64,000 bases of DNA from Babesia bovis T2Bo. Lineage: Eukaryota > Apicomplexa > Aconoidasida > Piroplasmida > Babesiidae. The notes under the pieces were generated by a model. It had not been told where the DNA came from, made no database searches, and saw nothing but the letters and a program-made list of their open reading frames with translations. This document shows, one piece after another, positions 1 to 64,000 of this stretch (the first letter of the stretch is position 1; each line of letters starts with the position of its first letter). The DNA lies in NCBI RefSeq assembly GCF_000165395.2, contig NC_010574.1, positions 1,488,001 to 1,552,000 on the forward strand. Direction: 5' to 3'. Both the position numbers and the translations under genes were made by a program.

Positions 1-88
1 GTCACAGGGTGTGGAGTGTACTTTATGCCACGCACCCTTATATTAAGCTCAATATTAATTTAAATAGATAGACCAAAATGCGGTAAAA

Positions 89-1059
89 ATGGCGCATAAT
101 CATGCCATTTCAACGATGGCCGCTATGGCTTCGCGGAACACAAAAGCCGCTAACCGTGCTAAGGCTTCAATGAAGCGTTTTCGTACGGCTGTAACAAAGA
201 TTCTGAATGAGGTATGTATACCATTTGTATATAAACGCTATATGTTACAGGTTGAAGAATCAGACGCGGATACTTTGGACAGCGTCAGTGTGTAGGTGGC
301 TCTGATCATTTCGTAATCTGACGACAGAGCTGACGCCATTAAACGTGTAAAGGCAGATGCCACTGAAGTGCTTACGGACTTGCATGGGTATTCCGAGGAG
401 ATAACTGCAACGAAGGTATACTATATGCCAAGATCCATCATCATTATTAGGCATCTGATGAGCTATATAACTCCTTGTTAACGGAGCTAAAGGGTTACTT
501 AGATAAGATTGATGCCGTGCAATCTCGTTTATCTATGGTAGAATCTGATCCTAGTGAGGCTACTGCGTCTAATGAGACTCCAACAGTAGTAAAGAGCGTG
601 AAAATAGCCTCAAGCCCTCGTGAAACTGCTCAAAGTAGCAATGTACAAAGGCAGCTACAGCAGCAATTGGCTCCTCCTAGGTATGAGCAATATGCGATCG
701 TTTATATTTATTTACAGTTTCATATCTCCAATTGATTCCACCATTTTCAACGAACGTTCTGAGCAGATCAGTCATTTACGTTCAAGTGTCTACGACATCC
801 ATGACATATATGTTCAAATTGGCGATATAGCAGAGCAACAAGGAGACCAATTGGGTATGTGTACATGCATAATCTAATATAGTGGCATACAGACAACATC
901 GAGATGAACATGATACGGACGCTTGGTGACACACTGGAAACCAATGTAGCTATACAAAACACGGCTGATCGTGAAAGCACATCATGGAGGCACAGATTTG
1001 TGATATGTGTATTGCTACTATGCTTGATTGTCATCATTTTCAAGTATCGATCTCTTTGA
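89..1059 (+). CDS. Qa-SNARE (syntaxin-like), tail-anchored membrane protein
   Basis: Six exons join in frame (89-211, about 251-291, 328-415, 451-680, 718-854, 893-1059) to about 261 residues. The C-terminal third is a SNARE motif: heptad helix ISHLRSSVYDIHDIYVQIGD, the zero-layer region QQGDQLDNIEMN with a glutamine, and then a tail anchor FVICVLLLCLIVIIF just before the stop. Qa-SNAREs assemble four-helix bundles that drive vesicle fusion on the secretory or endosomal route. The N-terminal half is helical and would be the Habc-like region. The intron at 855-892 is fixed by the QL/DNIE join. The donor of the second intron (288 or 292) is the least certain boundary. The Golgi, endosomal or plasma-membrane subtype cannot be told by eye. 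An additional upstream exon outside the window is possible. Confidence 0.82.
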
Positions 1060-1253
1060 GTTCCCAGTGGCAACTACTGGAACATTGGCACCAATTAAAT
1101 TACAACAATGCAGTTTTAATATGGAAATTATTTGTGTCTGTGCGATTTTATCCATATTGTTTATTTTCCCCCTTGGGGGAGAATTATGTGTTATAAATGG
1201 TAACACAACTATCCCATCATTTTACAGAAGCATCCTATAAGTCCAAAAATGGC

Positions 1254-1973
1254 TTAAACGGTTAAAACAACTTTAATATGCGCCTTGGGTTTTCTTATGA
1301 TATCGCATCTACCTTTCGCACGAAAGAGTGGCTTTTTAATGAACCCTCCGTTGGTTGCTGTTAATTCTCTAAATTTGGGGGCCAAAGGTACATTATCATC
1401 ACCGTACATCCGTTGAGCATTGGTTAGGGCAGATTTAATTAGCTTGTAAATAGCTACTGCGTAACGATTAGCTCCCCGTTGTGCTAAATCGCCCATGGCA
1501 ACCATTACAGGCAGTTTTTTTATTTGTCTGAATATTTTGTTAACTTTAATGGGCGATAATAGCTGCCAACGTGCAACTGCTTGGACTCTTCTTTCAAGCT
1601 GAATCTTGTCTAATCTGCCGCCCTTATGTCGCTTACGATAAGGCCAATTATACTCACGTCGATATGCTTCATCAAGCATGATCTTTTTCCACTGCTTTAA
1701 CGAATTAGCCACCATACGATCACATGGACTATCTCCTTTGTAATTCCTTCTAGGAAATGGTGAGTTGATTCTTTGAACCTATGTAATATAACCAAGGGTA
1801 ATAACACTACTTACTATTTCCATTTTCTTGGATCTTGAGGTACGTAAAATAGCGCCCAATGGCTGGATCCCATGATTACCTGAATCATTGATCACAAATG
1901 CAATGATATGGACAGATGTGGCTAACTGGAAAACCCAAATCCAAGAATGCATTGCATTTTTCTTAGAACGCAA
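1254..1973 (-). CDS. Organellar (apicoplast-type) ribosomal protein uL22
   Basis: Two exons (1973-1815 and 1778-1254, 36-nt intron, phase 0) give about 227 residues. The C-terminal half has uL22 features: a long helical centre and the basic tail RAKGRCDIIRKPKAHIKVVL, matching the family's AKGR...I.K...HI.VVL signature. uL22 lines the peptide exit tunnel of bacterial-type large subunits. The N-terminus has basic residues followed by a hydrophobic stretch (WIWVFQLATSVHIIAFVI, residues about 11-28). This looks like a signal peptide followed by a transit-like segment, the bipartite leader of apicoplast proteins. Exon 1 carries the leader alone. A mitochondrial uL22 is the alternative. Confidence 0.78.
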
Positions 1974-2786
1974 CGAGCGATTGGTCGGCGTTGCTCTCTC
2001 CGAATGTAAATTTCAAATAATATATTACTAGTAATATTGATGAATTCATGTATAAGTTCGATTAGAAGCCACTGGGATTTAGGGTTTAAAGAGAAGGAAG
2101 GTCTATTATGTATGGATCAATCTATATAAGTGAAACATCATATATATTGTATCCAAAGATCATTCAGTATATCATACATACAATTTATATGTAAATATAT
2201 GTGTTGATATTGGTATAAAAAGCATATATTCATATGCACATTACAAGTGGTGGAAGGATGGGATCACTAGCAGATCACATGATAAATATTTTTAATCATA
2301 AATGTTTTCATATAAACGTTATTCAAACTCTATCTTGATTTAATGTGTAAACTTGTTCGACTTGTTCAAGATCCTTTCAATGGGTTTTCTAATGATGCCA
2401 ATGGTATGTAGTCATTTTAACGCTAGACTCTATGATTTTACATATTATGCGGGAATAGTTCTGGATTGTTGTATATCACATAAGTAGCAACAGTACAGGG
2501 TGCCCTTTCGGACTATTAGGGGCTAATTTTCATTTGTGAAAGCCGTTAAAATTTATCGTATGAGCCTATGAAATAGACCGGCTTCTTTGAAGTTCAATTG
2601 TTACAGGGATGCGTATGATTTTATATAGCATGGCATGCGTACACATAACGGAGAATCATTATATTTATATGTATAATATACTTCCAATTTAGTGCTGCCA
2701 GAAACTTCCGATATTGAACGAGAACATTGTTCGGTGTCTTTGTTTCATATAACTGGAATGATAGTTAAATTGAACATTTTCTACCA
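1974..2786. other. Divergent intergenic region, uL22 / Na+/H+ exchanger
   Basis: This is 0.8 kb between two divergent genes. It is AT-rich with no supported ORF or RNA gene. It should contain the 5' regions of both genes. I see no conserved motif that I can name. Confidence 0.5.
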
Positions 2787-5700
2787 ATGGTTCGCCTTTG
2801 TGGCGAATGGCTATTTGTATCGATCCCAATTTATTTGGGACCGCTATTGGCAAAGGTTGATGGTAAGCCTGCGTTAAGATCAGCTGTTGCGTCGTTGCCA
2901 AGATTAAAGGATAGGTCTGGATTTTATGGCAGAAAAGATGAAGATTCTTCATCCGCCACTTCCGTAGACATTAATGGTGCAACAGATGCTGATAAATCTC
3001 CAGTTCACTTCATTGGGGATATACCTGATGCTGGCTTGAATGATGGAGCCCTGCATAGTTGGACTGAGGGTTTGGATTATTATTCCATAGATCCACGTAG
3101 TGAAATGGCATCAGAAAATACCGTTGGTGACGCTAAGCTAACATTTGTTGCGACATGTGGCTCAGCAGATGAGCTACGTCTAGAAGATCTCAAGGATGCT
3201 GTGAAAAATCCAGCAATGGTTCCACCTCATGTAGCTCAGTTGATAATTCTGGCATGTTTCATTTGTCTTTCAGCATGTCTTTTACAGTTTATAATATCAA
3301 AGGTAAACGAGAAGATCCCGATATCGATTGCATGTTTTATCTTTGGTATGATAACATATGCCTTTGCTGTGCTTTTGGAGCCCTACGGCTTTGATGATCC
3401 TCTGTCTAAATCTATTAACGGGCTCCGTAGGATTGACAGCTCGGTGTTGTATTATGGTGTTTTGCCCATATTACTCTATGAAGCAACACAGGATATCAAC
3501 TGGTATTCATTTTGTAACTTCTTTCTTGGAGGCATCAGTCTTGCCATTGTTGGTGTAGTACTTCAAGTGGGTATCCTGGGACTATTGTTTCACTACGTCT
3601 TGAATATTTCTCCGTCTAAGCATATTACCTTGAGTTTTTTGTTGGCTTCCATCCTGAGTTCCACGGATCCTGTAGCTGTCCTTGCGGTTCTTAGTGGTGT
3701 AAAGGCACATCCCAAGCTATCCTCCATTTTTAACGGTTAGTTTACGTATATATGTGTACCAATATTCAGGCGAGTCACTTATCAATGATGGTTCGTCCGT
3801 CTTACTTTTTCAGTTTTTCTACTTGCTACTAGTGGGTGAAACAAAGCCAATTTGGTACCATATACTTGTTTTTTGTAAGCTACTACTATTAAGTCCTCTT
3901 TTGGGTATGATTGTCGGCGTTATTGTGACCATGTGGATAAGTATATTCAGGAAGCATCACAGTGCCCAGTGTCTTGCTGTCATTACCGTCGGTCATTTGC
4001 TGTATTTCATATCTGAGTATACGATGAACTTATCAGGTCCATTAGCTATCGTATGCTATGGTGTCTTTATTAAGGCCTACGGTTTGATAGCCTTTGACCG
4101 TGAGGCTTTGGATAAACACCATCACTTTGTGGAGGGTATCTGCTTGATAGCGAATTCTGCTGTGTTCATGATTAGCGGTGCGCTTACTGTAGGTATGTTA
4201 CAAGCTCAGCTTCAGGGGGCAGGCGTTCTATCCCTTTTGGGCAAATTGATTGCCATGTATATTTTATTGAACTTGGCCAGGGCTTTTATGATTCTTGTAT
4301 TTAGCCCACTCTTGTCATATGTTGGATATGGCTTGAACTACAAAGAGGTAAGTTATGGATAGATGCATTATAATCCCGTAGACATTGTTACTCATTTGGG
4401 GAGGACTGCGTGGTGCCATAGTGCTTGTCATGGGTTTGCGTCTAGAGAGTGATCGCAACACTCCTGATGAAATAAGTGACCTTTTGGCTTTCTATATTGG
4501 CGGTAGTGTCATGTTAATTCTGTTATTACAGGGATTAACCTTTGAGATGTTATATCGTTTACTTCGTCCGTATCCAATGAAGCCATTCCGGCGTGTCTAT
4601 TTGCTTAAGGTGATGAAGGTTATTGACCGTGAGTTTAGCTTGGAGGTTGAATGGCTTCGTACACACTGGTTATTTAAAAACACTGATGCTGTGGAACGTG
4701 CTATCCGTTTAGTGCCGAAAATGGCCACCATAAGGTGGAACGCAACGGGTAACTTAGAGTTTGATATACCTGATATTGATAACGCTTTCGCTGGCACCCC
4801 CGTGCCTTCACCTATTCAAACACATCTATTTCAAGAGGGAATACAATTTGATGCATCCTCACAGATTGATCGCTGCCACACTCTCTACAGTTGCTCCGTT
4901 CAATCCGACAATTCGTCGGCGGAAGATGGCGAGGAAGCGTTAGAGAAAAAACAGGGCATAGATAAAGACGCATTGAAGTCTATGTCTCCTAGACCATCAG
5001 GACGGTCTACACCACGATCGCAGGTAAAATCACCCCGTCGGGATAGTTCTCCAGTGGAAGAAACAGATAACACTGAGGAAAAGGACCGACCTTTATTAAC
5101 GTATTCTATAATGAACGTGAATTATAACATGGATAATTTACGGTATGACCCAAAAAGGTATCTTCAGCTTCTGGAGCACTCTGTAACCGATGATATGGGC
5201 TCTTCCCAGGATTATCTGAATCAGAGCACCATGTCATACATTATGGAATCCAATTCAGTTCGTTCGACTGCACCACCGAACGTAGGCTTGAGTGACTCAA
5301 TAGTTACTACTGATAACACGTTAACTCGTTCGGATACGGATGCAACTATTAATCTAGACAACCTCTACCAACGCCCTGTACACAAACGCTTTGCAGCTAG
5401 CACAGTGGTACCTCGAATGGAAAGTGACGACCGTATTTTTGAATACTCTCAGTATGAAGACGGTGATGGCCAAGATTCGGACCACGGAAATAGTGGAGTG
5501 CGCCGTGTTCTTCGCAAGGAACAGGAAGGTGAACTATACATTATGATATTCAATGCCTTCTCTGATATGTATAACAAATTGTACCACTCTGCTCTCATTG
5601 ATGGCGGGTCTCTACTCATGCTACAGGCCACTCTGGACACCGCATCTGACTTTGCTTTGAAGAAGCTGCAGAAGAGGTCCATTGCTGCTTGGGCTGCAGT

Positions 5701-6295
5701 GCTTGCTGATGCGCCTCCAGATTGCAATTTTGTTGAGTCTGACGTAGGAGTGGAGGCTATGGACGGATTTGAGTTTGAGTGGTTCGTGTTGCATTCCATG
5801 ATAGAGAAGCGTGTCAAGGACATTGACGGGTGGTTTGGTATTCAGTTTCTGAATTTTTCACAACACAATGCAGTTCAATCCGTCTTGGAGTTGCTGGTAT
5901 CATACATTGATGTGCATCAGCACCTCCTAGATCGTGGCGGTCGTAATTTAGAATTATTACTCGAGGGCAAGCTTTTGAATAGTTTCCGCGCTCAGATAAG
6001 CAAGGCCAAATGCTACATTGCATCTTTATATCAAAGGTATCCACAAGATTTTGACCATGGGTTGATAACCATGGGTGCTTGCATGATGCTTCGGATTAAG
6101 CGTGACGTTGTGAATGAGCAGTCAACTCAAGGTTTGTTGCTTGAGGAGGACCGTGTTCGTATCGTAGAGATTTTGGAGGATCAGCTGTTCAGTGTTGCGA
6201 CCACGCATAACCGCATTAGTATGTTTAAGAGGATTTTCCGTCGTGCCTTTCATGCACTCACGTGTTGGTACCTTTGGCGCCGGAACAGCAGTTGA
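2787..6295 (+). CDS. Na+/H+ exchanger (NHE/CPA1 family)
   Basis: Three exons (2787-3735, 3770-4347, 4382-6295; 34-nt introns) give about 1,146 residues. An in-frame TAA at 2766 makes the ATG at 2787 the first usable start. The membrane domain shows the family hallmarks in order: ILPILLYE-like VLPILLYEATQDINW, SILSSTDPVAVLAVL, then GESLINDGSSVLLF (the E/D-rich ion-binding helix), a FISEYTMNLSGPLA segment, and WGGLRGAIVLVMGLRL. This predicts about ten to twelve transmembrane helices exchanging H+ for Na+ for pH control. The C-terminal 600 residues are cytosolic, with a Ser/Pro/Arg-rich low-complexity stretch followed by a conserved helical tail. This resembles the long regulatory tails of apicomplexan NHEs. 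The exon 1/2 join falls exactly at G|ESLINDG, which fixes the splice site. Confidence 0.93.
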
Positions 6296-6508
6296 CTCAA
6301 TTTTTAACAATTTTATTCACGCATTACTGCGTCATGGCGTGTACTTTGTTAATACGATTTGCCACAATAACCTGACGATGAGAATCCCTATCGCATAACA
6401 TGTAGTTACATGATAAAATAAGCTATTACTAGATCATATATCTGTGGTAATCAAACATAGTAACACTGTCATGAAATGGCTATAGATGTAGATACCCAGA
6501 TAAACACT

Positions 6509-9500
6509 TCATTTATGAGATATTATTCTCGTGTTGAGAAATGTGATCACATCGCGCATCTCATGGAGCGATTTGTAATTGTCAAGCAAGTATGCCTTGT
6601 ACGCTGTCATAATTGTAACAGCATTGTCAATTAGTAAGCATTTGGCACCATCGTCCGTGATATTGACGTTGAACTTAGCATGAGGCAACTTCATTGGCAA
6701 CAAGGACTGCCGCCTACGGTCAATGGATGCATCACCTAATTTGGGTAGCCAACTAGGCACAGAACGTCCATGTCCCATGGGTTGTAGCTTGCCAAAAGCC
6801 GTATTCTCAAGTCCACAGGCTGCCCACATGCCTGGTGCTTTGGCCAATATGTTTGCGCTCTTTGCCAGTATCTTGGGATCCATGGTTTCATAGTACAGAA
6901 TGTTAGGTTCTTTACTGAAACGTAAAAATTCGTAAATATCAAGTTTAGCCAAATGTGAAACTGTATCTTCGTCATCATATTTACTGTCGGTACCGTCAAA
7001 CAGGAGCTCCAAGAGATACGAAGCTACGTTCCGTTCAGCCATCAATGCCATCAAAACCAGAGCTACTAACATTATCTGTTCCGTGTTGGCATTGACACCA
7101 AGGACATATATACAATGCGATAACACTTCGATGTGGCGTTGGCAATTCACCAAGCAGTAGAGAACTACATCCTTGACCAGTAATTCCTGGGTTACCAAGT
7201 GGGCGAAACATTCGTTGAAGGTAAACGGCGCTTGATAAGGTAGAGACACACCAGAGAGTAAGCATTTCAACTTGATGCCACTCTTTTTAATGGCATTAAC
7301 CAGCTCATTACGTTGCGTTTCATTCACGTATTCTATAACTTTTCTATACAAGCACAATGCCACTTTATGCTGTTGTGAGTGCGATATTACACGAATAACC
7401 AAGGGTAGTAGCAACCTTGCCATGACTAATTCACCAAATCGGGCTCCATTCTTGCCTGGAAGTTCCTCTCCTTTAAGCATGTATGCGCAGGCCTCAATAA
7501 GCGTCTCGAGCATTAGCAGCACATCTATGCTATCAATGTCAAACACATAAGAAAGTAATATCCTTATGCTCTCAAAATCAATGTTCCATATTGCTAAACG
7601 AACGCAATTGAGGAATGATAGCTGCAGCTTTCGATTAAAAGTTTGATAGTACTTTGCAATGTTGGTCAGCCTTCTGAGTAACATAGAATTAACCTGACCA
7701 TGAAGAGTGTATGCACGCATCACAAGTTCACGTTCGCAGTTGCATTGGGCGTTTTGTATCGATATGACGTCCCAAAGGGTGATCTTAAGTGGCTTACATA
7801 ATGTCAACGCTTTCAAAAGCTCTAACGAATGACCATTGTCACGCAACCTCGAACATATATCAGTTATAGCACCATCATCACGATGGCAATCTAGGTCAGC
7901 ATGGTTCGATAGGAATGTCTTGATTTTCTCGAATATAAGCAATGCTACAAGAACTGCAGATTCATCACCCCAAGAATTGTTAACATCTCCAGACTGCCTT
8001 GTAGCAGTTTCATTTACAGCTGACTGATTTGTATTGCGCGCTTTGGCGTAACGGCTTAATTTAGGTGCGGATGCCATAGTAACCACCACCTCTTCTTGGC
8101 GTGCTATGGCAGACAACGCCACAGTTAGATTCTTGTAACTGTTTGACCATCCTGTCTGGAGCTTCCGTAGACGTTTCAACCACTCGTCAGTAGCAGGTAC
8201 CATGTAATCGAACCCATGGGTAAGCGTCGCCGCCATTATAAGAATGTCATTAGTTTTCTCATCCTGCGTCGTATTGTTTTTTATACACGTCATTAGAGTA
8301 CCATGTAGATTGTCAGTATCATATATATCCGTAGTATATTGGTTTCTCAATTTTGTTCCTTCAAGGGGTGTAGCAATGTTGGAAGTTCCACATTCGGATC
8401 TCGAATCCCATTGGTGAATGGAACATTCGGTCGTGGTATCGTGGATTACACTGCCATATGCATTTTCCAAATCATTTATCGTAGTATCCCTGCATACATC
8501 ACCACAAGCAGCTGAATGGTTATTACATGTGGCATATAATCCCACGTAATGTGCATATGCAACGAAGAGCATGACATGCGGATCTGTTACTGCATTAGTT
8601 TGCGTTTCTATTAGCAGATGTGATATCTTAGCTCCAATCCGGGTGCATTGAGTAACTTTCCAATATTGCATTAAAGGCAAACCTAGCATAACGCGGATGG
8701 TGTAATGGATATCGTGGCGTTCAATCAAGGTTACAATTCGCTTTACCATAGATATGAGCATACTCACATCAGACTTTGGCAAATCATCAATGAAGTTACA
8801 TAAACCAAGTATCCATCCAAGGCTAGCTGGCTCTGAATGTGCCACCTCAAGGTATTCCGCAAAGAGGTTAATGATATCAGCGGTCACTGAATAACAAGGA
8901 ACAATGTATTTATAGATTATGCCCAGTACCACATAAAGGGCGCCTCCTAGTTTGGAATATGCATTCCACCTTGGAATAACAGATGATAGCATATCTATTA
9001 CCATTTTTGGTAACCCATCGATGGGTGACTGGTGACAATGGAAGTGACACAAGCCAAATAAGTATAAGACTGCCTTATCGCAATTGGAGTTGTTGGTATC
9101 CATGGATGTGTCATCTGTTAATGGCAGCATGCCATTTAAGTGTTGCATCATGTGTTGCACCACCTCAGAACTGGATTCCAAATTTAGAGCATTAACTAGT
9201 GCCGAGAGATTAATGAGTACATTGCCGCCAATACCACCAACATGCGAAAGAACCGTTTTCGAAGCATTTGCACAAATCAAATCTCGATTGTGTGATTTGT
9301 TATCCAACTTGATACCATATAACCTAAACAGAGCACTGCTGTGAAATATCCGTATTAATCCTAACCCAGATTCCGCCCCCTGCATAGGTGGTACGCACAA
9401 TTCAACGTCAACTGTTGCTTTCTTAGGCACTTGTTTCTGCCCTTCATCTTCTTCAAGGAAGCCCCTGTAAGCGCTGATAGTCTGCTTTGAGTTCGCGAAA

Positions 9501-12310
9501 GTCTGTAGCAAATCTCGTGTAACTCTTCGTATTTCACGGTTGTAGCCTAATACAGTATCGTTTCTACGCGATATAAGTTCAACACGGTTGGTGGCCTCAA
9601 TTTCAGCATCAACTACACCAGAAATAAGCATGCTGTGTGCCTCTAGGGTGCTTAAATCACGTTTACTATCCAAATAACTGTCTATAAACGCTGCAAAATT
9701 TATTTCGAAAAACTCTTGGTGCAGCCTGGCAAAAGTACAAACCAGACGTTTCTTGTTAATGCGATCAAGCAGAGAGTTGCAATCACACTCTTTATTATCA
9801 TGCCACGCTCGTATTCCTTGGATTTTATTCCAAAGGGATGATTTGAGCAGGTTCGACACGGCTTTCATCCCGTAGCTATTGCTCATCGCTATCAGTTGCA
9901 ACAGCGATGGTAATATGAGGTTCATGTCTATCACATCCTCATCCGTAATCACACCTTGGATGTTGTCTATCAAATTTTGGAGATACGCGCAAAAGAATTT
10001 GCCAACTGCGTTGCTTACATTTTGATCCATCTGGTTTGCCTGGAACAACGGTTGGATATAAACTTTATATGCTACACCAAAGTCCATAACATCTTTAGTG
10101 CACATACGAGTGCAGCAATCCACAGCAAAAACAGGAAACTCCACAAACAGTGAACTCAAGCTATTCACAAACTTTACAGCATCCTCAGGACGATACTTAC
10201 ACAAGGATCTGAATACCCTAATATGGACTTCCTTTTGTTCGGCTGTCATTGATTGCGCTTCCCCAAGCTTAGCCACTGTGATTACCTTGGAACTGGGTAT
10301 TTCGCTGTGCTTCAGCAGAAGACACCGCCATTTGGCGTCGAGAATAGAGAAACCTTTGACGCCCTCGATGCACCTGCGGGTGTCTACATGTCCAAAAATG
10401 TATTTTATCCCGCTGTAAACGATAGGCAGTGCAAGCTTATGTCTGGCCAACCGTGCAAACAGAAACAAGTTGTGCTCAATCATCTGAATACCTAAACCAG
10501 GATCCACATGTATGTATTTCCGGATAATTAGCATAGTCGATTCAACCAGAGGTGATATGAAAAACAAAGCCCGCTCATTATTGATGGCAGCTAATTTAAA
10601 TATGTAACCAAGAGCTGTTGCATGGATAGATTGGTTTGGAATCAGTGTCATCAGAGCAACATTTACAAAATCACGCAGACACCATTCCTTCTTTAGGTAA
10701 ATAACCGTACCACGTAAATTCGGGATTTCATGCATTATGTGACCATTATTTAAAATCGCTGCATTGACGTAGATTTTTTGTAGCGTGTTGCATGCCCATG
10801 TGACGTCCGATATCATGTGAATCCTAGATTTTATTGCTGTAGACAAACCGAATTCAGCGCCTTCTGCGCACAGGGAGTCTATTTCATTGTTTATATGCAT
10901 TTCATCCAGTTCAAAAAACGGCGTTTGCCCAGTGGATTGGGCAATGTCAAATTGCCTCGCATAAGCTGCAATGGAATCATCGGAGACCCTATTTTTGATG
11001 TTTTCTAATATAGGCTCAATATGGTCATTACCCTCTATAGAAAACCCACAACCATCGATATAGGCTACCATTAACTTAGTTTTGAGCAGGCTTGCCACAT
11101 CCATGCATTCTATCCCATATTTGCCTTGAAACAACTGTATCTTGCTCCCGGCAATCAAAAGCTCTAGCAGGATATCCACCAATTTCACAAGATCATATAT
11201 CGGCTGGCTGTATCTATTGGCATGGTAAACTGCCATCACAATTGAATCTATAAGCAACCTTAGGACGTTAGGTCTTGAGGCGATGGCCGCCACGAGATTC
11301 ATGTTCAACGGCATATCAGCTCGAGGCTTCAATAGGCATTGTATGTACGTTAAGCAAGACCTTCTAGAGGTCAATAATGGTATATCAGATATTCTTAGTG
11401 ATATCGCCAGTATCCATAACAACTGCAAATCAGCCTTACCATCGCAATGGTAATCTACAACCTGCAGTACACGTGGTATAGCATTCGACAAACAATGTAT
11501 ATTCAATCTGCAGAATATACTTATACCAAAAGCCGCGCATACAGGATATGCCTGACCATAACCTAATTCGTCAAATATCAAAGATGATATACCAATATCC
11601 AAGCTGCGATGCAGTAAGTTGCTAACACGGGGTAACAAAACAATTTCGCGCATAGACCTCGATAACGCAGCCTTCATTATAGGGCCCTTTAAGTCCTCGT
11701 TAGTAAGCATCATCTGAAGTAAAGCGTATTCGAAGATGTCACCATCGGGTAAAGACCCTGTTAACTCAACCGCTAGTGATATTGCAGTGTCCACAGAATA
11801 GGTCAGATGGGTATCAGAATCTGGCTTCAAACCTACTAATACATGTGGGAGTAAATATTCTATAGGTTTTGACATCCTTTGGTAGGTAACAATAAGCGCT
11901 CTCAGCGCTACCACCCGTGATCTCTCCCATGATTCAGGGCTCTGCAGACACTCTCGCAAAGTGTTCACTCCAAAATCCGCTTTGATTGCTTCAATTTGAC
12001 TTGATCCTTCCAGCCAAATATCAGGAGGCATGAATAAAGACTTGGAAACGCTGTACGATGGCATACATTTGGGCACCTCGCCCCTTACTAGACTCAAAAG
12101 TACATCTAGAGCTGCGCCTATTACACAATTAATACATCGTACTAAACACCTACTTTCGGATGTTGATACTTTAGCCAGCGTTAAAGCCGCCGACTTTTGA
12201 AGAGATGCGTCATCACATAGTAGCGCACATAATGACTCTCTAGCTACTTGCTTTTTCTTTGCTTGTGATGAAATATAGATATTATCACCATCAACAGAAG
12301 ACATTGACAT
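6509..12310 (-). CDS. Large helical protein of unknown function (1,933 aa)
   Basis: This is a single uninterrupted exon encoding 1,933 residues, notable in a region where most genes have introns. I do not recognise the family. The sequence is almost wholly helical, rich in Leu/Ile/Cys, and has many amphipathic segments of about 35-40 residues. This suggests a HEAT/ARM-type solenoid scaffold. No catalytic motif, signal peptide or convincing membrane helix is evident. The N-terminus (MSMSSVDGDN) has two closely spaced Met codons, so the start may be two codons downstream. The gene converges with the NHE gene, with about 210 bp between them. A focadhesin-like or other long HEAT protein is possible but not shown. 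Confidence 0.8.
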   Translation of the reverse strand: MSMSSVDGDNIYISSQAKKKQVARESLCALLCDDASLQKSAALTLAKVSTSESRCLVRCINCVIGAALDVLLSLVRGEVPKCMPSYSVSKSLFMPPDIWLEGSSQIEAIKADFGVNTLRECLQSPESWERSRVVALRALIVTYQRMSKPIEYLLPHVLVGLKPDSDTHLTYSVDTAISLAVELTGSLPDGDIFEYALLQMMLTNEDLKGPIMKAALSRSMREIVLLPRVSNLLHRSLDIGISSLIFDELGYGQAYPVCAAFGISIFCRLNIHCLSNAIPRVLQVVDYHCDGKADLQLLWILAISLRISDIPLLTSRRSCLTYIQCLLKPRADMPLNMNLVAAIASRPNVLRLLIDSIVMAVYHANRYSQPIYDLVKLVDILLELLIAGSKIQLFQGKYGIECMDVASLLKTKLMVAYIDGCGFSIEGNDHIEPILENIKNRVSDDSIAAYARQFDIAQSTGQTPFFELDEMHINNEIDSLCAEGAEFGLSTAIKSRIHMISDVTWACNTLQKIYVNAAILNNGHIMHEIPNLRGTVIYLKKEWCLRDFVNVALMTLIPNQSIHATALGYIFKLAAINNERALFFISPLVESTMLIIRKYIHVDPGLGIQMIEHNLFLFARLARHKLALPIVYSGIKYIFGHVDTRRCIEGVKGFSILDAKWRCLLLKHSEIPSSKVITVAKLGEAQSMTAEQKEVHIRVFRSLCKYRPEDAVKFVNSLSSLFVEFPVFAVDCCTRMCTKDVMDFGVAYKVYIQPLFQANQMDQNVSNAVGKFFCAYLQNLIDNIQGVITDEDVIDMNLILPSLLQLIAMSNSYGMKAVSNLLKSSLWNKIQGIRAWHDNKECDCNSLLDRINKKRLVCTFARLHQEFFEINFAAFIDSYLDSKRDLSTLEAHSMLISGVVDAEIEATNRVELISRRNDTVLGYNREIRRVTRDLLQTFANSKQTISAYRGFLEEDEGQKQVPKKATVDVELCVPPMQGAESGLGLIRIFHSSALFRLYGIKLDNKSHNRDLICANASKTVLSHVGGIGGNVLINLSALVNALNLESSSEVVQHMMQHLNGMLPLTDDTSMDTNNSNCDKAVLYLFGLCHFHCHQSPIDGLPKMVIDMLSSVIPRWNAYSKLGGALYVVLGIIYKYIVPCYSVTADIINLFAEYLEVAHSEPASLGWILGLCNFIDDLPKSDVSMLISMVKRIVTLIERHDIHYTIRVMLGLPLMQYWKVTQCTRIGAKISHLLIETQTNAVTDPHVMLFVAYAHYVGLYATCNNHSAACGDVCRDTTINDLENAYGSVIHDTTTECSIHQWDSRSECGTSNIATPLEGTKLRNQYTTDIYDTDNLHGTLMTCIKNNTTQDEKTNDILIMAATLTHGFDYMVPATDEWLKRLRKLQTGWSNSYKNLTVALSAIARQEEVVVTMASAPKLSRYAKARNTNQSAVNETATRQSGDVNNSWGDESAVLVALLIFEKIKTFLSNHADLDCHRDDGAITDICSRLRDNGHSLELLKALTLCKPLKITLWDVISIQNAQCNCERELVMRAYTLHGQVNSMLLRRLTNIAKYYQTFNRKLQLSFLNCVRLAIWNIDFESIRILLSYVFDIDSIDVLLMLETLIEACAYMLKGEELPGKNGARFGELVMARLLLPLVIRVISHSQQHKVALCLYRKVIEYVNETQRNELVNAIKKSGIKLKCLLSGVSLPYQAPFTFNECFAHLVTQELLVKDVVLYCLVNCQRHIEVLSHCIYVLGVNANTEQIMLVALVLMALMAERNVASYLLELLFDGTDSKYDDEDTVSHLAKLDIYEFLRFSKEPNILYYETMDPKILAKSANILAKAPGMWAACGLENTAFGKLQPMGHGRSVPSWLPKLGDASIDRRRQSLLPMKLPHAKFNVNITDDGAKCLLIDNAVTIMTAYKAYLLDNYKSLHEMRDVITFLNTRIISHK

Positions 12311-12892
12311 AGACAGCGTCCTTGCAGTACTAATGATAGGTTGGTTAATGTAATGGAATCACGGCTATGTTACTAAAGCAAAGTCAATCACCTTGCTATC
12401 TTTTATCATGATACGAAAAAGATTACATAATGATTATGGGATGCAGAAGATAGATTATATGTGAAATGTGTGGATTCCGAATCCCAGTTTATATACATTA
12501 CGGCGTATTGAATTAAGCATTACCATGTTATATAAAGCAGAATGATTTCATGCTAACTAACAGGCACTATATAGCGTAATTATGTGTATGTTTTCCTTTA
12601 ATTGGTAGACTTTCAGTGTCTAATCATATTCCATGAAAGAGGACTGACTTTGGTAACTTAGAGCTACGGTACTATAGATGGACCGCTAAATTTTTCCTTG
12701 CTATATAAAACGAAAATGTTTACACATTCATATACCTTAATAACATTAGAGAATCCTTGGCTGTTTATTGTGTGGATGTGTCTATGGTAGTAGTGGGAGT
12801 GGTATCATGACATCCCCCTTAGAGCCAATGTTGGGGGTATAGTAGCTTACAAAACCTATATGGATATTTTGTACTCTATATAATTTATAATA
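12311..12892. other. Divergent intergenic region upstream of SF3A2
   Basis: This is 0.58 kb of AT-rich DNA between the large helical protein and SF3A2, transcribed in opposite directions. I see no supported ORF, repeat or RNA gene. It is presumably a shared promoter region. Confidence 0.5.
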
Positions 12893-13581
12893 ATGGATTA
12901 CCAGAATAGGGTAGGACATAAGACTGGTAGCGGAGGCCCTGCCTCTGCCCAGGACCTCGCATCTCATAACCGGGATCGTCTTCGTCGCTTAGCGCTCGAA
13001 ACTTTTGATCTAGGCAAGGATCCCTACCTTCAAAAGAATCATCTGGGCCAGTTGGAATGCCGATTATGTTTAACTATCCACGCCTCGGATGGTTCCTACC
13101 TCAGCCATACCCAGGGACGCAAACATCAGATGAATCTGGCACGTCGCGCAGCTAAAGAGGAACGTAACAACTTCCACCAACCAATACCTAAGCCAGTATG
13201 TTTTGTTGTCTATAGTTAACTATAATATAGGTGGGTATGCGACACACCAGTACGGTGAAGATAGGACGCCCAGGTTACAGAATCACTAAAATGCGAGATC
13301 CTGAGACTAATCAGTTTGCACTGCTATTTGAAATAGAATACCCTGATATTGAAGGGAAGCCACGTTACCGTGTAATGTCAGCATTTGAACAGCGTATGGA
13401 GCGACCACCAGACCCAGCATTCCAATTTCTGCTCTTTGCGGCACAGCCATATGAGACTATAGGTTTCAAAGTGCCTAATTTGGAAATAGACGACAGTCCT
13501 GGCAAGCTATATGTGCACTGGGATGAGACTTTGAAACTTTACGTGCTGCAGATACAATTTAGGGTAGGCTATATTCGGTAG
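12893..13581 (+). CDS. SF3A2: Splicing factor 3A subunit 2 (SF3a66/Prp11)
   Basis: Two exons (12893-13195 and 13231-13581, 35-nt intron, phase 0) give about 217 residues. The N-terminus MDYQNRVGHKTGSGG is the invariant SF3A2 opening. A U1-type C2H2 zinc finger follows (CRLCLTIHASDGSYLSHTQGRKH, two Cys and two His), then NLARRAAKEE and the conserved VKIGRPGYRITK...MSAFEQR...PYETIGFKVP block. The protein is part of the U2 snRNP SF3a complex needed for pre-spliceosome assembly. It is short because apicomplexan homologues lack the proline-rich tail of animals. The extreme C-terminus is slightly uncertain because a GT at the end of the last exon could donate to a further short exon. Confidence 0.94.
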
Positions 13582-13870
13582 CTTCACATCGATATTACAG
13601 AATTCTCGTACAACCAAACGTTTGCCGGCACTGCCACATAGGCCAAGTGTATATACTGGCGTAGGACCAAAGTTTACATAACTTTAGGAAATGGAATCAC
13701 AAGAGCGTTGATAAGACACCAATGCCAGAGCACCATCGTAATCATAATCGCAAATAATGTGGATATATCTAGCGTATTTTTACTCGTTAGTTGCTAGTGT
13801 ACACTAAGCCCGTTGCTAGTAGTGTATATGGCTATTACTACATCCAAATACAACGCTGTAGTAGTATGCC

Positions 13871-15675
13871 TCAGAAGATGTTGTACCATTGCTTACTTGC
13901 CTTGATACAGCGATCCTCAAATCTGCCACCGAACACCTTCGTTATGTCGTGCCACGACAGTGTATCGTATGCACCTTCAGCTATGTCATTGACCCAGGCC
14001 AGCTCGGTGTCATCTTCCACTCCACACATGTACTTGCTGTTGGGAGATGCCACTGCACAAAATTTACCTCTGCTTACATCTAGAAGGACCACAGAATCGC
14101 CCAAAAGATCTGACATGGTTTGTGTAGTCCTTGACTCAGGTAAGCGTGCAAGCTGTATCTCGGCAGTCATTGTTGGAGGAGGGTTGGCCTCAGTGTCCTC
14201 GATAAAAATGGCAAAAACGCTGCCAATGTTGTTAGAAATATCATATTTACCAAGAATAGTAAGCACCTTGGCCTCGTCAAATGTTTTGTACGCATTGCCT
14301 GAGACGATAAGACAAAACTTTTCACTGCGCCGATCATTGCCCATACAAAGGTACTTAAAGTTCTCACGCGTAAGTTCCAAAGGTGGGCTGGTAAGTAGAA
14401 TCAAATTCTCTATGTTACGATAAAGCAATGGTAGTTCACTCCTGCTGTAAGAAGTAACACCTATAAGCTCATTTTTATCCGCACTGTATAACAGTGCACC
14501 AGCGTCAGAATCACCTTTGATTTGAATTACAGTAGTAACTGCGATCATGTTATTATCATTCGTTGAAGAATGAGTTAAATCAGAGATAAACTCAGGGTTG
14601 GTGTACACCGACTGTACAGGAGACATCCAAAATGTGTCAAAAGCCCATTGATACTTGATGGCCAAATGCAAAATGGGAATAGGCGTAGCCATTCCCAGAT
14701 GTGACGCATGGAATAGCATAGATGGGCGCTTAATGTCAACAGCGGCTTTCTTCTTGAAATCAGCATAGTCTTTGCACGTAATCACTGCATTTGGATAAAC
14801 ACTCAAAAAGTAGTTCTTAAACTGCTTGAAGGACTTTAAAACATCCTGTGGAAATAGATCGTAGTCACCCCCAGGGTATATCATCATAACAGCAGGAAGC
14901 AGCTGTGCTTTTATTGGAAGCTTCTTAGCTGCCTTGGGATTAAGCAGAGAGTTTACACGGCCAAATTTGGCAAACTGGCCCATTTTGCTACCAGCCTCCT
15001 CCCATGTCTTTGAAAAGTATTGGCAATCGGGGGAATCATCCGAATACAATTGAACAACCCAAATGTCTGAAGAACTTCGCACAAGCTCGTCGTAATTCGT
15101 TTGAGTCAATTCAATTGTGGACGAAGGAATCATGTTAATAGTACGCCCGTCAGTCTCATCGTACAACTTCCTCAACTCAGGGTTGCCTAAAACAGTATGC
15201 ATTACACGGTTCAATGACGTACTCAATATCTTGTATGCAGCCTTCAGCTTCATAAACTTGTCCTTGCAATCAATACAATCTGGGTTTTTATCAGGATGCC
15301 TAAAATACAGATGCAAGCAACATATTAAAACCCTACCATTGATGATTCAGGTGGCGGTACTTTGCCTTGATTTCAGCATCCGTCGCCTTCCTAGACACGC
15401 CCATAATGGCGTAAATATCTTCACCAAACTCCGAGAAGTTTTGCATATAGTGGTATTTGTCTTCAAAATACTTAAGAAGGATGCCAACTGGAAATTATCG
15501 CCGCTTTAAATGACAACTTACACAGTAAGCAGATTGACAATATAATTACAACGGAGTAGTCTTTTACAAATCGTATAAAGTTAAAGGTGCCACGCTTAGT
15601 CGTTTTAGTGGGTGTTTCCTGCTTGGATGCACTTTTATCAGCGGCATTTTGCCGCTTACGGGGCTTTTGCTCCAT
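13871..15675 (-). CDS. Membrane-anchored J-domain protein with thioredoxin-fold region
   Basis: Three exons (15675-15522, 15487-15337, 15299-13871) total 1,734 nt, or 577 residues. The N-terminus is a basic, Lys/Thr-rich segment followed by one transmembrane helix (SVVIILSICLLFGILLKYF). A J-domain comes next: YAIMGVSRKATDAEIKAKYR, then the HPD motif (residues about 103-105) rebuilt exactly across the 15336-15300 intron, then FMKLKAAYKILS. The HPD loop stimulates Hsp70 ATPase. Downstream is a thioredoxin-like domain (IWVVQLYSDDSPDCQYF) in which the redox CxxC is missing. The order TM-J-thioredoxin-like resembles DNAJC16/ERdj8-type ER co-chaperones. ER membrane location is an inference. Confidence 0.87.
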
Positions 15676-16274
15676 GGTGGTCTAACTACCCAGTCTATAT
15701 ATTGGAGAAACGATTTAAATTATGCGGAAGCCTGAGTAAGTATATATACCTCCTTATGTGTACTAAATATGTATTCTTTCCGGAGCGACGTGTTAGAATG
15801 TTACAGGTGTGCCAGGATCCTTATGTGATGGGGGTGTAGGGATGCCCATTCTACCTAATTAAAAACAATAAAACTCTGATACATAACACTGAAATGTGTG
15901 TAAGAAGCTGATTCAACGGATTTTGTTCAAAGACACTCCAAAGTTGGCTTAATATTCGTGCTTCGACTCTGTCATATTTTCACCCTCGATACTACCGTAT
16001 TATTCAACACATTTTCTTTTTAACGTAACACACTGCATAGTAATGTAATTTAATATCATGATATTGAGTGATTCCATTAAAGTGTCATTATAGCGGCAAA
16101 AGTTGTACACCAATAACGCGCCTCGGGCACTACATAGTGTAATAAGGCACAAAGGCAACATCTACGAGTTTTTCATAGAGTTTAAATAATGCAATTATGT
16201 TTATGCTGACATGCATCACTGATATAGTTCATTTAGCATTGTCTATTTGACAACATCATTAATTTACGTTTACA
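15676..16274. other. Divergent intergenic region
   Basis: This is 0.6 kb between the divergent J-protein and GDP-mannose pyrophosphorylase genes. It is AT-rich and no gene or repeat is recognised. It presumably holds both promoters. Confidence 0.45.
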
Positions 16275-17863
16275 ATGAAGTGTGTTATTTTGGCTGGAGG
16301 CCACGGGACGCGCCTCCGGCCGCTTACATTAACGGTTCCTAAGCCCATGATACCATTCTGTAACCGTCCTATAGTGGAATATCAGATAAAAGCCAGTAAG
16401 GAGGTACGTGAGGATTCTGTTTTGTGTGTATAACATGTATTTTTGTATTTCACTACAGTGCTTCATTTCGAATTGTTTCCTGGTGATGTAGCATCGATTC
16501 TAGATGGCAATTGTTATGTCTGTTTTTCACCAAGTTGTGTCTACACGTTGTACCATATTATTCAGGCTGGAGTTGACCACATTATTTTAGCTATATCGCA
16601 TGAGCAAAATAACATGGTGCCAATGATAAAGGAACTTAGTGAAAGGGTAAGTGTATTTACTAAATCATATAGCATCACAGTGCAATATCCGTATCGACTG
16701 TTCAATTGAGAAGGAGTCACTAGGAACAGGTATGATTTATGATGATGACATTGACAGCTTACAGCTGGGCCTTTGAAACTTGCCAAAAATCTCATTTGTG
16801 ATCCTGCTGATAATTGCAAAGAATTTTTAGTGCTAAATAGTGATATAATCTGCAGCTACCCCTTCGCCGAAATGATATCCGCGCATCGCAAGAATAATGC
16901 AGATGCTACAATACTTGTAACCAAAACTACACACCCAAGTGATTTTGGTGTTATTGTACATGACGAAACATACCGCATTCATGAATTTGTGGAGAAACCA
17001 TCGCAATTCATCTCTAATCAGATCAATGCAGGTATGTCTTCCACACCAAATCTTACAAATCATAGGTATATATGTCCTGAACAAAAACATGCTAGACTAT
17101 ATACCCGACGGTAGCGTATCTATCGAGCGCTACTTATTTCCTACCATGGTCGCTATGGGACGGACTTACTGCCACCCTCTTAATGGGCTTTGGGCAGACA
17201 TTGGAAAGCCTTCCGATTACATCCGAGCGCAGCAGCTTTATTTAACAGGCCGACCTAAAGACGAAGAAATCATGATGCTAAGATGTGAAGGTGACAGTGA
17301 AGATGATTACATAAAAGAGTCACATGTAATGTTAAAGACACAAGGCGGCCTGTTAGTGAGGCTGCGTAACGTAAACAACAGTGCCATGAAAGATCCATTA
17401 GAAGGTGAACCAGCGGATATATCGTCATTCTCATTCATCGGAGCTAATGTGATTATACGACCACCCGTTATTATCCATCCTACTTCAAGCATAGGACGAG
17501 GATGCGTCCTAGGCCCAAATGTATGTATAGGCCCAAACACTGTTGTCGGTGAAGGTTGTAGAATTGTCAGGACGACTATTCTAGACGGTGAGTTGTATGT
17601 TAACCTAGTAAACCATTCCAGGCGTTCGGCTTAATGGCCATGTCTATATAGAAGGCAGTATTATAGGCTGGGAATCACAACTTGAATCATGGGTGGGTCG
17701 TTCTATATGTTTAAATATTACACTCTAGGCGCGTATAGAAGGTCTTACTGTACTAGGGAAAGACGTTAAGGTGGGAGAAGGGCTATTCGTCAGGGGTTCC
17801 ATTGTCCTTCCTCACAAGTCCATCACTACCAGTGTCTATGAAAGTGGCACTATAATAATTTAA
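16275..17863 (+). CDS. GMPP: GDP-mannose pyrophosphorylase (mannose-1-phosphate guanylyltransferase)
   Basis: Seven exons (16275-16403, 16566-16646, 16681-16729, 16765-17031, 17066-17587, 17622-17692, 17729-17863) sum to 1,254 nt, or 417 residues. The enzyme makes GDP-mannose from mannose-1-phosphate and GTP, the donor for GPI anchors and glycans. The nucleotidyltransferase signature [16 protein letters not shown] opens the protein. It is followed by [41 protein letters not shown] and [13 protein letters not shown]. The C-terminal third is a left-handed beta-helix of hexapeptide repeats ([15 protein letters not shown]). Introns are 34-36 nt except the first, which is 162 nt and carries no obvious cassette exon. 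An acidic insertion (KDEEIMML...EDDY) lies between the catalytic domain and the beta-helix. Confidence 0.95.
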
Positions 17864-17913
17864 AATGGTGTTGGAGTCAGCCCCGTGGACATATTTTTTA
17901 AAATTATAATGCA

Positions 17914-18634
17914 ATGATGCCGCTTACTTTGCTGAGGTGTGTATTACTTACCCTCGTTGTTTGCGGTACCAATGTACTTTCGTTGCGTAATTTGCGCCAT
18001 GTAAATCATTCCACTTTGTGTTTTAACAACTATCGCAACCGTAGCTACTTTAATCGTCTGGAGAAGGTAATTGAATGAGTCAACATATAACCCTTGCCAG
18101 GAATTAGACAACTTCAGGAACAACCCACCCCCAAATTGCACCTTGGAAGTATTTGGATCACGCAAAGATATCTGGATTATAACCTGGGTTGGTCTTCCTG
18201 GTACTATCTATGAAGGTGAAACGTATCGCCTCAAGATATTATTCCCCAAGGAATATCCCTTGAAGGCACCCACTGTATATTTCTTACAGCCAGGTATGTC
18301 ATAGTAATTGCTGTTAGCTGTGAGATCGTATTTTCTTCTTGCATGCTTTTGGCATTTCGTGCATTAAAACACTGATCAGCACCTGTACACGCCCACGTGT
18401 ACTCAAACGGCGACATTTGTTTAAGTAGCCTTGGATCGGACTACTTGCCTACTGCAACTGTTACAAGTTTTGTTCTTAGCATAATATCAATGTTATCTAA
18501 CGCCACTGAGAAACGTTTGCCAGCCGATAATCACCTGCGTAAGTTGAGATGTATGCCACCATGAATCTGCAGATGCGGAAATGCCACCTGGTTCAGCAGA
18601 CGCGCGATACCTCTATCACGATGACAAATGTTAA
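17914..18634 (+). CDS. Ubiquitin-conjugating enzyme E2 with apicoplast-type leader
   Basis: Four exons (17914-18066, 18101-18293, 18380-18538, 18573-18634) total 567 nt, or 188 residues. Residues about 50-180 are an E2 (UBC) fold: RLEKELDNF helix, GLPGTIYEGETYRL, FPKEYPLKAPTV, then VYSNGDICLSSL with the catalytic Cys at about residue 129. The canonical HPN is replaced by HAH-V, as in UBE2W-like E2s. Exon 1 encodes only MMPLTLLRCVLLTLVVCGTN plus a basic, Asn-rich segment. This is a strong signal peptide followed by a transit-like stretch. That fits the apicoplast-import ubiquitylation machinery (SELMA), whose E2 is nuclear-encoded in other apicomplexans. It is only 50 bp downstream of GMPP and on the same strand. 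Confidence 0.88.
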
Positions 18635-18693
18635 AATTCATGGCTTTAAATTGCGGCAGTACAATGCAAAGCTGGTGTATTATCCCATCGGCT

Positions 18694-20685
18694 ATGAGTA
18701 ACAACATCGTAGTACTAATATCGGTTTACACTATATACAGTATAGCGTCTATATGCTGTCTATCACACAGTTATCAAACTTCTTCGTTGTTGCCAACGTC
18801 AATAAATCCGGGAGATCGCCCTTCAATACCCAGCTTGGGTAGGATTTAATGCTTTATTACACAACATATAGAATATCTTGGCTTGGGTTATGACGCAATC
18901 GAAAGGGCACATAACCTTTTACAATCGAAGACAAATCCTGATGTCTCACATATTGATACAAGTTACAAAGGTCCCATTATAGAGTTGCGCTGGCCATCAG
19001 AAGGAAAACATCCCCTGTACAATAACACCCTGCGGTGGTCACTGCCTACCAATGTATATGGCTGGAGGGCACCTACATGTAAAATACAAGAGAATGTAAG
19101 TTTATAATGAATTGCATACATGGTATTAGGTCTCACGTGAAGACAGTGACGATTCCAGTTCAAAGCAACTGACCGCCGTCTTTGATGCAGCATTGTTTAA
19201 ATTAAAAGCGAAGAGACCAAAGTTTAAGAAAATGTTTAAAAACAAAGCTGATGGTTCACATGAGAAACGTACGGGTGAGATTTTTAAAAGCGATGGCAAC
19301 GATAACCATACAGACGTCAAAAATAAAAGTTCGAAAAAAAACAAGGAGCAAAAGAAGCAGAAAACAAAAACGAAAGTTGATAATGATGTTTTCAACAACA
19401 ATGACACAGTAGACGAAGGAATCAATTCCATCCTTCCTGACAATGAAAGTTACTACGTGAATGAAGATGCATCGGAAGAATCCGACACTTTGGATACGGA
19501 AACAAATGGAGAAGATGATGAGCTGCCTTTCTTCATAGAACTTCCAATTGGTAATTCCAACAAATATATTGGTTTAAACAACGACATTGTGCATGTGTCA
19601 ACAATCGTGGATAAAGATGATAGATCATCATTCCTAGAACATGGAGTACGACATACTGATAACATTGATGATATAATGTCTGCAATAGACGATTCAGTTG
19701 ATTCACTTTCTTTAGATGATCAAAAAACAGAACAATCCGATGAAGACTTACGTGAAGGCAAAAGGAAGCAGGTCTACGACTCACCAACGCATGTTCAACA
19801 TAATGTTGGAAAATATTCATATGATGTATTGAATACACTCGGCGACTCCGCAAAATATCAAGATCAAGGAGAACCCGCTGTTACCAATGAAAATGACGAT
19901 GAGCAAGTTCAATTAAGTGAAGAAGAAAAGACCGAGCTTTCAAAGACTAAAGCCGCTCTTTCATTCAATTTATCAATACAAAACACGCAAGATGTATATT
20001 CTTCTAATATGGAAACGGTAAAGAATGAAACTTGCACATCATTCGTCGCTGGCACTACTCTAGACAAAAACAGGTTTGTATGCAACAAAAGTATTTCATT
20101 TGTGCAGTCACTTCAGTAGAAGCTTTGAAAATGCATTGAAACATCTGTTGAGAGAATTAGACAAGGACATAGAGTGTTCCTTGAAGGATTACGGCACTGC
20201 AGCATGTAAGACGACGCTGACCAGGTGGTTTCACTTTTTCAGAAACTATGGGACACATGTTATAACTCGCATTACCCTAGGTATACAATACAATGTTCAG
20301 CATATAATATATAGGTGGCAAAATTATTATTGAGAAGAAACAACTAGACGAAGGATCCCGTACAAGCCAAAGTGCTTCCGGTGATTTAAAGGCACATATA
20401 GTATCTCCCGACTTTCAACTGAATGCCGGATTGGATAAAAATAACGAATCAAAGTCATCACAAAATGTAACATCAACAACGATGGACATGTTTGGTGGAG
20501 AAATTGGACCTGACTATGAAACACAAGAGTTTAATCCCCTGTGGGCCAAGAGCGTATCATACTCACCAATGCCTATAAGCATGGAGCTCACTCCACTGGC
20601 AAAGTTGTTCGAATCGAGTGGATACCGAGATCATTACTATGAGGCGCTATTACACTACGCTATAAGTGGTGTCAACCACCGTTAG
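18694..20685 (+). CDS. Perforin-like protein with MACPF domain
   Basis: Five exons (18694-18838, 18872-19095, 19130-20073, 20108-20280, 20315-20685) total 1,857 nt, or 618 residues. I chose the ATG at 18694 because it gives a clean signal peptide (MSNNIVVLISVYTIYSIASI). In-frame ATGs at 18628 and 18640 would overlap or abut the E2 stop codon. The MACPF domain begins with EYLGLGYDAI and contains the family signature as WFHFFRNYGTHVITRITLGG near residue 485. The domain closes with PMPISMELTPLAKLF. MACPF proteins form membrane pores used by apicomplexans to cross or leave cells. A roughly 250-residue Lys/Asp/Glu-rich low-complexity insert sits inside the domain (19190-20040). No separate C-terminal beta-rich domain is present. 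Confidence 0.9.
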
Positions 20686-20836
20686 CAGAGGTGCGCGCAT
20701 ACAGTAACGATGAAATGTTTGGATAACATTACCATTAAACGAAAAACCTTAACAAATTATGTTAAACATATCTCGCTAATATGGACTGCAGGGGTTGATT
20801 TATGCAGATAACTCTGACAGATGTATCGAGCTCATG

Positions 20837-22321
20837 TCAAAAACGATAGATATAGGATTGGGACGATGTGACATATCGCACCCAGCGATATGATGGCCCT
20901 GATGAAGGTGGTTGCAATACTCCAAGATATCTTACACGCACATTCGAAACGCTAAATAGAGGGGCCTCGAAGGTAAGGTTGAGAGGGCCGAACTCCCGCT
21001 TAGATATCTTTGATCCATGAGAACCCAGGTTAACCGATGCTCTGAGTGTATAACCAGTACATCCCTAATTAATATAAAGTACGCTACGTAAATAACCTAC
21101 CCTATATTTCCGCACCTCCCAAGAAATTGACTGGTCTTTCGGCCGGTACTCCGTAGCCTGACCGTTATCATGTGGGACTGTACTAAGAGTAGCACCCGTT
21201 GTACAAGATGGAAGTGGGCAGTGTAGCTTAACAAATGCATTGATATGCTCTGGCATCGTAGAAAAGACGTTAACGGTGATTGTCGCCTAAGTGTACTATT
21301 AGATTATTAAGCATAAACCAACCGCATCACCATCTATGTCCACAGCAGCTTTGATTCTAAATGGTATCACTGCATTACCGCTAATCCGATAACTCATCAA
21401 AGTAAATTCGCCTTCCAAAGGAGTAAGTGATAGCAGCCTAGCCTTCTCAAACTCTCTAGTATCTACGCATTCGTGGAAGTTGCAAAAATCCAGAACGGCT
21501 ACGTTGGGTACCTTGCATCTCCGGTTGTTTATCACAATATCCTCGTTAAGGGCTACTCTGACCATGGGATTTCCACTTAAAAAGCTCTTCATCCTAATTT
21601 GCCCCTCTACAGTAACACTCTTGTAAGTGTCGTCAGCACCCAAAATAGCAGAAACCTTCTCCAATACATCAACGAATATCTCGTTAGATCTGGCACCTTC
21701 CTTTGTTATGGGTCTCTGAGATACCGAACTTGGAACCGTTTTAGGGTTAGGATTAGTGCCCAAAGATAGTCGAGCCTATAAAGCATATATTCCTATCAAG
21801 CATACCCACCATAGACCGAGCATGAATCTTTGGAACCAAAGCAACGTTGTAAACCTTCTGTTTTAGCTGAGAAGTGTTGGTGCATTGCACATAACCGAAG
21901 TCAAGCAGCTCATCTAATAGTTCATAAGCCAAGATGAAATTCTGCCTTAAGGATTCCTCGGTCAGAATACCACAAAAATCCTATACCATATGAATTATTT
22001 AAGCAATTCCTTACTTTAAATGTACCAATAATGCGATTAAGAAGTTCCAACATATAAGACGGTGGCACAGCAAAGGAAGTGGTTGCCACAAAGTATAGCC
22101 CATTTCTCTTCAAACTATAGTAGAATACATCACCGATTCGAATAAGGGGTAAATTCCCTTCATGGTGTTCCGTCACAGCGCTATAGAACTCTTCAGCTGA
22201 CCCTAGAAGGATGTGCAATATGTTGTTACACAAACAGACCTCCTTCACCTTCGCCACGTAAACAGCGTAGCAGTATGCGATCGCCACCACTTGATATAAC
22301 AAAAAACCGTGATAAAGCCAT
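20837..22321 (-). CDS. Adaptor protein complex mu subunit, AP-4-like
   Basis: Six exons (22321-22249, 22202-22015, 21980-21810, 21775-21323, 21286-21101, 21064-20837) total 1,299 nt, or 432 residues. The N-terminal longin domain starts ALSRFFVISSGGDRILLRCL and continues to LAYELLDELLDFGYVQCTN. The mu homology domain follows (NEIFVDVLEKVSAI, EGQIRMKSFLSGNP, LTPLEGEFTLMSYRIS). It ends WVRYVTSSQSYIYRF, the family's usual C-terminus. Mu subunits bind tyrosine-based YxxPhi cargo signals in coated vesicles. Overall length and the VRYVTSS ending point to AP-4, but AP-1/2/3 were not formally excluded. The last two exons are easily missed because the upstream exon reads through to a stop at 21301. The gene converges on the perforin-like gene with 151 bp between them. 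Confidence 0.86.
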
Positions 22322-23501
22322 TATATTAGAAACGTAATTCGTAATCCTATATTAATGTGTTGTGTGTCCAATGTGTACGCCATGAGCAGTAATGACAATG
22401 TGATCCAATCACACATCGCACTAGACAATTACATATTTTAATCTGAGCAGGGTCCTTTTGTTAGGATCCATAGCTCATTTATTTGAGGTAACACATTTTG
22501 GTCGTTCTGTGAGTCATTGTTATACCATTGTAAATATAGCAAAATGTTCTTCTGTATATGTATGTATATATATATATATGTTTTAAGCGACAGTAAAAAA
22601 TATAATGGGAATTTTTATTATTATACTACCTAGACAATCATATATAGGTCTATAAAGGTTACAATATCTGGCATCACGATTCAGCTGTAACCGCCGTCAG
22701 TCAAAGGTAGAGTCATAATGGTCAAAAGTATGTAATTTCATACCGGATATGAAATAACACTCTTTCAGTAGATATATCAGATACAGGCATGTGTCATTGC
22801 TAATAGACACTGTCTCTGCGGAACGCAGTCAGTCTAACTCCCACCGTACCCCTTGTGAAAAGCAGCGTCCGGCTACAATAATAATTTATGCAATCAAAGA
22901 ACAACGTTGAATGAGTACAGAACAGATGTAAAGCTTAACGTGACAATCACCTACGTAAGATCCAATGAGCAGGTATAATTAACCGGCGATTGGTTTGTGA
23001 TTTTCAAGGAAGGTTACAAAGAAATTTATGTGTAATAATAAATGTACATTTTCACATAATCTGATACATTCAACAGGAAACTCACAGCATTGGGACTGTA
23101 TTTATTGCTGATAACGATAGAAATCATCAGAACGCACATTCGTAGAGTATAGATTGTAAAATTGCGTTAATATTGTATGCTAATAGCAATAAGGATGGTC
23201 CCATTATAATGATCTTATATGTGTCTGGGTATCTTAACACTTGACAAATGCAACCGTTGTAGGGCCACTAACCCATAATGTTTACCCACCTTTGTAACGG
23301 ACACATGTGCGGTGCTCGTTGGCACGCTGCAACTTAAATTTATAAAATTCACCATAGCAGCGTTTACGTCTAATTGATACCTGCACTATAGGATAAATTT
23401 TTGGCACTTTTTGTGTGTGTTGAAACGCGGATATTATTTCGCATTAGAATTAATTCTATTCGTGAAACACCACTGTAAAGTTCTAATTTGTGTTTTTCAC
23501 G
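22322..23501. other. Intergenic, AT-rich, with a short TA microsatellite
   Basis: This is 1.2 kb between divergent genes (AP mu on minus, Alba on plus). The only structure I see is a short (TA)n tract near 22560-22580. No ORF or RNA gene is supported. Confidence 0.5.
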
Positions 23502-24674
23502 ATGGCAGAGAACAGAGACAATAATAAAGGTCACCCTAAGGTCAACATTGAAGCCATATGCAAGGAATACCCTAACTCAAAGGTCCTATTGATTTCCGCA
23601 CAGAGACCACGGGCATTTTTCATTAGGACCTCGTGTGAGCTATTTGCTGGTGGTATGTTATATGTTTGAGGTTTATAGCAATTATCAGGTACGGAAGTTT
23701 TGATTCTTAGCGCACTGGGCGATGCCATTCCTCATTGTGTCCAATTACAACAAGCCCTAATTATGAAGAATGCGGCTACCATGATACGATTTGACACTAC
23801 GCTTAATAAGTTGGCCAATTCTAGGGGAAAGGCACCGGTATACATACCGGGTGTACAAATTTACATGCGCAAGCACCCTGAGTTTAAGGGATCGAGAATT
23901 TCCCCTGCTTATGTATTTTTTGCATCTAAACCGGTATCTGGTGAAGTAGAATATGCTTTTAAAGCTGATGCTAATGAACACTCTTGTATGGTCATCGCTG
24001 GTGATGTTGATTTTCGGATGCCGGGAATAGGTAGTTCACACCAACACTTCACGGATGTATTAAAGTCTGCGGGTCATAATGTTGATGCTTATACTAAATT
24101 GTTCAAAACGCTGCACAAGGAGGCTTTGGAAGCAAATGCTGCTGATCCTGTGGTATTCAGTTTAACCATGGCTAATTCTAGTTATCAGCATCCCGATCTC
24201 AAGTTCGCCATGTGCCGTCTGCCGAAGGATCTTCAGGCTTTTAGAAATTCAGCTGAAGGCGTTGTATTTATATGCATTTTCAACAAACACCCACATGATA
24301 ATGTGCACAACATGGGATTGATATATGTAGTTGAACCCAACGGTAAGAATTATAAGAATATTGACGAATACTACCGTGCATTGCACCTGACCGGAGAGAA
24401 CTTAATGACCACAGTGTGTGACCACAATGGTATGGCTAAGCGTGATGCCTCTAAATCACATCGATCAATGACCAAGTGCTCAACTTATCTTATTGGAGGT
24501 GGCGCAAACCGCCATGATAATGCAAACAAGCTGGAAATTGCTAAGCATCTTCTCAACGGTATAGCTGAGGCCTACAGGCATGGTCCTGCATCATTGTTTC
24601 ACTTTGCTTACGACGAGGACGTTTTCCGTCAGGCGTGGACTGCCACTTCAGGTCTTTCTGTGGAGTTGGGTTGA
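23502..24674 (+). CDS. Alba-domain DNA/RNA-binding protein with long C-terminal extension
   Basis: Two exons (23502-23652 and 23689-24674, 36-nt intron, phase 1) give 378 residues. The first 90 residues fit the Alba fold: KVLLISAQRPRAFFIRTSCE, then GGTEVLILSALGDAIPHCVQ and QQALIMKNAATM, the beta-alpha-beta pattern with the conserved ALG..I. Alba proteins bind DNA and mRNA in apicomplexans and act in chromatin and translational control. The intron interrupts the Alba core at AG|GTEV. The remaining 280 residues are a globular region I do not recognise (for example MANSSYQHPDLKFAMCRLPK and CSTYLIGGGANRH), longer than typical single-domain Alba proteins. The last gene before a gene-poor stretch leading into the ves island. 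Confidence 0.8.
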
Positions 24675-25947
24675 GACCGGAGAGACACTAGGGCTCATTT
24701 GTAGGGTTATGCCGATGGGTAATGGTGTGTTTGCTTCGTTATAACTCTATTGTATTAATCACTGTCTTACTAGACCATTGCAAGTCATAGGCAACAGGTC
24801 TAACGCAAAAACCTTTTTTCGTACTCCAACAATGCCTCTTTACATACGCCCAAAGTAGCGTAAACGACTACGACGGCTCACATAATAATGACGTTAATAA
24901 TAATTTATACATGGTCAAGTTGACCTATGGTATATATGACCGTTAAACACAGCACCTAAGCTGTCATCACACTAGCACTGTATAGCTCAGCCTGGTTTCG
25001 CCCTATGGGCACATTTTATGAAAATCATTCGTTGGTTGTTGCGTCCATGATAGGATATATGGCTAACACTGTGATTCTGTTAACCCAAGAGGGCAGGATA
25101 TTGCCTTTTCGTCAACGTACATCTCTACCTTAACCTAGACCCTGGGTTATACCGTCAGATATAGTCCCATCACTTCTCTAATAGTGATATACCTCCCTAT
25201 ACAGCATTACTACATATTGATACCACCTCTACATTAAATGGTGTCCAATATAGTGACTCTATTAGTCTCTATGTCAACATTTACTTTGACACTCAACGTT
25301 TATCCTCCCAGACTCCGCAGTTTAACCAGAAAAGACACTTCGTTCCCTCATCAAACATGACTATAATAGATCCCAAGTTGCTGTTATTTCTCAATGTACA
25401 ATGTCTATTCTGTAAATGTAATAACGATATTTCCACATACTATAGGTCATATCCCGTTTATTTATATATTTGGATTGCCCTTAATGCCCATTTTTTCATA
25501 CAACATTCCGTGAATGCGGGTGCTAATTGAACCCATTAAATCCCTTTTGGGAGATGCATCAAAGCATAACGTGTCCTGGTTAGTCAGCCAATCTTCCCAG
25601 TTTTAGGTACATTTACACAGCATTCATTTAACTTATGCTTTCATTGTTCTAGCATCTTCTATAGTGGCATACAGCTGTCTTTCAATAATGCCTGGTAGCG
25701 TTGTTCAACTTCCTCGCGCATGACTTTGTGTTGTCAGAGTTTTGAGCGTGTTCTCCACTGTTATCCAGCAACATAGCGTGAAATTGATGCAATATCCAGC
25801 TTCCGTAGGATAACATAACAGTGTTGAATGTAGCCCCGCCTAATCTAGTAAGTCACATATTTGCAGCAACGTAATCAACTGCTACAGACACATGTATAAC
25901 AGTAACTTCGTGAACACCCCGAAGCGATGCCTTAGAATATCTAACTC
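24675..25947. other. Gene-free stretch bordering the variable island
   Basis: This is 1.27 kb with no supported ORF, RNA gene or ves-related repeat. Stop codons are dense in all frames. Confidence 0.5.
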
Positions 25948-26232
25948 TTACGGCTGCGATCCTTTTTCACCTTGTTTAGGTGGATTACAAGATGATGCCT
26001 TATTATAGGCCTGTACAAACGGCACAAAGATGTATGCTATGGAGCCCAGAAGGAAGGCAGCACAGCCCAAGTAATTCGTGACGTATGGTAAGTCAAGTGC
26101 TGCAGCTTTGGTCAAAGTTACTGCCGTTACTACGTACAGCGCAACTGATAGTATTAGCAGTATTAGGAGATCCCGTAGGTGGGAATAGGGCTGGTCATTT
26201 GACTTTTTCTCAGGACACTTCGTAGACATCAC
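25948..26232 (-). CDS. Small two-transmembrane protein, unknown
   Basis: This single-exon ORF of 94 residues has a clear domain plan: a short polar N-terminus with charged residues (MMSTKCPEKKSNDQ), helix 1 LRDLLILLILSVALYVVTAV, helix 2 NYLGCAAFLLGSIAYIFVPF, and a polar Pro/Gly/Lys tail. Two well-formed hydrophobic helices make a chance ORF less likely, but I recognise no family. It stands alone between two gene-free stretches, next to the ves island where other lineage-specific membrane proteins are common. Confidence 0.55.
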   Translation of the reverse strand: MMSTKCPEKKSNDQPYSHLRDLLILLILSVALYVVTAVTLTKAAALDLPYVTNYLGCAAFLLGSIAYIFVPFVQAYNKASSCNPPKQGEKGSQP

Positions 26233-27178
26233 GCTATAAAGTTACGCACATATTTCACGTTAACCCTATATATTGATATGGGAGTATGGAATCCATGTGT
26301 ATGGGATCCTGTAAGTGGTACTTGCCCGGGCAACAGCTGTTGTCCAATAAGTAATCTAGCGACACATCAATTTGGTGTCTTCTAAGGCCACTAAAAATTA
26401 TTAGTGTGTATTATTATAGGCTATTGTTAGTGTGTATCATTAGTGTCTCGTATTACTGTCTAGTAGTGGTGTCTATTGTTACTGTCTACTATTACGCTGT
26501 GAAAAAACAAGTTGATACCGTACAACGAGAGACTAAGACAATGATCACGAGTAGTAGGGTCGACGCGATACACACTCGACGGTGGAGTTAGCGAGGTTTG
26601 AATCAGGACTAGTAACATATAGATAACCGTGGTACTATCTTGGCATGTAACGCGGTAAATGGATCCTCTATGGTAACAATTTCTCATGGGATCCTGTAGG
26701 TCAGATTATTAGTCCGATGTAACCACTTTAAACCCTGTCTTCTAAAGTATTAGTATCTTGTGTTGATAAATCTATGGGTTAATGAGAACACAATGACCTG
26801 GAAGACCAGTGTCTGAGTGAACTATGCATGGTACCTTCTGGGTAGCACAGTGACGACATCAAGTATCATACTAACCTACTGGTCTCGGTAGTGTTCATGG
26901 TTTGGTGCTGTTTAGTTTCAATGTTGTTATTGAGCTGGAAGAGTCATGAGCAATGTTTCATTAGCTAGCCTAGTACCACCATCCATTTAATTTAAAGAGC
27001 CATGAAAAATATCATGGATAAGTCAACACCACGGATTCCTACACTACGTCACCCTCTACATTACGTAAAGCTTTACCCAGTACATGTGACTACCCATACT
27101 GGACCCGTGATCACCAGTATTACAGTGACTTTACTATACTCACCCCTAGATACTAACTACCACATTATAGCACTGTCT
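26233..27178. other. Gene-free DNA downstream of the alpha-type ves gene
   Basis: This is 0.95 kb without a supported gene. Around 26400-26500 there are loose tandem copies of a TAGTGTGTATTATTA-like unit. The last 60 bp, next to the alpha-type stop codon, match (in inverse orientation) the sequence just after the second alpha-type gene at 50980-51012, so they belong to the ves 3' flank. Confidence 0.45.
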
Positions 27179-30100
27179 CTAAACTCTTTTTCGAAGATAC
27201 TCCACCAGTTCCATTCCTTTGCGTCCCGTCATCACCTTATACCACATACATTGCCACTGGTGTTCTCCACCCCGTAACCAATGAGACCTCATATGTGTCC
27301 AGTCCAGTGGCCATATGGCACCAAAGGCTAGGTAGAGTACCGCCACTAGCCAGGCTATGGTCAGCACAAAGATCCACGGGAGCCGTATGTCGTATTGGAG
27401 TTTGCCGACTTGGGAGAGGAGGTTGCTCAGGGGGTGTTGTTCCTGGTCCTTAGAGGTGGCCTGGTCCTCCTTCTTATTGATCACTTGGTTGAGACTGCTT
27501 AAGAAGTCATGACACCGCTTAGTAGTCTTCGTGTTCTCTATGCTATAATCCCCCTCTCTGCTTCCATCATTCTGATAATACCCCTCCAGATTGAATGGGT
27601 TACCGTAGCTAAAGCCATGTCTGTACAGTACTGGCAGTACCCCGGTACATGATACGATTGATTGGCATCCACACTGTCCACTACCCTGTCCATGTACTCC
27701 CTTCTTGCACTTATTGGGGTCACACTGTCCCTTACAGCCTCGGCATTCAATATTACGGAATGCCTCAGACAGTGACTCTAGTCCTGAATGAAGTGCATCT
27801 GATAGGTACAGTACCCATGAGAGGTATGTTCCGCCGAAGGTGGCACTCACTGCGGTGTACAGCTCACCGGTTAGGGGGGAGAGGTATTCTGAGTCCTTGG
27901 TCAGTGCAGAGAGGGCATTGGTAGTGGACTGTGACGCTGGCTGTGGAGCAGTACTAGCGTCCTTCTCGCCCTTAATGTCTCTTAGCGCTTTACCGACAGT
28001 CTTCATGTACTGTCCTCCTTTAACACTGCTATCTCCATTGTATATCCACTCAATTTTTTGTACTTCATCACGTAACCCAGAGGCACACCACCCGCAGAAA
28101 TACTTCTCCTTGTTCGCCTCATAAGATCCACTTGGATCTCCTGTGTGATCACAATTCGTCTCCAATTCTCCCTTTGGTGGCTTTCCCTTGTCCTTGTTTC
28201 CCACCCCTCCCCTAAAGAACCCAAAGACGTCACCCAATACCTGTGGTGTAGTGGCACTGAGTGCTGCTGTAACTCTCACTAGTGTATAAACGCAAGACTG
28301 CATCATGTTCTCGTTGCTGAAGAAGTAGAGGATGCCATAAAGGCGTTGGCCAGTCATGTCACTGGTGCTGCCCTTGTGGAATTGCCCTCTAAAACCCATT
28401 GGCAATGGACAGCACTGACCTGAGCCATTGCAGTGTCCTAGGTGGGATGCAGCGGGTGGGTACTTGTCGGCGTCCTCAGTGTACAGGATCTCTTGACAAC
28501 TAAACCCTGGCAACCTGTCTTCCAGGAATGCCTGGAGTGGAGAGGGGAACCCGTCCATGTATTGTTGGTGGCACTTGTCACAGTACTTGGACTGTGGCTG
28601 TCGGCCACACTTGTTGGAGTGTGATTTACAGGATGGGCACTTGGGTGAGTTGCATATGTCTTTGATCTGATCTATGGTTTTATGAAGTGTGTTTGCGACC
28701 CATTCCGATAATGTGCCTTTTAGATGTGTTGAATCACTAACTCCCAGTTCTTTCTGTATTTCCCCCAATATTTCTCTTACCTTATCGATAGCAGCACTTA
28801 TCTTGTTCTTACCCTGATCGAAATCATTATTACCATTTGTAGCTTCCCCCAGTTTATCCACTACCTCCCCTAGTATTCCATTATTACCACCACCCTTCGT
28901 CGTCAGCTCCTCTAGTTTCTTCTTAGCCTCCTCTAGTTCCTTCCCATTCAGCCCATTCTTCACCGCCTTATCTAGTTCCGTCTTAGCCGTCCCTAGTGCC
29001 ACCTTCACCCCCTCTATAGCCTCCTTTTCCTTCCCTTCCAATGCCTCCTGGGCATTACCCAATTGTACCACTACCTGACCTATAGCCTCCAGTACATCCT
29101 TGATCTTCTTTGCATCACTGCCATTCGATCCTAATGGTAGTTTGTTGAGTTTGTTCCCCATCTCCCCCACCCTCTTTTTCCTATCATGTTCCATGGGGTC
29201 ACACCCCAGGCACATCCAGCTAATTACCCCCTTAGAGACTACCCCATTACCATACCTACACTCACGCCATTTACCTCCTAGGGCCACTTTAACTGCACAC
29301 TGCTTCCTAAGGAAGTACAACTGGTAGAACAGAGCCCTAATGTAGTGTACCACTTGGTTGTATGCTTGGATGGACACAGTGGGATAGGTGAAGTGGCATT
29401 CAGTGTTGGCATACAGGGAGTGAATGGCAGGTTCTTCAGTGCCTTTAGTACAATGTATTCCACCCTGGATACCTATGAGCACCGGGGGGCAGTACTGGGT
29501 CACTGCTTGGAAGTGGGCAAACAGGTTGTATTCATGAACTGTAATGGGAGCTGAACGTTTTTCTTGGTAGAACTTTAATTCTTTTTGTTCGTTGCCAGAG
29601 GTAGCACTAGAGGCAGTGTCTCCGGGCTTCTTGAGTACCTCTTTTAGTCTTCCCTTGGCATGCTTAAGTATCTCTGGGTATGCCAGACTATAGGGCAATG
29701 CACTTAGCCAGTATAGGATTTCACGGATGGTCTTGGGAGTTTTATTTTTTGCTTTCGGCGGATTCTTTTTCTGTAACCCGGTAAAGTAGGCACATGATAG
29801 AATGTAGAGCTTGTACAAGGCACCACATTTGTGCATCTGTTCGTCAGTTATGCTAGCGTCATTGCCATTCTTATGGAAGATAGTAGCGTTGCTGCAAAAT
29901 GCACCCCTGTCTACGGTATGTATATATCCAGCATAGTTCATACCAGCTGGTTGTCTGAATGTATTATCATTATAGTCCCCGCCATGGACAGGACTACCAT
30001 TACCAGTATCCGGAAATCCCAAATATAACATACCCCTAAACCCATCCCATATAATAGCATCCAACCTATTTCCGGGACCACTATTATTAAGCATTTCCCT

Positions 30101-31309
30101 AGGAAATCCTAGGGCCTGAAGCCATTGGGACAGGGTACCATCATCTAGACCTCTGCCATCCAGGATGTGGTTGTTCCACCGAGGACTGCTGGAATGGTAC
30201 TTTCCAGTCCAATACATATAAGTAAGGCCACTCCAGATGAGACATACTGAACCTAGTAATATCTGAGCACCAATTGCTCGCTTTTTACTAGTTTTTCTAT
30301 CAGACCAAGTTGGCCATACTAGGTATTCATTACCAACAATTCCGTGATATACTAGCTCTACTTGGTATGAAGATCTATAGCTGTCTTTGTGTTCAAAAAT
30401 TCCAAGGGTATTCTTGTGCGTTTCCATACAGCTACACTTATCACTACACTTCCCACACTTATCCTTACAACAACACTTGCAGCATTTGCCTGCTTTAGCG
30501 CATTTACACTCTGTACTAAGACCTCCCTTGCAATCACCACTACACTGACACCTATGCTGTACACCACCACTATCACTATCACTACACCTTGTACACTTCC
30601 TTCCCAGTGGTGTTCCTTCGCTTTCCGGATTCTTCACTTCCCATTTCATACATTCACACTCTTTGCATGGAGTGTTTGGTGTTGCATCCTTGAGATACCC
30701 GCAATCCGTTTTTATGCCGTGTTGATTGTTATTGTTACTACCTTTGCAGTCCCAACACTTCTCTATCCTACTCCACCCAACCAGTGCACTGAGTACCTGT
30801 GCCAGCTGGTCTATATAGGTCCGGACCACTGCGGTACCACCTAGTCCCTGTACCAGAGAGAATAGCTCATTGAGGCACTCTGTGACTCTCTTTTTTGGGG
30901 GGCCCTTGCTGTTGTCAGCGCCATCACTTTCTCCTTGATAGCCTATAGGGACCCATGAGGTACTGTATACCAGTAGTGGTACTAGATAGCACTACTCCAC
31001 TACTGGGTACTTACCATGGTACTCCAGTTCTACTGACTGCAGTAGGTCAGTCACTGCCGCCGCCAGGCCACATATACATTCTGTACAATAATGACTTCCA
31101 TAGTACGGAGCGCGCCAGTGTAATGGGCACTGTCAGGTAACATCCATGTGGCGCGCATAACACAGTAATGTCTTCAGTAACTTACCATCCTTGTTCAGTT
31201 CTTTACCATCCCTACCAGTAACCCTCAGGACCCAGTCAATGGCCTCCTTCAGGTTGGTGGGAGCGTCGGTTAGTGACGCCTTCGGCGTGAAAGCGCTTGC
31301 AGGGGCCAT
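27179..31309 (-). CDS. ves1alpha: VESA1 alpha-type subunit (ves1-alpha), complete
   Basis: Three exons (31309-31186, 31080-31015, 30942-27179; introns 105 and 72 nt, both phase 1) total 3,954 nt, or 1,317 residues with no internal stop. VESA1 is the variant heterodimeric adhesin exported to the infected red-cell surface in B. bovis. It mediates endothelial adhesion and antigenic variation. Visible in order are: a conserved opening (APTNLKEAIDWVLRVTGRDG); a Cys/Lys-rich domain at about residues 120-225, full of CKCxKxGKCCKCCC-like spacing; the ARIL/LGSVCLIWSGLTYMYW block; a Lys/Glu coiled coil near residues 675-790; several Cys-rich blocks; one transmembrane helix (LPWIFVLTIAWLVAVLYLAF); and a short cytoplasmic tail. 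There is no signal peptide, as usual for VESA1. The alpha assignment rests on the Cys/Lys-rich domain and the few introns. Confidence 0.88.
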
Positions 31310-31604
31310 TGTCAGTGCCTTTAGGAGTACTCAACAGTACTCACAGTGGTGTGGTAGTGGTCTGGCTATCGGGGTGGAATCCTATATATAGTGAGCGCGC
31401 CCGTATATTGGTGGCGCGCATACTATTCTATGGGATTCCAACAGGTATTACCACGGTGGAGATGATCCCGTTGGTATAGTGGAATCCCCTAGGACACTGT
31501 CGCGCCGAAGGCGCCCCTATCTCCCTAGGATTCCACCCCGATACATTGACCTTGACTACCACTGACCTTCACTGGACACTCTCGAAACTAGGGGTGGTGA
31601 CACA
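31310..31604. promoter_or_regulatory. Bidirectional ves promoter spacer, quasi-palindromic
   Basis: This 295-bp spacer separates the two divergent start codons. It contains a perfect 16-bp inverted repeat (31368-31383 with 31527-31542), a nested 9-bp pair (31432-31440 with 31480-31488) and an inverted copy of the ves GC hairpin (31502-31514). The adjacent first exons extend the symmetry. About 64 bp of coding sequence at 31200-31263 matches the reverse complement of 31651-31714 at over 90%. In B. bovis the locus of active ves transcription has this divergent alpha/beta layout around a quasi-palindromic spacer. Promoter function here is inferred from position. Confidence 0.72.
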
Positions 31605-34600
31605 ATGGCAGCACAGAGTACCTGGAAGCCTCATGAAAGCCTCACCCAGGCTCCCACCAACCTGAAGGAGGCCATTGACTGGGTCCTGAGGGTAACTGGT
31701 AGGGATGGTAAAGAGAACAAGGCAGCGCCGGCGCAGGCGCCGGCAAGCAGTAGTAATGGCCCCCGTAAGTCAATAGTACTCACAGTAGCTCCCACACGAC
31801 CATACAGACTGTCTGTGCTTCTTGGCCAAGGCAGTGAAGGACCTACTGTATGACGCCAAGGACCCGGGGTCCCCTGGTCCCAGCTCTGAGAGGTACTGGG
31901 ATGGCATACTCCTAGAGCAGGAGAGTGACATTGTCAATCCAGTGCTCACGGACCTGGGACTCCTTAATGGTGGCAGCACTGATAGCACTACTGCTAGTAC
32001 TACCTGCGCCGGTGGTACCGAGGTCATAAAGGCACTGATATATCAGTTGGCACAGGGACTACAGAAGTGGGTTGGGTGGCAGGAAGGGGATACTTGTTGT
32101 TTGGGACAGACTAAAGGGGGTAAAAGTGACGGAATTGGTAAAGGATGTGAACGTACTGGTTCCGGCGTTGGTGGTAAATGTTGCACAAATGATGATAAGA
32201 ATAGTCATGAATGTTACCAATGCGGTAAAGTTACTGCTCCTAAAAAATGCTACCTTTCGGCCTATTGCAAAAAGAGTTCTTCTAGTGGTGCCAGCCAGTC
32301 AGATGGTGACTACTACTGGTCCGCCATATCCAGTGACTCCACTAAGGTCCACCTCCTGGCCCGTATTTTCCTAGGGTCAGTATGCCTCATCTGGAGTGGA
32401 CTCAGTCAGTTGGGGTTCCTAACGGGTGGGAGTGGCAATGATAGGTGGAGCAAGGAAGGAAAGCTACATGAGGAGACTAATGGTCTCGGCTCATTCATGG
32501 CGGCGATGGGCTACGACCTGGAGAGGTTGAATGGGAGTGGCGGAGGTAAGTATTGCCTAGGGTAGTCATGTGGACTTATGGTGGAGTAGGTGATAAGACG
32601 GGGCAGTTTGTGCAAAAGTTACTATCGGGAACGGATCCAAGTGGAAAGGATGGTATCCAATGGAAGGAATTCCAGGGAGACAGTGCTACTAAGGGTAAGT
32701 CCACCTCCTCTATAGTACCAATGTTCCCTAGGTAGTGTAGCTGAGTACTATAGTGAAATCTATGAGAAGGCCAAGGAGGCTGCCAAGAGTACTACTGAAT
32801 CCATCTGTAAGGACTACCCCCTATTGGTACTCCACATCCTGGCCAGTGGGTACTTCAGGGCAGGTAGTGCCGGGGCTAATAAAGTACCTGTGGCGCCTTC
32901 GGCGCCATCTAGTGATCCTAGGAAACCTAGGACAATCCGGGAGATCCTATACTGGCTCAGTGCATTGCCCTATAGTCAGGGATACAAGGCACTGGTGGAG
33001 AGGATGCAACAAAAGTATCCTAGGAAAGAGGGCAAACCACAGGAAACAGCGACGGAAATAGTGCTTCACGGTGAGCAGAATGGCAATACCACCCTCAAGA
33101 GGGACTGTATTACCCACTACCTAATGGCCGCCTGTGGCTACTGCCCACTGGTCCTCATCAGTATCCAGGGGACCATAGCTACCAGTGGCATTGAAAGTGC
33201 TCCTGCTACAGGTGAGTGATATAGACAGGGATCTATAGGGGCGCCTTCGGCGCAACAGTGCCCTAGGGGTAGTTATATGGACTAATGGTGTAGTAGGTGC
33301 CGGAGGAGTTGCTGCTGGTACTGCGGAGAATAAGTGCACCAATTATGGCAAGAAGAAAGAAGAAAAGACAGATTGCAACAAAGATAATGAACTCACCAAG
33401 CAAGGAAAGGTATGCTACAGGGGGTACCACCTGGCAGTAAAGGATTTTGGTAAGTACCCTAGCAGCACTAGTCACTAACACTATGTGTAGGCCCCCTCCA
33501 CGGGATGTACGCCAATGGGCTCTTTGGCTTCCAGATGGACCTTTCGGCCGCCCAGTGCCTGGACCAACTGAGGGTATATGTCTACCACTGCTTCTACCAG
33601 CTCTACTTCCTTAGGAAGCAATGTGGAGCGGGGGTGACAGTGGACAAGAAGGCAGTGCTGGGCTGGCAGAGTTGTAGGTATGGTTATCAGGTATCCACTA
33701 GGAAGGGAGGCAACACCGGTGGAGCCGATACCAAGAACTGGATGTGTAAGCCATTGAGTAGGTCATAGTGTAGAAACAGTGGTATATAAGGGCGCCTTCG
33801 GCGCAATAGTGCCTCTGGGAGGAGCGCAGGAGCAGTGTATATAGGGTAGTCATGTGGACTAATGGTGTAGTAGGTAGTAGTGCTGGTAACAGCAACGGTA
33901 ACAACCAAGGTGGTAGTCCTAATCAGAATAATGGACAAAGTAACAAGTGCAACTGTCTGGGAGAGGGAGCTACCCAGGGCAAAGCGGGCACTCCCGGTGA
34001 TGGCTCACCCCTACAGAGCTTCTTGTGTGATAGTATCAATGGGATGCACTGTGGAATAACAACGGGATCCGGTGTGGATAGGTATCCTCCAATAGAGGAT
34101 CATATGAATTGTCCAGCGGGAACTGTTGGCCACTTTGGCGGTCCTCCAAAACACTGTCCAGTACCTATGGGATGGAGCGCGGAGAGTACTAGTGGCAGTG
34201 GTTCTAACAAGGAAAACCACTTCAAAGGTACGTCCCAGTACTCTATATGGTACCCCTAAAGCACTGTATATATACACTAGGGGCACCCTCTGGGCGCCAC
34301 AGTAACCAATAGTGACTCATGGTATGCACAGATTTAACCCAGGGTACCCATAAGACAGACAAACTGGCACAGTCACCACCAGGTACGTCCCACAGTATAT
34401 TACATGGACTCATCATGTAGCAGGCACTAACACTACCTATCCCGCCCACTGCACTGGGAATACACTGTCACTACTACTGGAATACTACTGTGACCCCGGA
34501 AAGTGCCACGGCACCCTAGTGGTACTCCTGAGACTCCTGGCATGTATTACTCCCACGGTGCCACGGACCCTGGGTGACCTCTTTGGGTTCTATTACTATA

Positions 34601-35740
34601 TAGTCTACATTGGGGGAAAGAGTGGTGGTAGTGGTAAAAAGGAGGTGTATACGAAGCTAGGAGAGCTAGAAAAAGAGGTGCTGCTCCATATGCGTCAAGG
34701 TAATGAAGTGGTCCAGGCACTAACCACGTGGTCTACCGGTGGAGATTGCAGTAAAGGCAATGAAAAGAACCTTAAGTGCCTAACAGAGTGCACTACTGGT
34801 ACTGGCGCCAAATACCTCTCTCCTCTGAGTGGCCAGCAGTATGGCCAGTTGAGTCCCCTGATGGCCGGGACCTACCTGTCATGGTTGGTCTATTTGATAG
34901 AGGGGTTCCAGGAAGGGTTGCAAGGACTGGTGCAGGAGTATAAAAATATAGTATGCAAAGATAGTTGCAGTTTGGGTAAGTTCTAGTGCTACATAAGGGC
35001 GCCTTCGGCGCGACAGTGTCCGTTACAGTGGCGCGCAACAGTGTCAAATGGATTAATGGTGTAGTAGGTGTTCCAGGAGGAGCTGCTGGTGGATGTAATG
35101 GAGATACGTGTAGAGCAGGAAGTCACGGTGACACGTGTAAAAGTGGTGGCAATCAGGGAGTCTGTGGCTGCTCCTCTGTCGTATCATGTACCGGGGTATT
35201 ACCGGTATTGTACAAGTATGGATTTGGGTATGGTGATGTCAGTAAGTTGCACCCTGGGACAGGTAAGATGTAGTATAGTAGTATGGATAGTGTAGAGAGA
35301 GTGTAGTACCAGTTTTGGTAAAAGTTTCACAAAAGTTTAGTAATAGTTTTGGTGAATGTTTAGTATAAAAGTAGTAGTTGTTAGGGGTATTAAATGGTGA
35401 TTTAGGTGTTGGTGATAGCAACAAGAAGTGTCACGACTTCCTGGGAACACTAGAAAAGGTCCTACGCGGTGACCAATTGGACAGCACCAAAAAAGGCCTC
35501 CACCATGAAATAAACCAGCTCATCTACACCACCAGGCTCCCCTGGATCTTTGTGCTGACCTTGGCCTGGCTAGTGGCAGTACTCTACCTTGCCTTTGGTG
35601 CCATATGGCCACTGGACTGGACACATATGAGGTCGCATTGTAGGGGATGGTTCGGGAAGGGCAGTCTGAGTCCATGGGAGGTACTGATGGTGGGTAAGAA
35701 GAAGGGAAGGGGGATATTGGAGTTTTTTGGTAAGACATAG
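31605..35740 (+). CDS. ves1beta: VESA1 beta-type subunit (ves1-beta), complete, ten exons
   Basis: The exons are 31605-31764, 31808-32545, 32590-32694, 32732-33211, 33297-33449, 33491-33757, 33874-34227, 34424-34975, 35068-35262 and 35406-35740. They sum to 3,339 nt, or 1,112 residues, with an unbroken frame. All nine introns are phase 1 and each internal exon length is divisible by three. Landmarks are: the shared opening APTNLKEAIDWVLRVTGRDG; HLLARIFLGSVCLIWSGLSQ; LLVLHILASGYFRAGSAGA; KPRTIREILYWLSALPYS; CFYQLYFLRKQCGAG; a YLSPLSGQQYGQLSPLMAG block; and the C-terminal helix LPWIFVLTLAWLVAVLYLAF with a basic tail. It lacks the Cys/Lys-rich domain of the alpha type. Several introns end in a conserved ATGTGGACTAATGGTGTAG motif. 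It is the plus-strand partner of the divergent pair. Confidence 0.87.
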
Positions 35741-36779
35741 TGGCAAAGTAGTGGCGCCTTCGGCGCGATAACTAGGGATAATGTAGATATGTTCATCAAA
35801 AGTTACATGGAAGTTTAGTATAAAAGTAGTAGCTGTTAGGGATGGTGATGTGGATAGGGTTACAGAGTGTTTTCTTAGAGTTACGTAGCACTGTTAGTAA
35901 AGGTTTCGTAGTGATTTTATTAAAATTTTCATCGTATATTCAGTAAAGGTTAAGTACTGGTTTTGGTAGAGGTTTCATAAAAGTTTGGTTGCACTTTTGC
36001 CGAAAGTTCTATAAGGGCGCCTTCGGCGCAACTGTGCCCTAGGGGTAGTGATAGTGCTAGGGAGAATGTAGCCAGACGTTTGGTAAAGGTTTCATAGAAG
36101 TTTAGTATAAAAGTAGTAGCTGTTAGGGATGGTGATGTGGATAGGGTTACACAGTGTTTTCATACAGTTAGACCGTAGTGATACCTATAGTGTATTGTAG
36201 TGGTCTTCTAAGTAAAAATTTGGTAGCACTTTTGCTGAAAGTTCTATAAGGGCGCCTTCGGCGCAACAGTGCCTTAGGGGTGGTCATGTGGAGTAATGGT
36301 GTAGTAGGTCCGACGGAGAATTACTCTAGAAATGTTAGTAAAGGTGTCGTAATGTATTAATAGCCGCTATGGTAAAACTCCAGTAGCATTGTTAGTAAAC
36401 ATTTCGTAGTGATTTTATTAAAATTTTCATCGTATATTCAGTAAAAGTTTAGTAGTGGTTTTGATAAAAGTTTCACAAAAGTTTAGTAATAGTTTTGGTG
36501 AATATTTGGTATAACTTTGGCAAATGTTTCACAGAAAAGTAGTAGCACTTTTGGTGAATGTTTGGTATAACTTTGGTAAAAGTTTCATAGAACGTTAGTG
36601 GCACTTTTGGTAAAAGTTTAGTATAACTTTGGCAAATGTTTCACAAAAGTTTAGTAATTGTTTTGGTGAATGTTTGGTATAAAAGTAGTAGCTGTTGGGG
36701 GTGGTATATGGATGAGATTACAGAGTGTATTGATTGGATTTTCGTAGCAATGTTGGTAAAGGACTCATAGAGTTTTGGT
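35741..36779. repeat. AT-rich repeat field derived from ves intron sequence
   Basis: Over 1 kb is built from degenerate copies of units such as TTTTGGTAAAAGTTTCACAA and GTATAAAAGTAGTAGCTGTT, with two GC hairpins. The same units make up the last intron of the beta-type gene (35263-35405) and the stretches before 42505, 46010 and 46565. An orphan intron end (GTGGAGTAATGGTGTAGTAG, near 36290-36309) is followed by a short unrelated tail. The field therefore looks like decayed, duplicated ves introns. No ORF is supported in it. Confidence 0.75.
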
Positions 36780-37058
36780 GCAGTGATCAACGGAGATAGT
36801 ACCAGTCCCCTCACCAATCTCCTCTCCCAGGTCGGCCAACTCCAATACGACATACGGCTCCCTTGGATCTTTGTACTGACCATGGCGTGGCTAGTAGCAG
36901 TACTCTACCTAGCCTTTGGTGCCATATGGCCACTGGACTGGACACATATGAGGTCGCATTGGTTACGTGGTGGAGAACACCAGTGGCAGTGTATGTGGTA
37001 TAAGGTGATGACGGGGAGGAAGGGAATGGAACTGGTGGAGTATTTTGGTAGAAAATAG
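36780..37058 (+). pseudogene. Orphan 3' end of an alpha-type ves gene
   Basis: This 279-bp open segment encodes only the last 90 or so residues of an alpha-type VESA1: PLTNLLSQVGQLQYDIRLP, the transmembrane helix PWIFVLTMAWLVAVLYLAF, and the tail LRGGEHQWQCMWYKVMTGRK. It matches the ends of the genes at 27179 and 50979. It starts abruptly after the AT-rich repeats with no start codon or upstream exon, and it is immediately followed by a GC hairpin. It is a fragment, either a relic or a short conversion donor. Confidence 0.85.
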
Positions 37059-37073
37059 TGGCGCCTTCGGCGC

Positions 37074-39584
37074 AACGGTGCTAAATGATATACACTAGTG
37101 TCACACACAATATATAGTAGCGCTATAGGTAGTGATCCTATAATGGGCATTAAAAGCCTACACATTCCGGTGAAACCAGTGCATTAAGCAGTGCTAATAC
37201 AGAGTGACTGGGATATCTATGGAAGGCTGGAGTTAGTCCACTGAGCAGCTACTGATAGCCCTTCCACGGTACCACACACATTCAAATTTACCCAGTGGGT
37301 TCCATGACATGGCAGTGACGTTATATAGAGTATTGTGACTACATTAGGTCATATAGTGACCATGAAAGACCAAGTGACCAACATATTGCTAGTAACTATC
37401 ACTATACCTTATGGCTACAGTCCACTAGGGAATCCTACCTGTGGTGTATCCAGAGTACATTGTCATTGGGTGTCCATAAATTAGTACATTACGCCATAGA
37501 GCACTATAGATGTCACGTATATGGTTCACCATTTTATGTAATAGTTCCACAGTCACAGTGACCCAGGAATTACCACTGGGATGGAATTACATGGTTCACA
37601 GGGTCGGAACTGCTAGTAAACGAAGCTCCTTTTAGTGAGCAGCCCTTTGGGGCTATAATATGTTATGGGTAGCATATCTTATCTAATGCCAGTCCATGAA
37701 GCTATGTCTAGCGAGTAGTCTTTTCAGCTATACTGTCTAGATGGAAGACATTCTAATGGGTGACTGACATTATGATGTATTCCAGGTAGGGATGGTTCAT
37801 CACTAGTGGTGGGACAGATTTGGGAGTCAGTGGTGGTGTATGATTAGTATTAATTTATGGAGTGCCTGGAGAGGGATATGGAGGTGGGAGTGAAAGGCGT
37901 TACAGTTATTAGCGTGTCCTGGCTTTAAACGAACTACAGAGTTGCGTTAATGAGCTACGAAAAGTGTAACTCCTGAAGAATAACTGGTACAACACGTGAT
38001 ACATATAACTGGTCTATTATTCAGTACTGGTTACTACACAATATGGTACAGGCTAATGCATCGAAAATCGTAGATTATGATAAGAATGGGTGCTGCTTGG
38101 TAGATCCATGTTGACCTAGTGCCACATTCCAGAAGGGTTTGTTTTTCCATCTCTATATTTATCCTAGGAACCCAAGCTACATTTTGCCTTTAGCAGTTGG
38201 TGAATTCTGCTGAGCATGTGGCACTTTGCAAAATTAAGTCGTCTGACAGACTAATCGAGCTAGGTATTGCTGAAATCAGTGATGTACTACTACATGAAGT
38301 TACTATTGAAATAAGCCACTTACTAATGAAACAAGTTACGTGACACCATAGCAAGTTCTACAACATGTAGCCTTTTGCGTTCATAGAATATATACGTTTT
38401 CCAATGTGCATATTCATGGTAACGTGTTATTCATGTATGTTAGGAATGTAATGACACAGTGGAAGCATCTTTGATATGATTGATTAACAATGCTTTCACT
38501 GTTGTATCAAATAGTCAAGGTGTTCTACTAGGAGCCTTTATTAACGCTTCATATAGGTCGATTTAGAGTGTCCAATTGCATGTTAAAATTTTAACGTGGA
38601 CGTTCCCATGAGTCTGTATGTGGGAAGCATGTAGCACACTGGAATCAAGTCAATGATTACAGTCGTAAAGTATCAACAATGACGATACTGGGTATTTATA
38701 GAGAAAATGATAGCAGCATTTTATGCTAGGTAATAATTTGCTATAATACAGTCGCTATATTATCTATGTTAGTTCTTTCTTGGGTGTTATTTCATCCAAC
38801 AAATGTGATTATTCATATGAAGAAATCGCATATAGATCGCTTTTGTGTATATTCCAATAGAGAACACATGACTGTGAATATTGGCTAAAGTTGGATAGGA
38901 AGATTAAGGCAGAGCGCTGAATAATGCTAGAGTACAAGCACTTGGTACCATTCATACAGTATCTTCCAAAGAGTTACTAGAGAAGCTTATTCATTTATGG
39001 GACCTTTGTTTTTAAGGGTGCACACGATTCATTGGTTACCAGTAATGTTAGTCGTAACGCAGATAGTAGCATTGTAAGAGTACTGATACAAACATCATTG
39101 GACGTGATACAGCATAATGCATGTCTGTAAGGTATAACCAGTTGTACCATAGTAGTATATTTGTGAACATCTATTGGACCATATCTATGCTAGATATTGG
39201 CCAGGAAAGCGACTAGAGGAAATCAATTCTATATATGCCTCATATAGTACTTGTGGCTGTCCACATAATTCTCTGCCGGCAGAATTAGTGTAGTTTCCTA
39301 TGAGCAATGAAGAGTGGATTGTCAATACATACATCGATACCACTCAAGAGAAAGTAACATTAAATAAAGAGTAGTGTAATACCAGTGTAGTGTCTAGAGG
39401 ATATTGCCACACGGTCTATTGCACTATAGTTATCCCAAATACACCACCATACCTATGGGAAATCATGTAGCGACAACTATTGTAGAGAAGTATATTCCGA
39501 GGTAACGCATGTACTATGAATGGGGGGCATGACAACAATTATGTCTAACAGTTAGCCATCTCACTCCCTACTAACTTTATCAAG
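37074..39584. other. Gene-free stretch inside the ves island
   Basis: This is 2.5 kb with no ORF of note on either strand and no ves repeat beyond its left edge. Its AT content is higher than that of the ves coding DNA. Nothing in it is identified. Confidence 0.5.
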
Positions 39585-40013
39585 ATGGTAGCTCATAGAA
39601 TGTTATGGAAGCTCTGTGTAGTTGTGGCCTTCGGGCTCTCTGCCACTGTCACTGCTACTGATGTAGCCCAGGAACAACCCAAGAAGGAAGAATTGAAGAG
39701 TGGATCATTACGTAAGAATGGCGAGTCTACCACTAAACGTCAAGAGGTACCTGAACCAACAAAGACTGACACTAAAGAAGACACTGATCCAAAAGGGCCA
39801 TCTAAATTTTCTGTAGAGTGGTATTTGTTACCTAAACCCATAAACAGAGCAACTCTACGTGACATTTTGCCATGGAATTTACAAAACTCTGTGCCAAAGG
39901 ATTGTAATGAGCCAATATTGCCTGTTATTGAGAAGAAAATTAGGAAGTATTTCTCATGGGTTGAGCAAAAGCCGGAGTCAAGGGGTGCACTATTATATTG
40001 TACCGGTTGGTAA
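39585..40013 (+). CDS. SmORF-like secreted protein, one repeat, probably shortened
   Basis: This single exon encodes 142 residues. A signal peptide (MVAHRMLWKLCVVVAFGLSA) leads into a conserved ATDVAQEQPKKEE segment, a Lys/Thr/Glu-rich linker, and one copy of a roughly 50-residue unit: VEWYLLPKPINRATLR, ILPW, VPKDCNEPI, EKKIRKYF. A second unit starts (EQKPESRGAL) but ends at a stop after a few residues. The paralogue at 40928 has three units. B. bovis has a SmORF family of small secreted proteins interspersed with ves genes. Position, size and signal peptide fit this family; function is unknown. The early stop may be a truncation. Confidence 0.75.
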   Translation: MVAHRMLWKLCVVVAFGLSATVTATDVAQEQPKKEELKSGSLRKNGESTTKRQEVPEPTKTDTKEDTDPKGPSKFSVEWYLLPKPINRATLRDILPWNLQNSVPKDCNEPILPVIEKKIRKYFSWVEQKPESRGALLYCTGW

Positions 40014-40927
40014 TTTATAAACCGTTCATCTTTTTGACGACAATGGATTTATCATAATCTCATAGTACGTAGACGTCTGTATGCTGCTATATTTCCACAC
40101 ATAGATATGTATATTTTGTTATATAATATCGTGTGGCTAACTGTAGTACTTAGTCCCGTTTAGTTATCTCAACTATATAGTGCATACATGTAGTTGGTAC
40201 CCAAAAGAAATTTACCTCCTAACAGCAACATGATAACCCATACTATAATGCGATATGTCACGCTGCCTTCTTAATGTTACTGTTTGCTAAATTAAAAAGG
40301 TGCTCTCAATCTACAACGTGATATTACCATGCATTATGGCATATATATAAATGAATCGTCATTCTTCGACGAGGTATCTTTGTGACATCACTTCTCAGCT
40401 TAACACGTCATTATATCGTTGTTTATATTGTGATACAATTTGGATATGCACATAATACGTGATGGATCTAGCTTGGAATATGTTTCCATAGTGGATAACA
40501 ACAGATCTTAAGTGGGTATGATACTGTAGTGGTATATACAACGTACTAACACGTTGATAACGGGACACAATAGCACATGGTGAGGTGGCAACTTGTCTAT
40601 CATGCCGTTGAGATATACAGATTGCGACACTCATGTCAACGGGAGTATGGAAATTGTCATATCTGAGTTCCTGTTGGTTATATTTATTTGAAAGGCCACT
40701 GTCCAGTACTGGTCTGTATAGATCCTGTATGAGTATTGATCTGATCGCTGTCTGACAATAAGCGAGCCAGAGTAATTTCATTTTACATAGATAGATACTA
40801 AACAGTACCTTATAAAACTACATAGAAGAGCAATCCCTAAGATTCTGGCACCTCTACCATACCTGGGGCATTACAATAACCATACATTCAGCAGTTACGG
40901 TTCTCACTCCCTACTAACATTATCAAG
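40014..40927. other. Intergenic between the two SmORF-like genes
   Basis: This is 0.9 kb of AT-rich DNA. The 60 bp before each SmORF-like ATG share a similar sequence (CTCACTCCCTACTAAC, then ATCAAGATGGTAGC), which points to duplication of the gene together with its proximal promoter. Confidence 0.5.
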
Positions 40928-41653
40928 ATGGTAGCCTTCAACATTTTATGGAAGCTCTGTGCAATTGGGCTCTCTGCCACGGCCACTTCCAGTGATGTTG
41001 CTCAGGAGCAACCCAAGAAGGAGTCTTTCTTAAGCAGATTCTTCGGTAAGAAAGAGGAAGCTAAGACTCAACCTGTGGAAGTACAGGAAAGAGATAATAC
41101 TGACGGTAAAGAAGATATTGAAACTGGAGAGCCACCCAGGTACTCTGTTGAATGGCATTTATTACCCAAGCCGGAAAATAGAGCCGCTTTACGTAGTTTT
41201 TTGCCACGAAGTTTATCCAGGAAAGTTCCAGAGGACTGTAATGAACCAATAGGGCCTAAATTGGAAAAACAAATTAGGAACTATTTCTCACTCTATGGCG
41301 TTGAATGGTTTCTGTTACCTGAGCCGGAAAGCAGAGCTGCCTTACGTAAAGCATTACCAAGCGATATAGCAAAAGACGTTCCAGAGGACTGCAACAAGCG
41401 AATGTGGTGTGGACTAGAGGAATATATTTTCAAGTTTTTCAAAATTTATGCCACTGGATGGTATCTGTTACCCGAGCCAGAAAGCAGAGCTGCATTACGT
41501 TACGTCCTGCCACGGAGTTTGGCTAAATACGTTCCAGAGGACTGTAATGAACCAATAGATCCTGAGGTGGAAAACGAAATTAGAGAGTTTTTCTCAAAGA
41601 CATTCCAAAAACAGAGAAAAAATATTGAATTTTTGGGCGGTCACATGTTTTGA
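40928..41653 (+). CDS. SmORF-like secreted protein with three 50-residue repeats
   Basis: This single exon encodes 241 residues. The signal peptide (MVAFNILWKLCAIGLSATAT) is followed by SSDVAQEQPKKESFLSRFFG and an acidic linker. Three tandem units begin near residues 74, 124 and 174. Each unit reads VEW.LLP.PE.RAALR...LP, then VPEDCN, then a charged E..I..FF helix. One Cys per unit is conserved in the VPEDCN motif. There is no transmembrane helix after the signal, so the product is likely secreted. Lying between the complete ves pair and the truncated ves copies, it fits the ves-associated SmORF family. No biochemical function can be assigned. Confidence 0.8.
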   Translation: MVAFNILWKLCAIGLSATATSSDVAQEQPKKESFLSRFFGKKEEAKTQPVEVQERDNTDGKEDIETGEPPRYSVEWHLLPKPENRAALRSFLPRSLSRKVPEDCNEPIGPKLEKQIRNYFSLYGVEWFLLPEPESRAALRKALPSDIAKDVPEDCNKRMWCGLEEYIFKFFKIYATGWYLLPEPESRAALRYVLPRSLAKYVPEDCNEPIDPEVENEIREFFSKTFQKQRKNIEFLGGHMF

Positions 41654-42504
41654 TATGGTTAATCACAAATATTGTAATATCTTCGCGAAAACAAAGTCAT
41701 CATAATGTCATACTCTATAGACATCCGTGACAGCCTATATTTATACATTTTTAATAGTTTATACGATTATCTGCTACACTATATTAACACATATCCTTTA
41801 TTACTCCACACCACTTTAACATATGCTAACCTCACCAAGACCATCACCCAGTAGATCCATAGACCCTCTGTACTGCTGCATTGATAGCACTGATCATTAG
41901 CACACATAGACTCCTCTGTTATGGCCCAGTATGCTACAGCACAATAACCACGGTATCCATAGTATCCCATTGAAGTGACTTCGTTATAGAGTACTGTACA
42001 ACAGTGATATTCAGTGTTAGTACTACAATATGCTTCCCCTAGAGTATACATCACACTCTCCACTAGTACATATCACTACCTCTATCAGGATATCCACAGT
42101 GGTCACTACAAGAGTCCAGGAAGTGATTTACTAAATACTTGATTATTGTACAAAGCAATGTTATGAGGATAACTTACTGCCTATCAAGTGCCATCACTAC
42201 TTTTCAAGCCACTAGGTTATGCCCCATCATTGGTGGGTTGCCCTAGCATCCTAAAAACCCCACCAGGGTAACTCCAACATAAATAGGGCCCCCACTAAAC
42301 AGTCCTTTGTGAGGGGACATTGTCTATAGTAATGTTCAGAATAAAGGCAGTGTTGGTGACAGTTTAGTAGTAACAATGGTGGATGTTTGTTAGGAATTTT
42401 ATGGAAGATCAGTAGCAAAGTTAGTGAAAGTTTTATAGAAGTTCAGCAGCACTTTTGCTGAATGTTTAGTATAAAACTAGTTGTTGTTCGGGGTAGTGAA
42501 GAAA
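41654..42504. other. Spacer upstream of the truncated beta-type gene
   Basis: This is 0.85 kb with no supported gene. It holds the left arm of a long inverted repeat (42240-42331) and, from about 42400, AT-rich ves-intron units (GAATGTTTAGTATAAAACTA) that run up to the broken start of the beta-type copy. Confidence 0.5.
42240..42331. repeat. Inverted repeat, left arm, flanking the beta-type pseudogene
   Basis: The reverse complement of this segment aligns with 46793-46880 at roughly 80-85% by eye. Both contain the blocks ATGTCCCCTCACAAAGG, GTTAGTGGGGG (or TTTAGTGGGGG) and CCCTGGTGGGGTTTTTAG in the same order. The two arms enclose the whole truncated beta-type gene. Confidence 0.8.
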
Positions 42505-45500
42505 GGTTACCGAGGTCATAAAGGCACTGATAGACCAGTTGGCCCAAGGACTGCAGAAGTGGGTTGGGTGGCAGGAAAAAGGAGATGAGTGTTGTCTTAA
42601 GGGAGATAGTGGTGGACAAAGTACGGGTATAGGAAAAGGATGCATACACGGTGCTGCTGGCAGCAACGGAAAGTGTTGTAACAAAGATGGCGATCGTCGT
42701 ACTCCATGTGCTAATGATGAGTGTCAGCATTGTGGTATTAGTCCCAGCTATAACAAGTGTGGCATCAGTGTCAATGATATCAATAACAAATGCTACCTCT
42801 CGTCTTACAAAAGACACAATGGTGACCCCAATAGTGTACCCAGTGGAGACTACTACTGGCCCACCATATCCAGTGACTCCACTAAGGTCCACCTCCTGGC
42901 CCGTATTTTCCTAGGGTCAGTATGTCTCATCTGGAGTGGACTCAGTCAGTTGGGGTTCCTAACGGGTGGGAGTGGCAATGATAGGTGGAGCAAGGAAGGA
43001 AAGCTACATGAGGAGACTAAGGGTCTCGGCTCATTCATGGCGGCCATGGGCTACGACCTGGATAGGTTGAATCAGGGAGCTCCAGGTGAGTACTGCCCAG
43101 GGTGGTCATGTGGACTTATGGTGTGGTAGATAAAGGAGGAGAGTTTGTGCAAACATTGTTGACGAATACTGTGGGATGGAAGGATCTCAGTAATGGCACC
43201 AATTCAAGTAAGTCCACCTCCTCTGTAGTACCAATGTTCCCTAGAGAGTGTAGCTGAGTACTACAGTAGTATCTATGAAAAAGCCAAGGAGGCTGCCAAG
43301 AGTACTACTGAATCCATTTGTAAGGAGTACCCCCTATTGGTACTCCACATCCTGGCCAGTGGGTACTTCAGGGCAGGCAGTGCCGGGGCCAAGGGTATCA
43401 CGCCGCCGGCGAAGCCGGCCACTAGTACTGACGGTGCTAGTGATGCCAAAAAGGACACTACCTCTCCCAGGAAGCCTAGGACCATCCGGGAAATCCTCTA
43501 CTGGTTAAGTGCATTGCCCTATAGTCAGGGGTACAGAGACCTGGTAGAGAGGATGGGAGATAAGACGGATCAGGTTACCCAGGGGAACTCTGAGGATAAA
43601 AAGGGCCAGATAGAGCTGTACGATACCAGTGCTGCTAAGGCTAGTACCTCCCTCAAGAGGAATGACATTACTCACTACCTAATGGCCGCCTGTGGCTACT
43701 GCCCACTGGTACTCATCGGTATCCAGGGGACCATAGAGAAGGAGGTGGACAAGGCACAGCCGGCACAAGCACAAGGTGAGTCACATAGACAGAGCTCTAT
43801 AGGGGCGCAACAGTGCCCTAGGGGTAGTCATGTGGACTTATGGTGTGGTAGGTAGTGCTCCAGCTGCTCCTGTTGCGGAAAAGAAGTGTCCCAAGCATAA
43901 GGAAGATCGTAATCACAGATGCGATCCTAAAAATATAAAGGAACCAGCAGCCCAAGCAGCGGGATCTTCCGCTGCACCAGCTCCCGGCGGACAACAACTC
44001 AAGGAAGGTGAGGTCTGCTACGGCGGGTACCACCTGGAAGCAAAGGATTTTGGTAAGTACCCTGGCAGTACTAGTCAGTGACACCATGTGTAGGCCCCCT
44101 CCATGGGATGTACGCCAATGGGCTCTTTGGCTTCCAGATGGACGGCTCTCCCGCCCAGTGCCTGGACCAACTGAGGGTATATGTCTACCACTGCTTCTAC
44201 CAGCTCTATTTCCTGAGGAAGCAGTGTAAGGTGGGAGTGGAGAGTGGAGCTGTGCTGGGATGGAAAAGTTGTAGGTATGGTAGTGGACTTGATGGCGCCG
44301 GGAAAGAGAACTGGATTTGTCAAAAATCAAGTAAGTATTGCAGACATTGTTCTATAGTATTCACCATATGGTTTTCATCTGAAATAATGATGTAGCAGGT
44401 ACCAGTAATGGGAAGTGTAATTGTCATAGTAGCACTAAATCGCCACTCATGTTATTCCTTTGTGATTCAGTTGAACATATGCATTGTGGATTGACAAAGG
44501 GCAAGGGTGTGAATGATTATCCCGAAATTGATGACCACATTGAAGCCAAGGATACTATTCAACCTCCACACTTTGGCAAACCACCCAAACACTGCCCAGT
44601 ACCTATGGGTTGGCAATCAGAGAGTACTGGTAGTAGCACTAGCGGTGGTCAAATCAGAGAAAACCACTTCAAAGGTACGTCCCAGTACTCTATATGGCAC
44701 CCCTAAGGCACTGTATATATACACTAGGGGCACCCCCTGGGCGCCACAGTGACCAATAGTGACTCATGGTATGCACAGATTTGACCAAGGGTACCCATAA
44801 GCAGTCACCACTAGATCCTCCGTTAGGTACGTCCCACCCTAGTTCTATAAGGGCGCCTTGGTAGTCACATGGACTCATCGTGTAGCAGGCAAGTACCCTG
44901 TACACTGCACTGGGAATACACTATCTTATCTCCTGGAGTACTACTGTGACCCAGACAAGTGCTCTAGTGGCACCCTAGTGGTACTACTGAGACTACTGGC
45001 ATGTATTACTCCCACAGTGCCACGGACTCTGGGTGACCTCTTTGGGTTCTATTACTATATAGTCTACATTGGGGGAAACCAGGGTGGTGGTGGTGGTAAA
45101 AAGGAGGTGTATACGAAGCTAGGAGATTTAGAAAAAGAGGTGCTGCTCCATATGGGTAAAGATAATAAAGTGGTCGAGGCACTAACCACATGGAGTGGTA
45201 AGTATACATACAGGGAGTAGTGGCCGTCTAGTACTATAAGGGCGCGCCGTATAGAGATAGCACCTGACAGTGTCCGTTAGGGTGGCGCGCACTGGTAGTG
45301 TATAGGGTAGTGACGTAGTGTAATGGAGTAGTACCACTAACAGTGGCTCATGGTGGTGTAGGTGGTGGAAGTGGATGTACTAGTGGTTGTAAGGACACAC
45401 TAAGGTGTCTATATGGCGATAAAGGCACTGGTCAATGCTCTCACTATTTATCTCCTCTGAGTGGTCAGCAGTATGGCCAGTTGAGTCCCTTGATGGCGGG

Positions 45501-46353
45501 GACCTACCTGTCATGGTTGGTCTATTTGATAGAGGGGTTCCATGATGGACTAGAGGGATTGGCAAAGGATTATAGGAATATAGTGTGCAAAGATGAAGGG
45601 TGTGGTACGAGTAAGTTCTAGTGCTATATAAGGGCGCCTTCGGCGCAACTGTGTCATATGGATTCATGGTGTAGTAGGTGTGGGAGGAGGTGCTGGTGGA
45701 TGTAGTGGAGATACATGTAAAGCAGGAAGTCACGGTACTACGTGCAGTGGTGGTGGTAATACCGGAGTCTGTCAGTGTCCCTCTGTGGTATCTTGTACCG
45801 GGGTACTACCGGGGTACTACCGGTGTTGTACAAGTATGGCTTTGGGTATGGTAACGTAGAGACGTTGCACAACGGTAAAGGTAAGTTGTGATACAGTAGT
45901 ATGGATAGTGTAGAGAGAGTGTAGTAGTATAGTTGGTAAAAGTTTCACAAAAGTTTAGTGTAAAAGTAGTAGCTGTTAGGGGTAGTAATATGGAGTAACT
46001 CTGTAGTAGGTGCTGGTAGTACACAGAAGAAGCAGTGTCACCATTTCCTGGAGACCCTGACAAAGGTCCTAACAGGGGATCACCTCAAGACAGGTGGCAC
46101 CAGTGGAGGCCTCCACCACGAAATAAATAAGCTCATCTACACCACCAGGCTGCCCTGGATCTTTGTACTGACCCTAGCGTGGCTAGTAGCAGTGCTCTAC
46201 CTAGCCTTTGGTGCCATATGGCCACTGGACTGGACACATATGAGGTCGCATTGCAGAGGATGGTTTAGGAAGGGTAGTCTGAGTCCATGGGAAGTACTGA
46301 TGGTGGGAAAGAAGAAGGGGAGGGGGATACTAGAGTTTTTTGGTAAGACATAG
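42505..46353 (+). pseudogene. Beta-type ves gene, 5'-truncated and frameshifted
   Basis: Homology to the complete beta-type gene begins abruptly at TEVIKAL within exon 2, so exon 1 with the ATG and about 70 codons of exon 2 are missing. The exons are about 42505-43085, 43130-43207, 43245-43775, 43852-44052, 44094-44330, 44399-44674, 44889-45197, 45362-45610, 45678-45880 and 46010-46353. It has one intron more than the complete copy (45198-45361). All introns are phase 1. Exon 45678-45880 is 203 nt: 192 plus an 11-nt tandem duplication (45800-45810 repeated at 45811-45821) that shifts the frame and leads to a stop before the transmembrane exon. It cannot make a full VESA1 but could donate segments. 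Confidence 0.88.
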
Positions 46354-46564
46354 TGGCAAAGTAGTGGCGCCTTCGGCGCGATAACTAGGGATAATGTAGA
46401 TATGTTCATCAAAAGTTACATGGAAGTTTAGTATAAAAGTAGTAGCTGTTAGGGATGGTGATGTGGATAGGGTTACAGAGTGTTTTCTTAGAGTTACGTA
46501 GCACTGTTAGTAAAGGTTTCGTAGTGATTTTATTAAAATTTTCATCGTATATTCAGTAAAGGTT
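46354..46564. repeat. Beta-type ves 3' flank, near-identical copy of 35741-35951
   Basis: The 211 bp after the pseudogene stop match the 211 bp after the complete beta-type stop (35741-35951) with no difference that I can see. They include the GC hairpin at the same offset of 14 bp. The neighbouring coding exons differ at several percent of positions. Confidence 0.8.
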
Positions 46565-46792
46565 TGACATTACTTTTGATAAAAGTTTCACAAAAGTTTG
46601 GTTGCACTTTTGCTGAAAGTTTATAGGTGTTAAGGGTAGATTATATGGTGTAGTAGTAAGTTTTTGTGACCACATAGTCACTACATGGTAACAACTATGT
46701 GTCTCTTCCCCTCTGATTATTCTAAACAGTGTCCTGCTACAGGTTTATAGAGTCCTATACAAATGGAAGAACGCGTTCACTAGTCTACACAG

Positions 46793-46880
46793 TACCATAT
46801 AGAATGTCCCCTCACAAAGGTCTCGTTAGTGGGGGCACAATATATGTTGATGCTACCCTGGTGGGGTTTTTAGCATAGTG
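46793..46880. repeat. Inverted repeat, right arm
   Basis: This is the partner of 42240-42331 in opposite orientation, sharing the ATGTCCCCTCACAAAGG and CCCTGGTGGGGTTTTTAG blocks. It lies between the beta-type pseudogene and the exon-1-less alpha-type gene. Confidence 0.8.
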
Positions 46881-46993
46881 GGGGTGGTGAGGTAGTGCAG
46901 AAACACTGATATAGAATGCACGTCATATTGATGCTCCCTGTCAGTGCCCGTTACAGTGGCGCGCCCAGTACTATTGTACTCACCCCTCTACAG

Positions 46994-49900
46994 AATGTAT
47001 ATGTGGCCTGGCGGCAGCAGTGACTGACCTACTGCAGTCAGTACAACTGGAGTACAATGGTAAGTACTCAGTACTATACTACTTCAGCATCATTGTAGGC
47101 TATCGTGGTGAGAAGAATGCAGAAACAACTGGTGGAAATAACGTTGAAAATCGCCTCAATGAACTGTTCTCCCTGGTCCAGGGACTAGGTGGTACTGCAG
47201 TGGTCCGGACCTATATAGACCAGTTGGCACAGGTACTCAGTGCACTAGTTGGGTGGAGCAGTATACCGAATTGTGGTGGTGGCGATGGCACGTGCAAGGG
47301 GACTGAAGGCAATGACAAACCGCATGGCCAAGAGAGCTGCAAGTATCTAGATGATGTAAAACATGAGAATAAGTGTGGCACATGTGGGTGTATGAAATGG
47401 GACGCGACCGAGGCGGACGGAGAGGAGAAAGGACACCACCTAGGAAGGAAGTGTACAAGGTGTAGTGAAGAGGCGAAGAAGAAGTGTGATTGTGAAAGTG
47501 GCTGTACAGGTCCTGACAAGTGCAAATGCTCAAAAGCAGGGAAATGCTGCAAGTGTTGTTGTACCAGTTGTCCTGGGAAGTGTAATGAAAAGGGGTGTAG
47601 TTGTGTAAAGGAGGAGGAGAAGCAAAATGGCACAAATGACCTTGAACGTCGTATATACAAGGATACGTATCAGTCGGCATATGGAGAAATGTCGTTTCTA
47701 TCGATATATGATGGTTCATATTTCCGTATGAGATCCACATGGACAGATCTACTGGAGATGGGTGGAAGTATGACTCCCTCCCAACGCCGCCACCAATGTG
47801 CCCGCATCCTCCTAGGGTCAGTATGTCTCATCTGGAGTGGCATTACTTATATGTATTGGACTGGAAAGTACCATAAAACTAGCCCCCGGTGGAACAATCA
47901 CATTTTGGATGGTAGTGGTCTAGATGATGGTACCCTATCACAATGGCTTCAGGCCCTAGGGTTTCCTAAGGTAATGCTGAATGACAAGGGACCGGAGAAT
48001 AGATTAGATAAGGTCATATGGAATGGACTTAGTGATAAGTTGCTTCTAGGGTTTGCAGTGCCTAGTGGCCTTAATACTAGTGGTGTTGCCAATGACACTA
48101 ATGGCAATACAGCAAGGAATCCATTCGCTATGAACTATGCCGGTTTTGTACATACAGCACATAGGGATTCGTTCAATGAACAAGCTATTGTGTTTAAAAA
48201 TGACGGCTCTAGTACTACTGACACTAACATCCACAAAAGAGGCTCCCTCTTCAAGCTCTACATTCTATCATGTGCCTATTTCACAGGGTTACAGAAAAAG
48301 AGTAGTACCCAAAGCACTGCCCCTAGGAATCCCAAGACCATCCGGGAGATCCTATACTGGCTAAGTGCATTGCCCTATAGTACGGCATATAAGGAGATGC
48401 TGAAGCACGGCAAGAATAGGCTAAGAGAAGTGACCAAAAAACCCGGAGACAATGGCAATGAGACACCAACACTCGCCTTTCACCAAACAGGCCGTAATCA
48501 TCCCATTACCGTTGATGAGTTCAACCTGTTTGCCCACTTCCAAGCTGTGACTCAGTATTGCCCACTGGTCCTCATAGGTATCCAGGGTGGAATACATAGC
48601 ACTAAGGGCACTGACAAAACACTAGAACCCGCCATTCACTCCCTATACGCTAACACTGAATGCCCCTTCACCTACCCATCAGTTGATATACAAGCATACA
48701 ACCAGGTGGTCCACTACATTAGGGCTCTGTTCTACCAACTCTACTTCCTTAGGAAGCAATGTGCAGTCAAGGTCACTTACGGAGGGAAATGGCGTGAGTG
48801 TAGGTATGGGGATGGAGTAGAGTCAAAGGGGGTTATTAGCTGGATGTGCCTGGGGTGTGACCCCATGGAACATGATAGGAAGAGTAGGGTAAAGGAGTTG
48901 AAGAAGACATTGGATGGGATGAAGAAGGTAAAAAAGGAGGACGAGGAAGAGGATGATGCTAAAGATCTTGCAAATGGGTTGAAAACACTATTGGAAAAGA
49001 TTGGCGAGGTGGTGGTACAATTGGGTAATGCCCAGGAGGCATTGGAAGGGAAAGCTGAGAAGACAGTGATAGACGGGGTGAAGAAGGCAATAGGAGAGGC
49101 TAAGAAGGGACTGGATACGGCTAGGACGGGACTGGAGGGTGAGGTGGGGACAAGATTATATGGAATACTAGAGGTCACGGTAGATGAGGGGGTGGAGAAT
49201 GGAATACAAGAAAAACTACAGGAGGTAGATAAGGCACTAGAGAAGCTGACGAATGGTGGTAGTGGTAGTGGTGATCTACTAGGGGAGGTAGAGAATAAAC
49301 TAGAGGATGCTAACAGTGGTGATTTCGATCAGGGTAAGAACAGGATAAGTGCTGCTATCAATAAGATACGGGAGGTATTAACAGCATTTGAGAAGGGACT
49401 TGAAGAAGCAGGCAAAAAACAAGAGGCAAAGGAAAAACTCGGTAACCACCAAGAGGCACTGTTGGATGCTACAAGAAAGCTCAAAGACATCTGCAACACT
49501 CCCAAGTGCCACCAATGTGACCAACACTCCACTAAGTGTGGCCAAACACCAACACCCAGTGTCTGTAAGACCTGTCACCAACCCACTACCACTGGTGTCC
49601 CCTCCCCCCTCCAGGCATTCCTCGAGGACAGGTTACCAGGTTTTAGTTGTGAGGTAGTACGAGGCACAGACAGTGACACAGACACAGTGTATCCACCTGC
49701 TGCATCCCACCTAGGACACTGTAATGGCTCTGGCCAATGCTGCCCACTGCCCATGGGATTTAGAAATCAATTCTATAGTGGCAGCATCAGTGATTGTACC
49801 GGCCACCGTCTTTATGGCATCCTATACTTCTTCAGCAACGGGGACATGATGCAATCATGTGTCTATACACTGGTGAGGGTAACTGCGGCACTCAGTGCCA

Positions 49901-50979
49901 CTACACCACAGGTACTGGGTGATGTATTCGGGTTCTTTAGGGGTGGTATTGGAGAGAAGGAAAGGGGAAAGAACAAGAAGGATTCAGTAGTGCCGTGTGA
50001 TCACACAGGAGATCCAAGTGATACGTCAGATAAGAACAAGGATAAGTACTTTTGCGGCTGGTGTGCCTCTGGGTTAAGGGAGGAGGTAAAAGGTATCCAG
50101 TGGATATACAATGGGCCGGGGGACGGAGGGGAGTACAGGAAAACAGTCGGTAAAGCACTAATAGAGATTAAGGGCGAGAAGGGTAGTAGTGGTGGTAAAC
50201 AGCCAGCATCACAGCCCAATACTACTGCCCTCTCAAGACTCACTAAGAACTGCCAGTACCTCTCCCCCCTAACCGGTGAACTCTATACAGCAGTGAGTGC
50301 CACCTTCGGCGGAACATACCTCTCATGGGTACTATACCTATCAGATGCACTTGAAGGTGGATTACGGTCTCTTGCGAGTGAATTCAAGCAGATTGAATGC
50401 CGTGGCTGTAGAGACTGTGACCCCAATAAGTGCAGGAAGGGAGAACACGGACAGAAGGGTGATAAAGGGAGGACCGGGTTATGCACGTGTGACTCAATCG
50501 TATCATGTACTGGGGTACTGCCAGTACTCTATAGACATGGCTTCAGCTACGGTAACCCATTCAATCTGGAGGGGTATGAACAGAATGATGGAAGCAGAGA
50601 GGGGGATTATAGTATAGAGAAGGCAGAGAGTACTAAGCGATGTCACGAGTTCTTGGACAGTCTCAGTGCAGTGATCAATGCAAAGAAGGAATCCGATCAG
50701 AAGGACCAGGACACTAAAGAACACCCCCTCACCAACCTCCTCTCCCAAGTCGGCCAACTCCAATACGACATACGGCTCCCCTGGATATTTGTTCTCACAG
50801 TAGCGTGGCTAGTAGCGGTACTATACTTAGCCTTTGGTGCCATATGGCCACTGGACTGGACACATATGAGGTCGCATTGGTTACGGGGTGGAGAACACCA
50901 GTGGCAATGTATGTGGTATAAGGTGATGACGGGACGCAAAGGAATGGAATTGGTGGAGTATTTTGGAAAGAGAGTTTAG
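46994..50979 (+). pseudogene. Alpha-type ves gene lacking exon 1, otherwise open
   Basis: The first recognisable exon (46994-47059, 66 nt, starting after ACAG) matches exon 2 of the complete alpha gene. A 39-nt phase-1 intron (47060-47098) leads to an open exon 47099-50979. No APTNLKEAIDWVLRV exon with a start codon is found in the 640 bp upstream. The large exon has all alpha landmarks: the Cys/Lys-rich domain, LGSVCLIWSGITYMYW, TIREILYWLSALPYS, a long Lys/Glu coiled coil, QVLGDVFGFFRGG, and the terminal helix PWIFVLTVAWLVAVLYLAF. About 1,294 codons are intact. The intron has no in-frame stop, so readthrough also stays open. It is probably a silent donor. A distant or non-homologous first exon is the alternative. 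Confidence 0.82.
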
Positions 50980-51596
50980 AGACAGTGCTATAATGTGGTA
51001 GTTAGTATAGGGGCTGTGAGTAGTTTTAGTTGGTACATCTAGGGGATGACTATAGTTGAAATCCACATCACCAGGGTTAAGGCTGGAATTTCATCGTCAT
51101 TAATCCAGTTTAAACTAATAAAATCGTATATACCAACATACTGGTTATATTGTGCCTGACGCACTTCCATCTGTTAACTCCACAGAACCTACGTGATGAA
51201 CACAACGCATAGTAAGACGTGCAAGATACCTCAAATTACTGCTTAAATTGACCAAATGGATATACATAACTCTTACATTAGATTGAATCTTTACTTTCAG
51301 CACACCTAGACAGCATATAGAACAAATGATGTCGTTTTAATCATTTTCTTAACGAACAAGAATACCTTTTCCATGTGTCCCCGTAAGGGGAAAAACTCAC
51401 CATATATGGCAAGAGCCAAGTTATTAGATACTCTACGTGTACAATCTGGCCATGTGATAATCTATCGACATACACATTAATGGGTACAGCATACGTCTTT
51501 CTATGCCTATTCTGCTGCGACGATATTAGTAGAGAACATTATAGTTGTCTTTAAAGAAACTGATTCAATCTTCCTTGGTACAGCTTAAAGTACCTG
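50980..51596. other. Right border of the ves island
   Basis: This is 0.6 kb without a supported gene. The first 35 bp repeat the alpha-type 3' flank seen next to 27179. After that the sequence is AT-rich and unrelated to ves. Confidence 0.5.
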
Positions 51597-51779
51597 TTAT
51601 GAGTCACCAGGATTTTGTGCTATTGGGGTTCTTTGTTTCACCAATACATCTCCTGGTTTTACATATTCAGCTGCTAGGCTCTTTATACCGATATGCGCCT
51701 TTTGCGTCTGACTGGTAGGCGATGTTCGCGCTGGACGTCGATAGGCAGATACTTTCACCGTTGTCCCTACATTGCACAA
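51597..51779 (-). CDS. bL27-like organellar ribosomal protein, exon structure unresolved
   Basis: A 60-residue segment contains AHIGIKSLAAEYVKPGDVLV followed by KQRTPIAQNPG. This fits the core of bacterial-type bL27 (LGVK...YVKPGD.LVRQR...PG). The protein sits near the peptidyl-transferase centre of organellar ribosomes. Neither end is settled. No clean ATG or leader exon is evident, and a short intron may start at the GT after NPG, with candidate acceptors at about 51565 and 51551. A mitochondrial or apicoplast location is likely from the family alone. Confidence 0.5.
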   Translation of the reverse strand: MCNVGTTVKVSAYRRPARTSPTSQTQKAHIGIKSLAAEYVKPGDVLVKQRTPIAQNPGDS

Positions 51780-51863
51780 AGCAGTAAGCGAGACTACTTA
51801 TCGTAGCATAGATCTTCGGCAGTTGTATTCTGGCTGCCAGTGGTTATAACTGGTGGTACTTTT

Positions 51864-53165
51864 CTATTCCGTTAATAGTTCATTAGTACCAATATCGCCC
51901 CCTTCGTACTGGTTGACGACTACCAGTGCCTTCTTAGAAAACAACGTACCACGGGAGTGACTCTTGTTGGCGATTTTAGATGTCTCTGTATAATGAGTGG
52001 TAATGGGTGTCGTCAATAACTCCTCGTCATCACTGAATTGCTGTGAAGATTCTGCCTCTGAGTCGTTTAAAATGTGGCGATCATCACGGGGTATATAAGT
52101 TCCATTTGGTCCGAAAGGTAGCCAATATGCGTAGCGAGAAGCTTTGTCATCTGTAGATACGCTTAGGAATGCTAAACTAGTACTGGCAATGGCCGTGGGT
52201 ATCATATAAGATGCTAGATGGCACGCCTCTGGAAATATGACAACATGTGAGTTGACAAACAACTGCTGAAGCTTGGCCGCACAAGAAGGCGGTGTAACTG
52301 AATCTTTACCGCCAAATATAATCAATGTCGGTTTTCCCATAGCACCGACACGTTTATACAGTTTCTGTGCAGTCCACAAAGGGACCCTCTTAATGATTCC
52401 CAGCATTGCTGTGGATGACTTTGGGGCGACATAGAGCCTCCATAGCATGTGATTAGTTAGCTTATCCTGTGTATTTATTTTATCTTTAGCCACAAAACAA
52501 CATCTGCATACGCATAGTGGGACACATGGAATTAAACAATGAAGAGTCTTGACCACCTTGGCAGCTATAGGACATTTTGGTATCAGTCCAGCAGGGGATA
52601 TAAGTATAAGTCGTTCAACACGTTCCGGATGCCTATCGCAGAATGCAGCTGCAATGCACCCTCCCATAGATATGCCCATAACAGTGATTTTCCTATCATG
52701 TAAATTGAAATATTCCAAAACATCTTCTGCTTGATCTACTAGGAAATCTAATGAGTAGCGTTTTCCAAAGACATCGTACCGTGGAATTTCACTGAGACCA
52801 TGTCCATATAGATCTGTAAGAATTATATAATACAGCACTTATACTTACCAAAACTGACAACTGTATAACCATTCGATGCCAAGACCTTGCTATAGTCGTC
52901 AAATGCTGAATGTGATGCATTCAAACCGTGGAAGGTGACAACCTGTACAGAGTCATTCAACCATTATGGGACGTACCACATGCAAACCATCGCCTACACA
53001 TTTGCAGTTAATAAGACCATGTCTACCATGAATTAGTGTCCCTAAATAGAACGGACACCATATGTTAGCCTTTATCAACCAGTCTGGTATTTTGTATCCA
53101 TGGGCGACACACCATTCTAAACTGGGACGATGTCTTTCTTCATCACACACTGCATAATTTCTCAT
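51864..53165 (-). CDS. Alpha/beta hydrolase fold protein
   Basis: Three exons (53165-52977, 52942-52849, 52813-51864; introns 34 and 35 nt) total 1,233 nt, or 410 residues. The fold is clear: VVTFHGLNASHSAFDDYSK (oxyanion-loop HG), VVSFDLYGHGLSE, the nucleophile elbow VMGISMGG (Ser about 143), the acid loop LIIFGGKDSVTPP (Asp about 265) and the histidine loop FPEACHLASY (His about 293). The triad is complete, so it should be an active esterase, lipase or thioesterase. The substrate cannot be told. A Cys-rich insertion (CLIPCVPLCVCRCCF) in the cap region could be palmitoylated or membrane-apposed. The C-terminal 100 residues are polar. The ATG at 53165 was preferred over an in-frame GTG farther up. 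Confidence 0.87.
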
Positions 53166-53251
53166 TATATTCACGGAAATATGCAGTGTCAATGCCACTT
53201 ATGGACTTATCAATGGTGCACGGTGGCACGTATCGCGCGTGCGCTTTGTGG

Positions 53252-54173
53252 TCATGTACACATCATTTTTTTTTGTTCGGTTGCAATTTTCGCAACTCGT
53301 CCATAAATACTTGGTCTTTTGTCATTGCTGTGCTTGTTGTTTGAGCTTGGAGGTTTATTTGGCTCATTAATTCCGTTTGATTTGTCTATTACCCTTTCAT
53401 TGCTAATATACCCTTCGCAGCCACTTTCTATGTTCGCGATCAACGCGTCACAATTCTTTTGACCTATCAAATCTCCCAATGTTGTTTTTGGTATGGATGC
53501 TATATTTTTCAATCTGGAATGCAACTCATTTTGAATATCTGCTATGTTTTCTATATTCTGTTCAGTGGCGAGGTACTGCAAATCTGTTCATTTCATTTGT
53601 AACTACAATGTCTACTCACCCTTTACGTACGACGCTGCTGCATTAAGGATACAGTTCATGATATGCTCAACACTCTCACTTAAAGGTGGAACACTGTGGA
53701 TGTTTGAAATAGGGTATGTATGCGCTCACTCAAAATTGTCCAAATCGTTGATATACATTGTGATACCTTCCAAACGTTGAATTATATTACGGGTCTCTTC
53801 TATACTCTTTTGGTAACGTTGTCGTACCTTTTCTAGCACCTTAATTCCTAGCTGATGAAACTTCGGCACGATAAATTGATCTATTAACTGTATACCTTTC
53901 CATTCAAATGATTCATGACTTCAATCTTAAACTGTTGAACGCCAGTAAATTTTTCGATAATATACGGAGGTTTGGAAAACCTATTACAAAAGACACATAG
54001 CTCATCATTTGGATCTTCACATAATTCTATTGTGGTTACATCGGACGTTGCATTTACTTACTATCGTTGATCGAACCGAAGTCGTACAGGTGGTCATCGT
54101 CTACTGCCAACGTTAGCTTAAATATGTTTGATGAAAGAAATAATAGCTGGAACACTAGGTATAAGAAGTCCAT
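53252..54173 (-). CDS. Secreted or luminal protein of unknown function
   Basis: Five exons (54173-54062, 54026-53920, 53887-53730, 53693-53620, 53583-53252) total 783 nt, or 260 residues. Phase agrees at every join. The N-terminus is a signal peptide (MDFLYLVFQLLFLSSNIFKL) followed by an acidic mature start and a CEDPNDELCVFC motif with three cysteines. The central region is helical (PKFHQLGIKVLEKVRQRYQK and later EHIMNCILNAAASYVK). The tail is Asn/Lys-rich with many polar residues. No homologous family is recognised. Introns are 32-36 nt. The gene is close to, and on the same strand as, the hydrolase. Confidence 0.72.
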
Positions 54174-54612
54174 TGTAATCTGAAACAGCGTATGTGTAAG
54201 ACGAATGAATGATAGTATGAGAAGATAGAATTACAACGGATATTATATTTTACGGACATTGGAGTATAAGAATAAAACAAAAATCTATGAAACGCCTCAT
54301 GTATGTCCAAGTGTTTAACTAATCTGAGTAAGGTACAACGTAGAAACCAATATGCCATGATAAAACCATGATTAGAGTACACATCAGTCAAAATGTGCCA
54401 AAATATTTTTCAATTACTTACACCTGTGTGATGGTAATGTATAGTTGGCACTACTAAGCAACTTTACACCCTCAAGCTTCAATGCACTGCCAAGGCCTCC
54501 GTAGATGTGCGGCAGTAAATCACGTTATATTTATCTTGTAGACCGAATAAAGCAACTTAATATTACATTTCATTTAATGCTCTAGTGCACAAGCAATCAT
54601 ATACGTGCCAAA
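54174..54612. other. Intergenic, divergent
   Basis: This is 0.44 kb between the secreted unknown (minus) and the two-TM unknown (plus). It is AT-rich, with no structure recognised. Confidence 0.4.
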
Positions 54613-55534
54613 ATGATTCAAGATGTGAAAGAGGAGCGTGCAACCTCTGGGTACCCTGACTGGTACCGGCAATTCTATGTCCATGACTGTGACTTGGATT
54701 GCTTTTTTAGTGCCACTACTACATTATGTGTATTCATCGTGATTTCATTCGGTAAGTTGACGTCAATGTGTTATTCAGATATCAATTATACGAATGATTT
54801 TCTCAATTGCATTCATTATGCGGTTGAATCCGTCTGATGTTTTTGATTGTGATCACGACAGTAGTGAAAAGTGCATATATCTTTTGATTTTGTATATTTT
54901 GTTACGTTTTCTTTGACTTCATTTTATTCTTGTCTTATTTTTCCATTTTGTTATTCGAGTAATATATACTATTTGTTCAGTTGCCATGAGATATTTTTTT
55001 GATACCTTTAACTATAAAACGACGCTTATTGTTCATTTGATTGATGGAGATATCCGTCGAGGATTTCATGATTTGGGGTATACAATCTTAAATTATAAGT
55101 ATTTTGCGCCTTTCTTCATCTGGTTACAATCTGAGATTACTACTTACACCAATCTTATTGCGCGGGAAATTCCCAAATGTACCCCTATGATGAACTTTAT
55201 TAAGTCATACAACAACAAGGAGACGTGGGTATTGGTACTAGGCTTAGCTGCCATTTATTTAGCATACGAATTCTGCATGGACATTTTGAGGCGGTTTATT
55301 TTCTATATGCGGGAGAGAAATATGTTATACTTCTGTGTAAATATGTGCGCCCCCGGTAGTGTTGACTCTCATGATTATACCAAGCAGATGGTGGCCGAGC
55401 TTTTGAAATCCCCTGAGTATCTTAGATTGAAGCATCAGCGCATCAATCAGGGTCCAGAGGCGTGGAACTGGCAAATTAGGCAACGTTTGGGTGAACGCAT
55501 GCCTTCTGATGATATGTCTGATGACGATTTGTGA
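54613..55534 (+). CDS. Two-transmembrane protein of unknown function
   Basis: Two exons (54613-54751 and 54981-55534) total 693 nt, or 230 residues. The join SF|VAMRYFF is in phase, with the acceptor at TTTGTTCAG. The first hydrophobic segment spans the splice site (SATTTLCVFIVISFVAM). The second is ETWVLVLGLAAIYLAYEFCM. The loop between them is Tyr/Phe-rich, and the C-terminal 85 residues are polar and helical, ending in an acidic DDMSDDDL tail. The 229-nt intron is much longer than the local norm. I recognise no family. The clear two-helix plan and acidic tail suggest an organelle or ER membrane protein. Confidence 0.72.
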
Positions 55535-55666
55535 CTGTTGTCTACGTGATTGTGCCATGTAATTGTGAAATAACATGCAGCGCATCACTGATGTTATCGT
55601 AGCAAGAAAAATTGCTCATAATATTTAGCATATTTTACACTAAATTTAGGACCTGAAGTTCAGGGC

Positions 55667-57607
55667 CTATGCAGAAGGGTCAAAAATATTGACCACTTTG
55701 CATGTTGCATCTTCTAAGAGTAAATAGAGAGCCAAGTCGTGTTTGGAGGCATACATGCCCATGATAGACGACCTATATCGTGAAGTATGCGTGAAAATAA
55801 TGGCTTACCTTCCCACTATGCTAGTAATATCAGCTTCTTGTGCCCCTGTGTCTACACAGTGAATCTGAACCTCATTCGTAGGTCTTCGACCTAGAGCCAA
55901 ATATCAGAATCTATCCGTTCCCTACCTGTATATCGCATAGTAAAAGTGGCTATATATCGATTGTTCAACATAAAGCCGGACCTTGTACGAACTAATTCTC
56001 CCCGACCTAAGTTAGAAACAGATGCAATCTGTGCCCTTAATGTTCTCTATTTATTCACCACCTACTTCACGCATCATTCTGATGTCCATTACCTTAGTGC
56101 TACCATCTTTCCCACTGGAGACTATGTACATTCCTGACTTGTCACAGTTCACCGACAAAACCGATGTACCACCATGGACACTTTCAAATGCATGCAGTAC
56201 ATCCAGGCTCTTGCCATCCCAGACCTATATTTACTAAATTAAATGGACACACCACCCACTAAAACGGAACCATCTTCACCGGCTGTAAAAAGTAAACCAC
56301 CAGAGCGTATCACATCGCAATCATTGATGCCGCCACCTTGATGCTGAATTCTTGTACGATTCGACGTGAAGCAGGACCGAGTCGTGATGTCAAAAAGTCG
56401 TATGATAGAGCTATCGGTACCAACGTACATGAAGTCTCCACAGGGATGGAATCGCAAACAGCGTATATTAGACGAAGTGGAAAGTCGTTCTGACGAAATA
56501 TTGATACTGCAACATAAACCTACGAATATCCGTTACAGAATGCACAAAACCATTCGAGGTATTGATATCATGGATTATAATGTTGTGTCCAACTCCTCCT
56601 GATGCGATAATGTTACGTCGAGGATGAAAATCTAAAGCCTCAATATCTTGATGATGACCATTTAAGCGAGTTGTCAGTTGCCAATTTGGTTTTCTGCTGC
56701 ATTTATCCCATTAAAAATATATTTCCTACCTCCTAACCGTATCCTGGTTTCCATCCACAGTTGGAATGATATGAAGTGCGCCTCCCTGCCCACCCGTGGC
56801 CAATATGGTACCATCATTGGATTCAGCTATACAACGGCAAGGCTGTGTAAGATGTACAGTATAAAATTTTACTACGAACACTATATGTTGGAAACTCAGA
56901 AAAGCAATTAAAACCAACAACTTTGAGGAGGGGATCCGTGGGTTCTCCCGTATGCGCTTCATTTAAAATTGTTAGCAATCTCGATTGGTAACTGCGTCTA
57001 TATAACACAACAAACAATCAACATACTTATGATCTATTTCATCTGGATATTTCGATTCAACTCCTGAAACAACCCGTGTCGACAAATATGCTGTGTTGCG
57101 AAACAGCTCAAACAGATGGTTTTTCCTCAGGAGCACATTCGGTTCTATTTTGAGCTTCTCTTTTATACATGTAATTGCATCATCCAATCTGTTGCACGGT
57201 GAAAATTATTCTGATGGTGTCAATGGAATAAAATCGTCCTGATAATGGTTTCGCTAGATTATTAAACACGTGATGCACTATATACACTGTAATAACCCAT
57301 AATAAATCAAATATTAACCATGATACAATTTATACAAATTATCAGCATACCAAATATGTTTATTTTAAGAACTTATAAACCATGTCCCGAAAACTAATGA
57401 TACCGGAATTAGACGTAAAGCATTGTGAAGACTAATCAATAATTTGAAAGTTAAATCAAATGAATTGATATTTGCTTATTTTGGACACAGCATTACGCAT
57501 GATAATAAAAATGTATGCCACTAAGAATGAAAGAATCCCTTGACTTACCCATCATCTTGAAGTTGCTGCAGCAAAGCTTCGTAAAACAGCAACTTCTCAC
57601 TATCCAT
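55667..57607 (-). CDS. CSTF1: Cleavage stimulation factor subunit 1 (CstF-50), WD40
   Basis: This is a multi-exon gene starting MDSEKLLFYEALLQQLQDDG (57607-57549), the short dimerisation helix of CstF-50. It continues with LDDAITCIKEKLKI (57188-57027), about 56997-56915 and 56880-56730. Later exons carry WD40 blades: AESNDGTILATGGQGGALHI, LNGHHQDIEALDFHP, SNIRCLRFHPCGDFMYVGTD, IIRLFDITTRSCF, VNCDKSGMYIVSSGKDGSTK. The order matches CstF-50, including the NGFVHSVTDI linker. CstF-50 belongs to the CstF complex that recognises the GU-rich element during mRNA 3'-end formation. Introns are 30-40 nt except intron 1 (57548-57189, 360 nt). The last exon ends at a TAG at 55667-55669. The 3' exon joins are less secure than the 5' ones. 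Confidence 0.8.
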
Positions 57608-57800
57608 TAGAATAGAGTTGCATTTATTCCATTACCAACATCATTAAAAATGAACAAATTGTTTATTTATATTATTATCAGGTTAAAATGGTGGTACACG
57701 CGTTGCTGTATCGACAGATAGACATTCCTCATACACATAGGCTAAATACACTAATTTTATTAGTCACATCGCATATGCTTATTAATGCGAACTTATACAC

Positions 57801-60800
57801 ATGGCTAACAGTTCGCCTGGGCTCGTCACCGCTTTGTCGGAGAGCCGTAGATTTTCAAGTTTTATCAGCGACACATTTCGCATTTTGCCAAAGTATAATT
57901 TGATAATATCACAACACGAAGATTGCATATTTGCATTTCCACACCCACAAAATGGCAATATTGAGGATGTTTTCTTAAGCAACAACTTCGTGGAAGGTGG
58001 GTGGTATTAATATTTCGGTTTTTATTTTTGTCTATGACCAAATGCCGTGTTTAAAGTTATATATGCTACGTATTTGAGCAAAATATGTACACAACAACCA
58101 TTTTTGCTTGCATAGAATATATATCTGTTTTGATTTCCTAGTCTTATGAAAGATTGAAGTTATTGACAAAAATTGCGCTTTTATCAAATGAATATGCCTT
58201 TAATTGTATATTTATTATATTGATAATACTAGTTTAATCATGATTTAGGTGAAGGAAAAGAAGTGGCAAGACATTTCTTTCAGAGGCTATCGATTTCAGA
58301 TCGCTCGGCGGTATGTCTTCTGGATGCCAATGAGGAGGACTTATACACTCAACCTAATAAAGGGAAACACTGTGTATATCTTGCTGGTGGTATATCTACC
58401 TTTTCTGTGAGTAATGATTGCGAAACACTTGCGGTTGCTCTACGCAGTGGGCTACTTTGTTATTATGGAATTATATCCCAAGGTAGCAGCATATATCTGG
58501 AGCGTCGTCATGAGATTAAGGTGGGTCACTATGAAATAGACAATGGAAATAATCCCAGGTCAACACGAAGAATGTCAGTAAAATGACCTTTGATTCAACT
58601 GGCGCCTATTTGGCGTGCGGAGCCGTCGATGGTACGGTGGCAGTGTTCCAGGACGGAGCTCCTCTGAAAACTTTCCATCAGCAGGACGGGCAAATAAGTG
58701 TTTTGAGATTTGTTCCAAAGAGTGTTACATTGCTTGCTGGATCCCAAAATGGCGATATTGTGATGTATTGTTTGAAGAAAAAAAATCCTGTAGCAACTTT
58801 TCGAGACCATCTGAGTTATGTGAATGACATTACATTTTTAGTGGCTGAGGATGGATCTAGTGCAGGTTTCGTTTCTTGTTCTCGTGATTCTTACATTTGC
58901 TTTTGGTCACTGGATTTGAAAAAGAGTGATCTTAAGGAAGCTAAGAAATCTGGTACTCTGTTGACCCGCAATCCTTTTAAGCGTATAATACTATTTGAAA
59001 GTGTATTATCGGTGGGTATAATCACTCATGGTTTGGCGAATAAAGGAAACTCACCATGGGTACTTTTTTTAGCTACTGAATCTGGAGTACTTAAACTTAT
59101 AGACCCGTCAAGTGAGAAAACACTCTTGGCACGTAAAGTCACATATGGACAAGGTGATGAATTGCGATGCGCCACAATTTCTAAAGAAACAAATGAAATA
59201 TTAGTGCTCGGATCATCTGGTAGTTTATGCTTTTATTCAGTTAATCTTGAACTAAGGCATCAGCTCCTAGGTAACATAGATGGTGCGTATCAGATGCTTT
59301 ACTACAAAGATTCTGATACTATAGATTTGTCTGGTATTTCAGATGTTATAGGAGGTACTGATAGTACTGAAACTTCAAAATCAACGGATGCCACTACAAA
59401 TGAATCTTCTGTTACGAATGAGAAGAAGACAAAAATTAGTAAAAACGAACGCAAACAGGCTAAAAATACTGCAAAAGATTTAGTAAATAAGGAATGTGAC
59501 TCCTCCTCGGTATCAGAAAACATTTCTGCTGTACCTGATGATGAGTTCCAGAGGCGTGATTGGATGCACTCACTTCGTTGGCTAAAGAGACAGATAGCCA
59601 AAGGTATAGATGTCATTTTTATTTTGTGTGGTGATGATGCTATTCGAATGCTCGCTTTAGACGGCTGTGGAACCTGTATTACATTGGGTTTATTGGACGA
59701 AAATCATCGACACCAGGACACTGTTCTATCACTTGCATATTCGCATAGCGGTAACATCCTCGTTTCCGGTAGTAAGGATGAGCATGTTTTCATTTGGGAT
59801 CTTCGAACTTTGACCGTCGTAACGAAAGTGAAGCTAGACGGTCTCAATGTTGCTTGTGTTGCAATTCCCAGCGTTATAACCAGTTCCTCCACGCAATTGA
59901 AGTTGATTGCCACCGGTGACAACGTGATGAAATCCTTTGATATACCTCTCTGGTGGCTATCACAAGGTAGAAATGGCTCAACTTCAGCGTCTGTTTGTAA
60001 CAACGAGATTGTCGTTATATCGACCTCTGCCGCCTCCGCTGTAAGACACAGGAAGCCCATCAATGCTATCGCATTTTCACCCAATAAAAAGGTAATTTGG
60101 TTACATATTACCATAATTTTATTTAGTTAATTGCCTCTGCTGGAAGTGACAAGATAGTGGTTATCTATGCCACTGATAATTTGATAGTCAAGGGTGAATG
60201 CCATGGTCACCGACGATCTGTAATTTCTGTGGCGTTTACGGCTATTGCCAAGACTGTGGTAAGTTCATCTGTGGATATGACCATCAAGATTTGGAACTTG
60301 AATGACTTTACCTGCATAAAGACGCTGCAAGGTCATACAAAAGCGGTGATGAAAGTGTTGCTTCTACCGAATGACCTCCAATTGATGTCGGTTGGTATGG
60401 ACGGTTTGCTCAAAATCTGGAACATCAAAACATCGGACTGTATATTCACAGCGGATAACCACGCAGATAAGGTGTGTCATATTCTGTTTTCTTTATTTGG
60501 TGTTAGGTGTGGAACGCCGATATAATTGGAGAGAAAATGCTGAGCATCTCCGGGAATGGCGTTTTGATATCTTGGGATGACGTTTCAGCGGAGGTTGAGT
60601 CAAAGAAACTAATGGAAGAACGTGATGAAGAGCTGAAGCGGACCCAGGTTGAGAGTTTGGATGCAGATGGCAAATACAGTGAGGCATTGTGCCTCGCTTT
60701 GGAGCTCAGGAAACCGCATATGGCTAGCAAGATACTCAAGCGTCGTTGTACTACACAGCTCTTTCGTGTAGAAAAGGATCATGAGATTGAAGGTGACCTT

Positions 60801-61145
60801 TTCCAATCATGGGTGAAAGGCATGAAGAAATCCACGGATATTAAGCGTATGCTGACTGTAGCCTTTGATTTCATACAACTGTGGATATCCAAGGGTTCTA
60901 CTAGCTGGATGGCAAATTGTCTGTTATCTGAGCTTCTGAAACAATTTAAACCCTGCGAGTTATTTGTCGTTGAGGGCATGTCAAATCGCATTGAGAGCCT
61001 GTTGGCGTACCAAGCATCTCACCTCACCCGTTTTATCAACTTATCGGAGAAATCGCATTTATTGGATGTTTTGTTAGGTTACAACAAAGCAAGTCAGCCT
61101 GAGCCTAGTAGTCATGCGCTAACGTATGATGTGCTCTACAATTAA
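57801..61145 (+). CDS. UTP13: U3 snoRNP processome WD40 protein UTP13/TBL3
   Basis: Five exons (57801-57996, 58249-58520, 58559-60091, 60127-60471, 60507-61145) total 2,985 nt, or 994 residues. The sequence is a double WD40 propeller: VSKMTFDSTGAYLACGAVDG, RDSYICFWSLD, VLSLAYSHSGNILVSGSKDE, FIWDLRT, SVISVAFTAIAKTVVSSSVD, MTIKIWNLNDF, DGLLKIWNIKT. A C-terminal helical UTP13 domain follows (YSEALCLALELRKPHMASKI through LLSELLKQF). UTP13/TBL3 is part of the UtpB module of the small-subunit processome for 18S rRNA maturation in the nucleolus. A Lys/Ser/Thr-rich insert (KTKISKNERKQAKNTAKDL, near 59430) interrupts the second propeller. Intron 1 is 252 nt; the others are 35-38 nt. Confidence 0.88.
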
Positions 61146-61416
61146 CTTTAACGTTAATTTGGTCCACTGTTATTCGCTATGTATCGGAAGACATTTGATA
61201 TGTTTATTAATAAAGCCCATGGGCATTATATATCTTAGATTCAGGCAACCTAAACAATATGAGTATAGCCGACGTATATGTACTAACAATTACACCTCAA
61301 CGCTATATACAATGTGTTTCTCATTTGAATAACGCAGTGATTATGCAATATGCACACTGTGGAGTGGCAGCCAACATCTAGTAGAATAATATAGATCTAT
61401 TGACATTAGGGTGAAT

Positions 61417-62564
61417 TTAGTTCGTTGCTTTGCGAGGTTTACATTCGTCGGCACTGATACCACGTACCATAATGCTAGGCTGCGATGTTGGTTGTCCATT
61501 TACCTGGAACATGTCTGATACTGCGATTGCCAGCTTTTCACCACTGTTGTTGAAGGACACCGATGCAACAGCTGTAGGTAGTGCCGTAGTTCTCCAAAGG
61601 CGTTTGCGGCTAATGCCATCCCATGCGCATACAATGCCATCAGCGCCACCCGTAACGAATGTACCAAACAGTGGATGGAAATCAATAGAATTCACGGAAT
61701 AGGCTAGGTCAGATTCCGAGCTGGTTTTGCTACGGTGGCATTTAAAGGCATATTGTTGCGATACGAATTCCTGGGCTTTAGAGAAATACTCCCAAGCAAC
61801 ACGTCCTTCTATGGACCCTAATGCAAATCCTCGGTTATCAGGGAAGCACTTGATTGAACGATATTGATACTTCAAGACACCACTGTACGATCTATAAAGG
61901 CAGATAGACAGAAAACCTACTCTTTGGTGTCTGGTGTTGAGAACCCTATAAAACCACGAGAAAGGTCATATATGTAGACCTAATGCTTATAACAATCAAA
62001 TTCTAAACTTACTCTTTTCATTGAGTCACCCACAACAAGAGTGTCCTTCAATAGGTCCATGCAGTAAACCTTTCCGAAAATATCAACGTCTGCAGCCGCG
62101 CTGGTGGTGTCACATCGTGGGTCAAATGCCCGTATTTTATTGTCCCAACCACCAGTTATGATCATGTCTGCAACAAATCAATAGCGTGTTGAATAGACAT
62201 ACTCAAACGGTCATGAAATTGAACGCAACGAACAGGAGCGCCGTGAGTACCAACTAGAGTTACATCTCCCGTTTCAACATCCATGACATTGACTTGATTA
62301 TCAAGATTGCCAAAAGCGATCTTCTTATCACCCTCCATGAAGGAGCAGTCAAGGGCAGGGCTTCCGCCAGTATATGCTCTTAACTTCCGGCCACGATTAT
62401 CATCGTAGATTTCATATAACTTTACAGTCTGTGCACAATCTATAGATTTTATCGGTTTAGCGCCTTACTTTGTCCCATGAGGTGGAGGCTAGGAGGTTAC
62501 GTGTTTTGCCGAAGCACACACGAGTTATTACCCCGGTCGGTGGATCTTCTATTGGTATCAACAT
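61417..62564 (-). CDS. BUB3: Mitotic checkpoint WD40 protein BUB3
   Basis: Five exons (62564-62469, 62428-62209, 62167-62013, 61979-61921, 61891-61417) total 1,005 nt, or 334 residues, the usual BUB3 length. Diagnostic stretches are LLASTSWDKTVKLYE, LVGTHGAPVRCVQF, MIITGGWDNKIRAFDPR, and above all KYQYRSIKCFPDNRGFALGS plus IEGRVAWEYF...YAFKCHR, the BUB3/RAE1 family hallmark. NSIDFHPLFGTFVTGGADG and an ECKPRKATN tail follow. BUB3 loads BUB1/BUBR1-type proteins on kinetochores, while RAE1 acts in mRNA export. The Y-AFKCHR block and C-terminus favour BUB3. The start ATG at 62564 lies only 29 bp from the stop of the upstream minus-strand gene. Confidence 0.86.
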
Positions 62565-62593
62565 ATTATTAAAAGGGTCGATCAAAAGCAAAT

Positions 62594-64000
62594 TTACAAG
62601 TAACGCCGGTAGACATGCTGGCAGACCTGACATTGCACCTCGCGTTCATCCATCAAAGTCTGCGGGGCATTAATATATAAAATACACAATAGAACCCAAC
62701 TGTTTCAAATTCCGTGTCTATGTAGTATACTTTATATTCCACTTCATTTGGATCATCGTCTTTATGCATAGGTGATTTACCGGGAGCTTGCGACAGTTTT
62801 TGCTTGATAAGTACAATCACCTGTAGACGAGATAGCTGTAAGAATCCAGCAACCTTATGTTTACGTAATTTGCGCATACTACTGGGTATACCCAGTTGCT
62901 TTTCTACAACAATACCACTTTGCTGTAGACCATTTTCTAATAGTATAGCTCGATTCATAAGGCTGTCGTTATGAACACAAATGAGGACTTGTGGGAGTAG
63001 GTGGCAACCCAGTTGTAGACTGTTTGTACCGGTTTTGTTAAATGTTGCAGCTTCTCGCGTGTTGTAGTAAGTCATTAGTGGCTCCAGCTGTAATTCAAAA
63101 CCAAATACATAACGCTGCTGTGAACCAAACATTATACCTTTGCTCTGCGGCATAAGCGAGTTTATGCATCCACCATTTAATAGCCCGAAGAATTCCTTTT
63201 TATCGATGGTATAATTCACTGCAAAGCTAAATTTGGAGTAGTTCCGTCTGTGCCAAACTGGGAATCCCAGTGGCAGGAATATAAACGAACACTCATTTAT
63301 ATTTAGGAATGATTCCATATAATACACGTTTGATGATTCTAAAGTAAAAACATCCAAATTACGACCATATGATCGTAATATTTTGGCAATGGGTGATATT
63401 ACATCGGAAACTGCCGGGGTACCTGTTATGGGCAAGGTCTCAGCCAACTGCAGAACCATATTCAACAAGGATTCGTGCGACAAACCCGGCACAAATACTG
63501 TTTTAATAAGGTTTGCAACCTTCTGCTTCAAAATATTAGGCCGTTTTATATTATCATACATTAGCAACTCCAATGATTCCGATATCTTCTCTGGTATACC
63601 AACAGCTTCTTTCAGAATAGATTTAAGGAAATCAGTATAGGTCCAATGCACTACAACGGAACTATTCGGGAGCTTAATTAACGGTCTGACTGCAGTTGCT
63701 ACCACGTCAGCACAAAAGAATGCATCCAAACAATTCACATTTGACCCGATATCCTGAAGCATTATGTTGTAATCGGCAACTATGCTGTAAGCACACTGCC
63801 ATAAAGCCGATGGATGGCGACCACATACGTTATTTTTTATGTATGCCTTTCCCCAATACCACCGCTTCATAATGACAAAGAAAATGGGAGGTATGGTTTC
63901 AGCCAATGCTTCGAGCACTGAAGTGCGTAGTTTACACGTACGGCCATCATCCAGCAACAGATGGTAGCACTGTTTATGAATTTTTTCTTTGGAATATTCT
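62594..64000 (-). CDS. Unknown protein, 3' part (5' end outside the window)
   Basis: The reading frame is open to the right edge of the window, so the start lies beyond 64000. A large exon runs from 64000 to 62701. A 41-nt intron (62700-62660) then joins it to a last exon 62659-62594 encoding TLMDEREVQCQVCQHVYRRY and one more residue before the stop. The visible 455 residues are globular with alternating helices and strands (SFIFLPLGFPVWHRRNYSKF, YVFGFELQLEPLMTYYN). No family is recognised and there is no membrane helix. A CQVC pair at the C-terminus is the only motif-like feature. The gene is tightly packed against BUB3 on the same strand. Confidence 0.7.

Follow-up and report, generated by a model that had tools for sequence, protein, structure and literature searches.

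Does the head-to-head ves1alpha/ves1beta pair on chromosome 2 of Babesia bovis T2Bo serve as the active expression site for variant antigen, as the original prediction suggested, or is it one of many similar loci? We addressed this question in a 64-kb window, the whole stretch of DNA analysed. The pair itself is already known, and divergent ves pairs are a described class in the available text of PMC7485966.

The alpha gene runs from an ATG at 31309 to a stop at 27179. Its long exon 3, an open frame of 1270 codons, matched Pfam VESA1_N (PF12785) with an E value of 9e-209. A gene finder run at four intron penalties returned three exons at one setting, two at two settings (exon 2 being skipped) and four at the loosest. 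P0003, a deposited T2Bo protein of 1330 aa from a contig as long as C2 (1,729,419 bp), contains exon 2 and therefore supports the three-exon structure, while its exon 2/3 junction differs from that of the model (~30981). VESA1_N in a long third exon and a three-exon layout identify the gene as ves1alpha.

The beta gene begins with an ATG at 31605 and ends with the stop codon at 35738-35740; the gene finder gave it eleven exons at the loosest penalty and ten at the remaining three. The model showed 96% identity across its whole length to P0083 (1123 aa), a deposited B. bovis protein named beta subunit whose strain is absent from the listing. First and last residues agreed, and splice junctions differed. 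VESA1_N also matched the stretch including exon 2 (40 bits), and the many small exons and beta-type protein identify the gene as ves1beta. A loose gene-finder setting, which produced dozens of spurious exons in both genes, was dropped for stiffer intron penalties. The gene finder is rough: at the penalty applied to the remaining loci, five beta models (L010, L011, L013, L018 and L020) overran the conserved tail into downstream sequence. Within the window, exon-1 peptides matched at this pair only. Frames, models and deposited proteins thus bear out the predicted complete three-exon alpha and ten-exon beta genes diverging from a 295-bp spacer, and the peptide search agrees that these are the only full-length ves genes, the other copies lacking exon 1 (Table 1). 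The locus tags BBOV_II006780 (alpha) and BBOV_II006790 (beta) were inferred by position, that is, from gene order, two smorf genes and a MACPF gene, and not from an annotation record.

Table 1. Features of the ves locus and its neighbourhood (window coordinates).
Feature	Position	Strand	Basis or remark
MACPF (perforin-like) exons, map anchor	20106..20658	+	fits BBOV_II006750
ves1alpha, intact, 3 exons (31309-31186, 31080-31015, ~30981-27179)	27179..31309	-	open frames, gene models, Pfam, deposited protein; BBOV_II006780 by position
74-nt inverted repeat from both exon 1 sequences, 95% complementary; arms 31200-31273, 31641-31714	31200..31714	.	computed
188 bp identical to L015 (alpha exon 1 + spacer)	31203..31390	.	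exact-tract comparison
Shared alpha/beta spacer, 295 bp	31310..31604	.	other 32 paired spacers 58-95% identical
Perfect 18-bp inverted repeat in spacer; arms 31367-31384, 31526-31543	31367..31543	.	computed
GC hairpin motif GCGCCTTCGGCGC in spacer	31502..31514	-	motif search
ves1beta, intact, 10 exons	31605..35740	+	gene models, Pfam, deposited protein; BBOV_II006790 by position
Mosaic tract: beta segment near identical to beta gene of L016 pair (C1)	32554..33605	+	100-bp steps
GC hairpin motif in beta exon	32893..32905	+	motif search, gene model
GC hairpin motif in beta intron (more intron copies starting 33792, 34999)	33241..33253	+	motif search, gene model
724 bp identical to L022 (last beta exon end + 3' flank)	35645..36368	+	exact-tract comparison
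GC hairpin motif 13 nt past beta stop codon	35754..35766	+	motif search
GC hairpin motif, further downstream copies	starts 36017, 36252, 37061, 45634, 46367		motif search
ves tail piece without exon 1	36711-37055		
smorf gene, 142 aa, contains KFSVEWYLLPKP	39585..40013	+	assigned BBOV_II006800
smorf gene, 241 aa	40928..41653	+	assigned BBOV_II006810
ves1beta copy, 5'-truncated, without exon 1	42476..46350	+	exon-1 peptide search; BBOV_II006820 by order
ves1alpha copy without exon 1 and spacer	46933..50979	+	frames, Pfam, exon-1 search; BBOV_II006830 by order

We then assessed how common such pairs are. The exon-1 motif had 75 matches genome-wide and none in the reversed control, which excludes a chance arrangement. 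Sixty-six of the 75 form 33 close divergent pairs, equal to the figure in the available text of PMC7485966; excerpts of PMC4066756 likewise report 66 divergently oriented ves1 genes. Typing of exon 1 from N-termini alone gave alpha/alpha for L031 and beta/beta for L039. Both gene models extended to the conserved tail in 17 of the 20 pairs fetched. The locus, with an alpha and a beta gene diverging around a family-type spacer as in a putative LAT, is one of 33 similar ves pairs in B. bovis, and its arrangement is not special. Alignment of the 33 paired spacers showed that its spacer is ordinary. A passage of the review PMC6630957 states bidirectional transcription from the ves spacer for the family, and about 33 ves pairs are said in PMC7485966, as far as its available text goes, to flank quasi-palindromic bidirectional promoters. 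By homology with the family, the 295-bp spacer is a putative bidirectional promoter.

The pair is also a sequence mosaic. Across the tract shared with the L016 beta gene, identity was 98-100% per 100-bp step apart from one step of 92%, and fell to 82% and 72% just outside. Exact tracts of at least 100 bp are common to the pair and four other pairs. Such short near-identical tracts with divergent flanks are the signature of gene conversion, and fit the recipient and the donor role alike. The idea that the pair is unusually fresh was rejected, as it ranked 12th of 20 in exact-tract sharing with the other fetched pairs. We also considered whether breakpoints fall in hairpin-bearing introns, and the result was unconvincing: in 16 genes of each type (L020, L021, L023 and L027 were left out), 19 of 71 beta breakpoints lay in introns, with about 13 expected from an intron share of 18%, and none of 34 alpha breakpoints did (intron share 4%).

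A GC hairpin motif marks the ves clusters, with 242 copies genome-wide and none in the control. It occurs in most spacers, in many introns and directly past many stop codons, and in 40 ves gene models its strand was sense in 90 cases and antisense in none. Only variants with up to two mismatches were used; at three mismatches there was no excess over the reversed control (156 vs 120, of which 111 are the motif on the other strand). Folding of three hairpin-bearing introns and the beta 3' flank revealed no unusual overall stability (z -0.45 to -1.63), and the best fold of one of these four, 33212-33309, lacked the small hairpin. Titles and abstract openings among the matches listed contained no report of the motif, which may be described in ves promoter or chromatin papers. 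As a mark of the entire ves family it is easy to test.

Published RNA data bear directly on the question of activity. The source is a Texas-strain table of 129 ves rows covering blood stages and kinetes (PMC7701181). It derives from a strain stabilate that is not described as clonal; calves were infected with it, and five days of culture followed. Reads within shared tracts may be miscounted in the table. BBOV_II006780 and BBOV_II006790, assigned by position, ranked 50th and 66th in blood stages, with measurable RNA, and contributed 0.3% of the summed blood-stage ves signal, compared with 35% for another couple of adjacent genes, BBOV_III003090/III003100. These data suggest that the pair is not the mainly switched-on locus in blood. 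A minority of the sampled parasites could use it.

That the sequenced strain uses this pair as its active or usual LAT is very unlikely. Both frames are intact, the spacer shows family features, and excerpts of PMC12064010 place the active site of several Texas-strain-line clones on chromosome 2, calling it sub-telomeric, in terms compatible with the locus at 31309/31605 or another. However, intactness is common among the fetched pairs, this pair sits about 210 kb inside the right end of chromosome 2, much farther from an end than other pairs there (21 kb and 94 kb), and the RNA, whose source is not described as clonal, points to another dominant pair. Intact frames are the rule, the spacer is ordinary and tract sharing is middling, so nothing specific supports an active site. 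Of the original prediction, the LAT-like divergent pair therefore stands, while the word active is not supported in this sample with tags assigned by position. It had named activity of another divergent pair, in place of this one, as counter-evidence, and the dominance of III003090/III003100 amounts to that in spirit, with the reservation that the parasites sampled are not described as clonal. Another view, that the locus is a relic no longer expressible and retained as donor sequence only, merits very little credence: two neighbouring ves copies do lack exon 1 and the spacer, but the pair has kept its open frames along with exon 1 and the spacer, and RNA of its assigned genes is measurable.

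A division by life stage, with beta and the first downstream smorf forming a tick-stage (kinete) unit that excludes alpha, is conceivable but improbable. From blood to kinete, and with tags by position, beta II006790 rose 5.6-fold (29 to 164) and smorf II006800 38-fold (16 to 607), while alpha II006780 fell 6-fold (54 to 8.8); beta belongs to the 16 ves rows, out of 129, whose signal in kinetes is higher by a factor of two or more. Against this, the second smorf, II006810, moved the opposite way, 41-fold down (208 to 5), and the kinete values of adjacent ves tags still correlated overall (log r 0.37, a value reached in 7 of 5000 shuffles). The absolute counts are small and come from one strain, and clonal make-up may differ between the kinete and blood populations. 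We regard as doubtful the broader scheme in which the single 295-bp bidirectional promoter would work unequally by stage, with beta and the first smorf as kinete genes, alpha shut and VESA1b without an alpha partner in the tick, and in which the sense GC hairpin found across ves clusters would be a candidate mark of regulation or recombination across the family. Were the stage split to hold, it would challenge the rule of joint expression of the two genes in a ves pair, and the tick stage would have a ves/smorf programme.

Very probably, then, this is an ordinary, putatively transcription-competent ves1alpha/ves1beta head-to-head pair on T2Bo chromosome 2, one of 33 with a like spacer and otherwise a silent stock for conversion. 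What we observe is the anatomy, the homology among spacers, the mosaic tracts and, for the genes assigned by position, low blood-stage RNA in published data; we infer that the spacer works as a promoter, that the locus is silenced and which way any conversion ran. As known for the family, and here by homology, the spacer could in principle drive expression of both VESA1 heterodimer subunits once the locus is chosen. When it is not chosen, the pair and its 5'-truncated neighbours may act as a silent reservoir of sequence for segmental gene conversion. The pair is a textbook instance of the unit by which B. bovis varies its cytoadhesion antigen, and the link to published locus tags makes a sequence-only "active site" call testable against existing RNA data.

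Among known systems, the closest are the divergent B. bovis ves1alpha/ves1beta pairs (putative LATs), which share the head-to-head layout, a common spacer with inverted repeats, adjacent smorf genes and mosaic ves relations. Compared with the other pairs of the 33, we found no structural difference; the assigned genes show low blood-stage RNA in published data. The dominant couple, BBOV_III003090/III003100, corresponds, judging by ID order, to the pair at C3:705.8-706.3 kb (L030), which shares the exon-1 motifs and whose homologous spacer is 85% identical. That spacer is longer (407 bp vs 295 bp here), and the blood-stage signal of BBOV_III003090/III003100 exceeds that of the genes assigned here roughly 90- to 140-fold. 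In Plasmodium falciparum, each var promoter serves one gene. The ves system, in contrast, combines two diverging genes with short-tract conversion. The likeness to var lies in the mode of expression: var, too, is a mutually exclusive variant erythrocyte antigen system using one of many promoters (see also excerpts of PMC4413850).

The original prediction of a divergent ves1alpha/ves1beta pair was confirmed by gene models, deposited proteins and the 295-bp spacer between the two genes. The genome searched comprised 8.23 Mb in eight contigs, with the window at C2:1488001-1552000; C2 is chromosome 2 because BBOV_II tags were assigned to the window genes. For alpha, one of four gene-finder penalties yielded three exons, two yielded two exons and the loosest yielded four; the deposited Babesia bovis T2Bo protein P0003 (1330 aa) equals the three-exon model in length and contains exon 2, but its exon 2/3 junction is unlike that of the model. 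The deposited beta protein P0083 showed 96% identity across the whole beta model; it begins and ends on the same residues, and its splice junctions are different. An 18-bp perfect inverted repeat lies inside the spacer, and the exon 1 sequences of alpha and beta make a 74-nt inverted repeat that is 95% complementary. The exon-1 peptides matched nowhere else in the window, so the pair stands as its sole full-length ves genes, and the truncated beta and alpha copies downstream lack a first exon, as had also been stated.

Features of the window, with coordinates and strand
Feature	Position	Strand	Remark
MACPF (perforin-like) exons	20106-20658	plus	about 6.5 kb from the alpha gene 3' end
ves1alpha gene	31309 to 27179	minus	exon-3 open frame of 1270 codons
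ves1beta gene	31605 to 35740	plus	ten exons at three of four gene-finder penalties
188-bp exact tract	alpha exon 1 and spacer		common to fetched ves locus L015
724-bp exact tract	35645-36368		common to fetched ves locus L022
Orphan ves last-exon piece	36711-37055		92% identity to the window's alpha tail across 83 residues
smorf gene, first	39585-40013	plus	smorf-domain search
smorf gene, second	40928-41653	plus	smorf-domain search
Truncated ves1beta copy	42476-46350	plus	without exon 1, without spacer
ves1alpha copy	46933-50979	plus	1354-codon frame; without exon 1, without spacer
GCGCCTTCGGCGC copies	31502, 32893, 33241, 33792, 34999, 35754, 36017, 36252, 37061, 45634, 46367

BBOV tags of published tables were matched to the window genes by position, and we strongly infer that this assignment is correct. 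A smorf-domain search of C2 from 1.0 to 1.7 Mb found two genes only, both inside the window, and the smorf table of PMC7701181 holds only II006800 and II006810 between II004220 and II007780. According to a passage of PMC3459096, II006800 carries a form of the peptide with one conservative change; this is also true of the first smorf gene, whose form is KFSVEWYLLPKP. The MACPF exons fit II006750, which is named MACPF and reported as kinete-upregulated in the text of PMC9806345. The ves tags tabulated between II004190 and II007810 (II006780, II006790, II006820 and II006830) correspond in order to the alpha and beta of the pair and then to the truncated copies, beta before alpha.

The pair had also been proposed as a candidate active expression site. 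In the PMC7701181 sample (Texas strain, blood stages cultured five days, clonality not stated), the assigned alpha and beta reached 54.0 and 29.0 normalised units in blood stages, ranked 50 and 66 among 129 ves rows, and together made up 0.3% of the summed ves signal. III003090 (4983) and III003100 (4179), which by ID order fit a divergent pair at C3:705.8-706.3 kb, accounted for 35%. These figures suggest that the pair was not the main expression site in this sample, and the proposal found no support. As a counterpoint, PMC12064010 reports the active locus of a Texas-strain line on chromosome 2 in the clones C1, C2 and C3, and in C1 on chromosome 3 as well, and the main-text passages on that locus name no ves gene tag. 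Across 63 couples of ves tags at most 10 apart, selected by tag number only, the tabulated expression of adjacent tags showed a log r of 0.51 in blood, a value reached in 0 of 5000 shuffles, and a weaker log r of 0.37 in kinetes, reached in 7 of 5000; such correlation is expected if pairs fire together.

In the same tables (PMC7701181), the assigned beta rose 5.6-fold to 164 in kinetes, ranking 13 of 129 and being one of only 16 ves rows among the 129 that increased 2-fold or more at that stage, and the assigned alpha fell 6-fold to 8.8. If real, this split would mean that one spacer serves alpha and beta unequally by stage; the same figures could arise from a clonal make-up that differs between the blood and tick populations. 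The tags assigned to the adjacent smorf genes also changed in opposite directions from blood stages to kinetes, II006800 being 38-fold up and II006810 41-fold down in kinetes (PMC7701181).

Comparison of the pair with the other 19 fetched pairs revealed nine exact tracts of at least 100 bp, with four partners; these and the following totals are lower bounds, since 13 further pairs, and unpaired ves genes beyond the fetched stretches, stand outside the comparison. Six of the nine lie in the beta gene, all with the partner pair L016, and five of these together form the block 32554-33605, which is 98-100% identical to L016 per 100-bp step (one step 92%), the adjoining outer steps having 82% and 72%. 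By bases within exact tracts of at least 60 bp, the pair ranked 12th of the 20 fetched pairs. Such tracts are of the kind left by segmental gene conversion, which may have run in either direction; a mean conversion tract of about 109 bp in wild type is given in the text of PMC7485966. Elsewhere, the pairs L009 (C1:672 kb) and L010 (C1:796 kb) have exact common tracts up to 1443 bp and equal spacer lengths, which looks like a recent duplication, and L017 and L028 have a 2945-bp exact tract in common.

A GC hairpin motif accompanies the ves genes. Its 14-base form GGCGCCTTCGGCGC occurred in 242 copies genome-wide versus 0 for the reversed control, and all 11 copies of GCGCCTTCGGCGC in the window lie in the ves cluster. 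Among the first 100 copies listed, all on C1, 85 were within 5 kb of a ves mark and 99 within 10 kb; the 5-kb zones about these marks cover 22% of the stretch concerned. The 13-base core was present in 27 of 33 spacers. Across 40 gene models at 20 loci, we counted 90 sense versus 0 antisense copies in the gene bodies and 3' flanks, and 24 models had a copy within 13 bp past the predicted stop; the window's alpha had none within 300 bp past its stop. Of the 182 introns predicted in beta genes, 44 hold a copy, as do 7 of the 47 predicted in alpha genes. Arms remained complementary in 13 of 17 one-mismatch and 45 of 48 two-mismatch variants, with G-T taken as paired and both strands scanned, so that one site may count twice; 16 of the two-mismatch variants are a single form, found in the window in alpha exon 1. 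RNA folding of hairpin-bearing introns and the beta 3' flank showed no unusual stability. The motif may act as DNA, act as RNA, or be merely inherited. At L042 (C1:915900-923300), the sequence downstream of a pair holds a series of ten copies at intervals of 320-1023 bp, three of which are exactly 705 bp; the series resembles orphan 3'-end pieces arranged in tandem. Since most of these copies stand behind ves-3'-end-like sequence, copying of ves 3' ends probably accounts for part of the hairpin copy number.

Genome-wide, an exon-1 motif with at most three mismatches gave 75 matches versus 0 for the reversed control; 66 of them form 33 minus/plus pairs, each less than 700 bp across, and nine are unpaired. 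Whole pairs were fetched for 20 of the 33, all on C1 and C2 and therefore a non-random sample, and the other 13 as spacers only. Both gene models extended to the conserved membrane tail in 17 of 20. As a count of intact pairs judged in this way, 17 is an upper estimate, because the gene finder is imprecise at 3' ends (a tail is overrun in five beta models) and can bridge defects; 16 of these 17 have two long models, the beta of L020 being short (743 aa). An independent search found alpha exon 3 frames of more than 1200 codons open at many loci. Exon-1 types suggest an alpha/alpha pair at L031 and two beta-like N-termini at L039, yet an alpha body adjoins the latter. In the alignment of all 33 spacers (200-497 bp), the other 32 showed 58-95% identity to the window's spacer. 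The 33 pairs and their alignable spacers bear out the predicted LAT-like class membership. Published passages report 66 ves1 genes in divergent orientation (PMC4066756) and about 33 pairs, each flanking a quasi-palindromic bidirectional promoter (PMC7485966); both the class and this annotated member of it were already known.
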